64,000 nt of DNA from assembly GCA_945957605.1 (NCBI GenBank), contig CAMFLR010000003.1:248001-312000 (forward strand), in the 5' to 3' direction. Position 1 is the stretch's first letter. Each line of letters begins with the position of its first letter. The stretch is from an uncultured Isosphaeraceae bacterium (GTDB lineage Bacteria; Planctomycetota; Planctomycetia; Isosphaerales; Isosphaeraceae). Below, piece by piece: positions 1 through 64,000 of the stretch. A program made the translations under genes and the position numbers. Under the pieces are notes generated by a model. That model saw nothing but the letters and a program-made list of their open reading frames with translations, had not been told where the DNA came from and did no database searches.

Positions 1-1705
1 TCTTCTCGATGATGTCGAGCCGGGCGGTCAATTGACGGACGATTTTCGGGTTTGCGTGGAACCCTTCGGGAATGTCCGACAGCTTGAGGCCGATCGTCTT
101 GAGCACGTCGTACGAAACGCCGGTGTTCACGGGCTCGAACGAGTAGCCGGGCTTGAAGCCAGTCCAGTGGCCATGATAGCCGGGCTGAATCGGCAGCTTC
201 TCGCCGTTGTGCTTGCCGTGCACTTCGTCATAAACGTTCTGCATCTTGTCGCGGAACGTCTCGGCGATCGTGTCGGCCTCGGCCTTCGAAAGATCGCCGT
301 TCTGAATCAGCGTCTCGGTGTAGAGCGCACGAATCGTCGGCCGCACGCGGATCTTTTCGTACATGAGCGGCTGCGTGAACGCCGGCTCGTCGGCCTCGTT
401 GTGACCGTGACGGCGATAGCAGACGAGGTCGATGACGACGTCGTGCCCGAACGTCTCGCGGAAGTCGAGCGCCAGCTCCGCAACGTAGACGACCGCTTCG
501 GGATCGTCGCCGTTGACGTGGAAGATTGGCACTTCGATCATCTTGGCGACATCGGTGCAGTAACGCGTCGAGCGGCTATCGGCCGGGGCCGTCGTGAAGC
601 CGATCTGGTTGTTCACCACGATGTGAATCGTACCGCCGGTGCGGTAGCCGTGAAGCTGCGACAGGTTCAGCGTTTCGGCGACAAGCCCTTGGCCGGCGAA
701 CGCGGCGTCGCCGTGGATCAGGACCGGCACGCCGAGCTTGCGGTCGCGGTCCTTGAACCTGCGCTGCTTGGCTCGCACGCGCCCTTCGACCAGCGGGTTT
801 ACCGCTTCGAGGTGGCTCGGGTTCGGCGTGAGCGAGAGGTGAACCGACTTGCCGTCGACGCTGACGTGATCGGCGGAGAACCCGAGGTGGTACTTCACGT
901 CGCCGTCGCCAGCGACGGTTTCGGGAAGGTTCCCCTCGAATTCGCTGAAGATCAGGCTGTACGGCTTGTTGAGGATGTTCGCCAGCACGCTGAGCCGCCC
1001 GCGGTGCGGCATGCCGATGACGATTTCCTTCACCCCGAACTTGGCCGCGCGTTCGATGACGCTATCGAGCAGGGGGATGAGCGACTCGCCGCCTTCGAGC
1101 GAGAATCGCTTCTGGCCGATGTAGTGCGAGTGCAGGAACGTCTCGAACGATTCGGCGGCGTTCAGCTTGAGAATGGTGCGCCGCTTGCGCTTGATGTCGA
1201 GCTGTGGGCGGTTGAGCGAGCCTTCCATGCGCTCTTGAAGCCAGGTCCGCATCGTGGTGTTGCGGATGTGCATGAACTCGACGCCGATCGTCCGGCAGTA
1301 AGTTTCGCGGAGCCGCTCGATCAGGTCGCGCAGCGTGGTGTAGGGCGGGTCGACGAGCTTCGTGTAGAACGAGCGGTCGAGATCGGCTTCGGAGAGACCG
1401 AAGGAGGAGAGTTCGAGGAGTTCGTGAGAATCGCGCCGAGGGGTAAGCCCCAACGGATCGAGGTCGGCCAGATAGTGGCCGACCTCGCGGTATGCATCAA
1501 TCAGTCTGGTGACTGCGGCTTGAGCTTGGCTCGCTTCTGAATCGGCATCCGACCGGGCACGTCCCTCGCCGGTACGGCCGAGGTCGTACCCTTGAAAGAA
1601 GAATTGCCAGCTTTCGTCGACCGAACTCGGATCGTCCCGCCACCTCTGATAGTTCAATTCGATCAGCTCGAGATTCCCTCGGTTCGCGACCGTCGAGCGA
1701 TTCAT
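1..1705 (-). CDS. sucA: 2-oxoglutarate dehydrogenase E1 component, 5' part
   Basis: Thiamine-diphosphate-dependent E1 subunit that decarboxylates 2-oxoglutarate in the TCA cycle and passes the succinyl group to the lipoyl-E2 partner. The reverse strand reads openly from the ATG at 1705 to the window edge, giving about 568 residues of a family that usually has 900-1000, so the C-terminal part lies outside. Seen in the translation: an N-terminal 'WQFFFQGY' helix as in E1o proteins, 'FSLEGGESLIPLLD', 'GMPHRGRLSVLANI', 'HLSLTPNPSHLEAVNP', 'HGDAAFAGQG', and 'NNQIGFTT' in the ThDP-binding region. These are hallmark stretches of SucA/OdhA. An AGGGGA ribosome-binding site lies about 9 bases before the ATG. 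A lipoate ligase-like gene lies upstream on the same strand, which fits because the complex needs lipoylated E2. Truncation is only due to the window. Confidence 0.95.
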   Translation of the reverse strand, partial: MNRSTVANRGNLELIELNYQRWRDDPSSVDESWQFFFQGYDLGRTGEGRARSDADSEASQAQAAVTRLIDAYREVGHYLADLDPLGLTPRRDSHELLELSSFGLSEADLDRSFYTKLVDPPYTTLRDLIERLRETYCRTIGVEFMHIRNTTMRTWLQERMEGSLNRPQLDIKRKRRTILKLNAAESFETFLHSHYIGQKRFSLEGGESLIPLLDSVIERAAKFGVKEIVIGMPHRGRLSVLANILNKPYSLIFSEFEGNLPETVAGDGDVKYHLGFSADHVSVDGKSVHLSLTPNPSHLEAVNPLVEGRVRAKQRRFKDRDRKLGVPVLIHGDAAFAGQGLVAETLNLSQLHGYRTGGTIHIVVNNQIGFTTAPADSRSTRYCTDVAKMIEVPIFHVNGDDPEAVVYVAELALDFRETFGHDVVIDLVCYRRHGHNEADEPAFTQPLMYEKIRVRPTIRALYTETLIQNGDLSKAEADTIAETFRDKMQNVYDEVHGKHNGEKLPIQPGYHGHWTGFKPGYSFEPVNTGVSYDVLKTIGLKLSDIPEGFHANPKIVRQLTARLDIIEK

Positions 1706-1939
1706 GGGTGACAGGTCCCCTGGGACGGGTCATCGAGTGACCCGGCCATTTAACGTGGGCCAGAAACTGCGGCCCGAAAAAGAGTGGTTGTGCGCACAGA
1801 CCACTCCCTAATCCCAATCATACCCAAAAGACGGCTCGGCCCAACCCGGTTCCGACCCCTTAGTCAAAGTATAGGACTTTGCCACCGGAACGAAAGGGGC
1901 TCGACATCCATCTTCGTTGCATTCACTCCAATCGGCAAA

Positions 1940-2656
1940 CTACATCCGTTCGATCCAGTCGACGCGACCGAATTTCTCAGCCACCAATCGCGACGCCAGG
2001 TCAATCGGAGCAGTTTCCAGCGGGTCGGAAGCATCCCAGGCGGACCTGAGCGCCCCTACCATCTCATTACGACTAAACCCGAGTTCCGTGAGAAAGTTTT
2101 TGTGCGATCTCCCCGCACGATAAACCGGCTCACGCTGGGGCGGATTCAAATATCGGTCAACCGAAGCGATGTCGAGCTCCAAGATGACACTCGCATGAAC
2201 CATCAAATAGCGTTTGAGCCTCCGTTGAGCACTGCCGGAAAACTTGCGGCCGTCGCGAGTTAAATCACCCGAGCCGAGCACCTGTACGTCTGGATCAAGG
2301 GCACGAAGCCCGGCGGCGGCTCGTTCGAGCACCCAAACCTGCGCGGTGTCGACCGCACGAAGCGCAGGTTCGATGTCGATCGGAATCACCACGGTAAAGT
2401 TGACAGTACCCGGACCAAGCAGGACCGTCCCTCCTCCGCTCGACCGTCGCGCGATCGTGACCTGATCGGCCTGACAGTGATTTAGCCTGACATCCTCGGC
2501 CAGTTTTCCTGACGCGCCGAGCACGACCGCGTGGTGATCGAGATCCCAGATGCGCAATGTCGAGCCGATCGTTCCTTCATCAGCCGCAATAACGAGTGCT
2601 TCATCTAAAGCGACATTTTCATGGACGGTGGGCAGACTGAGGTCGAGGAAACGCAT
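1940..2656 (-). CDS. Lipoate-protein ligase A family protein
   Basis: Member of the biotin/lipoate ligase fold family, which transfers lipoate or octanoate to the lipoyl lysine of 2-oxoacid dehydrogenase E2 and GcvH. Visible motifs are 'RRSSGGGTVLLGPGTVNFTV' (the RRxSGGG substrate loop) and the lysine in 'DGRKFSGSAQRR', the usual acyl-binding lysine. About 238 residues from the ATG at 2656, where family-like sequence begins ('MRFLDLSLPTVHENVALDEAL'). The frame stays open to an ATG at 2752 that has a GGAGAGGG stretch 12 bases upstream, so a 270-residue form is possible. Being single-domain and lacking an obvious C-terminal LplA domain, it may be an octanoyltransferase (LipM-like) rather than a salvage ligase. 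It lies 234 bases upstream of sucA in the same direction, which supports a role in lipoylating that complex. Confidence 0.8.
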   Translation of the reverse strand: MRFLDLSLPTVHENVALDEALVIAADEGTIGSTLRIWDLDHHAVVLGASGKLAEDVRLNHCQADQVTIARRSSGGGTVLLGPGTVNFTVVIPIDIEPALRAVDTAQVWVLERAAAGLRALDPDVQVLGSGDLTRDGRKFSGSAQRRLKRYLMVHASVILELDIASVDRYLNPPQREPVYRAGRSHKNFLTELGFSRNEMVGALRSAWDASDPLETAPIDLASRLVAEKFGRVDWIERM

Positions 2657-3010
2657 GAATTTCTGACCGGGGCTTCGATGCAAGTTGAGGGAGGAGAAGA
2701 TCAAGTGTCGGGGAATGCCGCTTTGATTGTCGAGAGCGATTTTCCCAACCATTCCCCGCCGATTCCCTCTCCTCGTTACGATGCTCCGTGTCGTAACGCT
2801 CTTCCGATCGCTCCGCGGTCATTTGTCCGGGCGGACCGTCGACCCGTCAGTCGAGTAAATTCTGTTTGCGATAGCCTGCCCCTGCAACTTGTCTCTTAAA
2901 CTCAGGAAACAGAACTGCGAAGCGTTTCATGGCGTCTTTCATTTGTAGGCGATTCTTTTCCTCTGTACTGTCGAGCTTCCCGAAATCGTTCCCAGAGGGG
3001 TCAGCGACAA
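2657..3010. other. Intergenic region between divergent genes
   Basis: Stretch between the minus-strand lipoate ligase-like gene and the plus-strand lipoprotein gene. It presumably holds promoters for both directions. I see no convincing small gene, hairpin or repeat. The ribosome-binding site AGAGGGG for the plus-strand gene is near 2993-2999. If the ligase begins at 2752, the first 96 bases are coding. Confidence 0.4.
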
Positions 3011-3538
3011 GTGCTTGCCACCTTTCGACTAAAGGCATTCAGTTTCGCGATCATCACATTGCTCCCAGTCTCTGCATGCGGCCATCGAAAGACGTCGGCC
3101 GTGATTCCCACTCCAGCCGAGACGACCTCAGTAACTATCATTTTGTACGACGATTCGGGCCAGAAAACCGTTGCTGAGGGAATCGTTTCCGACCAGACGA
3201 CGATTCGTCCGATCTACGACTGCCTGGTTCCCAATGAGTCTTCCACTATCGCTGCCGAAATGATGGTATTTCCTGTGATTGGGAAAGTCGGGTTCTCTCG
3301 GAACACGGGCAGCATGATGTGGGTTGAGTTCATCTATGCCGGCAAGAATCCGCTTTGCTTTCGCGCGGGTAAAGCCGCATATGTTCGAGGCGGTACTGAC
3401 TACGCGTCCTATCAAACCGACCATAAGCGGCTTTACGATGTGGATTCCGAGCACGTAGACGAAGGCATGCTCTTCCATAGGAAGCTTGAAGGAATCTGTG
3501 ATCCGAACAAAAAGCCGACGGAAACCGACTCAAAATAG
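3011..3538 (+). CDS. Putative lipoprotein of unknown function
   Basis: A 175-residue protein starting with GTG, preceded by AGAGGGG at a good distance. The N-terminus is a lipoprotein signal: hydrophobic core 'FSFAIITLLPVSAC' with lipobox V-S-A-C and the lipidated cysteine at residue 23. The mature part contains 'VTIILYDDSGQKTVAEGIVSDQ' and a hydrophilic domain with few cysteines. I do not recognise a family. It is probably anchored to the periplasmic face of a membrane. It stands 115 bases before purC and is not obviously part of that operon. A real gene is likely because of signal peptide, ribosome-binding site and a good-length frame, but the function is unknown. Confidence 0.6.
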   Translation: MLATFRLKAFSFAIITLLPVSACGHRKTSAVIPTPAETTSVTIILYDDSGQKTVAEGIVSDQTTIRPIYDCLVPNESSTIAAEMMVFPVIGKVGFSRNTGSMMWVEFIYAGKNPLCFRAGKAAYVRGGTDYASYQTDHKRLYDVDSEHVDEGMLFHRKLEGICDPNKKPTETDSK

Positions 3539-3653
3539 TATTCCGCCAAGAGATTGAGCGATTCGCGGCGACCTACAATTCCCCCAATCCGCCTGGCCTT
3601 GTCGCTTTTACGGCTTTGGTTTAGAGTCAAACCAGCGCCGTTTATTCGCGAAA

Positions 3654-4565
3654 ATGCACCGATTTCGATTGGGAACCGCCGTGGCTCTGCTTGCGACCGA
3701 TTTGCCCGGATTCCCGAAACGAAGCGGTAAGGTCCGCGACGTTTATGATCTAGGCGACCGCCTTTTGCTCGTCGCCACCGACCGTATCAGCGCCTTCGAT
3801 TGGGTTTTGCCTACCGCAATTCCCGACAAGGGACGCGTTCTCACCGGTTTGAGCACCTTCTGGTTCCATCGCCTCGACGTCGCCAATCACCTGATCAAGA
3901 GCTTCGAGGTCGGTGATATCGACGTTGCCGAGACGCTTCAAGCACCGCTCGTCGGCCGGGCCGTTTTGGTCAAAAAGGCCAAGGTTGTCCCGTTCGAGTG
4001 CGTCGTTCGCGGCTACCTCGAAGGCTCGGGCTGGAAGGAATACCGAACCCAGGGGACGGTCTGCGGCATCAAGCTTCCTGGCGGGTTGAAGCAAGGGGAT
4101 CGCATCGACCCCATCTTCACCCCCGCCACCAAGGCCGAGGCCGGTCACGACGAGAACGTTTCGTTCGACGTGATGGCTGAGGCGGTTGGGACGGAACTCG
4201 CGACGACGCTAAGAGATCAGTCGCTTGAGATCTACCAGCAAGCGGCAGACTACGCCGAGACGCGAGGCCTCATTCTGGCCGACACAAAGTTCGAGTGGGG
4301 CCACGAGTTAGCGACCGGCAACCTGATTCTGATCGACGAAGTTTTGACGCCCGACAGTTCGCGATACTGGTCGCGCGAAACATACAAACCTGGCGGTCCT
4401 CAACCATCGTTCGACAAGCAGTTCGTCCGCGACTGGCTTGAAACCACTGGTTGGGACAAGGCGTCTGAACCACCTGCTTTGCCGGACGACGTCGTCATCC
4501 GCACCCGCAGCAAATACATCGACGCTTACGAGATTCTCACGGGCCACGCCTTTCTCTGGAAATGA
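3654..4565 (+). CDS. purC: SAICAR synthetase (phosphoribosylaminoimidazole-succinocarboxamide synthase)
   Basis: Catalyses ATP-dependent joining of CAIR and aspartate in de novo purine synthesis in the cytoplasm. Clear family stretches: 'KRSGKVRDVYDLGDRLLLV', 'ATDRISAFDWVLPTAIPDKG', 'VPFECVVRGYLEGSGWKEY', 'LILADTKFEWG', 'LIDEVLTPDSSRYW'. At about 303 residues it belongs to the long, yeast Ade1-like form; the E. coli type has about 237. The C-terminal 'SFDKQFVRDWLE' belongs to that long form. The ATG at 3654 lacks a good ribosome-binding site. A GTG at 3681 has GGGAA six bases upstream and could be the true start. The stop overlaps the region of the aroC start, so translation of the two is probably coupled. 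Confidence 0.96.
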   Translation: MHRFRLGTAVALLATDLPGFPKRSGKVRDVYDLGDRLLLVATDRISAFDWVLPTAIPDKGRVLTGLSTFWFHRLDVANHLIKSFEVGDIDVAETLQAPLVGRAVLVKKAKVVPFECVVRGYLEGSGWKEYRTQGTVCGIKLPGGLKQGDRIDPIFTPATKAEAGHDENVSFDVMAEAVGTELATTLRDQSLEIYQQAADYAETRGLILADTKFEWGHELATGNLILIDEVLTPDSSRYWSRETYKPGGPQPSFDKQFVRDWLETTGWDKASEPPALPDDVVIRTRSKYIDAYEILTGHAFLWK

Positions 4566-4567
4566 CA

Positions 4568-5731
4568 ATGCTCCGCTATTTGACCGCCGGCGAGTCTCAC
4601 GGACCCGCCCTCACCACGATTGTTGAGGGTTTTCCATCGGGTGTGACGCTCGACGCGGAATTCATTAACTTTGAACTCAAGCGTCGCCAGGGCGGTTATG
4701 GGCGCGGCAAACGCCAGACCCTGGAAACCGACCGGATCATCGTCGAGTCGGGCACCTATCATAATGTGACGACCGGCGGGCCGATCACGATCCGCCTCGT
4801 GAATAACGACGCCAAGCTCGAACGGTTGCAGGAGCCGAGCAGCCCGCGCGGCGGGCATATCGACCTCGCCGGTTCGATCAACTATCAGACCGGTATCCGC
4901 CAGGTTCTCGAACGCGCCAGTGCTCGCGAAACCGCTTTGCGCGTCGCTGTTGGAGCCCTGGCTCGCGTCTTGCTGCGCGAGCTGGATATCCATGTCTTTG
5001 GTTACGTGAGCGAGTTGGGTGGGATTGCCGCGCCGCCGCTTTCGTTCGACCAGGCCGTGCGCGATGCCAGCCCGGTGTACACGCTCAATCCCGAGGCCGA
5101 TGCCAAGATTGTCGCCGCCATCGACGCAGCCAAGGAAACCGGCGACACGCTTGGCGGGATCATGGAGGCAATCGTCACTGGTTGCCCGATCGGCCTGGGA
5201 AGTCATGCGCAGTGGGATCGCAAGCTCGACGCCCGTCTAGCGCTCGCCGTGATGAGCATCCAGGCGGTGAAAGGTGTCGAAATCGGTCTCGGGATCGAAG
5301 CTGCGAAACGCCCTGGTTCGAAGGTGATGGACCCGATTCGCTACGAACCGTCCGATCCCAACGATCGCCGCTTCGGATTCCGTCGGCCGACGAACAACGC
5401 TGGGGGAATTGAGGGCGGTACGTCGAACGGCGAGCCGATTGTCGTTCGTGCCTCGAAGAAGCCGATCAGCACGCTCGCCAATCGTGGGCCATCGGTCAAC
5501 ATGATCACAAAAGAAGCCTCACCAGCGGCTTACGAGCGGTCGGACGTCTGCGCAGTGCCGGCGGCGAGCGTGATCGTTGAGAACGTTGTCGCGTTCGAGA
5601 TCGCTTCGGCCATTGTTGAGAAGTACGTCGGCACGAGCGTGTCGGCGATCAAGGCGGCGATGGCGGCGATGCATGAGCTGAACCGCGAACACCTTGCGAC
5701 CGCCTATCGCAACGAAAAACTGCCCACCTGA
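4568..5731 (+). CDS. aroC: Chorismate synthase
   Basis: Converts 5-enolpyruvylshikimate-3-phosphate to chorismate, the last common step of aromatic amino acid synthesis, using reduced FMN. The protein of about 387 residues opens with the family signature 'MLRYLTAGESHGPALT' and has 'RRQGGYGRG', 'SGTYHNVTTGGPI', 'RASARETALRVAVGA', 'GFRRPTNNAGGIEGG' and 'RSDVCAVPAASVIVE'. I prefer the ATG at 4568 because homologues begin 'MLRYLTAGES' and GGAA lies nine bases upstream. An ATG two codons earlier (4562) overlaps the purC stop as ATGA. It is next to purC in the same direction, two unrelated biosynthetic steps in a probable operon. No key residue seems missing. Confidence 0.97.
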   Translation: MLRYLTAGESHGPALTTIVEGFPSGVTLDAEFINFELKRRQGGYGRGKRQTLETDRIIVESGTYHNVTTGGPITIRLVNNDAKLERLQEPSSPRGGHIDLAGSINYQTGIRQVLERASARETALRVAVGALARVLLRELDIHVFGYVSELGGIAAPPLSFDQAVRDASPVYTLNPEADAKIVAAIDAAKETGDTLGGIMEAIVTGCPIGLGSHAQWDRKLDARLALAVMSIQAVKGVEIGLGIEAAKRPGSKVMDPIRYEPSDPNDRRFGFRRPTNNAGGIEGGTSNGEPIVVRASKKPISTLANRGPSVNMITKEASPAAYERSDVCAVPAASVIVENVVAFEIASAIVEKYVGTSVSAIKAAMAAMHELNREHLATAYRNEKLPT

Positions 5732-5774
5732 GCCTTTGCCTGATTCCTCATCTGAGACATAAAGGGAGACACGG

Positions 5775-7103
5775 ATGTTGACCCTCACTCGCCCGCGACG
5801 TCAGGCTCTCGTTACTCTGGCTCTGTTTGCATTTACCGTGCTTCCAACGGTTTACGTCGGCTTCACCGCCTGGCGGATCAACCGCCCCGGTCACGTGCGC
5901 GATGTCGAAGTCGAGATCGGCCGGTCGATCGGGCTTCAGGTGACGCTCGATAGCGTGCGTTATCCACGTCCCGGCGAAGTGGTTTATGTTGGCATGGTGC
6001 TGCGTCAGGATGAGCCGCGTCGGGGCGGTTTGACGGAGATCGCGCGGGCGAAATCGGTGCGGCTCCGCAAAATCGGCCGCGACCTCACGCTTGAAACCGA
6101 CGGCCTGTCGCTTCGGGCAGCGAGCCCTCGTCAGGCGATGGCACAGATTGGCGAGTTGCTCGGCGGCGCCGGGCAGGGGGAGTATCGCCAAATTAGCCTT
6201 GCCGCGCAGTCGTGCACGGTCGATCTTGGCTTGGGTGCATCGAAACCGTTCGTGCTCGAATTGCACGACGTTGCCGCCGCGTTTCAGAACGATGCACGCG
6301 TACCGACGCTCGCGGCCAGCTACCGACTGCTCGACAACGGATCGAGTACGCGCTGCGAGGTCGCGCTGGCGCGCGATCGCAAGGGTGAGGGAATCGAGAC
6401 CACCGTCACCTTGAAGACGATGGAAAGCATGCCGCTCCCCGCAAGGGTTTTTGACGCCTTTTTCGACTCCGATGCCTGGCTGGGCGCCAAGGCGCGAGTG
6501 CTAGGGGCGCTCACGCTCAAGCAGGTCGGCCAGGGCGACTGGCAGGCGGAATTCGGCGGCGAGTTGATTGATGTCGATTTGAAAACGCTGTTTGATAAGC
6601 GATTTCCGCGTCATCGCATGACTGGACTGGCGCACCTGGCGATCAAGGATGCGCGTTGGGCGAATCGCCCCGGCCAGGGTTTTGGCTGGGTAAGCGCGGA
6701 AGGGGAATTTTCCACCGGCGCAGGGACGATCGGCACGGAATTGCTCCAGGCCCTCTCGCAGGAAATGCGCTTCAAGCCTTCCTTCAAACTCACGACGAAG
6801 TATCCCGAACTGGCATTCAGCTCGCTCGGCTTTTCGTTCAACCTCGGCCCGAACGGCGACATTCAGCTCGGCGGCGGGTTTCGATCGCAGTTCGCCCCCG
6901 ACGATATCCTCGTCCTCAACGATCGCCCGCTCATGAAGGCGCCTGGCGGTACGGCAAACGTCCGCGGGTTGTTGAAGACGTTGTTCCCAGCGTCGGCCGA
7001 GGCAATGGCTCCAGTGACGGCCGACTCTCAATTGATCTCGCGCTATCTGCCGCTCCCGCCCGATATTGCTAATCGTCCGGGGCAGCGTCTGGGCGGAAAC
7101 TGA
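5775..7103 (+). CDS. Membrane-anchored protein of unknown function
   Basis: A 442-residue protein with ATG preceded by GGGAG. Residues about 12-32 ('LVTLALFAFTVLPTVYVGFTAW') form a single N-terminal membrane helix after the basic 'RPRRQ', so most of the protein should be outside the cytoplasm. The rest has beta-rich repetitive character with phrases such as 'VTLDSVRYPRPGEVVYVGMVLR' and 'LTLETDGLSLRA', reminiscent of AsmA-like or other beta-sheet envelope proteins. I do not recognise a named family. It follows aroC by 43 bases and could be co-transcribed with purC-aroC. It has no visible catalytic motif. A structural or transport role at the envelope is only a guess. Confidence 0.65.
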   Translation: MLTLTRPRRQALVTLALFAFTVLPTVYVGFTAWRINRPGHVRDVEVEIGRSIGLQVTLDSVRYPRPGEVVYVGMVLRQDEPRRGGLTEIARAKSVRLRKIGRDLTLETDGLSLRAASPRQAMAQIGELLGGAGQGEYRQISLAAQSCTVDLGLGASKPFVLELHDVAAAFQNDARVPTLAASYRLLDNGSSTRCEVALARDRKGEGIETTVTLKTMESMPLPARVFDAFFDSDAWLGAKARVLGALTLKQVGQGDWQAEFGGELIDVDLKTLFDKRFPRHRMTGLAHLAIKDARWANRPGQGFGWVSAEGEFSTGAGTIGTELLQALSQEMRFKPSFKLTTKYPELAFSSLGFSFNLGPNGDIQLGGGFRSQFAPDDILVLNDRPLMKAPGGTANVRGLLKTLFPASAEAMAPVTADSQLISRYLPLPPDIANRPGQRLGGN

Positions 7104-7357
7104 CCTATCGTTTCGACGTGCATCCTCGGGTGGCGCCAGCGCGGCGGAATTAGGCAGCGGCCAGTTGACAGCCGTGTGGACGCGCCAGATACTTGGATGC
7201 ATTGGGGACAATTCCGCTCGCTCCTTATCGTGCTTGATCCTGCGTGAAACCGTATATCCACGATGGATCGGTCGATCGGGAAGCGTACGAATCACATTAG
7301 CGATAGGCTGGGATGATCCCCATCGCACGGGCGATGGCGGACCGGGAGGGCTCGTCG

Positions 7358-8245
7358 ATGGCGCGCGTTTCAGCGGTTTCGGTCATGTTGCAAGATCGTC
7401 GGATCTCCGTGGCCCTGTTTGCGATGCTCTCGCTCGCCTGCCTTTGGCTCGCCCCCGCGCCAGTGGTGAAGGCCCAAGACGCCGAGAAGAAAGAAGCCGC
7501 CAAGGCCGAAGCGCCTGCCGCCGAAAAGGCCGAGGCGAAAGCCGACGCCCCCGCCGCTCCCGCGAATGCTGGCGGTGCAGAAGCACCCGCCGAAAAGAAG
7601 GGCACCAAGAACCTGTTGCAGTGGGCGATCGAAGCCTCGGGCCCGATCGGTCTCTTCCTGCTTTGCCTTTCGATTTACTTCACGGCACTCGTGATTAAAC
7701 TCTTCCTCGAACTGCGCGTCAGCGAGGCTGTGCCCGCGGCGCTCGTCGAGAAGCTCGAAGCGGCGATCAAAGAGAAGAAATTCCAGGAAGCGTACGACGC
7801 CTGCAAAGATAACGACTCGGTGCTCGCCCGCCTGGTTCGCACCGGCGTTGCCAACCTGCCCAACGGTCGCGCTGAAGCCAAAGAAGCGATGAACACCGTG
7901 CAGGAAGAAGTGGTGACGCACATGGAAGCCCGCATCAGCTATCTGGCGATCATCGGGTCGCTCGGGCCGATGATCGGGCTGGTCGGCACCATCGCCGGTA
8001 TGATCGCGAGCTTCCAGGAAATCGCCACCGCCGCAGGCTCGCAGCCCAAGCCTGAGAAGGTCGCCGAAGGTATCTCGACGGCTCTCTTCATCACGCTTGA
8101 AGGTGTGTCGCTCGCCGTGCCGGCGATCTTCTTCTTCGCGTTCTTCCGCAACCGCATCGCTCAGATCGCCATGGAAAGCGCCAAGGTTGCCGACCGCACG
8201 ATCACCGCGCTTCTCGCCGCCGCCAAGCAGGCCAAAACCGCCTGA
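7358..8245 (+). CDS. MotA/TolQ/ExbB proton channel family protein
   Basis: Proton-channel subunit of an ExbB/TolQ type energy-transducing complex in the inner membrane. From the ATG at 7358, with GGGAGGG seven bases upstream, it has about 295 residues. An upstream in-frame ATG at 7313 is less likely. A hydrophobic signal-like segment ('LFAMLSLACLWLAPAPVVKA') is followed by an Ala/Glu/Lys-rich linker (roughly residues 37-80), then three membrane helices of the ExbB core. The stretch 'ISYLAIIGSLGPMIGLVGTIAGMI' and 'ISTALFITLEGVSLAVPAIFFF' match the conserved helices that line the proton path. The extra N-terminal segment and linker resemble the long ExbB proteins common in planctomycetes. It is followed by two ExbD genes in the same operon. 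Confidence 0.9.
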   Translation: MARVSAVSVMLQDRRISVALFAMLSLACLWLAPAPVVKAQDAEKKEAAKAEAPAAEKAEAKADAPAAPANAGGAEAPAEKKGTKNLLQWAIEASGPIGLFLLCLSIYFTALVIKLFLELRVSEAVPAALVEKLEAAIKEKKFQEAYDACKDNDSVLARLVRTGVANLPNGRAEAKEAMNTVQEEVVTHMEARISYLAIIGSLGPMIGLVGTIAGMIASFQEIATAAGSQPKPEKVAEGISTALFITLEGVSLAVPAIFFFAFFRNRIAQIAMESAKVADRTITALLAAAKQAKTA

Positions 8246-8282
8246 GACCTAAACACTCTCAGCCCGGAAGGGAGGCTGCTGC

Positions 8283-8756
8283 ATGTCGGCTTCGTCCTCG
8301 AATACGCTCAAAGCGGAACCGAATCTCACGCCGCTGCTCGACGTCGTGTTCCAGTTGATCACGTTCTTCATGCTCGTGATCAACTTCTCGAACGAGAACT
8401 ACGACTCGCGCATCAAGCTGCCGGTTGCAGGCTCGGCGCGGCCGCTTGATGATCCTGGCAAGGCGCAGGAAGACCGGCTCGTACTGAATATCGATAGCAA
8501 GGGCCAGCTTCTGTTCAACGGCAAGATGTTCAGCGGCGGTCAGGCGGTCGAACAGATCAAGTTCGAAGCCCAACTCGCTCGCGAAAACTTGCGTGCGTTG
8601 CGCGGGAAGAAGGTTGATCCCAATGAGGGGTTGCCAGTACGCGTCGTCATTCGTGCCGACCGCGACACCCCCTTCACGCCGATTTACGGCATTATCACCG
8701 CCTGCCAGACGAACGGGTTCCGCAAATTCGACCTCAAGGCCATGACGGGCGAGTGA
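8283..8756 (+). CDS. ExbD/TolR family biopolymer transport protein (first copy)
   Basis: Small inner-membrane partner of the ExbB channel, 157 residues. The start has GGGAGG upstream. The sequence has the family layout: short cytoplasmic 'LKAEPNLTPLLDVVFQLITFFMLVINF', where the Asp in 'PLLDVVFQL' is the proton-carrying residue at the start of the single membrane helix, followed by a periplasmic domain ending '...VVIRADRDTPFTPIYGIITACQTNGFRKFDLKA'. That is the typical ExbD C-terminal fold. It lies 37 bases after the ExbB gene and seven bases before a second ExbD gene. A paired ExbD arrangement suggests a mixed ExbD dimer inside the pentameric channel. Confidence 0.9.
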   Translation: MSASSSNTLKAEPNLTPLLDVVFQLITFFMLVINFSNENYDSRIKLPVAGSARPLDDPGKAQEDRLVLNIDSKGQLLFNGKMFSGGQAVEQIKFEAQLARENLRALRGKKVDPNEGLPVRVVIRADRDTPFTPIYGIITACQTNGFRKFDLKAMTGE

Positions 8757-8763
8757 CCGACCC

Positions 8764-9249
8764 ATGAAGCGCCAGAAGACCGAAGACGTGGAAGTGCCGA
8801 TCACGCCGATGCTCGACATGGCGTTCCAACTCCTCACGTTCTTTATCCTCACCTATCACCCCGCGCCGGCGGAGGGGCAGTTCTCCATGAACTTGCTCCC
8901 CGCGCAGCCGGTGGTCTCGATGGACGCCCCCGCCACGAACGAGGCGGCGAATAATAACGATCTCCCCGCCGGTCTCAAAACCTTGCCCACGGTTTTGCGA
9001 GCCAATGCCGACGGCATGCTGGCCCGCGTTACCCTCGGCGAGAACCAGATCGAAGGGATGGACGCGTTCAGCAAGGAACTGGCGTCAATCCTCAAAGATC
9101 CGACGCTACCGTTCGATCAGACCGTCATCAAGGTTGATCCCCAGCTCAAGTATTCCGAGTTGATGAAGGTGATCAACATCTTCTCGGATCTGAAAGTGAA
9201 CAAGATTAGCTTCGCCGAGATGGGGCCAGACGACGGAGCGCCGCAGTGA
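8764..9249 (+). CDS. ExbD/TolR family biopolymer transport protein (second copy)
   Basis: A 161-residue paralogue of the preceding gene. Cytoplasmic start 'EDVEVPITPMLDMAFQLLTFFILTYH' contains the conserved Asp ('PMLDMAFQL') at the head of one membrane helix. The periplasmic part has 'QTVIKVDPQLKYSELMKVINIFSDLKVNKISFAEM', the usual C-terminal ExbD pattern. The two copies differ in the periplasmic linker, so they are probably not redundant. The last codons overlap the next gene by four bases (GTGA), so translation is probably coupled. No TonB-like protein with a proline-rich arm is visible next to the cluster. Confidence 0.9.
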   Translation: MKRQKTEDVEVPITPMLDMAFQLLTFFILTYHPAPAEGQFSMNLLPAQPVVSMDAPATNEAANNNDLPAGLKTLPTVLRANADGMLARVTLGENQIEGMDAFSKELASILKDPTLPFDQTVIKVDPQLKYSELMKVINIFSDLKVNKISFAEMGPDDGAPQ

Positions 9250-10154
9250 CGGCCAAGCCGCCGCGCTCGTTTTTCAGCGGCGGCGAGCTTCGAGGTGTGA
9301 TCGTTTTCGCGGTCATCATGGCCGTGGGTTGGCCGGTGATTCTGAACTACGCGCGCCCCAAGCAGCGCGAGCCCGAACCCCCGCCCAAACTCGATCCTCG
9401 TCCGCTGCAGCCTGACAAGGGGATCGAATTCGATCGCCTCGTCGATAAGACGCCCCTGGGCGCGCGCGATAACGCAGCCTACAAAATCCTGCTCGAGCGT
9501 GCGCGAAAGACGCCGCAAAGCGAGATCGCCAAGGTCGCGCGGCGCGACGTGATGTACACCCAGCTCTGGGACAAGCCGGAGCTCTATCGCGGTGTGCCGA
9601 TTCATCTTGAGGGCACGATGCGCAAGGCGCTCGCGCACGAGCAGGTGAACCCGGAGCTGGTGCCTGGCGGCCGCGTCGTCGAGTGCTGGTTCTTCACGCG
9701 CGAGGCGAACCAGCTTCCGCTCGTAGTTATGGTGGAAGACCCGCCCCCCGATATGGTGATCGGCTCAGAGATTTCGGAGCGGGTGATTATCGACGCTTAC
9801 TTTTTTCGAAATCTCCGCTACCTCGCCGGCGATGCTCCGCGTGCCGCACCTTTGTTTGTCGGCCGGCTGCGCTGGGCGGACGCCAACGTAAAAACGGGTG
9901 CGAAGGCGGATGCCGGTGCCGAGGCGAAACCGTTCTGGCAGAGTCCCGTCGTGCTCGTTGGTGCGCTGGTTGTGCTTTATGTGATTCTTCGTTTCACGCT
10001 GACGATTCAAAAAGCACGCCGGCCGATTGTCGCTCGATCTGGGCTGCTCGCCGATTCGAAGCCAAGCGAAGAGATCTCGAACGAAGATCTCACGAACTAT
10101 TTTGCATCGATTCCCGACGAAGAGGATAATCAGGGAATCGACCCCAAGACCTAG
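9246..10154 (+). CDS. Membrane protein of unknown function in the ExbBD operon
   Basis: A 302-residue protein starting at a GTG that overlaps the stop of the second ExbD gene. It has an N-terminal helix ('LRGVIVFAVIMAVGWPVIL', about residues 15-33), a periplasmic domain, and a C-terminal helix ('VVLVGALVVLYVILRFTL', about 230-247) followed by a cytoplasmic acidic tail. The domain between the helices includes 'YRGVPIHLEGTMRKAL' and 'PLVVMVEDPPPDMVIGSEISERVIIDAYFFRNLRYL', which looks like an OB-fold or small beta-barrel, but I do not assign a family. Tight coupling to ExbB/ExbD suggests it is an accessory subunit of that energised complex. Confidence 0.75.
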   Translation: MTAKPPRSFFSGGELRGVIVFAVIMAVGWPVILNYARPKQREPEPPPKLDPRPLQPDKGIEFDRLVDKTPLGARDNAAYKILLERARKTPQSEIAKVARRDVMYTQLWDKPELYRGVPIHLEGTMRKALAHEQVNPELVPGGRVVECWFFTREANQLPLVVMVEDPPPDMVIGSEISERVIIDAYFFRNLRYLAGDAPRAAPLFVGRLRWADANVKTGAKADAGAEAKPFWQSPVVLVGALVVLYVILRFTLTIQKARRPIVARSGLLADSKPSEEISNEDLTNYFASIPDEEDNQGIDPKT

Positions 10155-10180
10155 CGGAATCCACCTGCGAGGAAAAGCCG

Positions 10181-11308
10181 ATGCGTTTCGCCCTGATCAC
10201 GATTACGTGCGGCCTCATTCTCGCGGGAACGATTTCGCCGGTTTTCGCCGCCGATACAGACGCCGCGGCCACGTTGCTCAAAGATCGCGGGCTCAAGAAG
10301 GTCGGCACGACTTACGTTTTGTCGCAAGAAGCCGATGTCCAGAAGAAGCTGAACGACGCGCGTCTGCTTGGGCGGCAAATGAATCTCGCGCTCGAGCAGC
10401 AACAATCGCAAATTGCCGCGAGCCGCGAGAATCAGATGATGATTCGCGAGCTGACTCAGCAGCGCATCATGCTCAATCAACAGCTTGCGCAGCAATTGCC
10501 GCCGGCGCAGCATAACCAATTGGTCGCGGTGGTCAACACCGTGACCGATCGACTCAATCTCTTGCGCCAGGCTGAAATCGACGCCCAATCGCGTCCCGCC
10601 GACAATGGCTCGATCGGCAAGTCGCGCGAGGCATACGTCCAGGCAATTATTGAGTTGCGGCAGACCGTCGACGCCGCGACCAAGGCTTATGAAGAGTTGA
10701 ACAAAGACAAGGATGTGGTCGCTGCCATCGCCGCGATCGGCGGAGCGACAAAATCGAAGCCGACGCTTGGCCCGTCGAAGGCGTTCCTCAGCAACGTCAA
10801 GCTGCTGGAAAAGGCCGAGGCACTGGTGCTGAGCGAAACGGTCGAGCTGCGAAAGCAAGGCGGCATTTACTGGCTCGACGTCATGTTCAACGGCAAGGTG
10901 ACGAAGCCGATGGCGTTCGACACCGGCGCATCATCGGTCGTGCTTCCCGCCGACATGGCAGCCGAGATCGGTCTCAAGCCTGGTCCGAACGATCCGATCG
11001 TCAAATGCCAGGTCGCCGACGGTTCGATCGTTGAGGCGCGGAAGATGAACATCCCGTCGATCCGCGTGGGCAAGTTCACGATTCAAGACGTCGAATGCAC
11101 CGTGATGCCCGCTGACAAAAAGGATGTACCGCCGCTTCTGGGGCAGACGTTCCAGAAGAACTTCATGATCAAGTTCAGCCCCGAAGCCGGCTCGCTTACC
11201 CTCTCCCGAGTCGAAACTGGCGAGGCTCCTGCGACCGGCGCGAAAACCAAGGCAACGACCAAGTCGAGCACGAAAGCGACGAGCAAAAAGTCGGCGACCA
11301 AACCCTGA
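10181..11308 (+). CDS. Secreted retropepsin-like aspartic protease
   Basis: A 375-residue exported protein, with GAGGAAAA before the ATG. Signal peptide 'MRFALITITCGLILAGTISPVFA' at residues 1-23. Residues about 55-200 are predicted helical and coiled-coil like (many Gln/Leu/Glu). The C-terminal protease-like domain (about 230-345) has 'AFDTGASSVVLPADMAAEIGL', with the catalytic Asp at about residue 247, and 'PPLLGQTFQKNFMIKF', the usual pair of retropepsin landmarks (DTGAS and LLG). A single such domain implies a homodimer. The tail after about residue 348 is Ala/Thr/Lys/Ser-rich. It is last in the ExbB-ExbD-ExbD operon, so an envelope processing role linked to that complex is possible but not shown. 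Confidence 0.8.
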   Translation: MRFALITITCGLILAGTISPVFAADTDAAATLLKDRGLKKVGTTYVLSQEADVQKKLNDARLLGRQMNLALEQQQSQIAASRENQMMIRELTQQRIMLNQQLAQQLPPAQHNQLVAVVNTVTDRLNLLRQAEIDAQSRPADNGSIGKSREAYVQAIIELRQTVDAATKAYEELNKDKDVVAAIAAIGGATKSKPTLGPSKAFLSNVKLLEKAEALVLSETVELRKQGGIYWLDVMFNGKVTKPMAFDTGASSVVLPADMAAEIGLKPGPNDPIVKCQVADGSIVEARKMNIPSIRVGKFTIQDVECTVMPADKKDVPPLLGQTFQKNFMIKFSPEAGSLTLSRVETGEAPATGAKTKATTKSSTKATSKKSATKP

Positions 11309-11449
11309 GCGATCTGCTCACAGTGCGACTCTTCGCAAATTGCCCAAATTGCCCAGTAAATCTCGTGCGATGCTTGACACTATCTCCGGCGGTCCGTAGC
11401 GTGGACGCTAGGGAACGCGGGTGAGACGTCTTGCGCGAGGTGATGCGCG
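11309..11449. other. Intergenic region before the P-type ATPase operon
   Basis: Between the protease gene and the ATPase gene. It contains a short near-repeat of 'AATTGCCCA' near 11339-11354 and no clear hairpin. GAGGTGA around 11437-11443 is the ribosome-binding site of the downstream gene. A promoter is likely but I cannot assign boxes. Confidence 0.4.
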
Positions 11450-14400
11450 ATGCATCGCGAATTCGATCCTGATGATATGCATCACCTTAGGGCGCATGCG
11501 TTTGGCGACGACGGCCAGGCGCCCGGCGTGCCGCTTCACGATCATCGCCATCGCGGACCAATTGGCCTGACGCTCGTCCTTGGGCTGCTGCTTGCCGCCG
11601 ATTTGCTGTTTGGTGTTTTGGGGCTGCCCCAGCTTCGTGCACCCTTTGGCATTTCGCTGGCTCTGCTCGCGGCACTCATCGGTGCGGCGCACATTGTCTA
11701 TCACGCGCTCGAAGCGCTCTTCGCTCGGCGCATTGGCGCCGATATCGCGCTGGCGCAGGCGTGCATCGCCGCGCTGATCATTGGTGAGCCGTTCGTCGCC
11801 GCCGAGGTGGTTTTCATCGCGCTGCTCGGTGAAGTGCTCGAAGCCTTTACCTTCAGCCGAACACAGAAAGAAATCCACCGGCTCCTTGAACAGGCCCCCA
11901 AGACCGCACGCGTCAGGCGCGATGGCGACGAGTTTGATATCCCGGCCGCGCAAGTATTGGTAGGCGATGTGGTCATCGTCGCCGAAGGGGAGCGGATTCC
12001 CGTCGACGGCCCGATCATCGCCGGACGATCGACCATCGACCAGGCCTCGCTCACCGGCGAGCCGTTGCCCGTCGATCGCGGTCCTGGCGATGCGGTGTAC
12101 TCCGGGACGGTCAACCAGTTCGGCCGAATCGAGATCAAGGCCGAACGAGTCGGACACGAAACGACGCTCGGCCAGGTGATCGAACTCGTCGCCGATGCGC
12201 AGGGCAAGAAGGCGCCGATCGAACGCACCGCCGATCGCTACGCACGTTATTTTTTGCCGGTGGTCGAAGCGGTCACGATTGTTACTGTGATCGCAGGACT
12301 TCTGCTCGGCTGGCCCGATGTTTGGTATCGCGCGGTGGCCGTGCTTGTCGTCGCGTGTCCTTGCGCGCTCGTGCTTGCGACGCCCGCCACAGTGCTTGCC
12401 GCGATGGCCTGGCTGGCGCGTCATGGCATCTTGATCAAAGGGGGCGTGGCACTCGAACGCCTCGCCAGTTGCGACACTTTTGCGTTCGATAAAACCGGCA
12501 CACTATCACTCGGCAAGCCGGAGTTAGGTTCGATCGTCGCGCTTCCCGGCTGGACCGAAACCGAGGTCCTGCGACTCGCCGCAACGGCCGAACGCGGCAG
12601 CAAGCATCCGCTCGCAATCGTCATCGCGCACGCAGCCGCCGAGCAGGAGCTCGAGCCATTTCCCGCGTCGAATGCGCAGGCACTTCCTGGACTAGGCGTG
12701 TCCGTGCACTGGCGTGCCGTCGGTGATGCACCCGACGCCGCTCCTCACACGATCCTCGTCGGCAATCGCCGCCTGCTCGAAGAGCGCGGCGTGCCGATCG
12801 ATGATGATGCGCTCGCTGCGCTTTCAAGTGTCGATCACCGTGGCGAAACGCCGGTGCTCGTTGCGGTCGATCAGTGGGTTGTGGGCGTGATCACCGCGCG
12901 CGATCGCATTCGCCGCGAAGCGCACGAGGTGATTCAGGATCTGAAGGATCTGAAAATCAGCGAAATTGCTGTGCTCACGGGCGATCGCCTGAGTGCGGCA
13001 AGGATGGTCGCCAAAAAGGTTCATATCAGTACGATTGAGGTAGAACTTCTTCCCGCTGGCAAGGCCGAGTGGATCGCCGAGCGGCAGGCGGCTGGCCGCA
13101 AGGTGGCGATGGTTGGCGACGGTATCAACGACGCTCCTGCTCTTGCGCAGGCACAGGTCGGTATCGCGCTCGCGGGAATGGGGGCCGATCTCGCGGCCGA
13201 GGCGGGCGATATTGTCGTCCTGGGCGAGCCGCTCGTCGTCTTGCCGAACCTGGTGAAGCTCTCGCGGGCGACCGTCAGGATCATTCGTCAAAATATCATC
13301 ATTTTTGCGTTCGGCTTGAACGCGTTGGCGATGGCTTCGGCTTCGCTGGGAATTCTCGGGCCAATCGCCGCGGCGGTTTTGCACCAGTGCGGCTCGTTCC
13401 TGGTGCTGCTGAACGCGATGCGGCTGCTCTGGTTTGGCGATTGGGGTTCGACGCCGGTTGGCAAGCTGCTGAAAGGCTTGCGCGGGAGCGTCGCCAGTTG
13501 GGATGAGGGTGTTGATCTCAGTGGTATTGGTATTGCGCTGGCCATGCGCTGGAAGCTGCTTGCGGCCGGAGCAGTCGTCGCGGTGCTTGTTCTTTACGCA
13601 ACTTCCGGTTGGGTCGCGATCGAGTCAGACGAGCTTGGATTACTCCAGCGCGGCGGGCGCTATCTGGGAACGCTCGAACCTGGCCTGCACCTGCGCTGGC
13701 CGGCACCGTTTGAGAGTGTCACCCGTGTGGCACCAGCACGCGTGCGAAGTGTGAAAGTTGGCTTTCGCAGTGAGGATGTTGTCGCCGTTCCAAATCGTGC
13801 TGGCGGATGGGCACGGTCGACCGGCGAACCAATCGCTCGCGCCGAGGATGAGGCGCTTGTGATGACGGGCGATGGACAGCTCGTCGAGGTGACGGTCGTT
13901 GCGCAATATCATCTCGATACAAAGTCGGATGCCCTGCGGCGTCACGTCTTTTTTGTGAAGGATATCGACGAATCGCTACGGTCGCTGCTTGAATCATCGC
14001 TGCGGGGCGCGGTTGGCCGACAGTCGCTTGATGGCTTGCTCACTCGCGACCGGCAGAACGTCGAAAAGGCGACCGCCGCCGAAATCCAGGCACGAGCCGA
14101 TGCGTATGGATTCGGCGTTCTGGTCGATCGCGTTTCGTTGCAGTCGGTGCACCCGCCGCGTCCGGTGGCTGAGGTTTATCACGACGTCTCGCGCGCGGAG
14201 AGCGATCGCGCGCGGAAGCTGATCGAAGGAAAGACCTACGGCCTCGAAAGCTCGAAGCAAGCGACCGGAACCGCGAGCGTGAAAACCACCTCCGCCGAGA
14301 TCGAGCGATCACGCGCGAAAACCCGCGCCGAGGGCGAGGCTGACGCGTTCATTAGCAAGGTGATCGCGCGGGCGGCCTTGCCTGGCCTTACCGATCATCG

Positions 14401-14581
14401 TCTCTACTGGGACGCTGTTTCGCTGGTGATGGCCGGCAAAACGAAGCTCATTCTCGACCCGGATAAAAACAATCGTCGCCGGCACGTGATCTTGCCCGAG
14501 ATCCCGTTCGCGCCAAGCCTTGATATGCTCGCAACGCCCGTCGGCCCACCGTCGCCAACTGGCCCGTTACGCACACCTTGA
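11450..14581 (+). CDS. P1B-type heavy-metal ATPase fused to an HflK-like SPFH domain
   Basis: A 1043-residue protein with two unrelated parts in one frame. Residues 1 to about 680 form a P1B metal-transporting ATPase. It starts with a His-rich stretch (about 1-38) instead of a CxxC HMA domain, then membrane helices, actuator 'SLTGEPLPV', metal-site CPC at 303-305, phosphorylation site 'FDKTGTL' (D347), 'SKHPLA', and 'GDGINDAPALAQAQVGIALAG'. The helix usually holding the second metal-site motif reads HQCGS (His 645), which is not the Cu or Zn type. At about residue 699 a new membrane helix starts ('MRWKLLAAGAVVAVLVLY'), followed by an SPFH/HflK domain ('GLLQRGGRYLGTLEPGLHLRWPAPFESV') to the end. 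GAGGTGA precedes the ATG. Two SPFH genes follow. Substrate is unknown. Confidence 0.9.
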   Translation: MHREFDPDDMHHLRAHAFGDDGQAPGVPLHDHRHRGPIGLTLVLGLLLAADLLFGVLGLPQLRAPFGISLALLAALIGAAHIVYHALEALFARRIGADIALAQACIAALIIGEPFVAAEVVFIALLGEVLEAFTFSRTQKEIHRLLEQAPKTARVRRDGDEFDIPAAQVLVGDVVIVAEGERIPVDGPIIAGRSTIDQASLTGEPLPVDRGPGDAVYSGTVNQFGRIEIKAERVGHETTLGQVIELVADAQGKKAPIERTADRYARYFLPVVEAVTIVTVIAGLLLGWPDVWYRAVAVLVVACPCALVLATPATVLAAMAWLARHGILIKGGVALERLASCDTFAFDKTGTLSLGKPELGSIVALPGWTETEVLRLAATAERGSKHPLAIVIAHAAAEQELEPFPASNAQALPGLGVSVHWRAVGDAPDAAPHTILVGNRRLLEERGVPIDDDALAALSSVDHRGETPVLVAVDQWVVGVITARDRIRREAHEVIQDLKDLKISEIAVLTGDRLSAARMVAKKVHISTIEVELLPAGKAEWIAERQAAGRKVAMVGDGINDAPALAQAQVGIALAGMGADLAAEAGDIVVLGEPLVVLPNLVKLSRATVRIIRQNIIIFAFGLNALAMASASLGILGPIAAAVLHQCGSFLVLLNAMRLLWFGDWGSTPVGKLLKGLRGSVASWDEGVDLSGIGIALAMRWKLLAAGAVVAVLVLYATSGWVAIESDELGLLQRGGRYLGTLEPGLHLRWPAPFESVTRVAPARVRSVKVGFRSEDVVAVPNRAGGWARSTGEPIARAEDEALVMTGDGQLVEVTVVAQYHLDTKSDALRRHVFFVKDIDESLRSLLESSLRGAVGRQSLDGLLTRDRQNVEKATAAEIQARADAYGFGVLVDRVSLQSVHPPRPVAEVYHDVSRAESDRARKLIEGKTYGLESSKQATGTASVKTTSAEIERSRAKTRAEGEADAFISKVIARAALPGLTDHRLYWDAVSLVMAGKTKLILDPDKNNRRRHVILPEIPFAPSLDMLATPVGPPSPTGPLRTP

Positions 14582-14631
14582 GGCGCCCTGCGGCCTCATT
14601 GTTTCCGATATTTGCGATTGGGAGTTTGTGG

Positions 14632-15612
14632 ATGCGTCGTCTGGGTCGTCTTCTATTTCTGCTCGCCGCGACCGGCCTGGTCATTTTCCTGTTCGCGCGA
14701 TCGATCGTGGTCGTCGACGAAACGGAATATGTGATCATTACCGAATTTGGCCGTCCAGTGATCATTTACGGTTCGCAAGAAGGCGACAGCGGTTTTCATT
14801 TCAAATGGCCGTGGCGTTCGGTGCGTCCCGTCGATCGTCGCCTCCGTGTTTTTGATCCGCCGACGCGTGAACTGATCACGAGCGATAAGCGCAACCTCGA
14901 AGTTTCGAGCTATGTCGTCTGGCGCGTCGTCGATCCCGATCGCTTCGTTCGTTCGGCCGGCACGCTCGAAACGGCGGAGGAACGCTTGAGCGAACGAGTT
15001 TCCGCTGCGCTCAGTCATTTGATGGGCACGCGCGAACTCGCGTCAATTGCCTCGACCGATCGCAAGGTCTGGGCCCTCGATACATTAACGTCGGAACTCG
15101 TGAAAACGCTTGCACCTCCAGCCAAGGACGAGCTTGGCATCGAACTCGTCGACGTCCGTTTGCGGCGATTCAACTTCCCCGTCGAAGTCCGTCCCGCCGT
15201 TTTCGACCTGATTCGTAGCGAGCGCAAGCAAGTCGCCGCCGTGCTCCGAGCCGACGGCGATGCGCAATATCAGGTGCTCATCAGCCAGGCCGATCGCGAG
15301 CGAGATGGCATTCTCGCAAAGGCCGAGGCCGACGCCGAACGGATCAAGGGGCAGGGGGAGGCCGAGGCGATGCGCGTGCTCAATGAAGCACACGGCCGCG
15401 ACCCCAAGTTTTACGAGTTTCTCCGCACGCTCGAAACCTATCGCTCGATTCTCGACGACCGTGCAACCGTCATTCTCTCGTCTGCCAGCCCGCTCTTGAA
15501 GTTGCTGATTCAAGGGCCCGGCGAAGATCTCCTGCGCGACACGCCGCCCGTCCCCCCCGCTCCCGAAGCGAGTTCCGGCGAAAAAATTGCCGCGCCTGGG
15601 GAGAAGAAATAA
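14632..15612 (+). CDS. SPFH/band 7 protein, HflC-like
   Basis: A membrane-anchored SPFH protein of about 326 residues from the ATG at 14632, chosen because GGGAG lies eight bases upstream. The frame is open upstream to a TTG overlapping the previous stop. The N-terminal helix 'LFLLAATGLVIFLFARSIVVV' is followed by 'DETEYVIITEFGRPVIIYGSQEGDSGFHFKWPWRSVRPVDRRLRVFD', an HflC-like start, and later 'KQVAAVLRADGDAQYQVLISQADRERDGILAKAEADAERIKGQGEAEAMRV', the long coiled coil typical of HflC/HflK. In the known E. coli system HflKC cages around FtsH control protease access. Here the partner is the ATPase-SPFH fusion and the third SPFH gene, so a hetero-oligomeric membrane assembly is inferred. The tail is Pro/Ala/Gly rich. 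Confidence 0.88.
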   Translation: MRRLGRLLFLLAATGLVIFLFARSIVVVDETEYVIITEFGRPVIIYGSQEGDSGFHFKWPWRSVRPVDRRLRVFDPPTRELITSDKRNLEVSSYVVWRVVDPDRFVRSAGTLETAEERLSERVSAALSHLMGTRELASIASTDRKVWALDTLTSELVKTLAPPAKDELGIELVDVRLRRFNFPVEVRPAVFDLIRSERKQVAAVLRADGDAQYQVLISQADRERDGILAKAEADAERIKGQGEAEAMRVLNEAHGRDPKFYEFLRTLETYRSILDDRATVILSSASPLLKLLIQGPGEDLLRDTPPVPPAPEASSGEKIAAPGEKK

Positions 15613-16532
15613 TGACCAGGCGCAAGCTGCTTGGCGGATTTCTGGTCGTCGTTGCCGGCAGCATCGGCGTGCTCGCGAGTGGAATCGTCACCGTCGGTCC
15701 CGGCGAAGTGATCGTCGTCCGGCGTCTCGGTCGCGTTCTCTCCGACTCGTGGGGACCAGGGCTGCATCTCGGCCTACCGCGAGGGCTTGATCGATACGAA
15801 CGCCTGCGGCTCGAAGAGGTGCGCAAGATTGAAGTCGGCCTCGCGGGACTCGCCGGACCGAACGACGATCCCGGCGCGGGCGAGTATCTCACTGGCGATC
15901 TCAATCTGCTTCGTACCCGCGCTGTCGTGCAATATCGCGTGTCCGACCCGCTTCGTTTCGTGCTCGCCGCCGATCGTCGCGACGACATTCTCGACCGACT
16001 CTGCGAAGCATCACTCGCGCGAGTGCTCACGCGAACGCGCATCGATGGCGTGCTTCGTGACCAACGCCCCGAGGTCTCGGCCGAACTGCTCAGCGACCTT
16101 GAAAAACGTGCGTCTCAATATGGCCTGGGCGTGCGGATCATGGGGGTGAGCCTGACCGACGTGCAGGTGCCAATCGAGGTTCAGCCCGACTTCGCAGCCG
16201 CACAAACGGCTCTAAGCGATAAGGAACGCCGCCAGTTTGAAGCGAAAACGCGTGCAGAAACAATGATGATTGCGGCGAAGGGCTCGGCGAAGGCGATCGA
16301 CGAAACTGCGCGATCCGAAGCGAGGCGAACGGTCGAGCTTGCGAACGCTCGCGCGAGCCGGTTCATCGCGATTCTGTCCGAATTTCAGCGTGCCCGAAGC
16401 GCGACCGCGAAAGGGCTGTACCTTACAGCCATTCGCGACATGACAACGCGGGTCCGCCGGAAGATTGTCACTCCCGACGAACCCGTCGATCTCAGCGTGA
16501 TTGGCGGCGAACGACCTGCCGGCTCGCGTTGA
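15612..16532 (+). CDS. SPFH/band 7 protein, HflK-like (third SPFH member)
   Basis: A 306-residue protein whose ATG overlaps the preceding stop by one base (TAATG), which suggests coupled translation. One N-terminal helix ('LLGGFLVVVAGSIGVLASGIV') and an SPFH domain ('VGPGEVIVVRRLGRVLSDSWGPGLHLGLPRGLDRYERL', then 'LLRTRAVVQYRVSDPLRFVLA', 'RIDGVLRDQRPEVSAELLSDLEKRASQYGLGVRIMGVSLTDVQVP'). An Ala/Glu/Arg coiled coil follows. It resembles HflK more than HflC. The three-gene run ATPase-SPFH, SPFH, SPFH is tight and therefore likely one operon. The gene ends only six bases before the convergent peptidase gene, with no visible terminator between. Confidence 0.88.
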   Translation: MTRRKLLGGFLVVVAGSIGVLASGIVTVGPGEVIVVRRLGRVLSDSWGPGLHLGLPRGLDRYERLRLEEVRKIEVGLAGLAGPNDDPGAGEYLTGDLNLLRTRAVVQYRVSDPLRFVLAADRRDDILDRLCEASLARVLTRTRIDGVLRDQRPEVSAELLSDLEKRASQYGLGVRIMGVSLTDVQVPIEVQPDFAAAQTALSDKERRQFEAKTRAETMMIAAKGSAKAIDETARSEARRTVELANARASRFIAILSEFQRARSATAKGLYLTAIRDMTTRVRRKIVTPDEPVDLSVIGGERPAGSR

Positions 16533-16538
16533 AACGAC

Positions 16539-18158
16539 TCAGAAAAGGTCGTTGGCGAGTTCTTGAATCGCCTGTTCAAACGCGTCGAAAACCGCGGGTG
16601 CGTTCTCGAATGCCGCGGGGGCGGTCAAGTCGGGAGTGGTCAACTCTTCGTCTGCATTCAGCGCGAGCGTGCTGGTGATCATCACTCCGGCACCCGTCGA
16701 ATGGGCCAGCGCGATCGACACGTTGTGTTGAGCGACCGCGTGTTTCGCTCCCTTGTTCGCCTTGGGATGGGTCTTGGGCTGCGGTTTGGGTTTCGGCTTT
16801 GGGGCTGGGTGTTTCTTGACGACGGGGGTCTTGGTTTTGCCCTTCTTGCCCTTCGTCGTCCCTGTGCCAGTGCTGGTTTCAGTACCAAAGCCAGGCCACC
16901 AAACGCCGGTGTTCGGCGGAGTCGTTGAGCCGCCGGTGGTGGTGCCGCCCGAACCCGATGTCGAGCCGGTCGATGTCGAGCCGCCTCCGACGATCGTGCC
17001 GGGCGAGCCGGCTTGCGCGACCGGAAGTGCCAGATGGACCGTCGATGTGATGAGCAATCCAGTCGGCGTGCCGAGACCGGCTGTCGAGATCGTCGTGCTG
17101 CCGACGTGAAAGCCCGCGTCCGCCGCTGCGGTTGCGTTCGTGACCGTGTGGAAATTTCCGGCGACGAGCGAATACAGGAGCGGAAGAGTTTGCGTGGCGC
17201 CGTCGAGGCTACCCTGGCCGCTCAGTGCGAGTCCCTGGTCGATGATCGAGATAATGCCCGCCCAGGCCGGTGTGCCCAGGCTCGTGCCACCGACGGTCTG
17301 CCAACTACTCGTGTTGGTCGATGGCATCGTGAAGTAAACAGACACACCAGTGTTGGGATCGCCCAGGAACGAGACGTCCGGCACTGCGCGACGGCCCGTC
17401 GTTTGTACGTGGTTTTGATACGCGGGCTCGCTCTCGAACGCGCTCAAACCCCAGCCGCTGCTCGTCCAGAGCGATTCGCTCGCGTAGCCGCCGTTGGAAT
17501 CAATCGCGAGCGACGTACCGCCCACCGAAAGCACATTCGGCGAACTCGCGGGCCACTGTGCGCCACCGGCCGCGCCTGTATCTCCGCTCGCGGCGATGAA
17601 GGTAATTCCTGTGTGGCCGGCGGGCGTGGTGAAGGTGGAGTCGTAGGTCTTTTCGTTGGGCATCTCCGGACCGCCCCAGCTCATCGAGATCGCCACAACT
17701 CCCGGCGTATTTCGCGCGGTGTTGATTGCGTCGACGAGCGCGGAGGTCGCGTCGGACGTCGCTTCGACGACGATGATATTCGCGCCGGGCGCGATCGCGT
17801 GGGCCCATTCGACGTCGAGGGTGGTCTCACTCGCCCAACCGTCGTTAATGTTGTTCGGGCCGCCGAGATTGATCTGTGTCAGCGCAGGGTCGGGAAGGCC
17901 GAACGTCGTGTCGAAAACGTGCAGGTCGGATGCGAGGTTCGGCGTGTAAAACGCGGCGACAATCGCGATCGTTTCACCCGTGCCATCGGCCGCAACCGTC
18001 TGGCCTGAGAGTGACGTGAACGTCAGGCCGCTGAGGCCGTAAATATCTTTGATCTGGGTCGGCGAGAAACCTGTCGGCGAACCCACGCCCGAGAGCAAGC
18101 AGCGTTCATCGAGGCAATCGACGGACGGTCGGAGAACCCGACGGTTCCTGCGGACCAT
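16539..18158 (-). CDS. S53 family (sedolisin-like) peptidase, first copy
   Basis: A 539-residue exported serine-carboxyl peptidase. The N-terminus 'RRNRRVLRPSVDCLDERCLLS' is the planctomycete-type leader seen on many secreted proteins. The catalytic domain starts almost at once, at about residue 30, so the usual long pro-domain is absent. Catalytic residues visible by family pattern are Glu111 and Asp115 in 'ETTLDVEWAHA', Asp193 in 'AASGDTGA', and Ser293 in 'GGTSLGTPAWAG'. The C-terminal calcium-site region is degenerate: the usual 'D-[IV]-T-x-G' and 'G-x-D' pattern is not found, although 'GLGTPTG' remains. From about residue 390 a Ser/Gly/Thr linker leads to a Lys/Pro-rich stretch (about 435-475). 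It is a paralogue of the next gene upstream. Confidence 0.9.
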   Translation of the reverse strand: MVRRNRRVLRPSVDCLDERCLLSGVGSPTGFSPTQIKDIYGLSGLTFTSLSGQTVAADGTGETIAIVAAFYTPNLASDLHVFDTTFGLPDPALTQINLGGPNNINDGWASETTLDVEWAHAIAPGANIIVVEATSDATSALVDAINTARNTPGVVAISMSWGGPEMPNEKTYDSTFTTPAGHTGITFIAASGDTGAAGGAQWPASSPNVLSVGGTSLAIDSNGGYASESLWTSSGWGLSAFESEPAYQNHVQTTGRRAVPDVSFLGDPNTGVSVYFTMPSTNTSSWQTVGGTSLGTPAWAGIISIIDQGLALSGQGSLDGATQTLPLLYSLVAGNFHTVTNATAAADAGFHVGSTTISTAGLGTPTGLLITSTVHLALPVAQAGSPGTIVGGGSTSTGSTSGSGGTTTGGSTTPPNTGVWWPGFGTETSTGTGTTKGKKGKTKTPVVKKHPAPKPKPKPQPKTHPKANKGAKHAVAQHNVSIALAHSTGAGVMITSTLALNADEELTTPDLTAPAAFENAPAVFDAFEQAIQELANDLF

Positions 18159-18407
18159 GACACGAACTCCGGTTGCCGGATCATTGGCGAACGACCTGAT
18201 GAGGGACGGCTCAAGTCGTACAGATAAAGCTAACCCATCGATTGACTCATTCGCCAGTGTTGTGGTCCAAAAAACATGCGTGCATGACGGAAGTGCTTTT
18301 TGTAACGATTGTCAAGGTTGCCAAAAAACAGCATGTGTCCAGATCGAGCTATTTGACTTTCTTACCGCGCTCAGTGCGCAAAACGAGTTAAAGTCAAGGA
18401 TATGAAC
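18159..18407. other. Intergenic region upstream of the S53 peptidase gene
   Basis: AT-richer stretch between the two minus-strand peptidases, probably holding the promoter of the 16539-18158 gene. A palindromic CATGCGTGCATG lies near 18274-18285. I cannot pick reliable -35/-10 boxes. The terminator of the upstream gene is at 18408-18451. Confidence 0.4.
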
Positions 18408-18451
18408 AAAAAAAGAGCCGTCGCCGACCTTACGATCGGCGCTGGCTCTTT
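18408..18451 (-). terminator. Rho-independent terminator of the second S53 peptidase gene
   Basis: On the minus strand an inverted repeat (AAAGAGCC at one end, GGCTCTTT at the other, plus an inner CGCCGA/TCGGCG stem) is followed by a run of seven T (A on the plus strand, 18408-18414). It lies about 25 bases after the stop of the 18476-19999 gene. Stem and T-run make this a textbook terminator. Confidence 0.9.
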
Positions 18452-18475
18452 GTAGGTGTTACGAGCAGATCTGCG

Positions 18476-19999
18476 TTAATTCGTCGCGGAGGGAATAGCG
18501 GCGTCGAACGCGGCCATCAGTTGAGCTTGGGCCTCGGTGACAACCGGAGTTGCCACGGCGGGCGCGGCGTGGGCTGCAACCTTGGCGGCCTTCGCGTGCT
18601 TGGCGGCTTGAACGTGTGCGGGCTTCTTGGGCGCCGCGTGAACCGGCTTGGCCGGAGCCTTGTGCGTGGCTGGCTTCTTGGTTGTCTTGTGTGCTCCGGC
18701 ATGGGTTGTCGTCGTGTCGCTCGTGGGGGCGACGAAGCCGAAACCGGTGCCGAAGACCGTCGATACCACCGGGTTCGTCGTGGCGGGCGCGGTGGTGGCC
18801 GGGGCGGTCGGCGGGTTGATGAGGTCGAGAATCAACTGCTCGCCGGCGGGTGATCCCAGGCCGGTGGTGATCACGGTTGAGGGGGACGTGATCGGTCCGA
18901 ACGCGTAATTGCGCTGGAAGCCGGGGCCGTTCACCGCGATCTGGTTGAAGTCGCTCGACGGTAGCGAGTAGAGTGCGGGGAGGGTTTCGGTCGGGCCATC
19001 GAGCGTGCGCAGGCCCTGGAGCTGGCGGCCTTCGTTCACGATCGCCATCAGGCCAGCCCAGAGCGGTGCCGAGAGGCTCGTGCCGCCGTCGACAAACCAG
19101 AAGCTTTCGCCGAACGACGGGACTGTGAAGTACTGGGCGACGCCCGTGTTGCTATCGGCAAGCATTGCAACGTCGGGGACGCTGCGCTTGCCGGTCTGCT
19201 GAATCTTGTACTGCCACGACGGTTCGGGCACGAAGCTGGCATAGCCGCCGCCGGTGCCGTCGCGTCCGCTCGAGGTGTCGGCCGCACCCCAGATCGACTC
19301 GCCCTGATAGCCGGTGGTCGAGTTGATCGACAGTGTCGTACCGCCGACGGCAACGACGTTCGGCGACGAAGCCGGCCACTCGACGCCGCCATAAGGAGGC
19401 GCAGTGCCATTGTCACCCGACGAGACGAAGAACGTCACGCCCTGGTGGCCAGCCGGTGTGGTGAAGAAGTGGTCATACTGTTCCGGGTTGGGAACTTCGT
19501 TTTGCGGATAGCCATAGCTCAGCGAAACGATCGACACGTTGGGCAGGTTGCGAGCGAAGTCGATCCCCTGCAACAGGCCATCGACCGTGAAGTTCGGCGT
19601 CTCGACGAGCACGATATTCGCGCCAGGCGCCATGGCGTGCGCCCATTCGATGTCGAGTGTGGTTTCGCCGGCGGTGTCGTCGCTGGTGTTCCAGTCACCG
19701 CTCAAGTTGTATTGCGTGAAATTTGGCGGGTCGGGCAGGTTGAACGTCTTATCAAAAACCTGCAAATCGTTCAGCGCAAACGGATCATGATATGCGTCGA
19801 CGATGGCGATCGTCTGGCCGGCGCCATCGGCTGCATAGTGCACGCCTTGCGAGATGAACTGCATTGAGTTGATACCGTACGCCGTTCTGACCTGAACGGG
19901 TGAGAGCCCCGCGGGAAGGGGGGTGGCGACGGTCGGAAGGCAGCGATCGTCCAGAATATCGACGAACGGGCGAAGGGAGCGGCGACGCTTCCGATCCAT
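18476..19999 (-). CDS. S53 family (sedolisin-like) peptidase, second copy
   Basis: A paralogue of the neighbouring peptidase, about 507 residues from the ATG at 19999; an earlier in-frame ATG at 20020 is possible. The planctomycete-type leader is 'MDRKRRRSLRPFVDILDDRCLPT'. Catalytic Glu112 and Asp116 lie in 'ETTLDIEWAHA', Asp196 in 'SSGDNG' and Ser308 in 'GGTSLSAPLWAG'. As in the first copy, there is no long pro-domain, and the calcium-site pattern near the C-terminus is degenerate while 'GLGSPAG' remains. From about residue 405 a Thr/Pro/Ala linker runs into a strongly basic Lys/Ala/His/Pro tail that looks like a histone H1 tail. The tail could bind anionic polysaccharide or surface polymers. 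Confidence 0.9.
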   Translation of the reverse strand: MDRKRRRSLRPFVDILDDRCLPTVATPLPAGLSPVQVRTAYGINSMQFISQGVHYAADGAGQTIAIVDAYHDPFALNDLQVFDKTFNLPDPPNFTQYNLSGDWNTSDDTAGETTLDIEWAHAMAPGANIVLVETPNFTVDGLLQGIDFARNLPNVSIVSLSYGYPQNEVPNPEQYDHFFTTPAGHQGVTFFVSSGDNGTAPPYGGVEWPASSPNVVAVGGTTLSINSTTGYQGESIWGAADTSSGRDGTGGGYASFVPEPSWQYKIQQTGKRSVPDVAMLADSNTGVAQYFTVPSFGESFWFVDGGTSLSAPLWAGLMAIVNEGRQLQGLRTLDGPTETLPALYSLPSSDFNQIAVNGPGFQRNYAFGPITSPSTVITTGLGSPAGEQLILDLINPPTAPATTAPATTNPVVSTVFGTGFGFVAPTSDTTTTHAGAHKTTKKPATHKAPAKPVHAAPKKPAHVQAAKHAKAAKVAAHAAPAVATPVVTEAQAQLMAAFDAAIPSATN

Positions 20000-20190
20000 G
20001 ATGCGAGCTCCAGGTATCAATCAGCGCAGGTGTGAATCAGCGAAAGAATCGAGGGAGTCTATCCAACTTAACATCTAAAAGATTCGAATGACCATCCCGG
20101 ACAGAGAAGAATCCACGCACTCAAGCGATTATGACGATTTTGACCAAAGAATGAATAAAATCGATGAATTCGGGCATCAAAAACTTACAG

Positions 20191-20955
20191 TCAATGACCT
20201 TCGCGTTCGAGGGCATCCAAGTCGCACCAGGGACCACGACTTCGAAACGTCGGCGCCGGAAGCGTTTTGGCGACCTTGAGTGCCTCAGTTCGACTCAGCC
20301 CCTCGCGTGCTTTGCCCACTCCGCGATAGATCGTCAGCCCTCGGCTCCGCGCCAGAATCTCGCGGCGGCTGCGGCCTTCGGGGGCATCGGGCCAGGGCTC
20401 GGTGTGCTCCTCGAATTCAAAGAAAACAGGCAGAACTTCCTTCATGTAGGCCCAGTAGTCGGGGTTATCGGTCTGGATGACGAACAACCCGCCAGGGGCG
20501 AGACAACGATGAACGTCGGCCAGAAATAGTGGTGTGACGAGTCGTTTATGGGCCAGCCGTTGCTCGTGATAGGGCTGCGGGTGATAGAGATGCACCTCAA
20601 GCACAGTACCGGGCGCAACGTAGTCGCGCACGAAGGTTTCTGCGTCGCGCACGGCGAAGCGAACGTTGGTCAGGCCTCGCTGATTGCCGCGTCGCGTGGC
20701 GTAACGAATGACGACGGGGAGAATGTCGGTGGCGAAATGATCGACTTCTGGACGCGCAAGAGCGCTTTGAAGCGTGTAGCGTCCGTTGCCGCAGCCGAGT
20801 TCGAGCACAACGGGCGCAGTGCGGCCGAAAATGGCGGTCCAATCGAGCGGGCCAGGAGGCGGGAGTCGCTTGATGCCGGTTTTTGCCCACTGGTTTTCAG
20901 GCAGGATGCGGCCGGGAATCGCCACGCCGAATTCGAACTCCGTCTCCTGCTCCAT
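20191..20955 (-). CDS. trmB: tRNA (guanine-N7)-methyltransferase
   Basis: S-adenosylmethionine-dependent enzyme that makes m7G46 in the tRNA variable loop. The 254-residue sequence has the SAM-binding 'VVLELGCGNGRYTLQSALARP' motif, 'NVRFAVRDAETF', the TrmB-type 'EVHLYHPQPYHEQRLAHKRLVTP' (the usual 'HLYFPDPWPKKRHxKRR' is modified here, with Pro-Gln-Pro in place of Pro-Asp-Pro), 'LAPGGLFVIQTDNPDYW' and a C-terminal 'EGRSRREILARSRGLTIYRG'. It follows the beta-propeller gene with only three bases between, so the two are translated from one transcript. The altered TrmB motif suggests a divergent member, but the overall fold match is good. Confidence 0.85.
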   Translation of the reverse strand: MEQETEFEFGVAIPGRILPENQWAKTGIKRLPPPGPLDWTAIFGRTAPVVLELGCGNGRYTLQSALARPEVDHFATDILPVVIRYATRRGNQRGLTNVRFAVRDAETFVRDYVAPGTVLEVHLYHPQPYHEQRLAHKRLVTPLFLADVHRCLAPGGLFVIQTDNPDYWAYMKEVLPVFFEFEEHTEPWPDAPEGRSRREILARSRGLTIYRGVGKAREGLSRTEALKVAKTLPAPTFRSRGPWCDLDALEREGH

Positions 20956-20958
20956 CGC

Positions 20959-22347
20959 TCAATTCGCCTTCTTCGCGGTCGGAACCACGGTCATCGTATA
21001 AAAGCTCATGTCGGGTCGCGCGTCGGGCAGATTGACGCGGATCTCGTAAATCCGGTCGGCAATCAACGGCTGCGCGAGCGCTATTGTAACAGAAGTACCA
21101 TCCGACCCGCGCTCGACTGTTTGAACGGTGAGCGTCTCCTCATCCTTCACCGAAGAATAATATGTTCCCGAAAAGACGTGATGGAACCGGCGCACGCGGT
21201 ACGTCTTCGCCTCGGCGACGTCGTTTCGAGCCTTGATCGAATCGAAGAAATCGATGCGAAATCCACCGGGGATCGCCTTCACCTCGCGAATGCCGAACGG
21301 CCGCTTGCCATCGTACGCAACTCGATAGATAGCGCCCTGCTCGGGCTCGCTCCCCCAGGCCGACTCGCGCATGTTGCCCACGTAAAGCGAGCCATCAGGA
21401 GCGAACGTGAGGCAAACCGGTCCCAGAAGTCCGTCAAGAAACGGATAGACGGCTCCTTGCGTCGTGCCGTTCACCTCGTCGAGGCTGGCGCGAAGAAGAA
21501 ACTTGTTATTGTATTCGCACAGGATGATCTGGCCATCAATTGGCCCGAACTTGCCACCTGCGTTCACGAAGGTCATACCGTTGACCGACCGCGCCCAAGG
21601 GTAGGGGATACGAATCGTCGGCGTGACGTAGGATTGTTCGCGAGTTGAGGCGACGTCAGCCTTGCTCGGATAGCCGTACCAACCGCCAGGGACGAGCCGG
21701 TTGATCTCGCACGACGTTTTTTGCTGCCCCTGGTTATCGGTGAAGAAGATCGCGCCGTCTGCGGGACGCGCGGCCCAGCCGGTCACGTATCGCAGGCCGT
21801 CGGCAATGATCTCCTCGCGACCATCGGCTGCAATATGCACAGCCTTGCCCCGCAGGTAATGACGCCCTTGCACGTCTTTCGATCGCACGTCATCAGTCGC
21901 CGGGGCGACGATCCATCCCCCCTTGGGCCAGGGGACGATGCCGGTCGTCCAGTCGTGGTGATCCTTGGTGACGTCCCACGCGTCGCTGACCGTGCGCCAA
22001 CGTTCGGCCCAGCCGTCGTGGTCGCGATCGCTGAGTCGCAACAGCGCAGATTTGGTGGAGACGAGCAGGTCGTCCCCTTCGGCCATCATGCCAAGCGGCC
22101 AATGAGGCAGCGTGCCGGCCCAGCGATGAAGCGAGTCGGGAATGCCGTCGCTGTTGGTGTCGCGAAGCTGAAGGATATCGCCATCCATCGAGCCGATGAC
22201 GATCGTGCCGTTGGGCTGGGTTGTCATGCAGCTTGGCAGGACGTCGGCGGCGAGGTTGAGACGCCTCGCCGTATAGCCGATGGAGGGAGGAGCGGCGGCG
22301 ATAAGAAGGGGCAGCATAAGAATAGGCCAGGCGGTTCGCATACTCAT
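20959..22347 (-). CDS. Secreted beta-propeller (sorbosone dehydrogenase/NHL-like) protein
   Basis: A 462-residue exported protein. Signal peptide: 'MSMRTAWPILMLPLLIAAAPPSIG'. The body looks like a six-bladed propeller of the sorbosone dehydrogenase type common in planctomycetes, with 'DVLPSCMTTQPNGTIVIGSMDGDILQLRDTNSDG', 'YVTGWAARPADGAIFFTDNQGQ', 'GGWYGYPSKADV' and 'PVCLTFAPDGSLYVGNMR'. Two calcium-loop-like stretches are seen ('DTNSDGIPD', 'DRDHDGWAE'). No heme c motif (CxxCH) is present, unlike longer relatives, so electron transfer by this protein alone is unlikely. Downstream of the secreted gene at 22356 and upstream of trmB, spaced by a few bases. The substrate is unknown. Confidence 0.75.
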   Translation of the reverse strand: MSMRTAWPILMLPLLIAAAPPSIGYTARRLNLAADVLPSCMTTQPNGTIVIGSMDGDILQLRDTNSDGIPDSLHRWAGTLPHWPLGMMAEGDDLLVSTKSALLRLSDRDHDGWAERWRTVSDAWDVTKDHHDWTTGIVPWPKGGWIVAPATDDVRSKDVQGRHYLRGKAVHIAADGREEIIADGLRYVTGWAARPADGAIFFTDNQGQQKTSCEINRLVPGGWYGYPSKADVASTREQSYVTPTIRIPYPWARSVNGMTFVNAGGKFGPIDGQIILCEYNNKFLLRASLDEVNGTTQGAVYPFLDGLLGPVCLTFAPDGSLYVGNMRESAWGSEPEQGAIYRVAYDGKRPFGIREVKAIPGGFRIDFFDSIKARNDVAEAKTYRVRRFHHVFSGTYYSSVKDEETLTVQTVERGSDGTSVTIALAQPLIADRIYEIRVNLPDARPDMSFYTMTVVPTAKKAN

Positions 22348-22355
22348 TACCCCGA

Positions 22356-23216
22356 TTACTTCTCGCCTTTTGTTTCACGCTCGATTGCAGCCTTGATCGC
22401 TTCGCGGAGGTCGGTGTGGATCCACTCGCCTTTGTTGGTATTGAACTCGTAGAGATGCCCGTCTTTTTCGATTTTCACGTCGTTATAGCCGACGACAGGC
22501 TCAGCATCGAAGCCTTCGGGCAGTTCGAGCACTCCCCACTTATTCGCGACGGTGCCGAAGGCATAGACATAGCGACCGTCGCGATAGGCCAGCACGGTGT
22601 TTCCCATAATGGGAGTCATCGCGCCGGAGTGAGGTTGTTTCAGGTCCTGGCTGTACCACTTGTGTACGTTGGGGATGTAAACATCGAGTCGCTTCAGCTT
22701 GGGGGCGTCGACGACCAAAGCAAACATGGCGCCGTTGTTGGTCCAGTTAATGCTGCGCGGTAAACCATCCTCCGCGGGAAAGCGAACAGTCGCACTTTTA
22801 CCAGGCCGGGGGTATATGGCGAATACTGTGAAGGAGTCGTTATTTGCCGATGTGACATAAACGACGTCACCCACGTGCCTGTACCGTGGCTCACCTGGCT
22901 TGCCGCCGAAGTTTCCCTGATTTGTATATCTACCCTGCGGTCCGCCGAACCCTCCTCCGAAGCCGCCGCCGTTCCCGCCCCTTCCCACTCCTCCGGATCC
23001 GCCAGGAGGAAAGCCAGGTCTTTGTTGCTGCTGCGCGAGGTTTTGCATCTCCCGTTGCCGCTGCTTCATTGCATCCTGCACGCGTTGAAATTCCTGACCC
23101 ATCAGGGCTTGTCTTTCTGCGTCAGACTTCGGCACAGCCGGGTCCTGAGCTTGCGCCCAAAGCACACCACCGAACATAACAAATGCAACAAGATTGACTT
23201 GTAAGGTTTTCGTCAT
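22356..23216 (-). CDS. Secreted protein with Gly-rich region, unknown function
   Basis: A 286-residue exported protein. Signal peptide: 'MTKTLQVNLVAFVMFGGVLWAQA'. Residues about 35-70 are Gln-rich and helical, about 68-105 Gly-rich ('GGNGGGFGGGFGG'), and the C-terminal domain from about 110 has beta-propeller-like 'GDVVYVTSANNDSFTVFAIYP', 'LAYRDGRYVYAFGTVANKWGVLELPEG' and 'KIEKDGHLYEFNTNKGEW'. I do not recognise a named family. It is first in the minus-strand run 22356-20191, eight bases before the next start, so it is very likely co-transcribed with the propeller protein and trmB. Confidence 0.7.
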   Translation of the reverse strand: MTKTLQVNLVAFVMFGGVLWAQAQDPAVPKSDAERQALMGQEFQRVQDAMKQRQREMQNLAQQQQRPGFPPGGSGGVGRGGNGGGFGGGFGGPQGRYTNQGNFGGKPGEPRYRHVGDVVYVTSANNDSFTVFAIYPRPGKSATVRFPAEDGLPRSINWTNNGAMFALVVDAPKLKRLDVYIPNVHKWYSQDLKQPHSGAMTPIMGNTVLAYRDGRYVYAFGTVANKWGVLELPEGFDAEPVVGYNDVKIEKDGHLYEFNTNKGEWIHTDLREAIKAAIERETKGEK

Positions 23217-23431
23217 CGTGGATCACCCATCCGCTTGAAAGATCAACTCTTAAAGTTGCGGGGGAGCCGCGCTTCGGGCAAAAGAAGGCACCAAATCGAG
23301 AGACACATTACGCGCGGATCTCACCGTCTCGATCATTCTGACGCTGACTTGAAAGGTTGGCAACAAGTCGGCTTGCAGGTACTCTGGAAGCAGCCAGACA
23401 AGATTCGATGCGCGAGGGATTTTTTGAGAAC

Positions 23432-23773
23432 ATGACCGATCATTCGTCGATCCTGGAGGCGCTCGAATCCGTGATCCTCGAGCGCAAGCAAACACCCCCC
23501 GCGAAACCGTCATACGTTGTGAAGTTGTTGAATGGTGGCGTGCCGAAGATCGGCGCCAAGATTCTCGAAGAGGCGGCCGAGGTCGTTGAAGCGGCTGAAG
23601 AATCTGGCTCGAGCGGCCGGGCCCATCTCGTCGGCGAAGCGTCCGACCTCGTGTTTCACACGCTCGTCCTGCTCTGTGCGAAGGGCGTCAGCCTGCGTGA
23701 CGTTGAGGAAGAACTCGGCCGGCGATTTGGCATCGGCGGAATCGAGGAGAAAGAGTCGCGCGCAAGGAAATGA
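23432..23773 (+). CDS. hisE: Phosphoribosyl-ATP pyrophosphohydrolase
   Basis: Second step of histidine synthesis: hydrolyses phosphoribosyl-ATP to phosphoribosyl-AMP. From the ATG at 23432 it has about 113 residues, the usual length for free HisE. Family stretches: 'SYVVKLLNGGVPKIGAKILEEAAEVVEAA' (metal-binding Glu cluster EEAAE) and 'EASDLVFHTLVLLCAKGVSLRDVEEEL'. The frame continues upstream to an ATG at 23357 and one at 23408, without family resemblance or ribosome-binding site. There are no other his genes in the window, so it stands alone. Confidence 0.93.
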   Translation: MTDHSSILEALESVILERKQTPPAKPSYVVKLLNGGVPKIGAKILEEAAEVVEAAEESGSSGRAHLVGEASDLVFHTLVLLCAKGVSLRDVEEELGRRFGIGGIEEKESRARK

Positions 23774-23808
23774 TGAATCGTTTTCGTTCTCGCCGCTGCT
23801 AAAAATCT

Positions 23809-23880
23809 GGGTGCCACTGGCTATGCCAGTGCTCTGCAAACGAATAAACAGAGAACACTGGCAAAGCCAGTGGCACCCAT
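23809..23880. repeat. Inverted hairpin repeat of planctomycete type (GTGCCACTGGC element)
   Basis: A 71-base element between hisE and the small membrane protein gene. Outer arms are 23809-23822 (GGGTGCCACTGGCT) and 23866-23879 (its exact reverse complement). Each half also forms its own small hairpin: CACTGGC-tat-GCCAGTG near 23814-23830 and CACTGGC-aaa-GCCAGTG near 23856-23872. The middle is AT-rich. I recall similar GTGCCACTGGC..GCCAGTG units between genes of planctomycetes, so this looks like a member of a dispersed REP-like family. It may also act as a terminator for hisE. Confidence 0.75.
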
Positions 23881-23937
23881 CTCAATCATGCTTGCTACGG
23901 CGGTGCACTAACTCCTTGTGCGAGCCAATCTCATTCA

Positions 23938-24195
23938 TTACTCGCGCGAACAAAACGCGGCTAAGCATGCCAGGCCAAGGGCTAGCAGGCAAATCGCAAG
24001 TGCCAACTGGTAGAGCCACGAGTGGCCGAAATAGCAGGCTGCGGCGAGCGTGCTCACTCCCACCGCGATGCATATTGCCATCGGCCAGGCCCACACGGAG
24101 CCAACCGCCTGCCAGCGCGAGTCGGGAATCGCGTCGAGTAGTAGCGTGAGACCGTTTGCTGCGGCTTCGAGGAGAAAACCGAAGATCTCGCCCAT
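23938..24195 (-). CDS. Small membrane protein of unknown function
   Basis: Predicted 85-residue protein starting at the ATG at 24195 (GAGGCGG eight bases upstream) with 'MGEIFGFLLEAAANGLTLLLDAIP' and two clear hydrophobic helices ('VWAWPMAICIAVGVSTLAAACYF', 'LYQLALAICLLALGLACLAAFC'). No family recognised. It lies downstream of the glycosyltransferase gene in the same direction, 126 bases away, with a GC-rich hairpin between. Good ribosome-binding site and helices argue it is real. Confidence 0.5.
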   Translation of the reverse strand: MGEIFGFLLEAAANGLTLLLDAIPDSRWQAVGSVWAWPMAICIAVGVSTLAAACYFGHSWLYQLALAICLLALGLACLAAFCSRE

Positions 24196-24228
24196 GTTGC
24201 GCCGCCTCGCGGGATCGCGCGGCAAACC

Positions 24229-24250
24229 CTCGCGCCGCAGTCGGCGCGAG
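24229..24250 (-). terminator. GC-rich hairpin downstream of the glycosyltransferase gene
   Basis: Perfect 9-base stem (CTCGCGCCG at 24229-24237, CGGCGCGAG at 24242-24250) with a CAGT loop. On the minus strand it is followed by GGTTTGCC, only a weak T tract. It could be a weak terminator or an attenuator before the small membrane protein gene. Confidence 0.4.
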
Positions 24251-24321
24251 GACGCTTCATTCACCAACTTCGGTCATCCCGCGCGGGCGGTCAAATCAAA
24301 AGCGTTTGAATAGCGCTGACA

Positions 24322-25956
24322 TCAATCCTCGGCCGCAGCTTCTGTCGCTGCTTTGCGCCACGAGAATTCTCCCTCCGTTCGCGCAAGAACACGACCCTCG
24401 CCGACCTCATCCTGGAACCGCGCAACGGGCACAATCTTGGGCCACTTGTCGGTCTGCCAGTGTTCGAATTCCGACGCGAGCAAGAGGATGAATTTCGGGC
24501 TCGGGCCGGGTCGATCGGGAAGGAGCCGCGGGTCGACGATGTGTCGAACGGGACGCTCGATCGCGAAGACCAGGTCCGTCGGCCAGGCGTGCAGAACGTG
24601 CACCGGATAGCTGCGCGGCAGCCACTGGCCAATCGCTCGGCCCCAGGGCGCCTGGCTGTGGCGATAGTTCCACTCGGGAACGTGATGGCCGAAATGGGCG
24701 AGCTTGAACGAGACGGCGAGCAAGATCAGCGAGGCGATCTGTCCGCGGCGATCTCCTAGCCAACTCGACGCCGCAACGATCGTGACCAGGCCAATCGCCA
24801 GGGCGATGAGCGTGATCGAAATCGCCCGGTAATAGGCGATATTGAGCGCAAGCTGCACACCCCAGACGACTGCGAACACCGTCCAGAGGACAGCGAGCGT
24901 GATTGCCGCGAATGCGAGCCAAACTCGGGCCTTGGTGGTGAGCGTGGCTTGTAGTGTCGCGTCGAGGCTTGCGGCGGCAACGACGGAAAGACCCGCGAGT
25001 GCCGTCATCGTCGCGGCGGTCGCGAAGCCGGGAATGACCGTTCCGGCGATCAGGCTCGCGATCGCCACCTGACCCCAGCCGACCAGGTAGGCTCGGCCTT
25101 CCGGTTTCCATTGGTCGCGAATCGACGGCGAGAACGCGAGCGCAGCGAACGGCGACCACGGCAGACCGAGGCCGAGCACCGTGGCGGCCATCATCCAGGC
25201 TGAGGACTTGGTCAACGGCAAGGTGAGCGCTGCCGCCCAGACTTCCGCACGGGTCGTCGCCAGTGCCCAGGCCGACCATCCGACCACCGTGAGCACGACG
25301 GGAATGATCACCTTGTAATTGATCGAAGCGCCCGATCGGCCGAGCAAGATCGACGTCAGGCCGATCATCGCCAGCGGCGGCCAGCCACCTGCCAGGAACG
25401 CCCACGATGCGAACAGGCCGACAGTCCAACTTGCACCGCCTGCGAGCAGCCGGTTCACGGCGAGAATCGTGCCCATGCCGGCAATCAAATCAAGCCCGGC
25501 GTCGCCGGAGCGATCCATCATGGCGATCGAGCCGAACCAGGTTACCGCGCAGAGCGAGGCCATCCTCACCCCGGCTTTGGTCCGCACGGTGCGAACCACG
25601 ATCAGGGCTGTAACGATTGCCGCGATCACGGCCGGCCAGCGGACGATCGCCGATTCCCACATTCCGCTGGCGAGATACCAGAGCTTGCTCGGGAGATAAG
25701 CACCGACCCAGATCGACGGTTCCCAGCCGCCAAGCGACTGGCCGAATGGGCCGATGGGCTCGACTGCCGACAGGCCGATTTTCGCTTCGTCCGGACCGAG
25801 GTCGAGATTGCCGCCGCCGATGATGACGAAGCCAACCGCCGCCGCGACGAACACCGCCGGAAGCGCGAGCCGTTGCAGGTCCCAGGCGTGGCCAACGTGG
25901 TCGACGCGCAGCCGGGCCGCTGGACGCCCAAGGCCCAGAGTCGTATCAGCGGACAT
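24322..25956 (-). CDS. Polytopic membrane protein, GT-C glycosyltransferase-like
   Basis: About 544 residues from the ATG at 25956, with GAGAGGAA upstream; a longer frame starts at 25980. It has about 11-12 hydrophobic helices. After the first helix the loop 'GGGNLDLGPDEAKIGL' has the acidic Asp-Glu pair that sits in the first outside loop of GT-C enzymes (ArnT/PMT type), and a large soluble C-terminal portion ends '...RTEGEFSWRKAATEAAAED'. Such enzymes move sugars from lipid-linked donors to lipids or proteins at the outer face of the membrane. The acceptor is unknown. The phosphatase gene overlaps its start by 11 bases, so the two are coupled. Confidence 0.65.
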   Translation of the reverse strand: MSADTTLGLGRPAARLRVDHVGHAWDLQRLALPAVFVAAAVGFVIIGGGNLDLGPDEAKIGLSAVEPIGPFGQSLGGWEPSIWVGAYLPSKLWYLASGMWESAIVRWPAVIAAIVTALIVVRTVRTKAGVRMASLCAVTWFGSIAMMDRSGDAGLDLIAGMGTILAVNRLLAGGASWTVGLFASWAFLAGGWPPLAMIGLTSILLGRSGASINYKVIIPVVLTVVGWSAWALATTRAEVWAAALTLPLTKSSAWMMAATVLGLGLPWSPFAALAFSPSIRDQWKPEGRAYLVGWGQVAIASLIAGTVIPGFATAATMTALAGLSVVAAASLDATLQATLTTKARVWLAFAAITLAVLWTVFAVVWGVQLALNIAYYRAISITLIALAIGLVTIVAASSWLGDRRGQIASLILLAVSFKLAHFGHHVPEWNYRHSQAPWGRAIGQWLPRSYPVHVLHAWPTDLVFAIERPVRHIVDPRLLPDRPGPSPKFILLLASEFEHWQTDKWPKIVPVARFQDEVGEGRVLARTEGEFSWRKAATEAAAED

Positions 25957-26614
25957 GGGTATTCCTCTCGGAGGTCGCACTTTCGACGATCGGCAGATGC
26001 TCGATGTCGACTTCCTTGATCGGCTCGGGGGCTGGCGCGGCCGGCAGGTAGGCTTCGCGCGTTACCTTGGGCTCGAAAATGTCCTTGGGCGGACGGCCCT
26101 TGGTCATCGCCAGCACGTAGCCTGCGATCCAGCCATCGGAGTATGACTGGCGCCGCATCTCGCGGTTGACGTCGGCGATCGTCCAGCCGTCGCGCTCGTA
26201 GCGATAAAACGCGACCGCTGCGCCGGTGCGGCAGGTACCGCGGGCGCAATGGATGAGCACGGGACGGCGCGCTGGGTCGTCGCAAGCTTTGAGGACTTCG
26301 CGAAATTGCGCTTCATCGCCAAAACCGTCGCCCGGCATGGGGAGGTTCACAAAGTCGACGCCGAGGCTCTTGGCGGTTGATCGCTCGAAGGCGACGCCAG
26401 GCCCTTCGATCTGAAAGTTGACCACCGTTTTGATGCCGAACCGGCCGACCGCGTCGATGAGCTGGTTGCGGTTCAACTGGCCTGAGCGGTAGAGAATGCC
26501 CGGCTTGACCACGTCGAAGTGGTCCCATACCAGGCGGTTATGACTTGTTTCCCAGCTCAGCCATCCGGCCGTCGCCGCGGCGAGCAAACAGGCCGCCACG
26601 ATCACGTAGCGCAT
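25946..26614 (-). CDS. Membrane-anchored dual-specificity/tyrosine phosphatase-like protein
   Basis: About 222 residues from the ATG at 26614; the frame continues upstream to 26749 but without a coding look. N-terminal membrane helix 'MRYVIVAACLLAAATAGWL'. The phosphatase signature HCxxGxxR is present as 'HCARGTCRTGAAVA' (nucleophilic Cys and Arg intact), with the preceding 'LYRSGQLNRNQLIDAVGRFGIKTVVNF' typical of dual-specificity phosphatases. 'LPMPGDGFGDEAQF' may be the general-acid loop. The active domain should face the periplasm if the helix is a signal anchor, which hints at a lipid or polysaccharide phosphate substrate (compare lipid A or polyprenyl phosphates). It is first gene of the run with the GT-C-like protein. 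Confidence 0.8.
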   Translation of the reverse strand: MRYVIVAACLLAAATAGWLSWETSHNRLVWDHFDVVKPGILYRSGQLNRNQLIDAVGRFGIKTVVNFQIEGPGVAFERSTAKSLGVDFVNLPMPGDGFGDEAQFREVLKACDDPARRPVLIHCARGTCRTGAAVAFYRYERDGWTIADVNREMRRQSYSDGWIAGYVLAMTKGRPPKDIFEPKVTREAYLPAAPAPEPIKEVDIEHLPIVESATSERNTHVR

Positions 26615-26937
26615 TGTGGGGAATTCCGTTTCGCCCGGGAAGAATGAAGTTCGAGGTGCGTGCCGACCACGGCTTCCACGAATCCATTCGTGAAAACTGC
26701 CAAGGCGGATCGAACCTTGCCCGCCGCGCGATCGTAGGGGAGATTTCAAGGAGGGTCAACCCGAGTTCCTCGGCCCGGGACTGGCGGACGCATGGCTTGC
26801 CAAGTTGATGCAAGCAAGGCCGCCTGACCTCGACTGTTAGCTTGTCGGTCGTGCCTAATCGGATTACGATCTGCCAATGTCGCGTCAGGGCCGGTTGCGG
26901 CTTGTGCGCGACTCCCTCCAACCGAGGTCTCGACGCC
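26615..26937. other. Intergenic region between divergent genes
   Basis: A 323-base stretch between the phosphatase (minus) and the DsbD-like gene (plus). It should contain the promoters of both operons. The frames present are shadows without ribosome-binding sites or recognisable sequence. I see no strong hairpin or repeat. A GAGG about 10 bases before 26938 may serve the downstream gene. Confidence 0.4.
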
Positions 26938-29900
26938 ATGCCTTCTCTGCCCACCGCCCGACCCCTCCGCTTCCGGCTCGCCCTCATCGCCGCTGGCGCA
27001 TTAATTCTTGTAAGTGGTCTTCAGGCAATTGCTTACGCTGCCGATCCCAAGCCAAAGCTCAAGGACAGCCGGGCGGAGTCTCGGCCGACACAGGTCGAGG
27101 TGACGACCAAAATCGAGCCGAAGCAAGCCAAGCCAGGGCAAACGGTTACGCTCTCGGTCACGGCGAAGGTCGATTTCGGCTGGCATATTTACGCCTACAA
27201 TGAGAAGCAGCCCGACGACGGTCCGAAAGTCACTCAGTTCGATCTCTTCGACACCGACGGCCTGACCGCTCAGGGCAACTGGACCGCCGATCAACCGGCG
27301 ACCAAGAAAAAGGAACCAGCGTTCCCCGAACTGCCGTTCGTCGAATATCACGAAGGCGAGGTCACCTGGACCCGCAAGTTGCAGATTCCCGCCGACGCCG
27401 CGCCTGGGAAGAAATCGATCAAGGTGCAGGCGAGCTACCAGATCTGCTCCGACCAAAATTGCAGCTTCCCCGGCCGCTGGACCCTGGCAGCCGCTGAGTT
27501 TGAGGTGATTGGCGGTGGCGAGGCGAAGCCCAAGACCGATCTCAACGTCTCGCAGACAGCCGCCGAGGTAAAACAGCCGGCTCGCAAAGACACCCGGGCC
27601 GCCGCCAAACCGCCGGCCGTTACGCTGACGGCTCGCGTCGTCCCGGCCGAGGCACACGTTGGCGAAACAGTGCTCTATGAAGTGACCGCGAAGCTGACTG
27701 ATGGTTATCATATCTACAAGTATTCGAAGAAACCGGCGGATGACGGACCAAAGTTGACTGAGTTCGACTTTTTTGAAACTTCCAACCTCCAACCGCAAGG
27801 CGATTGGTATCCGCTCAAGGCTCCGGTCAAAAAGCACGAAGATGTATTCCCGAACATACCTTTCCTTGAATTTCATGAAGACGAGGTTACCTGGCGGCTG
27901 CCGCTGACGGTTCCCGAAGGAGCTGAGCTGGGTAAGAAGACGCTGCGAGCTCAGATCGGCTTCCAGATTTGCAACGACAAGAGCTGCAGCATCCCTGGAC
28001 AGTGGACGCTGCCCGACGTCGAGCTTGCTGTCGCGGCCGGCCCCGTTCGACCTGAGTTCGCGAAGGCTCCACCGATGCCCACCGAGCCCGGCGCTGCCGC
28101 AACGGCAACGCCCGAGAAGTCGGCACCCGCACCCAAGGAAGTAGTCGCAGCCACGCCGCCTTCGACTCCCGAGAAGACTCAGAGCGAAGTCGAAAAGGAA
28201 GCGGCCAAGGGTTTGATTCCGTTCCTGCTCGCCTGCATGGCGGGGGGTGTCGGTGCTTTGGTTATGCCCTGCGTCTGGCCAATGGTGCCGATTACCGTCA
28301 ACTTCTTCGTGAAGCAGGGACAGTCGGGCAAATCGACGACCGGCCTCGCTGTCGTTTACTGCCTATCGATCATCGGGATCTTCACGGCTGTTGGCGTGAT
28401 CTTCTCCGTCTTCTTCGGCGCGGCGTCGCTGTCGAAGCTCGCGAACAACTTCTGGGTGAATGCGTTCGTCGCGACGCTTTTCCTCGCATTTGGCCTGAGC
28501 TTGCTCGGTCTGTTCGAGATCCGACTCCCCAACTTCCTGCTCAACGTCTCGGCGCAGGGTGAAGGGAAGGGGGGACTCGTCGGCGTGATGTTCATGGCGC
28601 TCACGCTCACCATTACTTCGTTCACCTGCACGTTCCCGGTCGTGGGCGGGCTGCTTGTGATCGCGGCGAGTGGAAATTACTTCTATCCGATCATCGGCCT
28701 CGCGACGTTCGCCGCCGTTGTCGCCTTGCCGTTCTTCGTGCTCGCGCTATCGCCCGGCCTGCTCGCAAAGATGCCCAAGAGCGGCGACTGGATGAATTGC
28801 GTGAAGGTTGTGGGCGGCCTGGTGGAAATCGGCGCGGCGTTCAAGTTCATCAACACGGCGGAGACGGCGTTCGTCGTTCCCGCTGACGCCTGGATGAACG
28901 CGCAAGCAGTTTTGACGATCTGGATCGTGCTGGCAGCGGTTTGCGGTGTCTACCTTCTCGGCCTGTTCCGCACCGATCACGACCACGAGGCTGTGAAGGT
29001 CGGCCCGGGACGCATCGTCCTCGGCAGCGTATTTCTGTTCCTGGCGCTCTTCCTTTCGCCCGCACTTTTCGGCCGTCCGCCACAGAGCAAGCTCTGGTAC
29101 ATGGTGGTTGGCCTGCTGCCCGCCGATGCCGGTAGCCTCACCGCCAATGTTGCAAGTGGTGGAGGCGGCGGTGGCGAGTCGCACGAAACAGCCGCAACTT
29201 CGACCGATCCCCAACTTGCCCAGCGCGAGCAGAAGTCGTTCCACGGCGTAAGCTGGGGGATGAGCTACGAAGCGGCGGTTGAGGAAGCCAAGTCGAAGAA
29301 TATTCCCATTCTTATCGATTTCACAGGTGTGAATTGCGCGAACTGTCGCTTGATGGAGCAAGAGGTGCTCCCCAAGCCCGAGGTTGTTGACGTTCTCAAC
29401 AAATTCGTGCGTGTTCAACTTTACACTGATACGGTGCCGATCAAGTCGCTTACGGCCGAGCAACGCCTGGAACTCGCCGAGGCCAATCTCGATCGTGAGC
29501 TAAAACTCGCCAAGTCGGCTGCGAATCCATTCTATGTGATGCTCAGCCCCAACGAGGAAGTGTTGGGTGCCAAGGGCGATCGCATGTCGCCAACCGAGTT
29601 CATTTCGCACTTGAACTCCGGCCTCGATAAGTTCAAGGCGACCGCGGACAAGGACGCAAAGGCGGCGTCTAAAGATCCTCAAAAAGCGGAGCGCGAGCAG
29701 ACGGTATTCCACGGTATGACTTGGGGAATGAGCTACCAGGCAGCGATTGAGGAAGCCAGGATCAAAAAGATTCCGATTCTGATTAGCTTCGCGGGTATAA
29801 ACGATGCGAATGGTGCCGAAATGGAACAGACTGTTCTCTCGAAGCCCCGGTTGATTCCGATGCTCAATCAGTTCGTCCGGGTGCAGCTTTACACCGATCT

Positions 29901-30633
29901 CGTGCCGATTCGATCGATCGCGAACGATGAACGAGAAAAACTCGCCGAGGCCAATCTCGAACGTGAGCTGAAGCTCATTAAATCGGCAACAGTCCCATAC
30001 TTCGTCGTGCTGAGCCCAGATGAAGAGGTCCTGGTCGCGAAGGGCGAACGGATGTCGTCGGCCGAGTTCACGGCACAGTTGGAGTCTGGTCTCGAGAAGT
30101 TCAAGTTATCGACGAGCAAACGAATGAAGGTGGCCGCCGCCAAGGCTGTCGAATCGACGAAAGAATATCAACCATTGCTTCGTGCGCAGAAGTCATTCCA
30201 TGGCGTGAGTTGGGGGTTGAGCTACGAAGCGGGGGTTGAAGAGGCACGGGCCAAGAATCTTCCTCTCCTCGTCGCTTTCGTCGGTACGAACTGCACAAGC
30301 TGCCGCCAAATGGAGGCCGAGGTATTTCCCCGGCCCGAAGTGGTGCAGGCGCTCGGTCCGTTTGTGCGGGTCCAACTCCATACCGACTCGGTCCCCATCG
30401 ATTCACTCTCAGTCGATCAGCGCATCGCACTCGGGCGAGCGAATTCGGCCCGAGAGATGGGGCTCACCGAAACGGCAGCGACGCCCCACTTTGTGATTCT
30501 TAGCCCCGATGGAAGACTGCTCGGTTCCAAAGAGGGCCGGATGTCGGCGGAAGAAGTGGTCTCGTACCTGAAATCTGGACTCGAGAAATTAAAAGCATCT
30601 GGTGGTGTGGCGTCGAAAGTCTCCCAGCTCTGA
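26938..30633 (+). CDS. dsbD: DsbD-type thiol:disulfide interchange protein with two alpha and three thioredoxin domains
   Basis: About 1231 residues, twice the usual DsbD length (about 570). Signal sequence near residues 1-34. Two DsbD-alpha-like domains: about 40-180 (cysteines in 'YQICSDQNCSFPG') and about 218-365 ('FQICNDKSCSIPG'). Beta domain with eight helices at about 430-720, carrying 'MPCVWPMVPI' and 'SFTCTFPVVGG', the two cysteines that relay electrons. Three thioredoxin-like gamma domains follow: Cys800/Cys803 (CANC), residues 956-959 reading DANG with both cysteines lost, and Cys1119/Cys1122 (CTSC). DsbD carries reductant from cytoplasmic thioredoxin to periplasmic partners, including cytochrome c maturation. 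The gene stands alone on the plus strand, with a hairpin terminator. Confidence 0.93.
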   Translation: MPSLPTARPLRFRLALIAAGALILVSGLQAIAYAADPKPKLKDSRAESRPTQVEVTTKIEPKQAKPGQTVTLSVTAKVDFGWHIYAYNEKQPDDGPKVTQFDLFDTDGLTAQGNWTADQPATKKKEPAFPELPFVEYHEGEVTWTRKLQIPADAAPGKKSIKVQASYQICSDQNCSFPGRWTLAAAEFEVIGGGEAKPKTDLNVSQTAAEVKQPARKDTRAAAKPPAVTLTARVVPAEAHVGETVLYEVTAKLTDGYHIYKYSKKPADDGPKLTEFDFFETSNLQPQGDWYPLKAPVKKHEDVFPNIPFLEFHEDEVTWRLPLTVPEGAELGKKTLRAQIGFQICNDKSCSIPGQWTLPDVELAVAAGPVRPEFAKAPPMPTEPGAAATATPEKSAPAPKEVVAATPPSTPEKTQSEVEKEAAKGLIPFLLACMAGGVGALVMPCVWPMVPITVNFFVKQGQSGKSTTGLAVVYCLSIIGIFTAVGVIFSVFFGAASLSKLANNFWVNAFVATLFLAFGLSLLGLFEIRLPNFLLNVSAQGEGKGGLVGVMFMALTLTITSFTCTFPVVGGLLVIAASGNYFYPIIGLATFAAVVALPFFVLALSPGLLAKMPKSGDWMNCVKVVGGLVEIGAAFKFINTAETAFVVPADAWMNAQAVLTIWIVLAAVCGVYLLGLFRTDHDHEAVKVGPGRIVLGSVFLFLALFLSPALFGRPPQSKLWYMVVGLLPADAGSLTANVASGGGGGGESHETAATSTDPQLAQREQKSFHGVSWGMSYEAAVEEAKSKNIPILIDFTGVNCANCRLMEQEVLPKPEVVDVLNKFVRVQLYTDTVPIKSLTAEQRLELAEANLDRELKLAKSAANPFYVMLSPNEEVLGAKGDRMSPTEFISHLNSGLDKFKATADKDAKAASKDPQKAEREQTVFHGMTWGMSYQAAIEEARIKKIPILISFAGINDANGAEMEQTVLSKPRLIPMLNQFVRVQLYTDLVPIRSIANDEREKLAEANLERELKLIKSATVPYFVVLSPDEEVLVAKGERMSSAEFTAQLESGLEKFKLSTSKRMKVAAAKAVESTKEYQPLLRAQKSFHGVSWGLSYEAGVEEARAKNLPLLVAFVGTNCTSCRQMEAEVFPRPEVVQALGPFVRVQLHTDSVPIDSLSVDQRIALGRANSAREMGLTETAATPHFVILSPDGRLLGSKEGRMSAEEVVSYLKSGLEKLKASGGVASKVSQL

Positions 30634-30658
30634 ATGAGCGAGGGCGTTAAACCGTTGG

Positions 30659-30700
30659 GGCGAGCGAGTTCCTCGTGGGAATTCTCGCTCGCCTTGTTCG
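30659..30700. terminator. Hairpin terminator between convergent genes
   Basis: Stem GGCGAGCGAG at 30659-30668 with its complement CTCGCTCGCC at 30684-30693, then a T-rich TTGTTCGTTT. It follows the DsbD-like gene by 26 bases and stands right beside the end of the convergent sulfatase gene, so it may serve both directions. Confidence 0.75.
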
Positions 30701-30701
30701 T

Positions 30702-32237
30702 TTACTTGACGACCTTTTGTCCCGAAGCTTCCGGCGGCGTTTGATCGGGAACCTTCAACTCTTTCCGAAGCCGTGCCACTTCTGTTTTCAGCTCTGCAAC
30801 GGTCGCTGCGTTTTCCGGCGTAGCGATGACATTCTTGAGTTCGGCTGGATCGTTCTTGAGATCGAAAAGCTCCCAGTCGTTCACGTCTGCCGATTCAAAG
30901 CGCACGAGTTTGTAGCGATCGGTGATCACCCCATAATGCGGTCGCACGTGATGCGGCTGGGGATATTCGTAATACTGATAATAAAAGCTCTTGCGCCAGT
31001 CAGCAGGTGTCTCACCCTTGAGCAGCGGGATCAGGCTGGCCCCTTGAAAATCGGCCGGAATTGAGACGTTCGCGGCCTGAAGAAACGTCTCGGCGAAGTC
31101 GACATTTGAGACGAGTTCATTGCGAACTGCGCCCGCCTGTGCGACGCCCGGCCAGCGCACGAGCAATGGCGTCCGCACCGATTCTTCGAAGATCCACCGC
31201 TTGTCGAACCAGCCGTGTTCACCGAGGTAAAAACCCTGATCGGAGGCATAAACCACGATCGTGTTATCCGCGAGCTTGGCCTCATCGAGATACGCCAGAA
31301 TGCGACCGACGCTTTCATCGACCGCTTTCACGCAGCCGAGATAGTCGTGCATGTACCGCTGATATTTCCAGCGCACCGCGTCCTGACCGGTAAATTGAGC
31401 CTTTTTGTACAACTCGTTTCGCGGCTGGTAGTACGCGTTCCAGACTTTGAGCTGCTCGGGCGTCAAACGCGGGGGCGGCGTGAGCTTGATGTCCGTTGCT
31501 GTCATCGTCTTTGCGATCGTCATATCCTGGTCATGCTCGGCCTTGCCACGGCCGCTGTAGTCGTCGAAGAGCGTGGCCGGCTCGGTGTAAACGCGGTCCT
31601 TGTCGTGTCCAAGATGCCGAAGCGCAGGCGACCATTCACGATGAGGCGCCTTGTGCTGGCACATCAACAAAAACGGCTTCGATTGATCGCGATTCTTGAG
31701 CCAATCAATGCTGAAATCGGTGATCAAATCGGTCGTGTAGCCCTGGTGCTCGACGCGTTTGCCGTTGTGGATCATCGGCGGGTTGTAGTAGACACCCTGC
31801 CCGGGCAGGATGTGCCACTCGTCGAATCCCGCGGGAGTGCTCACAAGGTGCCATTTGCCGATGACAGCCGTTTGGTATCCCGCAGCCTTGAGCAACTTGG
31901 GAAACGTCGTCTGCGAGGCATCGAAGCGGCTATTCGTGTTGTTGTAAAAGCCGTTGAGATGTGAGTATTTGCCGGTGAGAATCGTCGCGCGGCTGGGTCC
32001 GCAAATTGAGTTAGTCACCAGGCAGCGATTGAACCGAACCCCTTCGCGGCCGATGCGGTCGATATTCGGCGTCTCGAGCAACTTGCGCGGATCGCCATAG
32101 GCGCTAATTGCTTGATAGGCGTGATCGTCGCTGAAGATGAAGACAATGTTCGGCGGCGACTTGGACTGTGCCGCGTGCGCATGACCATTCAGCAGCGCAA
32201 TCGCACTCATGGCGAACAAGAAATTGTGTCGACTCAT
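30702..32237 (-). CDS. Secreted type I sulfatase
   Basis: A 511-residue exported sulfatase. Signal peptide '[22 protein letters not shown]'. The metal-binding '[11 protein letters not shown]' (Asp37, Asp38) and the sulfatase signature C-x-P-S-R appear as '[15 protein letters not shown]' with Cys79, to be converted to formylglycine by a sulfatase-maturing enzyme elsewhere. Other typical stretches: 'GKWHL', '[35 protein letters not shown]'. Planctomycetes carry many such enzymes for sulfated polysaccharides. The exact polymer cannot be told. No maturase gene is seen nearby. Confidence 0.93.
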
Positions 32238-32308
32238 CGCGCATTCCCAGCGAAAGGAAAGAAACCACCGCTATGGTCTAACGCAGTGGCGTCTCGCTGG
32301 CAATGAGT

Positions 32309-33040
32309 TCAGATGTCCGTCTGCGGGTCGAACGATTGAAATCGCGCGGTGACGTTTTGGCCCGCGACGATGAGCGAGCCGAAGAGATCTTCGCGCGGCA
32401 TGAAGTCGATCATCGTCCAGCGCCCGGGTTCATCGGGATCGTCCACAACCCGCAAAAGTCCTGGCGGCGAATTCGGATGAACGCCAACATCAAAGCTTTC
32501 GAGCGAACGGGATAATCCCTGGCCCGTCGCCTTGATGAACGCCTCCTTACGCGTCCAAGTGCGGAAAAACCCAGGCAGCTTGACGTCGGCTTCAAGCTGA
32601 GCGAACGCCGCACATTCCGTTGGCGAGAAGAATCGCGTGACCAGGGCTTCGAAGTCGGTAATCTCGCGGACCTGTTCGATGTCGATGCCGAGCACGCGAT
32701 TTCGCGTCACGCCGATTGCGGCCATGTCGCCCGAGTGGCTCAAATTGAATTCGAGCGTCGAGGCCATTTCGTGGTGCAGAAACGGCTTCCCTTTGCCTCC
32801 GGCGTCAAAGCGAATTTCGGTGAGCGGTACGTTCAGGAATTGGCTGAGAATCGCGCGCAGACAGCTTCGACCGATGATGAATTGTCGGCGAGCAGGGAGC
32901 GAACGAAACCGCGCAGCCCGCTCGCGTTCTTGTGGGTTGAGCAGTTGCAACAAGCGATCCTGGACGATTGCCGGCTGTTCCAGCGAGATCGTCCAGACCG
33001 ACACTTCGTCATCGCCAAGTTGGCTCGGAAACTGACTCAA
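32309..33040 (-). CDS. Sfp-type 4'-phosphopantetheinyl transferase
   Basis: Activates carrier proteins by moving the phosphopantetheine arm of CoA to a Ser. 243 residues, the Sfp length. Motifs: 'GRSCLRAIL', 'GKGKPFLHHEMASTLEFNLSHSGDMAAIGV', the magnesium-binding 'GIDIEQV', and 'FFRTWTRKEAFIKATGQGL'. Its start overlaps the stop of the preceding CTCGC-protein gene by four bases. It is the last gene of the lipid-NRPS cluster, so its natural substrates are probably the free ACP (36191-36595) and the carrier domain in the condensation-thioesterase protein (33579-36119). Confidence 0.92.
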   Translation of the reverse strand: MSQFPSQLGDDEVSVWTISLEQPAIVQDRLLQLLNPQERERAARFRSLPARRQFIIGRSCLRAILSQFLNVPLTEIRFDAGGKGKPFLHHEMASTLEFNLSHSGDMAAIGVTRNRVLGIDIEQVREITDFEALVTRFFSPTECAAFAQLEADVKLPGFFRTWTRKEAFIKATGQGLSRSLESFDVGVHPNSPPGLLRVVDDPDEPGRWTMIDFMPREDLFGSLIVAGQNVTARFQSFDPQTDI

Positions 33041-33489
33041 TCCGATGCAAGCTCCGCAGAATGTTGCGAGAATTGGGCCTCGTAATTCTTCCTATCAAAG
33101 GTGAAAGTGCCCAATTCTGAATAATCCCAATTGCGATGAACCTGTTCGAATCTTGACCAAGTGACCACGCTCTCAGAAAACTCCATGTGGCACACAAAGT
33201 CCCAGCATCCCTCGCAACCGCAAGTACAAATCAAAATAGCAACTTTTTCATCATGCACAAAGATGCGTCGAGGTTCACCGAGAAAGTGGCGTGAAGGAAG
33301 AAGTGTTGTAGCGACCGAAAGGCTGAGATATTCGCCGGCGACCTCCGGCGAGCCCTCTGACTTAGCATAGGGCGACTCGATACGCTTCAAGATATCGATG
33401 AGTCTATTGCCGTCAATCAGAATGTCGGCGCCGCGGAATGGACCGGTTCCTTCCGTGCCTTCGATGATAAGAATCCTGAGTTCGTTCAT
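33037..33489 (-). CDS. Conserved-looking small protein with a CTCGCEGCW motif
   Basis: 150 residues. The stretch 'VAILICTCGCEGCWDFVCHMEF' holds five cysteines in a short span (CTCGCxGC), which could bind zinc or an iron-sulfur cluster. The C-terminal part 'VVTWSRFEQVHRNWDYSELGTFTFDRKNYEAQF' looks like a defined domain. I have seen similar hypothetical proteins but know no function. It sits inside the lipid-NRPS run between the condensation-thioesterase gene and the phosphopantetheinyl transferase gene and overlaps the latter by four bases, so co-expression is likely. It may be an unrelated passenger. Confidence 0.7.
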   Translation of the reverse strand: MNELRILIIEGTEGTGPFRGADILIDGNRLIDILKRIESPYAKSEGSPEVAGEYLSLSVATTLLPSRHFLGEPRRIFVHDEKVAILICTCGCEGCWDFVCHMEFSESVVTWSRFEQVHRNWDYSELGTFTFDRKNYEAQFSQHSAELASD

Positions 33490-33578
33490 TGGAGCAGAGA
33501 ACAGGGATCGCTCACCAAGTTCAAGACGCCAAAGGCTCAGCGATCAGCGCTTGTGGTCAGGCAAGCGTTACTTGATTA

Positions 33579-36119
33579 TTAGATCGATGCAGCGATGACC
33601 TGATCCACAGCATGTTCAGCCGCTGTCTGTGCACGCAACAGAGCCGATTGCAAGTAACTCGCGAGCGTCCCCAAGTGCGGCTGCTCGACCATTTGCATGT
33701 GGCCGCAGAACAGGTCGAAAACCTCGACGCCTCCCAGGGCCGATTTTCCCCAGCCGCCCTTCGCGTCGCAGTTGATCGCCAGGCCACCGTGCCGCGCGCG
33801 GAAGAGCGAAAGCGGTCCAGGATACGGCGTCACCTTGTATTGATCAAGCGCCTTCAATGCGGTGGTGATCGACTTGAGCCGATGTTCGGCCGAGTTCCAG
33901 TCGCGTCGACCGGCCACCCAGACGAGCGCAGCCTTGCGCAGAAAGAGCGGTAAATGCTCGTTGCGGCGAATCGCCCACGTCACGCGATCGAAGATATAGC
34001 GACAGCGCTGTTTGAAATCAAGCTGTGCCATCATGAACAATTGACGGCTAATCTTGTCTCGAAGCGTGATCTTCACGTCGGGGCCGGGGTGGTCGAGAAT
34101 CGCAAGAAACGCGACCGTTTCGCCGACCGCCGTCAGTCGCTTGGCCATCTCATAGGCGATCAACCCGCCGAACGAATGGCCCGAAAGGTAGTAGGGGCCA
34201 TCGGGTTGAATTTCGCGGATGGCTCGCAAGTAGACTTCCGCGAGCTCCTCAACCGTTTCCGGTCCATTCGCCCCTTTGCTTCGGGGACTTTGCAAACCGT
34301 AAAGCGGTTGATCGAGACCAAGAACATTTTTGAAATGTGAGAACGTGAGCACGCCGCCACCGCCGCCGTGCACGCAGAAAAACGGTGGGCGTGAGCCTTC
34401 GGCCTGAATCGACACCAGTGAGGCCCAGCAAGGGGCGTCGTCACCGTCGGCGATCAACTGGCTGAATTCGCGAATCGTCGGCGCGTGCAGGAGCGCTGTG
34501 AGTGGCAGCTCGCGGCCGATCTCACGGCCGATTCGTTCGATCAACCGCGCGGCAACGAGCGAATGGCCGCCGACTTCAAAGAAATTGCTCGCCGGACCAA
34601 GAGGCTGGATTTCGAGCACCTGTTCCCAGAGCTCGATCATCCGCCGTTCCAGCTCGTTTCGCGGGCTGTTGGATTGATTTGGAAAACCTTCGGCTGAAGC
34701 GTCGAGTGGCGAAATCGCACTTGTGTCGAAGTCCTGCGCCGGCAATTCGCCAAGCGATTTCTCGGCGTTTTGGAGCAGCCAGATGAGTCGCGTCTGGAAG
34801 CGAGCGACAAAGCGATCGATCGCCCCTTCGCTCCAGAAATCGGTCTTGGCGTCGAAGAATCCGCGATAGGCGTTTTCGTGCGATTCGATGAACAACGCGA
34901 GATCGAAGTTCGACGTTTGGTTGGAAACGTCCTCATAGGTCGATTCGATTTCGGGCAGTTCGAGTTGCAGCGACGTTGTGTTCTGGAGCGAGAACAGGCA
35001 GCGCGCCAGGTTCGTGTGATTGAGGCCGGGCAGCTCGGCGATGTTCGCGAACGGCACGTCTTGATGCGAAAACGCCTGCCTGGTGACGCCTTCGACTTCG
35101 CCTACAAATCTGCGGAACGTTCCGAGGTCGGCAAGGTCGAGCCGAACCGGCAGGAGGTTGTTGAAGTAGCCAAGCACCCCGCGAGTCGCAGCTCGATGGC
35201 GGCCCGAAACAGGGGTGACGATCACAAGGTCGTCTTGCTCGGTATCGGCATGCAGCGAGATGGCGAGGGCGCTCAGAAAGACGACATAGGGCGTCACACC
35301 GGCGTCGCGGGCATAAGTATCAATCGCGGCCGAAAAGCTCGCGTCGAACTGCACGGGCTTGCGGATTCCGTGATAGCTCGGGGCTGTCCGCGGAGTGCGA
35401 TCGGTTGGAAGACGCAGGTCGGGGACGCGAGTTGAGAAGACGTTGCCCCACACCGCCTTTGACGCGGCCATCAACTCATCGTGCGGGCTCGGCTCGAGCC
35501 TGCGCATCGCTTCGGGGTAGGGCAGGCGGTCCGTACGCGTCGACGTTGAGTTGCCATCGATTCGCACGCTGTATTCGCGTGCAAGTTCCTGGACGAACAG
35601 GCCAATCGACCAGCGGTCGGCCATGATGTGGTGCGTTACCACGATGAGAATATGTTCGCGGTCGGATCGTTCGACGAGCGTGAAGTGCCAGAGTGGCGCG
35701 GCGGAAAGATCGAACAACCGGCTGGCGGCTTCCGTCTCGATACGAGCAAGCGCGGCCGGCCATTCTTCGGCGGTGATTGCGCGGGCGTCGATGCGATCGA
35801 CGGCTTGGCCGATGGTTTCGTCGAACTTGTGCCGCGGGCCTTTCGAATCGGCCACGATCGATGCGCGGAAACTTTCGTGACGCGTGGCGACTTCGCGGAT
35901 GGCGGCGACGAGGGCGTCGGCGTGAAGTTGGCCGGTCAACCGATATGCGATCGCGATGTTGTAAACCGGCGAGTCGGAGTCGAGACCGTGGATGCGCCAA
36001 AGTCTGAGTTGGCCGGTCGAGAGGGGGCACTCCGTGTTTTGCTGCGCGCGTTCGCGGAGCAAACGGGCCAGAAGCGCACGCTTGTCGGTCGCTTCGGTGA
36101 TGGGGGGCGAAAGTTCCAT
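33579..36119 (-). CDS. NRPS: condensation domain, carrier domain, thioesterase (no adenylation domain)
   Basis: 846 residues. Condensation domain at about 30-450 with 'HHIMADRWS' (His163-His164, Asp168; the usual Gly after Asp is Arg here), plus 'VTPVSGRHRAATRGVLGYFNN' and 'SHQDVPFANI'. Carrier domain at about 490-555 with 'FFEVGGHSLVAARLIE' (Ser520). Type I thioesterase at about 575-830 with 'GHSFGG' (Ser649), a probable Asp676 and His807. No adenylation domain exists here, nor elsewhere in the cluster, so the acceptor amine or alcohol must be delivered by another enzyme or be a free molecule. The N-terminal 'DKRALLARLLRERAQQ' could be a docking helix. Predicted to condense the acyl chain made by the FAAL/ACP and release it. 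Confidence 0.93.
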   Translation of the reverse strand: MELSPPITEATDKRALLARLLRERAQQNTECPLSTGQLRLWRIHGLDSDSPVYNIAIAYRLTGQLHADALVAAIREVATRHESFRASIVADSKGPRHKFDETIGQAVDRIDARAITAEEWPAALARIETEAASRLFDLSAAPLWHFTLVERSDREHILIVVTHHIMADRWSIGLFVQELAREYSVRIDGNSTSTRTDRLPYPEAMRRLEPSPHDELMAASKAVWGNVFSTRVPDLRLPTDRTPRTAPSYHGIRKPVQFDASFSAAIDTYARDAGVTPYVVFLSALAISLHADTEQDDLVIVTPVSGRHRAATRGVLGYFNNLLPVRLDLADLGTFRRFVGEVEGVTRQAFSHQDVPFANIAELPGLNHTNLARCLFSLQNTTSLQLELPEIESTYEDVSNQTSNFDLALFIESHENAYRGFFDAKTDFWSEGAIDRFVARFQTRLIWLLQNAEKSLGELPAQDFDTSAISPLDASAEGFPNQSNSPRNELERRMIELWEQVLEIQPLGPASNFFEVGGHSLVAARLIERIGREIGRELPLTALLHAPTIREFSQLIADGDDAPCWASLVSIQAEGSRPPFFCVHGGGGGVLTFSHFKNVLGLDQPLYGLQSPRSKGANGPETVEELAEVYLRAIREIQPDGPYYLSGHSFGGLIAYEMAKRLTAVGETVAFLAILDHPGPDVKITLRDKISRQLFMMAQLDFKQRCRYIFDRVTWAIRRNEHLPLFLRKAALVWVAGRRDWNSAEHRLKSITTALKALDQYKVTPYPGPLSLFRARHGGLAINCDAKGGWGKSALGGVEVFDLFCGHMQMVEQPHLGTLASYLQSALLRAQTAAEHAVDQVIAASI

Positions 36120-36190
36120 GGGACGCCAGCTTCCGGTTGAATCATCACGCTTGCAAATCGCCGCAAGCGGTCGGGGGGATTTGCGTTAGT

Positions 36191-36595
36191 TCACTTCGAT
36201 TCGCCGAGGTACTGGCTGAGCAGGCTGTCGACGTCCTGATCGCTAAGCATGTCGAGCTCTGCGAGCAGAGCGGCGGCGTCGCTGGCGGAAGAGTCGGGTC
36301 GGATGGCAGCGGGTGCGGCCGGAGCCTTTGTTTCCGGCGTTTGTGTAATGCGATCGTCGAGATGGGCGGACAGCGTTTCGATGCTGGGGTAATCCCATGC
36401 GAGTGTGGGCGAGAGGCGGACGCCGAGCTTGGTTTCGAGGTCGCCCACCATCGTCATCGCCTGTACGGAGTTCAAACCGAAGTTAAGAAACGTTTGCGCA
36501 GGATCGATGGTCGAGGGCGCGACACCCAGCTCGGTGCCGAGCCATTCGATTAACCATGTTTTCATCGACGCGCTAGGTTGCGGAGAAACATTCAT
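36191..36595 (-). CDS. Free-standing acyl carrier protein
   Basis: A 134-residue protein with an ACP domain at about 10-85: 'WLIEWLGTELGVAPSTID', then the carrier motif 'LNFGLNSVQAMTMVGDLETKLGVRLSPTLAWDYPSIETLSAHLDD', where the Ser in 'LNSVQA' takes the phosphopantetheine arm. An Ala/Pro linker and an acidic C-terminal extension ('LLAELDMLSDQDVDSLLSQYL') follow, which is a usual helical docking tail in PKS/NRPS carrier proteins. It stands between the FAAL/dehydrogenase gene and the condensation-thioesterase gene, as expected for the carrier that receives the fatty acid from the FAAL. Confidence 0.92.
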   Translation of the reverse strand: MNVSPQPSASMKTWLIEWLGTELGVAPSTIDPAQTFLNFGLNSVQAMTMVGDLETKLGVRLSPTLAWDYPSIETLSAHLDDRITQTPETKAPAAPAAIRPDSSASDAAALLAELDMLSDQDVDSLLSQYLGESK

Positions 36596-36630
36596 GTTTA
36601 TCTCGTAAGCGAAATATCGTCCGAAATCAA

Positions 36631-39600
36631 TTATGCCGATAGCTCTGTGGCTATTTTCGCACGCAACAGCGCGGCGAGTTGTTCTCGACGTGAAGGAGTG
36701 CTGGCAGACGGGGCCGTCGGCTGACTGATTTTGGAAACTTGTTCCTCAGGCTGGGCGTTGCCGGGCAAGTTGGGGTTGAGGAAGGGGTTGAAAGCAGCCG
36801 GTTCGGGGTCGCGAACAAGGAACGGGTCGACCCAATCTTCCTCACCAGGCAGCGTTTGCTCGACATCTCCAATATCCGAAGCATACGCCGCAATCGTCTC
36901 GCCAAGAACGTCTTCCGTTGCCATCAGCCGTTCTTCAGGGCGTCCCTTGCGGGCGAGTTGCACAGCGCGAGCGTAGCGTAGCTCAACCCAGAGTAGGGAC
37001 CGTTTGTTTTCGTTGCTGGGATCGTTGCGATACGCCTCGCGAATCGCCGCGAGTAGCACCGCCTCGGACACAACCTGGCCAACAAGCCAGTCGGTCCAAA
37101 GCTGGGTGGTTGTCACATCGACGGCCAGGCTCGGTGCGTTTTTGCAGCGTTCGGCTGCTTCTGTCGCGATCGCCGCGATCGACTTTGCAAGGTCGGCCCC
37201 TTCGGGCGTCCCATTCATGTACGCGTCGATCGTCCTGTTGTGCCGCGCGGCTCGACCAATTTGAATCGTGAGCGGTTCGTTTGGCCCCTCGCCGACGCTC
37301 AAAGCGCGGGCGTCGCGGAAAAGCTGGGGTGCGATGTTGTTTTCCATGTACCCACGACCGCCCAGCAATTGCAAAAGCTGGCCGCTCGCCCAGTTCAGTG
37401 CTTCGGTTGTAAGAACCTTCGCACACATCGGCAGTTCCGGCGGAACAGGGGAATTCTGGTCGTATCGTGCGGCGATTTGATTCGCCAGCGCCTGAAGCGC
37501 GGGGATCAGAGCCGTCAACTCGCTGAGAACCGCGATCGACGACGGATTACTCGCGAGCTTGCCAGAAGAGATTGTACGCCGTTTGGCGTATCTTCCAACA
37601 AGCTGGGCGCACCGTTTCAGTCCGCCGATGCACGCTGCGCTGATGCAAAGCCGCCCGTTTGTGAGCACATTTTCCGCAACCGCCATCCCTTGCCCGAGTT
37701 CGCCCAGCACATGCTCGGGACCAACCTCGACGTTGTCGAAAATCAACGAATTCTGAACGCTCGCGCGAAGGCCCATCGTGAGTGCTTCGGGGCCGACGCG
37801 AAGACCAGGCGTCCCCTGGCGAACGACGAAGCCCGTCATGCCGCCGAGCCGGCCCTTTTCATCAACCAAGCGCACAAACACGCTCACAACGCCTGCCCAC
37901 GAGCCGGAGTTCCAGCGTTTGAACGCACGAATCGTCCAGCCGCCCTTGCCGTTAGGGACCGCCTGGCCGACCATGCCGCCGAGGTTTGAACCTGCGGCCG
38001 GTTCGCTGAGCGCGAATGATCCGAGCTCGCGACCGCTCGCCAGCATCGGCAGCAATTCGTCGCGCAGAGCGGGCTTGGCGTGCTGCTGAATGGGAATCAA
38101 GCCGTTCGAGACGTTCAGGAAAACGATCGCCGCGAGCGTAAGGTCGATGGCCGCGAGTTGTTCGAGCACGCGGAGGGCATCGACATACCGCAGGCCGAGT
38201 CCACCGTGCGAATCGGGCACGCGAATGCCCATCACGCCGCGGTTGCCGAAGTCCATCAAGATATAAGGCGGCACGCACCGGCGTTCATCCATGATGCGTG
38301 AATTAATGCGCTCACTCGCATACTTGCGAAGCCAGGCGATCAGTTCATCGGCCCGCTGGCGGCTCACTTCGGGCGTGGCGTATTCGCCAATGGGGAGCGG
38401 AGCAGGCGCGATCGGCCCTTGCGGCTTCAGCTCAGTCGCACGCGCGATGGGGGCACGCCAAGAGCCGAGAATGCGCGGGCCGGTTTCGTCGAGGAATTCA
38501 CGGCAATTCTGCCGTTGAATCTTGCCGCTCGCCGTCTTGGGAATGCTGCCGCGCGCGAGCAAAATGAACGCGTAAACGTCGAGTTCGTGCGATTCGGCCA
38601 CTGCGCGCCGGACGGTTTGCAGCAGCATCTCGAAATCGAGGCCAGACGCGTGTTCGCGTTCGAGTTCCTGCGCGATGACGAGCCGTTCTTCACCTTCGAC
38701 GACCATCGAAAACGCCGCGCCGTTTTCGGGACGAAGTCCCGGATGTGCGGCCTGCACGGTCCATTCGATATCCTGCGGATGATGGTTCGTGCCGCGGATG
38801 ATGATCAGATCCTTGATTCGCCCGCAGACGTGCAACTCGCCGTCTTTCAGGAAACCAAGGTCGCCGGTACGGAGGAACGGACCTTCGTTTGTGTTGGCGA
38901 TGCGTGCCTGAAAGATCGCCGCCGATTCTTCGGTGCGGTTCCAGTAACCCTGGGCAACGTCGGCACTTTTGACCCAGATCTCGCCAACCTCGTTGCCGCA
39001 TTCGCGCCGGGATTCGGGGTCGACGATCGCCACGCGCGTTTCGCCGAAGACGCGGCCGCAGCCAACGACCAGCCGCGCGTCGTTATTTGATGAGGCATCG
39101 GCGATGTGGTGCTGTTCGAGGGCATCGGCGTCGAGTCGCGAAATGGCGGGCGGCTCATCGACGGGATTCGACGACACGAGCAGCGTCGCCTCGGCGAGTC
39201 CGAACGCGGGGCACATCGCCCTGCGATCGAATCCGTGCGGCTCGAACGTGCGAATGAACGCTTCGGTGACGTTGGGATGAATCGGCTCGGCCGCGTTGCC
39301 CGCGGCTTTCCACGAGCTGAGGTTGAGCCCCACACGCTGTTCGGGCGTGATACGCCGCACGCAATGGTCGTACGCGAAATTCGGCGCCTGGCTGTGCGTG
39401 CCGCGATACTTTTCAATCGCCCGCAGCCAAACAATCGGCCGTTTCACGAACGCAATCGGCGACATGATGTAGCACGGCGTGCCATTGTGAACCGGTTCGA
39501 GCAAGCCTTCAACCAGGCCGTAGTCGTGGAAGTTGGGCATCCACGTGACGGTGACGCTGTTTTCGTCGTAGCGGCAGAAGCGCTGAAGCTGACCAAGATG

Positions 39601-40170
39601 ATGCAGCACGTTGCGATGGCCGATCATCACACCCTTCGGAGTCGACGTCGAACCCGACGTGTACTGCAAATAGGCGAGCGGATCGGCACTGAATCGCGGC
39701 TCGCGCCAGTCATTCGCATCACGAAGATTGATCTCGTCGGTGGTCAGCCAGCGCAGCTTGCGCGACTCGAACAGCGGGTCGTCAGCCGCTTCGATCAAGG
39801 CGCGAATTTTCGCGGTGGTAACGACGAGCGTTGCGTCGGCGTCATCAACAATCGCGCGGAGCCGAGGTCCGGTGCGTTTGAGCCGCGATGCCTCGGGCGG
39901 AGGTGTGGGAATACCGATGACGTCGGCAAACAGGCAGCCGAAAAAGCCGGTGAGAAAATCGAGCCCGGCCGGAAAGAGGAGAAGCGCTCGTTCGCCAGGA
40001 CGACTGATCTCGCGCAACCGCGCCGCGAAGGCACGCGCCTGCGTTTCGAGCGAAGCGTAGTCGAATGATCCAGCTTCGTTCACACCATCTTCGAGATAGG
40101 TAAACGCATGCCGCGCTGGCCACTGCTCGGCCCGGGATCGCAGAAAATCGACGAGGTTATGCTGGGTCAT
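36631..40170 (-). CDS. Fatty acyl-AMP ligase fused to an acyl-CoA dehydrogenase
   Basis: About 1179 residues from the ATG at 40170, which overlaps the P450 stop as ATGA. The N-terminal half (about 1-590) is a fatty acyl-AMP ligase: P-loop 'YTSGSTSTPKG' near 170-180, 'TWMPNFHDYGLVEGLL', 'SPIAFVKRPIVWLRAIEKYRGTHSQAPNFAYDHC', and 'TGDLGFLKDGELHVCGRIKDLIIIRG'. It should activate a fatty acid as adenylate and load the ACP. The second half (about 610-1010) is an acyl-CoA dehydrogenase: 'GSFALSEPAAGSNLGGM', 'LGELGQGMAVAENVLTNGR', 'GGRGYMENNIAPQLFRDARALSVGEG'. It should oxidise the carrier-bound acyl chain to the alpha,beta-enoyl form. The C-terminal 'RREQLAALLRAKIATELSA' could be a docking helix. 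Confidence 0.92.
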   Translation of the reverse strand: MTQHNLVDFLRSRAEQWPARHAFTYLEDGVNEAGSFDYASLETQARAFAARLREISRPGERALLLFPAGLDFLTGFFGCLFADVIGIPTPPPEASRLKRTGPRLRAIVDDADATLVVTTAKIRALIEAADDPLFESRKLRWLTTDEINLRDANDWREPRFSADPLAYLQYTSGSTSTPKGVMIGHRNVLHHLGQLQRFCRYDENSVTVTWMPNFHDYGLVEGLLEPVHNGTPCYIMSPIAFVKRPIVWLRAIEKYRGTHSQAPNFAYDHCVRRITPEQRVGLNLSSWKAAGNAAEPIHPNVTEAFIRTFEPHGFDRRAMCPAFGLAEATLLVSSNPVDEPPAISRLDADALEQHHIADASSNNDARLVVGCGRVFGETRVAIVDPESRRECGNEVGEIWVKSADVAQGYWNRTEESAAIFQARIANTNEGPFLRTGDLGFLKDGELHVCGRIKDLIIIRGTNHHPQDIEWTVQAAHPGLRPENGAAFSMVVEGEERLVIAQELEREHASGLDFEMLLQTVRRAVAESHELDVYAFILLARGSIPKTASGKIQRQNCREFLDETGPRILGSWRAPIARATELKPQGPIAPAPLPIGEYATPEVSRQRADELIAWLRKYASERINSRIMDERRCVPPYILMDFGNRGVMGIRVPDSHGGLGLRYVDALRVLEQLAAIDLTLAAIVFLNVSNGLIPIQQHAKPALRDELLPMLASGRELGSFALSEPAAGSNLGGMVGQAVPNGKGGWTIRAFKRWNSGSWAGVVSVFVRLVDEKGRLGGMTGFVVRQGTPGLRVGPEALTMGLRASVQNSLIFDNVEVGPEHVLGELGQGMAVAENVLTNGRLCISAACIGGLKRCAQLVGRYAKRRTISSGKLASNPSSIAVLSELTALIPALQALANQIAARYDQNSPVPPELPMCAKVLTTEALNWASGQLLQLLGGRGYMENNIAPQLFRDARALSVGEGPNEPLTIQIGRAARHNRTIDAYMNGTPEGADLAKSIAAIATEAAERCKNAPSLAVDVTTTQLWTDWLVGQVVSEAVLLAAIREAYRNDPSNENKRSLLWVELRYARAVQLARKGRPEERLMATEDVLGETIAAYASDIGDVEQTLPGEEDWVDPFLVRDPEPAAFNPFLNPNLPGNAQPEEQVSKISQPTAPSASTPSRREQLAALLRAKIATELSA

Positions 40171-41555
40171 GCGCGTGCCTCGCTTGTTGTGGTCGAGGCG
40201 GCCGGTTGTGGCTCCCGCGCGATGAACTGGTAGCTCTCTGACGGGGCGATCAGCGTGCCGTGCCGTACTGGCTTCACGGGGCCGGTGTGCGCCGGCGTGA
40301 GTCGGCCCGATTCGACGATCCGCGCCAGGACAATCCTCATTTCGACCGGCGCTAGCACTGCGCCGATGCAACTCCTCGCGCCGCCGCCAAATGGGAAGAA
40401 TTCGTGCGATCCATATTCGCGATCGAGAAACCGCTCGGGCATGAATCGGTCGGGCTCGGGGAAGAGATCGGCGCGGCGATGGACAAGGTGAGTGCAGGGC
40501 AGCAGCGTTGTGCCGGCTGCGTACTGCCGCTCCTGGATTTCGGTATCAACCAGCAGCTTGCGGCCCGTGGGCGTCGCGACGACGGGATACATTCGCAACG
40601 TCTCGAGGCAAACAGCGTTGAGGAAAGGCAGATTGGCGGAACTCCGCCCGCCTTCGCCAAGCTCGCGCTGAAGGCGGCCGAGCACGTCGGGGTTGTCGTA
40701 GATCCAGTAGAGAGCCCAGCTCAGAGCGATCGCCGTCGTGTCGACGCCGGCAACGAGCATTGTGAAAATATGATCGGAGATCTCTTCGTGCGACAGCGAG
40801 TTGCCAGCTTCGTCGCGGCCGTGAATGAGAGCGTCGAAGAGGCAAGCGCGTTCGGTTGAACCGGTCGCGCGGCGTGCTTCGGCCTCGGCAGCAATGAACT
40901 CGCGGAGCAGAGGCTTGCGGTGAACGAATCGCGTCCACGCGCTCAATGAACCGAGATCGACGTAAATCTCATTCGCGAAAACGTCGGCGATTTTCTGCGC
41001 TGTCGGGTTGAGCCCTGAACCGAACACGATCCCGAGAATCATCCGCAACGAAAGCAAATGCAGCGACAGCCGCGGCGAGAAGACAACGTCGCGCGGCCAC
41101 GACTCGCAGGTTGCGTCGATGAGCGGCTGAAAATCGTCGAGCTGGCGATCGAACGACCGAGGCTGGAGCGACGGAAGAACGAGACTGCGCATCCGGCGAT
41201 GGCTCGCGCCGTCGGCGAGGAGAATCGACCGCTCGCCCATCACGAACTTGTAATAGTCGTTGTAGGGGCGGCATTCGTACGACGACGTCGGCAGGCCGAA
41301 GATTTGCCGGACGGCGTCGGGATGGCTGAAAAGGACGGTCGTGCCGATCGAGCCGAGTTCGACTGTACAGACATCGCCATAGCGCGCGCCTAACTCTTCC
41401 CAGAACTCGACGGGGCGTTCCATCCACATCCGGGCGACTGCGTTACTCTCCAGTCGAGGCCCGTCGGGCAGGTTCAGTCGATTATTGGGCGCAACAAGCG
41501 GCGTCAAGGCGAGCGTCCTCGGTTCAGTGTGCTTGGTTATGCCACAATTCGGCAA
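40167..41555 (-). CDS. Cytochrome P450
   Basis: 462 residues at most. The heme-binding loop is intact: 'FFPFGGGARSCIGAVLAPVEMRIVLARI'. Also visible: 'LVAGVDTTAIALSWALYWI' (I-helix, Asp-Thr-Thr pair), 'ETLRMYPV' (ExxR) and 'PDRFMPERFLDR' (PERF). No membrane anchor, so a soluble bacterial P450. It is first gene of the lipid-NRPS run, overlapping the FAAL/dehydrogenase start by four bases, so it probably hydroxylates or otherwise oxidises the fatty chain. Redox partners are not nearby. The start is uncertain: TTG at 41555 is used here without a clear ribosome-binding site, and a later start is possible. Confidence 0.9.
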   Translation of the reverse strand: MPNCGITKHTEPRTLALTPLVAPNNRLNLPDGPRLESNAVARMWMERPVEFWEELGARYGDVCTVELGSIGTTVLFSHPDAVRQIFGLPTSSYECRPYNDYYKFVMGERSILLADGASHRRMRSLVLPSLQPRSFDRQLDDFQPLIDATCESWPRDVVFSPRLSLHLLSLRMILGIVFGSGLNPTAQKIADVFANEIYVDLGSLSAWTRFVHRKPLLREFIAAEAEARRATGSTERACLFDALIHGRDEAGNSLSHEEISDHIFTMLVAGVDTTAIALSWALYWIYDNPDVLGRLQRELGEGGRSSANLPFLNAVCLETLRMYPVVATPTGRKLLVDTEIQERQYAAGTTLLPCTHLVHRRADLFPEPDRFMPERFLDREYGSHEFFPFGGGARSCIGAVLAPVEMRIVLARIVESGRLTPAHTGPVKPVRHGTLIAPSESYQFIAREPQPAASTTTSEARA

Positions 41556-42007
41556 AAGAAAGCAATGTCTTGGCGCGGCAAAAGCCGCTCGGTCTTACCG
41601 ATATTCTTCCACCGATCATGAAGGCCAGTGGGTGGCTGGCGTGAAGTTCGCTTCGTGAACCGATTGACGAAAACGTTGGTAGCAGAATCACATACGGAAA
41701 TCGTCAAGGCGTGCAACGATCACCGTTGTGGTCTCGGAGAGACAATTCACGCGCACGCGACGGCCCGGAAGCGAAGCGTGTGTGATTAGACGTTGCGGCG
41801 TCTGAGGGCGGCCAGAGAGGGAGAATTCTGGTCCGCACCTGATTCCAACGATTTCATGAATAGTCGCGCCCGGCGCGGTTTTCAAGCAGGTAGTCGCGCG
41901 TTCTCACACTTAAATGAACGAAAATGACCCATCCGTCGCATTAAGGAAACATTTTCCCTACGTTGCTTGTGTAATTCAACATAATGATGATTATCACCCA
42001 TGCATGA
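41556..42007. other. Intergenic region upstream of the lipid-NRPS cluster
   Basis: 452 bases. The cluster's promoter should lie here because the P450 is the first gene of the run. Frames such as 41688-41885 (minus) have no ribosome-binding site or family look. 41900-42000 is AT-richer than the surroundings. No hairpin of note seen. Confidence 0.4.
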
Positions 42008-42373
42008 TTATAGGACAAGTGAGGCCAGAGCGGTTGGCTCATCATCATAAATAGGGATGACGTGGCTAAGCTTAATAATGTCGGCCCCAAGGCGGACAAA
42101 TGAGTCCATGTCGCAAATGGCCACGCGTCCGCCGGCGTCGGAAACGGCTTTGCCAAACGAAAAAAGCACCGCGAATGCAGTGCTCGACATGTATTTAGTT
42201 GCCGTTGCGTTGATCAGCAGCCGGAACGGCCCGCTTTGAGGTGCGATCGACCGCAGGCCTTCGCCGAGCCGGGTCGCCTGGTCCGGCTCGGTCAGCTCGC
42301 GAGGGATCAGGTCGACGACGGTCACGCCTTCGATGGGGTAGGGGCGGAGGCTGAGGATCGGCTGATCGAGCAT
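42008..42373 (-). CDS. STAS-domain protein (anti-sigma factor antagonist-like)
   Basis: About 121 residues from the ATG at 42373. The frame is open to 42460. Sequence 'VTVVDLIPRELTEPDQATRLGEGLRSI', 'PFRLLINATATKYMSSTAFAVLFSFGKAVSDAGGRVAICDMDSFVRLGADIIKLSHVIPIYDDEPTAL' has the SpoIIAA fold layout, and the Ser in 'YMSSTAF' is at the place phosphorylated in anti-sigma antagonists. No partner kinase or sigma factor is beside it. Confidence 0.8.
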   Translation of the reverse strand: MLDQPILSLRPYPIEGVTVVDLIPRELTEPDQATRLGEGLRSIAPQSGPFRLLINATATKYMSSTAFAVLFSFGKAVSDAGGRVAICDMDSFVRLGADIIKLSHVIPIYDDEPTALASLVL

Positions 42374-42524
42374 GGATCGGATCCCAAAGAAAAGGGCGCG
42401 ACTCTGAATCGTCGATACGCAATCCTCTGCATCTTTAGCGTCTGAGCGAGCGCGACGCAACAGCGTGGTTCACGATCAATTCGCTCGCCCTGCCGATGAT
42501 GCTGATTCTTTCGGCTGGCCGACT

Positions 42525-42926
42525 TCAGGCTGGCTTGTTGGGCTCGTGCACGATCGACGCGGAATTGATGCAATAACGCAGTCCAGTCGGCATTGGACCA
42601 TCATCGAAGACGTGCCCCAGGTGTCCTCCGCAGCGCTTGCAGACAACCTCCTGGCGGATCATGCCGAAACTGGTGTCGCCGTGTTCGGCGATCTTTTCGT
42701 CGTTCACTGGGTTGGTGAAACTCGGCCAACCGCAGCCCGAGTCGAACTTCGCGTTCGCATCGAACAGCACGTCGCCGCATCCTGCGCAGCGATAAATGCC
42801 GGGCGTTTTGGTATCCCAGTACGCGCCGGTGAAGGCACGCTCGGTCCCTTTTTGCCGCAGAATTCGGTACTGCTCGGGGGTGAGCTTGGCACGCCATTCG
42901 GCGTCGGTTTGAGGAAGTTCGTCCAT
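42525..42926 (-). CDS. msrB: Peptide-methionine (R)-S-oxide reductase
   Basis: Reduces methionine-R-sulfoxide in oxidised proteins. 133 residues. '[28 protein letters not shown]', '[10 protein letters not shown]', '[19 protein letters not shown]', and catalytic 'RYCINSASI' match MsrB, including both zinc CxxC pairs (CAGC, CKRC). No signal peptide, so cytoplasmic. It is 36 bases downstream of the ferritin-like gene, probably co-transcribed. Confidence 0.96.
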
Positions 42927-42962
42927 TGATTGCAGGCTCCGTTAGATGGGCGAAATACCGGC

Positions 42963-44402
42963 TCAGGCGCTTCCGGTCACCGTCTTCAAGTCTGCGCGTT
43001 GTGCTTCGTAACTCGTTTGATATGCGAGTACTTCCGGATCGGCCTCGATACCCCACGTTTGGCAGGCCTGGCGATAAATCGACGGCCACCAGTTGTCGTG
43101 CTGGGTGAGGCCGGTGTCGCGCACCTCGGTCCAGTTGCTTGTAATGCGAGTCCAGCATTTGTCGCCGTAGTCGAGAGCATCCTTCCAGTTGCCAATCGCA
43201 GGGATGTACCACTCGCGGCCGATTGCCGCGTGCAGCACTTCGTCGGCCCAGTCGAAGTCCTGGATCGTCGCCATCAACGGGTCGCCCGATGCCACGCCGA
43301 CTTCCCACTCGTATCGCTTGCCTGTCTTGGCCATCAAGCCTTGCTCGATGAAGTAGAGCACGGCGTGCCGCTCGATCGGCGTGCACTCGGTGTTGAGGCG
43401 GAGCGACCAGTTGTGGGTGATCCGCGCGACCGTCCAGTCGACCCCGTTCGCGACGAATCCCACCTCGCCCATCATCGCATGCCGCGCCTCGTCCCAGAGC
43501 TGGCGGGTCATGGCCGCGTAGTAATCCCAGGGCTTGTCGGGCGTTTCGTGGATGATGCTGGCCATCATCTCGGGGACGTCGATTTCGCGCAGCCGCTTGA
43601 ACAGCATCATCAAAGTTTTGGCGCGCGCGGGAAACGCTGGGTCGTAGAGAAACGCTTCCGGATTCACCCCTTGATTGTAGAGGTCGACAAATCGCTCGTC
43701 GCGTTTGGGGATGCGGTCGTAAACGTAAGGTGTTTTAGAATATGTGGCTTCGACCGATCCTGCATCCGCTGCCGGTTCCTCGCCGCCGAGTCCGCCCGCT
43801 TGCTGAAGAGCGAGATTGAGACGATCAACCCACGGCTGAATCTTCGTTCGATCCGCTTCGGTGATCAAGCATTCAATGCACTTCTGGCCGAACGCGATCA
43901 TGTCGGCGACTTCGAGCAGCGCGAATCGGCAAACACGTCTCGAAGGGGCATCAGTCAGCGGGTTTGTGTCGCTTTGGTAGCGACGGAGCGAAGCTTCGAG
44001 TGCAGGCAGCACGGTTTCATAGAGCCCGACGAGTAGCTCGAGCGTCGTCGGCGCTGCCAAAATCTCGTCGAAGACAAGCGCGAGCATCGGGTGCGGCACT
44101 ACTTCGAGCCCAAGCGGCGGTTCGCGCATTTCGCCAACGCGAGTCCGTAGCGCTGTTACGTGTTCGGTGCAGAGGTAAGAGTGATGCGAGAAACCGGACT
44201 TCAGCTCGTAAATCGGCTCGGCGGTGATTCGTGCGTTGAAGATCTCGTGCAGCCGACGGAAGACATAGTGAAACCGCTTCAGCCGATCGACCGCCGCCTC
44301 AATTCCCAGGCCGGGCCGCGATGCTTCCTCGAACGCGGCTAGCCCAGCCAGCGGCGGCAAACCTTTGTACGACTGATACTTATGAGACGCGTTCTGATCC
44401 AT
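42963..44402 (-). CDS. Ferritin-like diiron protein of unknown function
   Basis: 479 residues. Two Glu-x-x-His elements ('DEARHAMMGE' near 315 and 'DEVLHAAIGREW' near 395) and helices with extra Glu residues ('PEMMASIIHE', 'IERHAVLYFIEQ') point to a four-helix carboxylate-bridged diiron site. Upstream helices (about 30-250) contain many His and Glu. It resembles large ferritin-like proteins of unknown role common in planctomycetes and acidobacteria. The neighbour msrB fits oxidative-stress function, but an oxygenase role is equally possible. It is also about 1.4 kb upstream of the P450 cluster, though STAS and msrB genes separate it. Confidence 0.75.
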   Translation of the reverse strand: MDQNASHKYQSYKGLPPLAGLAAFEEASRPGLGIEAAVDRLKRFHYVFRRLHEIFNARITAEPIYELKSGFSHHSYLCTEHVTALRTRVGEMREPPLGLEVVPHPMLALVFDEILAAPTTLELLVGLYETVLPALEASLRRYQSDTNPLTDAPSRRVCRFALLEVADMIAFGQKCIECLITEADRTKIQPWVDRLNLALQQAGGLGGEEPAADAGSVEATYSKTPYVYDRIPKRDERFVDLYNQGVNPEAFLYDPAFPARAKTLMMLFKRLREIDVPEMMASIIHETPDKPWDYYAAMTRQLWDEARHAMMGEVGFVANGVDWTVARITHNWSLRLNTECTPIERHAVLYFIEQGLMAKTGKRYEWEVGVASGDPLMATIQDFDWADEVLHAAIGREWYIPAIGNWKDALDYGDKCWTRITSNWTEVRDTGLTQHDNWWPSIYRQACQTWGIEADPEVLAYQTSYEAQRADLKTVTGSA

Positions 44403-44668
44403 GGCTTTTCAAGGCTCGCCGGCTGAGTCTGAGAATCGCGAAACGACAGGCCGAACGCCCCAAATTCAGGACGTTCGACCTCATTCCATCTTACTCAGCC
44501 CATGTGCGAGCCGCCAGGCAATCAGCGGCTTTAACTACGACAAATGTAAAAGTAAAAGGCAGAAAAAATCGAGGTGCCAGGTCATCGGACACACCAGGTC
44601 GTGTCCGCAGCCCGACACCCGTTCTGATTCAAATCTTTTATGCGAAGCCTGGAGAGCTGGCCTGATTC

Positions 44669-44809
44669 TTACAGGCCGGCGCCGCCGAGGTGCTTGATCT
44701 TCTTGGGGTTACGGCCATGGCGCTTGGGACGGCGGCCCTTGGCAACCGGCGAGCTATCGGCCTTCTTCCGCCACATGTGGCCCTTGCGATGACGGGTCTT
44801 CTTCTTCAT
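44669..44809 (-). CDS. Small very basic protein, ribosomal-protein-like
   Basis: A 46-residue protein 'MKKKTRHRKGHMWRKK...' with about 20 Lys/Arg and a C-terminal 'KKIKHLGGAGL'. GAAGGTAG lies about nine bases before the ATG. The high positive charge and small size are like ribosomal proteins or nucleoid proteins. I do not match it to a named one (not bL34 or bL35). The frame continues upstream, but the ribosome-binding site and composition support the ATG at 44809. Confidence 0.65.
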   Translation of the reverse strand: MKKKTRHRKGHMWRKKADSSPVAKGRRPKRHGRNPKKIKHLGGAGL

Positions 44810-45269
44810 GGCAAAACTACCTTCGTAAACAGCGTCTTCGGAGACAAGGGGACTATTGTGCTGAGTTCGCCTCGGGAAATCAAGCCGAAGTTGCGCTGCA
44901 TGCACTGATGCGCGAGAGTACGACGAATTGCGCGTGAGGGCAGCACAACGAATGGGTTTGGGTGGCCCGGACAACTCGTTGTCCGGGTGGCGCAGCCACA
45001 AGAGGCGAAAGCGGAACAGGTTGTGGCGCCTCTTGTCGCTTCGCGACCGGGACAAACAAGTTGTCCCGGCTACCCCATTATCCATAGCTTGGGTGCGTAA
45101 TACCCAGAGGATTCAATCGTAGCGATCCGACCGATCGACGTTTGACGCCGCTGATCGCGACTCTAACGATAGAGATGTCGATCGCCGCGCGGTTTCAACG
45201 CGGCTGGCCCGGCGTGTCGAAAAGATGATTGCGGGAACTTTTGAATCGACTCCTCCGCAGGAGTATTTG
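44810..45269. other. Intergenic region with a hairpin repeat
   Basis: 460 bases between the small basic protein gene and the Met-rich secreted gene. It contains the three-hairpin repeat 44960-45075 described separately. The remainder (45080-45258) has no recognisable gene. AGGAG at 45259-45263 is the ribosome-binding site of the plus-strand gene. Confidence 0.5.
44960..45075. repeat. Three-hairpin REP-like element (GTAGCCGGGACAAC type)
   Basis: Three adjacent perfect inverted repeats: CCCGGACAAC/GTTGTCCGGG at 44966-44987, ACAAGAGGCG at 44998-45007 with CGCCTCTTGT at 45027-45036, and CCGGGACAA/TTGTCCCGG at 45047-45069. The two outer hairpins are related sequences (ACAA..TTGT with a CCGG base) and the unit ends in GGCTACCCC, like the inverse of its GGGTGGCC start. 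The whole unit can form a large outer stem. I recall such GTAGCCGGGACAAC units dispersed in planctomycete genomes. Confidence 0.75.
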
Positions 45270-45737
45270 ATGAAAGACCGTTGGCGGATGATGGTGGTCG
45301 GTTGCCTGCTCGCACTGGGATTCTTTGCGCCCTCGGCAAACGCACAGCGGATGGGCGGCTCGCTCGGAGGTTACGGCGGTGCGATGGATCTCTCAGGCAG
45401 CGGCATGACGTCAAGCATTCCTTATGTGGGGCGGTATAGCGGTTTCATGCCGTCGCGGATGAGCCGGACAGGGGGCGACCTGTCGTTTCAGACGCGTGCG
45501 TCGCGGATGACCGACCCGCCCCGCGCATCGTTCAGCCTACCATCCATGGGCGACATGAGCATGCGATCCCGCTCCGGTATACGGACCATGAGCGGTGGCG
45601 CGAAAGCGGGAAGCACGGGCGGCATGCGAATGGGCGGAACAATGAGTGTGATGCCGCCGAATTTCGGCTATCCATTCCGACAGCCGCCGCTCCTCATTCC
45701 AACAGGCGTGGGCGTTGGCATGGGAATGTCGATGTGA
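45270..45737 (+). CDS. Met/Gly-rich secreted protein
   Basis: 155 residues from the ATG at 45270 (AGGAG at 45259-45263). Signal peptide 'MVVGCLLALGFFAPSANA' region ends near residue 26. The mature part is unusually rich in Met and Gly/Ser: 'RMGGSLGGYGGAMDLSGSGM', 'SMGDMSMRSRSG', 'GMRMGGTMSVMPP', 'GVGVGMGMSM'. No family recognised. Met clusters of this sort bind Cu(I)/Ag(I) in periplasmic copper-handling proteins. It sits 45 bases before the CusA-type pump gene, so a metal-chaperone role for the pump is plausible, but unproven. Confidence 0.7.
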   Translation: MKDRWRMMVVGCLLALGFFAPSANAQRMGGSLGGYGGAMDLSGSGMTSSIPYVGRYSGFMPSRMSRTGGDLSFQTRASRMTDPPRASFSLPSMGDMSMRSRSGIRTMSGGAKAGSTGGMRMGGTMSVMPPNFGYPFRQPPLLIPTGVGVGMGMSM

Positions 45738-45782
45738 GTACCGGGAACAGACCAACTCCTCCACGTCTGGCGAGCGATTCTT

Positions 45783-48700
45783 ATGATTGAGTCGATCATC
45801 GAATGGTCGATTCGTAACCGGTTCCTGACGATCATCGTCGCGGTCGTGATCGGCCTCGCGGGCCTGCGCGCATTGATGACGATGCCGGTCGACGCGATTC
45901 CGGACCTCTCCGAGAACCAGGTGATCGTTTTTACCGACTGGATGGGCCGCAGCCCGCAGGAAATCGAAGATCAGGTCACCTATCCGCTCTCGGTTAATCT
46001 GCAGGGGCTCGCCGGCGTGAAGGTGGTGCGGTCATCGAGCGAATTCAACTTCTCGATGATCACAATCATCTTCACCGACGAGACCGATTATTACTTCGCC
46101 CGCCAGCGCGTGATCGAGCGGCTCTCAATCGCTTCAACCTTCTTGCCCCCGGGTGTGATTCCCTATCTCGCGCCCGATGCAACGGCCGTGGGCCAAATCT
46201 TCTGGTACACCGTCGAAGGTGAAGGGAGCGATCTTGGCGAATTACGTTCAATTCAAGATTGGTTCATTCGATATCAACTCAATAGCGTGCAAGGTGTCGC
46301 CGAAGTGGCGTCGGTGGGCGGAGCACCGCGCGAATACCAGATCGATCTCGATCCCGCGAAGTTGCGATCATATGGCATCAGCCTGGGGGAAGTTTATTCG
46401 GCGGTGGCGCGATCGAACTCGTCGGTCGGTGGGCGAGTCGTGCACCTCGGTAATGCGGAATACCTGATTCGCTCCGTGGGATGGATCGAAAACATCGACG
46501 ACATTCGCAACACCGTCGTCGCCCAGCGCAACAATGGCACGCCGATTTTTGTGCACATGCTTGGATCGGTTCAGGTAGGGCAAGCGTTTCGCCGCAGTGT
46601 GCTCGAAAAGGATGGCAAGGAGGTGGTGGGCGGCGTTGTTTTGATGCGGTACGGCGAGAATCCGCTCGAAGTGACGCGCAGGGTGAAAGAGAAGATTAGT
46701 ACGCTGCAAACCGGCCTGCCCGCAGGTGTGCGGATCGTGCCGTTCTACGACCGCACTCCGCTCATTCACAAGGCGCTCGAAACCGTCAGCGGCACGGTGA
46801 AGGAAGAGCTGGTCGTTTGCACGATCGCGATTTTGCTCGTGATGGGTCACATCGGCAATGCGTTCGTTGTCGCGGTGACGCTGCCGATGGCGATTCTCTT
46901 CAGCTTCCTGATGATGCGCATTTTCGGCATGTCGTCGAACATCATGAGCCTCGCTGGCATTTCGATCAGCGTCGGCATTTTGATCGATCAGGCCGTTGTG
47001 ATGGGCGAAAACGCTGCGCACCATCTCACGCGTCATTTCGGTATGCAGCGGATTTCTGGAGATACGACGGAGATTGTCATCAAGGCTTGCCGAACCGTGG
47101 GCCGGCCGATCTTTTTCTCTGTGCTTATCACGATCCTTTCATTCTTACCTGTGTTTGCGCTGTCGGGTCGCGAAGGGAAGATGTTTCACCCACTCGCGTA
47201 CACCAAAACATTTGCGCTTGTGGGCGTCGCGGTTTTGTCAATCACGCTCGTTCCCGCATTGATTCCGATCTTTTTGCGTGGGCGGATCAAATCGGAAGAT
47301 GAGAACTGGCTCGTACGGAAGATGATCGAGATCTTCAAGCCGATGCTCGCGTGGCTGATGGATCGCACCACCTTGGTTTGCTGGTTGTTCGTGATCATTC
47401 TGGGGCTGGGTTACGTCGCGTCGACGCGTCTGGGCCGCGAGTTCATGCCCGACCTCGACGAACAGAGCCTCATGGATATGCCCACAACCGTGCCGCGCGC
47501 GTCGATTGCGCAGGCGTCGCGTGATTTGCGTGTGCGCGACGAGGTTCTTCGCGGCGTTCCCGAGGTCTGGCAAGTCGTCGGCAAGGCGGGACGAGCCGAG
47601 ACTGCAACGGACGCCGCGCCGCTCGACATGATCGAGACCGTCATCAACCTGCGCGACCGCGATCTTTGGACCAAGCGCAAACTTCGCTTTGAAGACGCGA
47701 CAGCGCAAACGCGAGTTGCACTGGCGTCGCTCGAGTCGAAGCGGTTGTTCAGGGAACCGTTCACGAACGAGGAGCGCGAAGGACTCGTCAACGAGGCGGT
47801 GATGACAGTCGCCAGCCAGGTTGACGACATGCTGCGCGCCCAGGCTTCGAACAGCCTGAACGATTTTCGTGCTGAACTGTCGCGCGTGCTCGTCGAAACG
47901 GCGGTGGATAGCTTTTTGAGCAAACTCGAACCGACGTCAATTCTTCGCAGCCTCACGACCGACGAACGAGGCACGGTCGTGCTGCAATTGGCGCAAAAAT
48001 ACGGCTCTCGGCTCGCGACGCACGTCCTCTTCGACGACGTCAACGACCTCATTCGTGACGCTTCGCATCGCCTCGTAACACTGGGCGTGCTGCGAGAAAG
48101 CCCCGATCTGCTGCGTCCGCCGCTCAACGTTATCGACGGGGCGACAAGCACTGTTGGCGAGCTGCTGGGCATTCCTCGGCCGACGTTGTTCACACAACTC
48201 ACCGAACGGGTCGAAGCCGAATATGAGAAACGTCTGCATGAGCGAATCAAAACGCTCAACTGGGAGCTTTTCGATCAGGCAGTCGACGTCGCTAACTGGG
48301 CCGCGCTCACAGAACTCTCCAGGCTGGCGACGACTCGTAAACTGATCGATCCTGCAATCACCGTCGATTTCAAAGCGCTTCAGGCCGAGCTACGCAAACC
48401 ATTCAGTGATCGCTTGCTACTCTGGAAGAAATCAAAATCCGATTTAATTGAAGAGATGAGCACGGCGCTTCAAATGCCGGGCTGGGGCAATAGCTTCACG
48501 CAACCGATTGCCAATCGAATCGAAATGCTCTCGACCGGCGTACGCATGCCGGTTGCGGTCAAAGTGTTCGGTGCCAAGCTCGATGAGATTCAAAGCGTGA
48601 GCGCCGAGATCGCCGCGACATTGCGGACGGTTCGCGGCGCGGCCGACGTTTTTGCCGATCAGGTGACGGGCAAAGGATATATCGAGATCAAAATCGATCG

Positions 48701-49793
48701 CCAGAAAGCCGCGCGGCTGGGGATCAATATCAGCGATGTGCAAGACGTCGTCGAGGTTGCGATGGGCGGGCGGCCGCTGACGATGACGGTTGAAGGGCGC
48801 CAGCGTTTTCCGGTGCGCGTTCGCTACGGGCGTGATTTTCGCGATGATATCGAGTCGATCAAGGGAATCCTCGTCGCCTCGCGCGGCATGGCGGGTGAAG
48901 TTGGTGGCATGCCAGGTGCGGGCATGAACGGCGGCGCAATGGCAGGTGCCGTCGCCAATGCGGATGCGTTGAAATCACCGCAAGTGCCGCTGGCGACCGT
49001 GGCTGATATCAGGGTCGTCGAAGGGCCGTCGATGATCAAGAGTGAAAACGGTCTCTTGCGCTCTTATATTCAGCTCCGCGTGCGCGACCGTGATGAGGTG
49101 GGATTCGTCGAGGAGGCGAAGCGGGTTGTCGAGGAACGCATCAAGTTGCCCACGGGAATGTATCTCGAATGGACGGGGACGTTCGAGCATCAGGTGCGTG
49201 CAAACAAGACGCTAAGGATCATTTTCCCGGCAGTGATCGGCCTGATCATGCTGATCCTCTACCTCACGCACAAGAGCTGGACTGATGCCCTTTTGATGAT
49301 GACAAGTGTGCTCGGCGCGCTTGCGGGTGGTGCGATCTTTCAGTGGTTGTTCGGCTTTAATTTCAGTGTCGCGGTGCAGGTGGGGTACATCGCCTGTTTC
49401 GGCATGGCGGTGGAAACCGGCGTGGTGATGCTTGTCTATCTGCACGAGGCGATCGACGAACGCGGCGGCCTGGCGCGAATTGCTTCAATTGCGGAATTGC
49501 GGCAGGCAATTCTTGAAGGCGCAATCCACCGCCTGCGGCCGAAGTTGCTTACCGAAGGCGCGGCGATCATCTCGATCGCGCCGATGTTGTGGGCGACCGG
49601 TGTCGGATCGGAAGTGATTCGTCCGATGGCCGCACCGGTGCTTGGGGGCTTGTTGATCGCCGACGAAGTGATTGATGTGTTTCTGCCAGTGCTCTACTTC
49701 GCGATTCAGAAACGACGATGGCGCAAGCTTCATCGATTGGGGCCGTTTGACGATGAGATTTCGGCTGGCGAGAGAGCAAACGCCAGCGTTTGA
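45783..49793 (+). CDS. cusA: CusA/CzcA-family RND heavy-metal efflux permease with large insertion
   Basis: 1336 residues, against about 1040 for E. coli CusA. The start 'MIESIIEWSIRNRFLTIIVAVV', 'MPVDAIPDLSENQVIVFTDW', 'VTYPLSV', 'AGISISVGILIDQAVVMGENA', and the C-terminal helices match the family. The three metal-relay methionines of CusA (M573, M623, M672) have counterparts in 'LMDMPTTVP', 'PLDMIETVINL' and 'NRIEMLSTGVRMP', favouring Cu(I)/Ag(I). A 230-residue, mostly helical insertion lies at about 655-885 in the porter domain, between the second and third of these. No CusB or CusC gene follows. The Met-rich secreted gene is directly upstream. Confidence 0.92.
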   Translation: MIESIIEWSIRNRFLTIIVAVVIGLAGLRALMTMPVDAIPDLSENQVIVFTDWMGRSPQEIEDQVTYPLSVNLQGLAGVKVVRSSSEFNFSMITIIFTDETDYYFARQRVIERLSIASTFLPPGVIPYLAPDATAVGQIFWYTVEGEGSDLGELRSIQDWFIRYQLNSVQGVAEVASVGGAPREYQIDLDPAKLRSYGISLGEVYSAVARSNSSVGGRVVHLGNAEYLIRSVGWIENIDDIRNTVVAQRNNGTPIFVHMLGSVQVGQAFRRSVLEKDGKEVVGGVVLMRYGENPLEVTRRVKEKISTLQTGLPAGVRIVPFYDRTPLIHKALETVSGTVKEELVVCTIAILLVMGHIGNAFVVAVTLPMAILFSFLMMRIFGMSSNIMSLAGISISVGILIDQAVVMGENAAHHLTRHFGMQRISGDTTEIVIKACRTVGRPIFFSVLITILSFLPVFALSGREGKMFHPLAYTKTFALVGVAVLSITLVPALIPIFLRGRIKSEDENWLVRKMIEIFKPMLAWLMDRTTLVCWLFVIILGLGYVASTRLGREFMPDLDEQSLMDMPTTVPRASIAQASRDLRVRDEVLRGVPEVWQVVGKAGRAETATDAAPLDMIETVINLRDRDLWTKRKLRFEDATAQTRVALASLESKRLFREPFTNEEREGLVNEAVMTVASQVDDMLRAQASNSLNDFRAELSRVLVETAVDSFLSKLEPTSILRSLTTDERGTVVLQLAQKYGSRLATHVLFDDVNDLIRDASHRLVTLGVLRESPDLLRPPLNVIDGATSTVGELLGIPRPTLFTQLTERVEAEYEKRLHERIKTLNWELFDQAVDVANWAALTELSRLATTRKLIDPAITVDFKALQAELRKPFSDRLLLWKKSKSDLIEEMSTALQMPGWGNSFTQPIANRIEMLSTGVRMPVAVKVFGAKLDEIQSVSAEIAATLRTVRGAADVFADQVTGKGYIEIKIDRQKAARLGINISDVQDVVEVAMGGRPLTMTVEGRQRFPVRVRYGRDFRDDIESIKGILVASRGMAGEVGGMPGAGMNGGAMAGAVANADALKSPQVPLATVADIRVVEGPSMIKSENGLLRSYIQLRVRDRDEVGFVEEAKRVVEERIKLPTGMYLEWTGTFEHQVRANKTLRIIFPAVIGLIMLILYLTHKSWTDALLMMTSVLGALAGGAIFQWLFGFNFSVAVQVGYIACFGMAVETGVVMLVYLHEAIDERGGLARIASIAELRQAILEGAIHRLRPKLLTEGAAIISIAPMLWATGVGSEVIRPMAAPVLGGLLIADEVIDVFLPVLYFAIQKRRWRKLHRLGPFDDEISAGERANASV

Positions 49794-49911
49794 ACCGTGT
49801 TCATTCACTCGCCATTAGATCCAAACTTGTTGAATCATCGCGATTTTGGTGGCTGCTGTCCCAGATTTTTGAAATCATCGAGGTGACGACTCACAACCTT
49901 CGTGTTGCTGT

Positions 49912-51162
49912 TTGTCTCCCGGCCGTATTTGCGTCGAGATCGGAACTGACGAGTCCTACACCGTGCGATTGCCTCGACTTCGGCTCGGGCTGAGCTTGCG
50001 CATGCTCCTGCTGATTATTTTCGTTGCGGCCCTCTGGATGGGGTGGCGTGTCAACATGGCGAATCGACAGCGCGAGGCGATTGCACAGGTCAAGAAATAC
50101 AATGGTTTCATGAGCTTCGATTACGAGTTCGCCAACGGGAAGTGGACTCCACGCGCGGAACCTAAGGGATTGGCCTGGTTTCGGCGAAATGTGGGAGAGG
50201 ATTATTTCCGCGAAGCCTTCCGAGTTACCTATATCGATCAACCGCCGAGCGACGCCACTCTTGCGCCACTGGCCGACCTCAACCGCATCCAGGAACTGCT
50301 CTTCCTGACTCGCATCCACCATACACTGCCAGCCGTCGCTCCGCCGCCAGGGATGGATCAATTGACTGAGGCTGGTCTCTTGCGACTCGAGGGGCTCACG
50401 AATCTGCGCCGAATTGAGTTCGAAGCGGTCGAACACGCTGGCTCATTGCTTCCCCATTTCAGCAAGTCGGTCCGTCTCGAAGAGTTGAAAGTCTCCGAGG
50501 GCGACTTCACCGAGATTAACGACGACATGTTGCCGAACTTCGGCGCTATGCCTCGGCTCCGGACTCTTTCACTTTGGTGCAAACATGTCAATGGTGCGTG
50601 CCTCAAACCGCTCCGTGGTTCCAAGAGCCTGGAAAGCTTAGAGTTCTTCGGAAGCAAGCTCTCGGAGGCCAGTTTCGAACACATCGGTACCATGACAAAT
50701 CTCAAAGCCCTGCATCTCTATCAAGTCGAAGTGAGCGACGCGAATCTATCAAACTTGCGTAGTCTTGCTTCCCTGAGATCACTGCACCTCGGCTGCCGCC
50801 GGTCGAAGATTACCGGTGCAGGGCTTGCTAATCTCAGCAGCATGGTCCGACTCGAATCGCTGGACCTGACTGGGTGCAAGATCACTAGATCAGGGCTTGC
50901 CTCTTTAAAGGAGATGAAACACCTCAAGGCGCTCTATTTAGGTTGGACCGACATCGACGATGGCGATCTGGCTATCATTTCCAGTTTCCCACAGCTTGAA
51001 GACCTGGAGTTGTATCAAACGAAGATCACCAACGCAGGCCTGGTTCATCTCAGAAAACTCAAGACTCTGAAGCGACTGAACGTGCTCTTTACGGCCGTGA
51101 CCAAACAGGCACGCCGCGAGTTGGAAGCAGATTTACCGACCTTTGGGGCCGAGTTAAAATGA
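49912..51162 (+). CDS. Membrane-anchored leucine-rich repeat protein
   Basis: 416 residues from a TTG; a GTG at 49963 is also possible as start. After the basic 'RLPRLRLGLSLR', one helix ('MLLLIIFVAALWMGW') anchors it. From about residue 145 on there are about ten LRR units of about 24 residues, such as 'LKALHLYQVEVSDANLSNLRSL', 'LESLDLTGCKITRSGLASLKEM', 'LEDLELYQTKITNAGLVHLRKL'. This is the bacterial type common in planctomycetes. LRR proteins bind other proteins. No partner can be named. The start is unclear and no ribosome-binding site is strong. Confidence 0.75.
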   Translation: MSPGRICVEIGTDESYTVRLPRLRLGLSLRMLLLIIFVAALWMGWRVNMANRQREAIAQVKKYNGFMSFDYEFANGKWTPRAEPKGLAWFRRNVGEDYFREAFRVTYIDQPPSDATLAPLADLNRIQELLFLTRIHHTLPAVAPPPGMDQLTEAGLLRLEGLTNLRRIEFEAVEHAGSLLPHFSKSVRLEELKVSEGDFTEINDDMLPNFGAMPRLRTLSLWCKHVNGACLKPLRGSKSLESLEFFGSKLSEASFEHIGTMTNLKALHLYQVEVSDANLSNLRSLASLRSLHLGCRRSKITGAGLANLSSMVRLESLDLTGCKITRSGLASLKEMKHLKALYLGWTDIDDGDLAIISSFPQLEDLELYQTKITNAGLVHLRKLKTLKRLNVLFTAVTKQARRELEADLPTFGAELK

Positions 51163-51236
51163 ATAGTTATCGCGTGTGAATATCGTTCACTTGTCGCGGC
51201 CGTCGGCCAATTGAGTCTCGACTTGCTACCCGTCAA

Positions 51237-51749
51237 TTAGGGAGGCGGTGGATCGTCGGCCTTCGCGGGAATCCAGGGACGTTCCGCGGCTTCGCGGTAT
51301 TTGTGCGACAGGTTCTCGAAATACGATGCGCGAACCAACGCACGAGCGGCGAATCCTTCGACGACGGGTATGTCTTTGGCAGGATCTGCATCAAAAAGGC
51401 GAGGACGGCCATTCAGTGGCTCATTTCTCCTGGGAAAAGTGACCGGTATCTTCGGCTCCGATCGTAGTAAGGTGAAATCTGTAAAATGCCTGGAGGCAAA
51501 TTTCTCGCCGTTACGTAGTCTTCCTGCAAGTTGATCGTAGGCACGCGCGTGGCTTTCGTGAATCATGCGGAACCAGTCGTACTCCTTCGACACCTCTCGG
51601 TAATACTTCGCCGTTCGCGTGAGGTTTAGCCACAGCCCTAATACCAACGCAAAGACGACCGACAGCGCCATGATCCGTCGAACGGTCAACCGCAGTCGAG
51701 GAAATCTCACGGCGAACGGCCTCGATTGTTTCGATACGGAGGCATTCAA
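51237..51749 (-). CDS. Single-helix membrane protein of unknown function
   Basis: 170 residues. Basic 'RFPRLRLTVRRIMALSVVFALVLGLWL' is the planctomycete-type anchor (RxxTVRRxM followed by a helix). The remainder ('YYREVSKEYDWFRMIHESHARAYDQLAGR...') is hydrophilic and helical, ending 'KADDPPPP'. No function recognised. Similar anchors occur in the neighbouring LRR protein, so the two may be related in localisation. Confidence 0.6.
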   Translation of the reverse strand: MNASVSKQSRPFAVRFPRLRLTVRRIMALSVVFALVLGLWLNLTRTAKYYREVSKEYDWFRMIHESHARAYDQLAGRLRNGEKFASRHFTDFTLLRSEPKIPVTFPRRNEPLNGRPRLFDADPAKDIPVVEGFAARALVRASYFENLSHKYREAAERPWIPAKADDPPPP

Positions 51750-52058
51750 TGATTTGAAACCATGTTACCGGGCCCAGTCAGGCACGGCCAACACGCGTCG
51801 GCGCAGAAATGCGCGATTGAGAAGCCTTGTGATTGTCCCTATCGCGCTTCACAAAGAGAGCTAGAGCGACTGGCAACGCCGTGCCGATAATTCGAAGTGA
51901 ATCGTGCAATTCTGCGCGATGGCGGACAAATCGACGAATCCCTGTTGCACTGGGAATGCGCATCGAAGAGTATAAGGTTGGGCCTTTTGCCGACGGCCCC
52001 GTTTCATTTCAACCATCGCCGAAAATCTGTACGAAGCCTGCCGGTGTCGGAGACGTTC
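51750..52058. other. Intergenic region
   Basis: 309 bases between a minus-strand membrane-protein gene and a plus-strand secreted gene. It should contain both promoters. The frame upstream of 52059 stays open to 51897 but reads as non-coding. No hairpin or repeat seen. Confidence 0.35.
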
Positions 52059-52514
52059 ATGCGTTTGTCGGGAAGACGAATCGTGATCACGCGGGGTGCG
52101 AGCATCTTGCTCGTGTGCGTGATTGCGTCGGTCTTCAACGCGAACAACGCAAGCGCGGCGACGTGCAGCCCGAGGTATATCACTGGCGGAGTTGACTCGA
52201 CACACGAGTCGATTCGGGCTCAGATTGACTTGTTGTTTCACTCGAATACGTTCGAGCTGAACACACAATTGCCGGCGAGGCCGGTTGCTCCCAAACGCTG
52301 CACCGGGGCCTCGTGCTCGGGAATTCCCTGGGCACCCGCCGTTCCGCCGCATGCGGGAGCCTTCGAATGGGACAAGGGCTGGGCTTGCTTGCCATCCTGG
52401 CCCATACAGGCTATGCCTGAAGCGTTTCCGCTTCCTGAAGGCAGCCGAGATGCCCGTGCTCCGCGCGATGGAGATGGCATCTTTCATCCCCCCCGCACAT
52501 CGTTGGCGGGCTGA
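52059..52514 (+). CDS. Small secreted protein of unknown function
   Basis: 151 residues from the ATG at 52059. Signal peptide: 'IVITRGASILLVCVIASVFNANNASA' ending near residue 34. The mature part has five cysteines ('ATCSPRYITGG', 'KRCTGASCSGIPW', 'GWACLPSW'). No family recognised. The start is plausible because it opens the signal sequence, but no strong ribosome-binding site is visible. Confidence 0.45.
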   Translation: MRLSGRRIVITRGASILLVCVIASVFNANNASAATCSPRYITGGVDSTHESIRAQIDLLFHSNTFELNTQLPARPVAPKRCTGASCSGIPWAPAVPPHAGAFEWDKGWACLPSWPIQAMPEAFPLPEGSRDARAPRDGDGIFHPPRTSLAG

Positions 52515-52987
52515 TTCGGCCACCGAATCGCTGCTGCACATTCGTCAGCGCCGTTGCGCCTGGTGTTCACTCGCGTGCAGACTCGCTTGCGCATGAACTG
52601 CGCTCTGCGAGATCTCGAAGTGTTGCATTGAACGGCTGCGCTCGCGGAACGATCGTCACGTAACTCCACGTCGCACGCGTTTGATCTCGTGCGCCCTGGC
52701 GTCGTGTGACGATCGGCTGACACGCATTTGTGGCTCGTGATTGGCCGAATCGAGCCGTTACGGGCAGACGCGTCTGCGTTCTGTCATGGCACTGTTGCGC
52801 GTGTTGACCATCGGGATTGCGACATTGCTTTGCTCCTGCAGGTGCGGGAAGCGGGTGGAATGTGCGTGATTGGCCCGAATGGGAACGCTGCGCCTTTGGA
52901 AAAACAGTGAAAATATGCGCATATTAATGAACGATCGACGTGCCGTTGAAGAGAGATCGCGTCGATCGACGATTGAGGAGAGATCTT
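52515..52987. other. Intergenic region before the CRTAC1-type gene
   Basis: 473 bases. Several short frames exist on both strands, none with a ribosome-binding site and a coding look. The promoter for the downstream gene should lie here. GAGGAG at 52975-52980 is its ribosome-binding site. Confidence 0.35.
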
Positions 52988-55252
52988 GTGGTACCGAAAC
53001 GAGGGATGAAAGCACTTCGCATGACGCTCCAGCTTGCACTGAGCGTCGCAGCAATTGCGGGGACAACGATTTTCGTGCTCGATCGCCTGGCCGGCAATCA
53101 TTCGACCGAGCGTAAGAAGCCGGAACGTGAATACCGGATGCGCACGCCGCTTGATTTGAGCGGATTCGGGCTGGTGATGCAAAACACGCCCCAGTGGCCT
53201 CCGATTGCGACGCTCGACGACATTCGAAGGGCGAACACTTCTGTCGCAGAGAACAGCATCAAGGAGATCGACAATCGGTTGAGCAAGCCGGGCGTTGCCG
53301 ACCTGACGCAGATGTCGATGTTGATTCACAAAGCACTTTTCCTGAACAGCCAGGGGAAGCCGGGGCCAGCGTATGAGTCGATGACCAAGGCGCGTGCTTT
53401 TGTGGAAAAGAATGAAACGGTCGCAACGAGCGCACTCTATCAGCTCATTTACATGCAGGGGGCGACGTCGCTGCGGTTGGGCGAAAATGAGAACTGCATT
53501 GAATGTCGGGGGGAGAGTTCTTGCATCTTCCCGATCGCGAAGACGGCGGTTCATACGAATCCGCGCGGGTCGCGGACGGCGATCAAGCACTTCACGGACT
53601 ATCTCGAGAAATTCCCCAATGACCTCGAGGCTCGCTGGCTGCTGAACATTGGACACATGACGCTGGGCGAATACCCCTCGGGCGTCGACTCGCGGTATGT
53701 TCTGCCGCTCGACAAGTTCATGAAGTCCGAGTTTGACATCGGTAAGTTTCGCGATGCCGGTCACCTTGTTGGTGTGAACCGGATGAATCAGGCCGGTGGC
53801 GCCATCATGGACGACTTCGACAAGGATGGGCTGTTCGACTTGATTCTGACGTGCTGGGACGCGACGACGCCGATGGTCTATTTCCACAACAATGGAGATG
53901 GCACCTTTGAGGATCGGACGAAAATTGCGGGGCTGACGGATCAGCTTGGTGGGCTGGTTTGCTATCAGGGGGATTATAACAACGACGGGAATCCTGATAT
54001 TTTCATCCCGCGCGGGGCGTGGCTGAGAGCGCCGATTCGTCCCAGCTTGCTGCGTAATAATGGCAATGGAACGTTCAGCGACGTGACGGTTGAGGCGGGG
54101 TTGCTCGATCCCGTGAACTCGAACGGCGCTTGCTGGGGTGATTACGACAACGACGGTTTCCTCGATCTCTTCGTCGCGTGCGAAGCGCAGACGAACCGGC
54201 TGTACCACAACCGAGGCAACGGGACATTTGAGGAAGTTGCGGGCTCGGCCGGTGTCGCCGAAGATCCGAGCTATTTCAGCAAGGGAGCGACCTGGATCGA
54301 CTACGACAACGACGATTTTCCCGACTTGCTCGTGAACCACCTGCGCGACCGTGCGCGGCTGTATCACAATCGTCGCGATGGGACGTTTGAAGAGGTGAGC
54401 ACGCCGATGGGAGTGTATGGTCCTTGGCACGGATTCTCGTGCTGGGCGTTCGACTACGACAACGATGGCTGGCTCGACCTCTACGCGACTTGCTACGACC
54501 GCACGCTTGGCGATGTTGTGAAGGGGATCATTGGAGAGAAGTCCGAAATGCAGTTCGGGCAACTCTTGCACAACGTGCGCGGTAAGAAATTCGAGGATAA
54601 GACGACCGAGGCAGGGCTGGACATGGTTTTCGGAACCATGGGGAGCAACTTTGCGGACCTTGATAATGACGGGTTCCTCGACTTCTATCTCGGCACCGGC
54701 GAGCCCGACATCGCGACGCTTATTCCCAATCGCATGTTTAAGAATGTCGACGGCAAGCGGTTCTCGGAAATCACTGCCTCGGCCGGAACCGGCCACCTCC
54801 AAAAGGGGCATGGTGTTGCAATCGGCGACTGGGATCGCGATGGCGATGCCGACGTGTTCATCGAAACCGGTGGCGCGATTGATGGCGACCGATATCACGA
54901 CGTGTTCTTCCAGAACCCCGGCCAGGGGAACAACTGGCTCAGCGTGAAGCTTGTGGGCAAGAAGTCGAATCGCTCTGCAATTGGCGCCCGCATCAAGTTC
55001 GTCACTTCGGGAAACTCGCCTCGGACGATCTACCGCCACGTCTCGTCGGGCAGCAGCTTTGGCGCGAATCCGCTCGAGCAGATGATCGGCGTCGCCAAGG
55101 CTGAAAAAGTTGCGACGGTCGAAATTCACTGGCCGACGAGCGGAACCACACAGGTTCTCTCGGACATCTCCGTGAATCAGTCGATCGAGATTACCGAGAT
55201 GACGCCCGGTTATCGCAAGATCGAGACGAAGCCGATTCCGCTTCCGGAATGA
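52988..55252 (+). CDS. CRTAC1-type protein with FG-GAP/VCBS repeats and ASPIC/UnbV domain
   Basis: About 754 residues from a GTG at 52988, chosen because GAGGAG is seven bases upstream. N-terminal membrane helix 'LALSVAAIAGTTIFVL'. TPR-like helical region (about 100-230). Then repeated calcium-loop FG-GAP/VCBS units: 'MDDFDKDGLFDLIL', 'GDYNNDGNPDIFI', 'GDYDNDGFLDLFVA', 'IDYDNDDFPDLLV', 'FDYDNDGWLDLYA', 'ADLDNDGFLDFYL' and 'GDWDRDGDADVF'. The C-terminal 'NWLSVKLVGKKSNRSAIGARIKF' through 'EIHWPTSGTTQVL' is the ASPIC/UnbV domain. Such proteins are plentiful in planctomycetes and face the periplasm. The function is not established. Confidence 0.92.
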   Translation: MVPKRGMKALRMTLQLALSVAAIAGTTIFVLDRLAGNHSTERKKPEREYRMRTPLDLSGFGLVMQNTPQWPPIATLDDIRRANTSVAENSIKEIDNRLSKPGVADLTQMSMLIHKALFLNSQGKPGPAYESMTKARAFVEKNETVATSALYQLIYMQGATSLRLGENENCIECRGESSCIFPIAKTAVHTNPRGSRTAIKHFTDYLEKFPNDLEARWLLNIGHMTLGEYPSGVDSRYVLPLDKFMKSEFDIGKFRDAGHLVGVNRMNQAGGAIMDDFDKDGLFDLILTCWDATTPMVYFHNNGDGTFEDRTKIAGLTDQLGGLVCYQGDYNNDGNPDIFIPRGAWLRAPIRPSLLRNNGNGTFSDVTVEAGLLDPVNSNGACWGDYDNDGFLDLFVACEAQTNRLYHNRGNGTFEEVAGSAGVAEDPSYFSKGATWIDYDNDDFPDLLVNHLRDRARLYHNRRDGTFEEVSTPMGVYGPWHGFSCWAFDYDNDGWLDLYATCYDRTLGDVVKGIIGEKSEMQFGQLLHNVRGKKFEDKTTEAGLDMVFGTMGSNFADLDNDGFLDFYLGTGEPDIATLIPNRMFKNVDGKRFSEITASAGTGHLQKGHGVAIGDWDRDGDADVFIETGGAIDGDRYHDVFFQNPGQGNNWLSVKLVGKKSNRSAIGARIKFVTSGNSPRTIYRHVSSGSSFGANPLEQMIGVAKAEKVATVEIHWPTSGTTQVLSDISVNQSIEITEMTPGYRKIETKPIPLPE

Positions 55253-55299
55253 ACTGTTCTGCCGCGATCAACGTATGCGGCGAAAACTCGAAGCCAAAC

Positions 55300-55340
55300 A
55301 AAAACCCCTCCCCAGAGTTGCCTCGGGGGAGGGGTTTTTT
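55300..55340. terminator. Bidirectional rho-independent terminator
   Basis: Perfect 13-base stem AAAACCCCTCCCC (55301-55313) with GGGGAGGGGTTTT (55326-55338), then more T on the plus strand and A on the other side. It lies about 48 bases after the CRTAC1-type stop and 40 bases before the end of the convergent giant gene, so it can end both transcripts. Confidence 0.9.
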
Positions 55341-55379
55341 GTTGATCAAACGCTGCTCGATTGAGCTGGCGTTTTGGGC

Positions 55380-58300
55380 TTAGCTGGTGATGTCGCCAGA
55401 CTGGTTGATACCGCTGAAGACGTTGTTCGCGTAGCCCTGCTTCGTCGTGTTGCCGCTGTAGAGCGAGCCGGCCGAGGAGGCCGAGTTCGTCGCCTGGAGC
55501 AACTGCATGACCGTCACCGTCGTGTTGTTGGCGACGCCGAAGCCTGCACCGTTGGTGCCGACGTTATAGGTACGCGAGCCGGTGCCGGACGCGTTGACCG
55601 TGAAGCCGTAGGAGGCAGCGTAGCTACCACCAGCGAGCGTCGAGTTCGTTGCGTACACGGCGAGGGCAGTCGCCAAGACCTGGGCGGCGGTCTTCGTGCC
55701 GGTCTGGTTGAACAGCGTCAGGAAGTAAGCAGCGACCTGGGAGTTGGTCTTGTTGGTCATGTTGTTCGAACCAGCACTCGAGCCGTAGAGGTTCGAGAAG
55801 TTCGAGGCAAGCCAGTTACCAAGCGCCTTGGAGCTGCTGCTACCGTTGAGGCTGTTGATCAGAGCCTGGCCGTTGTTGTTGTGCCAGAAGCCGATCGTCG
55901 CGGTGGCACCGCTGTCGACGCATGCATTCGTCTGCAACTCGCCGAAGTTGTAGTTGATGCCATCATTACCGAGGGAGAGGATCACCGAGTCGATGATGTC
56001 GGACAGGCTGTTGGACGTGTGACCGTCCGTCGTGCCGTTCACCGTGCCGATCGACGTACCCGTGCTGAAGTAGCCCGAGGGCTCAACTTCGGTCACGGTG
56101 TACTTGCCCGGCTGCAACCCGTCGAACAGGTAGTTGCCGTTGCTGTCGGTGACGCGGGTGAGGCTGACAGCCTTGTTGTACTGGTCGGTGCCCGTCAGCT
56201 TGACGGTCACGCCGCCCAGGCCAGCTTCGCCGTTGTTCTGCACACCGTCGGCATTGGTGTCGACGAACACGGTGCCCGCGAGGCTCGCCGGGTTGAGCAG
56301 TTGCGTTTCCGTTCCACCGTTGTCGCTATCGATGAAGCGCTGTTCCTGGTGGTAGAAGACGTTGCTGCCCGCCGGGCCGAACGTGTTGATCACCGCACCG
56401 CAGACGAAGTCGACCTGGTAGTACGAGTTCGGGATCTGCACCGTCAGCGTGTGCACGCCCGGGGTCAGCAGTTCGGAGTCGGCTTCAAACACGACCTGCT
56501 GGCTCGCGGTGCTTGCGCTGAAGGTTGCGGCGGGAGCGGTGTAGCTCACCAGCGAGAACTGGTGCGGTGTGCTCGCGGTTACGTTGAACGTGACCGACAC
56601 CACATCGCCCTGGTGGGTGTAACCCGTCAGGTCGGGAACGACGACGCCGTTCACCTTGTAGACGATGTTGCTGTAATCGCTCGAGTCGCAATCCGGCATG
56701 TAGTCGGCGAAGTCGTTTCCGGTCGAAACCGTACCGTTCGCCGCGACAGTCACCGTGTAAACGTTGTTCGCCGCCGGTCCGAGCGGGCCGGTCTGAATGT
56801 AACCGGTCGGCACGACTTCCTGAACGAAGTACGTTCCGGTCGGAACATTCGTGAAGCTGTAAGCACCGTTCGCGTCCGTCACGGTGGTGGCGACGACCTG
56901 GTCCGTCGAGTCGCAAACACCAGTGTGGTTGCTATCGGAGAGCAGGCGGATCGTCACGCCCTTCAGCGGAGCTTCGCCCGGCTGCAGACCGTTGCCGGTT
57001 GCGTCGAGGTACTTGTGGCCGCTGATCGTGCCCGGCTGGGTCACGTTCGACGTCTCGTTCTGGCCGTTGTCGGTCGCCTTGCCGTTGTTGTTGTCACCGC
57101 TGTAAGTGGCCGACCAGGTGTAGGTACCAGCCTGGGTCGCCAGCACCGACTGCGGCGTGGTGTAGTTGCCGTTGCCGTTGACCGTCACGGTTTCGGTCTT
57201 CACCACCGTGCCGTTGGGCGCGGTCAGCTTGAAGGTGATCGTGCCGGTCGGGTTGTAACCGCCCGACAGCGTCGCCGTGTCGGTCAGGTTCACCACGTTC
57301 ACAAAACCACCAGGCGAGGCCACCGTGCTGATTGCCGGCGAGGTCTTGCCGACGGTGACCGACTCGTTCTGGCCATTATCCTGCGCGGCGGAGTTCTTGC
57401 TGTCGCCGTTGTAGGTGGCCGACCAGGTGTAGACGCCGGACATCGTCGGTGTGATGGCGGTCGGCGTGGTGTAGACGCCGTTGCCATTCACGGTGACGGT
57501 CTGGGTCGAAACAACCGTGTTGTTCGGCGCGGTCAACTTGAAGGTGATCGTGCCGGTCGGGTTGTAGCCGCCCGAGAGGGTCGCACGGTCGGTGATGCCG
57601 CTGCCACCGCAGGTGCTGCTTGTCGTGGCGACGGTGTTGATCGTCGGGTTGGCCTTACCAACGGTGACCGACTCGTTCTGGCCGTTATCCTGGGCGGTGG
57701 CGTTCTTGGTGTCGCCGTTGTAGGTGGCCGACCAGGTGTAGGTGCCAGCCAGCGTCGGCGTGTAGGCGGTCGGCGTGGTGTAGACGCCGTTGCCATTCAC
57801 GGTGACGGTCTGGGTCGAGACGATCGTGTTGTTGGGCGCGGTCAACTTGAAGGTGATCGTGCCGGTCGGGCTGTAACCGCCCGAGAGAGTGGCCGTGTCG
57901 GTGATGCCGTTGCCGCCGCAGGTGCTGCTGTTGGTGGCGACGGTGTTGATCAGCGGGTTGGCCTTGCTGACCGCGGTCGTTTCATTCTGGCCGTTATCCT
58001 GAACGGACGAGTTCTTGGTGTCGCCGTTGTAGGTGGCCGACCAGGTGTAGGTACCGGTCATCGTCGGCGTGTAGGCGGACGGCGTGGTGTAGGTGCCGTT
58101 GCCCGTGACGTTGACGGTCTGGGTCGAAACAACCGTGTTGTTCGGCGCGGTCAACCTGAAGGTGATCGTGCCGGTCGGGTTGTAACCACCCGAGAGAACT
58201 GCCGTGTCGGTCAGGCCGCTGCTGGCGAGCGGGATGGCCGCCGAGGCGACGGTGTTGATGGCCGGGCCGGCCTTGGAAACCGTGGCGGTTTCGTTCTGGC

Positions 58301-61300
58301 CGTTGTCGTGTGCGCTCGAGTTGTTGCTGTCGCCGTTGTAGGTGGCCGACCAGAGGTAGGTACCAACCTGCAACGGGACCACCGCGTTCGGCGTGGTGTA
58401 GGTGCCGTTGCCGGTAACGTTGACCGTTTCCGTGGTAACGATCACGTTGTTCGGCCCGGTGAGGGTGAACGTAATCGTGCCAGTCGGGTTGTAGCCACCA
58501 GCCAGCGTCGCCGTGTCGGTCAGGCCGCCGCTACCAACCGATCCACCGGCCGATGCGACGGTGTTGATCGTCGGATTGGCCTTGGAACCCGAAGTCGTTT
58601 CGTTCTGGCCGTTGTCAGTGACCGCCGTGTTGTTGGCGTCGCCGTTGTAGGTTGCCGACCAGACGTAGCTGCCAACTTGGGTCGGAACGACCGCGTTTGG
58701 CGTGGTGTAGTTTCCATTGCCATTCACCGTCACCGTCTCGGTCGCGACGACGGTATGATCCGGCGCGGTGAGGGTGAAGGTGATGGTTCCGGTCGGGTGG
58801 TAGCCGTTTGCCAGCGTGGCGGTATCGGTCAGGCCGCCGCTACCAACCGAACCGCCACCAGCGGCGACGGTGTTGATCGTCGGGTTGGCCTTGGAAACCG
58901 TCGCGGTTTCATTGGCACCGTTATCAGCGACGCCGGTGTTGTTGGAGTCACCGTTGTAGGTCGCCGACCACACGTAGTTGCCGACCTGCGTCGGAAGGAC
59001 GGGAGTCGGTGTGGAGTAGGTGTTGTTGCCGTTGACAGTGACCGTCTCGGTCGCGACGACGGTGTGATCCGGCGCGGTGAGGGTGAAGGTGATCGTCCCG
59101 GTCGGGTTGAAGCCGCCCGAGAGAACCGCAGTGTCGGTGAGACCACCGCTACCGACCGAGCCGCCACCAGCGGCGACGGTGTTGATCGCCGGACCAGCCT
59201 TCGACACCGTGGCAGTTTCGTTGGCACCGTTATCGGTGACTGCGCTGTTGTTGGCGTCGCCGTTGTAGGTTGCCGACCAGACGTAGTTGCCAACCTGCGA
59301 GGGGACAACCGGAATCGGCGTGGTGTAGCTGCCGTTGCCGCTCACAGCCACCGTCTCGGTCGTGACCACAGAGTGATCAGGGCCGGTGAGGGTGAAGGTG
59401 ATGGTTCCGCCCGGGTTGTAGCCGCCCGTGAGGGTGGCGGTGTCACTCAGGCCGCTACCACCGACCGAGCCACCGGCCGTGGCGACGGTGTTGATCGCCG
59501 GACCAGCCTTGGAGACCGTCGAGGTTTCGTTGACACCATTGTCAGTGACGGACGCGTTGTTCGTGTCACCGCTATAGCTTGCCGACCAGACGTAGTTGCC
59601 GACCTGGGTCGGAACGACGGGCGTTGGTGTCGAGTAGGTGTTGTTGCCGTTGACGTTGACGGTCTCAGTCGCGACGACGGTATGATCCGGCGCGGTGAGG
59701 GTGAAGGTGATGGTTCCGGTCGGGTTATAACCGCCCGAGAGAACCGCCGAGTCCGTCAAGCCGCCGCTACCAACCGAACCACCTGCCGAAGCGACGGTGT
59801 TGATCGCCGGGCCTGCCTGCGAAACGGTCGAGGTTTCGTTCTGGCCGTTGTCGGTGGCGGTCGAGTTGTTCGTATCGCCGCTGTAGGTCGCCGACCAGAC
59901 GTAGTTGCCAACCTGGGTCGGAAGGACGGGAGTCGGCGTGCTGTAGGTGCCGTTACCGCTGACAGTCACCGTCTCGGTGGTGACCACCGAGTGATCGGGG
60001 CCGGTCAACGTGAAGGTGATGGTTCCGGTCGGGTTGTAACCGCCTGTGAGGGTTGCCGAGTCGGTGAGACCACCGCTACCAACCGAACCACCCGCCGAAG
60101 CGATGGTGTTGATCGCCGGGCCTGCCTGCGAAACGGTCGAGGTTTCGTTCTGGCCGTTATCGGTGGCGGTCGAGTTGTTCGTATCGCCGTTGTAGGTTGC
60201 CGACCAAACGTAGTTGCCGACCTGGGTCGGAAGGACGGGAGTCGGCGTGCTGTAGGTACCGTTGCCGGAGACGGTCACCGTCTCGGTGGTGACGACCGAG
60301 TGATCCGGGCCGGTCAACGTGAAGGTGATGGTTCCGGTCGGGTTGTAGCCGCCCGTGAGGGTTGCCGAATCGGTCAGGCCGCCGCTGCCAACCGATCCAC
60401 CTGCCGAGGCGATGGTGTTGATCGCGGGACCAGCCTTGGAAACCGTGGAGGTTTCGTTCTGGCCATTGTCGGTGGCCGTCGAGTTGTTCGTATCGCCGTT
60501 GTAGGTTGCCGACCAGACGTAGTTGCCAACCTGGGTCGGAAGGACCGGGGTCGGCGTGCTGTAGGTACCGTTGCCGGTGACAGTCACCGTCTCGGTGGTG
60601 ACGACGGTGTGATCGGGGCCGGTCAACGTGAAGGTGATGGTTCCGGTCGGGTTGTAGCCACCCGTGAGGGTTGCCGAATCCGTCAAACCACCGCTACCAA
60701 CCGAACCACCCGCCGAAGCGATCGTGTTGATCGTCGGGCCAGCCTTCGAGATCGTCGTGGTTTCGTTCTGGCCGTTGTCGGTGGCCGTCGAGTTGTTGGT
60801 GTCACCGTTATAAGTTGCCGACCAGACGTAGTTGCCAACCTGGGTCGGAAGGACGGGGGTCGGCGTGCTGTAAGTACCGTTGCCGGTGACAGTCACGGTC
60901 TCGGTGGTGACGACCGAGTGATCCGGGCCGGTCAGCGTGAAGGTGATGGTTCCGGTCGGGTTGTAGCCACCCGAGAGAACCGCCGAATCGGTGAGACCAC
61001 CAGTGCCGACTGATCCACCGGCCGAGGCGACGGTGTTGATCGCCGGACCTGCCTGCGAAACGGTCGACGTTTCGTTCTGGCCGTTATCGGTGGCGGTCGA
61101 GTTGTTCGTATCGCCGTTGTAGGTTGCCGACCAGACGTAGTTGCCAACCTGGGTCGGAAGGACCGGGGTCGGCGTGTTGTAAGTACCGTTGCCGGTGACA
61201 GTCACGGTCTCGGTGGTGACGACGGTGTGATCCGGGCCGGTCAACGTGAAGGTGATGGTACCGGTCGGGTTGTAACCGCCCGAGAGGGTTGCCGAGTCGG

Positions 61301-63080
61301 TGAGACCACCGCTGCCAACCGAACCACCAGCCGAAGCGATGGTGTTGATTGCGGGACCAGCCTTGGAAACCGTTGCGGTTTCATTGGCGCCGTTATCGGT
61401 GATTGCGCTATTGTTCGCGTCGCCGCCGTATGTTGCCGACCAGACGTAGTTACCGGCTTGCGTCGGGATCACCGCATTCGGCGTGGTGTAGGTGCCGTTG
61501 CCGGTGACAGTCACTGTCTCGGTGGTAACGACGTTGCCATTCGGCCCGGTGAGGGTGAAGACGATGGATCCGGTCGGATTGACCGCGCCCGAAAGGTTCG
61601 CCGTGTCTGTCAGGCCTTGGCCGCCAACGGTGCCGCCGGCCGAGGCGACGGTGTTGATCGCCACGGTCGTCTTGCCGATGTTGAGCGTTTCGTTAACGCC
61701 GTTGTCTGTCGCCGAGGCGTTCTTGGTGTCGCCGCTGTAAGTCGCCGACCACGTGTAAGAGCCGGCCTGCAACGGAACGATTGCTGTCGGCGTGGTGTAG
61801 GTGCCGTTGCCCGAGACGTTCACAGTCTCGGTGGTAAGGATGTTGTTACCAGGACCGGTCAGCGTGAAGGTGATCGTGCCAGTCGGCGAGTTTCCGCCTG
61901 AGAGCGTGGCGGTGTCGGTTAGGCCCGAGCCACCAACTGCGCCGCCAGCGGCCGCGACGGTGTTAATCGTCGGCGACGACATCTGAGCGTTGCCGAAGTT
62001 CAGGCTATCAGTGGCGAGCAAGCTCTGCGATCCATCCGGTGCACCAGTCGTGGGCAGTGTCGCGGGATTGCCACCGTTCGCAACTGCGTCGAGAACAGTT
62101 GCCTTTTCCGACTTACCAGCCGACGCGCCAATGAAGTAGCTGGCGGCGGCATTCATTTGAGCGAGGTCGGTCGCGGTCGAATTCGAGCCAGCGCTCACGA
62201 CGGTGAAGTTCGAGCCGTACTCCAGTTCCCAGATCGCGATCTGCACGCCGGCGATCACATTCTTGGCCGGGACTGTCTGCAGATTATATGAGGTGCTGTT
62301 GTAAACGTAGCTTGTCGGAAGAGTCGAAACCACGCTGGTGGCGGGCAGGGTGGTACCGTAGCGATTGAAGAGATAAGCGATCTGGCCGCCGTTAGGCAGT
62401 GCGCTCTGGGGGACCGTGGGGCTCGTGAAGGGGTTGGTCGAGAGGAAGTCGTTGACGCCGACGCACATCGACTGGAACACGGCGGTGTTCACATTCGGGT
62501 CGCCGCCAAGCTTCGTCGGCAACTGAATGACGTACGTCGCTTGCGTGCCAGCGCCCGTCGTTGAGTAGTTGATCTCAGGAAACGAGGTCGAGTTCGTTGG
62601 ACCTTGGAATGTCGATGTGATGTTGTTTGGGTTGGCAAGCGTAACCGTGATCGTATTGCTCGACGTGACGCTGGCTGTGTTGACCTGCGTTTGGACCTGG
62701 GCATTCGTGTTGTAGTAGCCGCCAGCCGTCTCGACGATGCGATAGGTTGCACCAGGAGTCAGGCTGCCAACATTCGCATGTCCGATGCCATTTGCGCCAG
62801 TGTTGTCAAAAACATAACCGCCATCGGAGCCGGTCACGACCGTGCCGAGCGGCGTTGTGCTATTTCCCAGATACAGGTTGACCGTCGCACCCGAAAGCGG
62901 GGATTCGGTGGGGTCATAGATCCCGTTGGCGTTCGAATCGACGAACGCAGTGCCCTGAAGAAATGGAGCGACCGTCATGAGCGTTCTCGGCTCGCATGCC
63001 TCCACCATCGCCTTGAGCCGGCGGCTCTGTGTCAGGCGCTGCAAGCGATTAGTCCGAGTACGATCTTTGGTTGCTTTCAT
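55380..63080 (-). CDS. Giant surface protein with SdrD/Cna-B-like domains and 16 Ig-like repeats
   Basis: 2566 residues from the ATG at 63080; the frame is open to 63248. Planctomycete-type leader with 'MVEACEPRTLMTV'. Domains in order: Cna-B/SdrD-like 'LQGTAFVDSNANGIYDPTES' (about 35-115); a possible thioester domain (about 165-330) with 'SMCVGV' and 'GVQIAIWELEYG'; repeats at 369-2016, 16 copies of 103 residues ('SGGLTDSATLSGGYNPTGTI', 'YVWSATYNGDTNNSTATDNG'), an Ig-like fold; another SdrD-like unit ('ISGHKYLDATGNGLQPGEAP'), a beta-sandwich, 'LAGTVFVDTNADGVQNNGEA', and a C-terminal domain of 'GFWHNNNGQALINSLNGS' type. No LPxTG. It is probably exported and a cell-surface or matrix protein. 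Export route unknown. Confidence 0.93.
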   Translation of the reverse strand: MKATKDRTRTNRLQRLTQSRRLKAMVEACEPRTLMTVAPFLQGTAFVDSNANGIYDPTESPLSGATVNLYLGNSTTPLGTVVTGSDGGYVFDNTGANGIGHANVGSLTPGATYRIVETAGGYYNTNAQVQTQVNTASVTSSNTITVTLANPNNITSTFQGPTNSTSFPEINYSTTGAGTQATYVIQLPTKLGGDPNVNTAVFQSMCVGVNDFLSTNPFTSPTVPQSALPNGGQIAYLFNRYGTTLPATSVVSTLPTSYVYNSTSYNLQTVPAKNVIAGVQIAIWELEYGSNFTVVSAGSNSTATDLAQMNAAASYFIGASAGKSEKATVLDAVANGGNPATLPTTGAPDGSQSLLATDSLNFGNAQMSSPTINTVAAAGGAVGGSGLTDTATLSGGNSPTGTITFTLTGPGNNILTTETVNVSGNGTYTTPTAIVPLQAGSYTWSATYSGDTKNASATDNGVNETLNIGKTTVAINTVASAGGTVGGQGLTDTANLSGAVNPTGSIVFTLTGPNGNVVTTETVTVTGNGTYTTPNAVIPTQAGNYVWSATYGGDANNSAITDNGANETATVSKAGPAINTIASAGGSVGSGGLTDSATLSGGYNPTGTITFTLTGPDHTVVTTETVTVTGNGTYNTPTPVLPTQVGNYVWSATYNGDTNNSTATDNGQNETSTVSQAGPAINTVASAGGSVGTGGLTDSAVLSGGYNPTGTITFTLTGPDHSVVTTETVTVTGNGTYSTPTPVLPTQVGNYVWSATYNGDTNNSTATDNGQNETTTISKAGPTINTIASAGGSVGSGGLTDSATLTGGYNPTGTITFTLTGPDHTVVTTETVTVTGNGTYSTPTPVLPTQVGNYVWSATYNGDTNNSTATDNGQNETSTVSKAGPAINTIASAGGSVGSGGLTDSATLTGGYNPTGTITFTLTGPDHSVVTTETVTVSGNGTYSTPTPVLPTQVGNYVWSATYNGDTNNSTATDNGQNETSTVSQAGPAINTIASAGGSVGSGGLTDSATLTGGYNPTGTITFTLTGPDHSVVTTETVTVSGNGTYSTPTPVLPTQVGNYVWSATYSGDTNNSTATDNGQNETSTVSQAGPAINTVASAGGSVGSGGLTDSAVLSGGYNPTGTITFTLTAPDHTVVATETVNVNGNNTYSTPTPVVPTQVGNYVWSASYSGDTNNASVTDNGVNETSTVSKAGPAINTVATAGGSVGGSGLSDTATLTGGYNPGGTITFTLTGPDHSVVTTETVAVSGNGSYTTPIPVVPSQVGNYVWSATYNGDANNSAVTDNGANETATVSKAGPAINTVAAGGGSVGSGGLTDTAVLSGGFNPTGTITFTLTAPDHTVVATETVTVNGNNTYSTPTPVLPTQVGNYVWSATYNGDSNNTGVADNGANETATVSKANPTINTVAAGGGSVGSGGLTDTATLANGYHPTGTITFTLTAPDHTVVATETVTVNGNGNYTTPNAVVPTQVGSYVWSATYNGDANNTAVTDNGQNETTSGSKANPTINTVASAGGSVGSGGLTDTATLAGGYNPTGTITFTLTGPNNVIVTTETVNVTGNGTYTTPNAVVPLQVGTYLWSATYNGDSNNSSAHDNGQNETATVSKAGPAINTVASAAIPLASSGLTDTAVLSGGYNPTGTITFRLTAPNNTVVSTQTVNVTGNGTYTTPSAYTPTMTGTYTWSATYNGDTKNSSVQDNGQNETTAVSKANPLINTVATNSSTCGGNGITDTATLSGGYSPTGTITFKLTAPNNTIVSTQTVTVNGNGVYTTPTAYTPTLAGTYTWSATYNGDTKNATAQDNGQNESVTVGKANPTINTVATTSSTCGGSGITDRATLSGGYNPTGTITFKLTAPNNTVVSTQTVTVNGNGVYTTPTAITPTMSGVYTWSATYNGDSKNSAAQDNGQNESVTVGKTSPAISTVASPGGFVNVVNLTDTATLSGGYNPTGTITFKLTAPNGTVVKTETVTVNGNGNYTTPQSVLATQAGTYTWSATYSGDNNNGKATDNGQNETSNVTQPGTISGHKYLDATGNGLQPGEAPLKGVTIRLLSDSNHTGVCDSTDQVVATTVTDANGAYSFTNVPTGTYFVQEVVPTGYIQTGPLGPAANNVYTVTVAANGTVSTGNDFADYMPDCDSSDYSNIVYKVNGVVVPDLTGYTHQGDVVSVTFNVTASTPHQFSLVSYTAPAATFSASTASQQVVFEADSELLTPGVHTLTVQIPNSYYQVDFVCGAVINTFGPAGSNVFYHQEQRFIDSDNGGTETQLLNPASLAGTVFVDTNADGVQNNGEAGLGGVTVKLTGTDQYNKAVSLTRVTDSNGNYLFDGLQPGKYTVTEVEPSGYFSTGTSIGTVNGTTDGHTSNSLSDIIDSVILSLGNDGINYNFGELQTNACVDSGATATIGFWHNNNGQALINSLNGSSSSKALGNWLASNFSNLYGSSAGSNNMTNKTNSQVAAYFLTLFNQTGTKTAAQVLATALAVYATNSTLAGGSYAASYGFTVNASGTGSRTYNVGTNGAGFGVANNTTVTVMQLLQATNSASSAGSLYSGNTTKQGYANNVFSGINQSGDITS
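57033..61976 (-). repeat. Sixteen tandem 309-base coding repeats
   Basis: The Ig-like repeat array of the giant gene: 16 units of exactly 309 bases (16 x 309 = 4944) with no net length change. For example, equivalent positions fall at 57325, 58870, 59179 and 61960, all separated by multiples of 309. Inner units (the third to seventh from the N-terminus) are nearly identical in DNA and protein while outer units differ more, which suggests recent unequal exchange in the middle. Confidence 0.95.
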
Positions 63081-63629
63081 GTTTTCGCTCGTGATCTCAA
63101 TGACGATGGAATGGATGGACCGCTCTGGACGGGAAGGCGAAATCTGGGCGCGCACAGCGAACGCACACACGGAGGCGGGTGTCGGTCCGCGTTCAACGAT
63201 CAGATGGAACAAACTGTGAATGGCGTTTCTGGGCGGAATTCCGGACAACTGCGGGGGGTCAGCAGATGCATATTCTCATGGCTGAATCATCCTGTTCGAT
63301 CTTGACTTCCTGACGCGCCTGAATTCCATCACGGCACGGCGGGGGGGGCTCATATAGAGGAGTCATCAAAAAAACACAGCCTACGTGAGTCACTGTTCAA
63401 TCAGAATCAGATATTAGAACATCAGGATCGCGACTAGTGTATGCCGGCGTCAATGGACACCGGCGAAAACATGTACTAGGTTAAAACGGACTGCGCCAAA
63501 GTAGGTGACGGGTGATGCATAAAGTCAGCGTCCTGCTGGAAACGATGATGGAATTCCACGGCGAGCGAATGCTCGCCGTGGAATGGTATGAAAGGACGCC
63601 GGTTTCCCGACCTTACTTCGCACCAAAAC
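63081..63629. other. Intergenic region upstream of the giant gene
   Basis: 549 bases. Probable promoter region of the giant gene. A G8 run is at 63341-63348 and AT-rich DNA follows to about 63480. A perfect 14-base hairpin near 63553-63584 belongs to the next gene upstream. No gene seen; the frame continuing upstream of 63080 is not convincing. Confidence 0.4.
63553..63584 (-). terminator. Hairpin downstream of the PEP-CTERM-like gene
   Basis: Perfect 14-base stem ATTCCACGGCGAGC (63553-63566) with GCTCGCCGTGGAAT (63571-63584) and a four-base loop, 45 bases after the stop of the minus-strand gene at 63630. There is no T-run on the minus strand, so it is probably a terminator or an RNA 3' end structure. 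Confidence 0.65.
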
Positions 63630-63839
63630 TTAGCGGCTACGACGCGTGCGGACGAGCATGAGGCCCGCACCCAGAAGGGTGACGGCGCTGGCGATCGAGC
63701 TGGGATCAATTTCCGGAGTATCGGTGGGGTGAAGCGCTGCGTTGGCCGTGGAAGCCATAGCGACGACGATCAAGGCGAAGCCAAGACCACGACCAAACAT
63801 GCTACGCGCAATCGACAAGGCATTCTTCGCAAGGATCAT
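63630..63839 (-). CDS. Short secreted protein with PEP-CTERM-like tail
   Basis: 69 residues from the ATG at 63839 (GGGAGAGG upstream). Signal peptide 'MFGRGLGFALIVVAMASTANA' followed by a short mature part and a C-terminal 'PEIDPSSIASAVTLLGAGLMLVRTRRSR': Pro-Glu-Ile-Asp-Pro, a membrane helix and an Arg-rich end, the sorting-signal layout. Such short 'PEIDPSS' proteins are common in planctomycetes. Their role is unknown; the whole mature protein is little more than the sorting tail. Confidence 0.8.
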   Translation of the reverse strand: MILAKNALSIARSMFGRGLGFALIVVAMASTANAALHPTDTPEIDPSSIASAVTLLGAGLMLVRTRRSR

Positions 63840-64000
63840 GGAACCTCTCCCGAAACAATGAAGCGTCATACGAGATAGATGCTGACTTAAGGGAAGGATC
63901 CGCTAAACAGCCATGTTACGGTGACACAGCCCTTCAGCGGCCAGCCCTGCGAACTTGAACGGAAACTTTATCCGCAGCACAGCGGAATCAACTTCGCTCA
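63840..64000. other. Right-end sequence
   Basis: 161 bases after the start of the PEP-CTERM-like gene. It probably holds its promoter. I see no gene, repeat or hairpin. Confidence 0.35.

Follow-up and report, generated by a model that had tools for sequence, protein, structure and literature searches.

How can an NRPS-type operon that holds no adenylation (A) domain join an acyl chain to an acceptor? The question is raised by six genes on the minus strand (41555 to 32309) of a 64,000-nt stretch of DNA from an uncultured Isosphaeraceae bacterium (the window), which were assigned by ORF and domain searches as follows:

40167..41555, (-) strand: cytochrome P450, 462 aa from a TTG, true start uncertain; heme motif FGGGARSCIG; PF00067 (E 3e-61)
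36631..40170, (-) strand: fusion of a FAAL and an acyl-CoA dehydrogenase (FAAL-ACAD), 1179 aa; PF00501 and PF02771/PF02770/PF00441
36191..36595, (-) strand: free acyl carrier protein (ACP), 134 aa; PF00550 (E 2e-15)
33579..36119, (-) strand: condensation-carrier-thioesterase (C-T-TE) protein with no A domain, 846 aa; PF00668 (E 1.5e-64), PF00550 and PF00975
33037..33489, (-) strand: CTCGC protein, 150 aa, motif CTCGCEGCW; no family match
32309..33040, (-) strand: Sfp/HetI-type 4'-phosphopantetheinyl transferase (PPTase), TTG start; PF01648 (E 9e-19) and AASDHPPT_N

The coordinates and domains of six same-strand genes given in a preliminary description held up, and the domain roles it named were supported. 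The overlaps it mentioned are confined to two junctions (P450/FAAL-ACAD and CTCGC/PPTase), of 4 bp each, and the remaining gaps measure 35, 71 and 89 bp. Specifically, the FAAL-ACAD gene starts at the ATG at 40170, not at the TTG at 40371, and overlaps the P450 stop codon. Beyond the six genes, the next neighbours encode a sulfatase, a STAS protein, MsrB and one protein without assignment. A 479-aa protein encoded upstream of the cluster (window positions 42963 to 44402) had no Pfam or NCBIfam match.

The gene-order search that the preliminary description had proposed revealed that the core order recurs. We found P450-FAAL-ACAD-ACP-(C-T-TE), on one strand and in identical order, in two further genomes of the family, the Planctomycetales MAGs G016 (DAHZZC01) and G017 (DAIDKV01), and on a cyanobacterial plasmid, Cy782201 of Gloeothece verrucosa PCC 7822. 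The P450 gene comes first in all three loci (37 to 38% identity), and the window and Gloeothece carry FAAL and ACAD as one fusion protein (48% identity), whereas G016 and G017 encode them by separate genes. The C-T-TE relatives, all full-length and A-less (841 aa in G016 and 834 aa in G017), are ~29 to 37% identical to the window's protein; that of Gloeothece shows 29% identity to the window's protein and 36% to those of G016 and G017. In Gloeothece, the C-T-TE gene is directly followed by a second, separate ACAD gene (L050, positions 21393 to 23012), whose product shares 42% identity with the ACAD half of the window's fusion and perhaps serves a second desaturation.

Searches of the three other loci matched neither the CTCGC protein nor the PPTase, so the conserved unit comprises five functions rather than six genes: by this comparison, P450, FAAL, ACAD, ACP and the A-less C-T-TE form the core, with the small protein and the PPTase outside it. 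The CTCGC protein matched no Pfam, NCBIfam or PHROG family, and its gene, located between the C-T-TE and PPTase genes in a local dip in G+C content, looks like a later insertion; the protein probably plays no role in the cluster's function. The PPTase (180 bits against the HetI model, under the cut-off of 370) is predicted to be able to prime both the ACP and T.

Among 45 genomes of the family, a close ACAD (E ≤ 1e-140) and a full-length C-T-TE protein occurred in the same three genomes only, and a fourth ACAD match (in G001) was distant (E 3e-66). Searching at the level of the order yielded these same 45 genomes, in keeping with an order that consists of one family. A scan of genome contigs returned only the two related MAG loci. 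Across 392 genomes of the phylum, we found no further close ACAD and no further full-length C-T-TE protein, the latter sweep scoring only two candidates per genome, so that members can be missed. The search outside the phylum covered plasmids, where FAAL-ACAD relatives appeared in three records; in Gloeocapsa PCC 7428 and Burkholderia stagnalis, the fusion occurs with other partners.

In a tree of 43 C domains, the four A-less C domains fell on one side of a branch with support of 100/99, present in 100% of bootstrap trees. The C-A-T-TE proteins of the family (~1370 to 1445 aa) do not adjoin FAAL-ACAD genes; where the neighbouring gene is whole, they are encoded beside a large protein with PKS motifs. 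An artefact of assembly or decay was rejected, as the A-less form recurs intact in other genomes. Since two relatives and one cyanobacterium carry this incomplete-looking set of genes in an identical order, it probably represents a working pathway that draws a partner from elsewhere.

The absence of an A domain, which the preliminary description had emphasized, proved real. On the 744-kb contig that carries the window, a PF00501 search found only the FAAL itself and no amino-acid A domain. The best PDB matches of the FAAL half were FAALs (7r7f, 498 bits; 3kxw, 391 bits), as was its best NCBIfam match (PRK05850, 425 bits, under the cut-off of 775), and it scored 152 bits against the amino-acid A domain model TIGR01733, under the cut-off of 317; by these scores, it is a FAAL rather than an A domain for amino acids. 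The preliminary description had named an A domain immediately beyond the cluster as the finding that would speak against a system of this kind; none was found in the window's genome or in the two related loci, and the nearest amino-acid A domain on the Gloeothece plasmid lies more than 100 kb from the cluster. Neither a separate A-T protein nor a shuttle was found in the four loci examined.

Next to this gap, the remaining domains appear complete. The fusion protein consists of the FAAL (~residues 1 to 575), a linker, the ACAD with a long C-terminal extension (~600 to 1150) and a terminal basic helix, and the ACAD base Glu (GEG, E371 of the ACAD half) is invariant across the four loci. The free ACP carries the motifs FGLNSVQAM and WDYPSI, ends in LSDQDVDSLLSQYL, and has a match in the FadD32-loaded N-terminal ACP of Pks13. 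The ends of the ACAD half and of the ACP form similar charged amphipathic helices, and another begins the C-T-TE proteins of the window and Gloeothece; we infer that these helices dock the subunits.

In the C-T-TE protein, the C domain (residues 28 to 459; motifs HHIMADRWS and GYFNNLLP) runs straight into T (~485 to 562, Ser520), with no A domain between them, and T is followed by the TE (~575 to 830; Ser649, Asp676, His807). The HH..D motif of C, the T serine and the TE triad are invariant in all four A-less proteins despite the ~29 to 37% identity, implying that selection maintains a functional T. All four A-less C domains also contain GYFNN, a possible signature of the group, whereas the other C domains compared mostly have G.FVN. 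An AlphaFold model of the protein, built from three sequences, reached a mean pLDDT of 33.5, too low for use.

To type the carriers, we used profile models of PCPs (built from A-linked T domains only) and of ACPs (built from five PKS ACP sequences). The T domains scored 58 to 87 bits against the PCP model versus 10 to 28 against the ACP model, and the free ACPs scored 9 to 20 versus 26 to 31 (20 versus 30 for the window's ACP). These scores indicate that T is a carrier of the type loaded by A domains and that the free ACP is an acyl-type carrier, although a PCP-like ancestry of T, as read from such profiles, does not prove its present cargo.

Among known systems, the acinetin-505 operon of Acinetobacter baumannii (A1S_0112-0119), in which A1S_0119 is the PPTase, comes closest in arrangement. 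As described in the available text of PMC5376624, that operon encodes a FAAL, an ACAD, a free ACP and the C-A-PCP-TE NRPS AB3403 (PDB 4zxh), whose A domain binds glycine, and it shares with the window the order FAAL, ACAD, ACP, an NRPS ending in T-TE, and PPTase. In the same text, FAAL and ACAD are separate proteins and no P450 is described, whereas the window has a FAAL-ACAD fusion, a P450 and, in place of the accessory genes A1S_0116-0118, one small extra gene between the NRPS and PPTase genes. Above all, the glycine A domain has no counterpart in the window's C-T-TE protein or on its contig, and since this defining domain is absent, we do not file the cluster as a member of the acinetin-505 type. 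In a wider tree that included AB3403, the A-less clade received support of 98/69 and AB3403 adjoined it at 84/75; given this modest support and the long branches, kinship is only suggestive.

Other known systems match in part. The last module of SyrE in syringomycin synthesis is likewise an A-less C-T-TE with an intact T serine, which is served by SyrB1 (A-T) and SyrC, so that A-less modules fed in trans are known (PMC8949500). In that case, however, the aminoacyl group is delivered by an A-T protein and a shuttle from the same gene cluster, and the trans-loaded modules in the same review keep their A domain within the gene cluster; at all four A-less loci, it is missing. SyrE also uses its C-T-TE to end a long peptide line, whereas the window's cluster has no NRPS other than its C-T-TE protein. 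Daptomycin-type lipo-initiation (CIII domain), as presented in the available part of PMC9113097, resembles the window in that a FAAL and a free ACP feed a C domain, but there the C domain is the starting point of an assembly line of several modules that include A domains. The sequence holds two features that FAAL-dependent lipo-initiation calls for, a FAAL rather than an amino-acid A domain and a free ACP of the acyl type. Text searches of literature outside subscription turned up no account of an A-less FAAL-ACAD-ACP-C-T-TE cluster. The label of an undescribed biosynthetic system was nevertheless too strong, because the acinetin-505 layout and SyrE trans loading are known; what is new here is a conserved, fully A-less version of the FAAL-ACAD-ACP-NRPS layout.

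How might such a cluster work? Building on the domain identities, catalytic residues, four-locus gene order, A-less clade, lack of a local A domain and PCP-like T, all established by sequence comparison, we give about an even chance to a conserved A-less lipo-initiation operon in which acyl-ACP is condensed onto an aminoacyl-T loaded in trans by a distant A domain. From what is known of these families, the FAAL would adenylate a free fatty acid and load it onto the free ACP, and the ACAD domain would introduce a 2,3-double bond into the acyl-ACP; the P450 may hydroxylate or otherwise oxidise the chain, either while it is carrier-bound or once it has been released. The C domain would take its acyl donor from the ACP and its nucleophile from the PCP-type T of the same protein, T having been aminoacylated by an A domain encoded elsewhere in the genome, and the TE would release the product, putatively an N-acyl amino acid or short derivative that is unsaturated and oxidised. 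Loading in trans is favoured because T is PCP-type and invariant, with SyrE as a precedent, and weakened because no A domain tracks the cluster.

We found no dedicated in-trans A domain for T. The PF00501 search of the window's genome returned 15 places, with amino-acid-type A domains above cut-off on contigs C13, C16, C18 and C20 only. The stand-alone A domain on C18 was rejected as a dedicated partner: it is the only stand-alone amino-acid A domain common to the three related genomes, but orthologs are present in 43 of the 45 family genomes, a distribution that does not follow the cluster and makes its co-occurrence uninformative. It sits in another conserved locus, with an MBOAT-like neighbour in 44 of the 45 genomes. 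The C18 locus (L036, positions 1776 to 8257; also L043 and L044) encodes an MBOAT-like integral-membrane protein, two SGNH-like proteins, the DltA-like A domain and a lipid-A-type acyltransferase, the MBOAT-like and SGNH-like calls having been made by eye and the MBOAT-like protein lacking a Pfam match. No carrier protein was found in the three loci of this type examined, and this nearly family-wide locus is possibly a Dlt-like envelope acylation system.

Two further suppliers considered, an A-T-R protein (C20) and an A-T-hexapeptide protein (C16), have their own T and downstream domains. The C16 protein (L033, positions 6882 to 10895) is 1337 aa long and combines A and T with a long hexapeptide-repeat part. 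The NRPS cluster on C13 includes an 843-aa fusion of a C domain and a TauD-family dioxygenase (L035, positions 13629 to 16160) with neither A nor T.

It is possible, though we lean against it, that the route is adenylation-free on the NRPS side, with the FAAL as the sole adenylating enzyme and the C-T-TE protein linking the modified acyl chain either to an acceptor in solution or to another acyl group. In the first case, a soluble amine or alcohol would be used by C, as in VibH, or by the TE, as in sugar- or alcohol-acylating TEs; T would act as an acyl way-station from ACP to TE, so no A domain would be needed. Every gene that this requires occurs in the four loci, none of which has a nearby A domain, and the T-TE part matches Pks13 ACP-TE, which transfers its acyl group to trehalose. 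The preliminary description had proposed a free amine or alcohol as one source of the acceptor, which is not established: the T serine, kept in all four proteins, and the PCP scores favour a carrier-bound acceptor loaded in trans. The free-standing amide synthase VibH also shows C-domain catalysis without an A domain of its own and matches the window's C domain, but weakly: elongation-type C domains (5u89, Txo2, TycC) score far higher than VibH (1l5a), at 138 versus 34 bits. VibH-type free C domains need no T, and VibH itself has neither T nor TE, whereas the window's protein has both, with invariant catalytic residues. For these reasons, we regard a soluble acceptor as unlikely.

Two acyl chains would be joined if the FAAL loaded both ACP and T, the C domain esterified one chain onto a P450-hydroxylated acyl-T, and the TE freed an estolide or lactone. 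The enzymes of the cluster would suffice, the P450 and the missing A domain would be explained together, and ester-forming C domains are known (PMC8949500). Against this, WDYPSI, which marks the FAAL-partner ACPs at these loci, is missing from T, and the profile scores place T with the PCPs rather than the ACPs. In addition, FAALs usually recognise their own ACP, and this all-lipid scheme seems improbable to us. A decayed operon of the acinetin-505 type, deprived of its A domain and no longer functional, would fit the shared operon logic of A1S_0112-0119, FAAL-ACAD-ACP-(C-A-PCP-TE)-...-PPTase in the available text of PMC5376624, and AB3403 as the best whole-protein PDB match of the C-T-TE protein, but is already largely refuted, and highly improbable, given an A-less form that is intact across two phyla with all catalytic residues kept.

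The source of the acceptor is thus a clean question, posed by a five-function system of ~9 kb that can be tested in vitro. Because A domains are what genome mining relies on to predict NRPS products, a conserved A-less cluster escapes substrate prediction. If T is loaded from another locus, as in the trans-loading model, cross-cluster supply would be conserved across phyla; if T is not loaded by an A domain, the C-T-TE protein would be an adenylation-free NRPS condensation and release machine. The lipid-amino-acid chemistry known so far from planctomycetes, that of the stieleriacines, has been attributed to N-acyl amino acid synthases (PMC12479983), and the A-less cluster would therefore be a second route.
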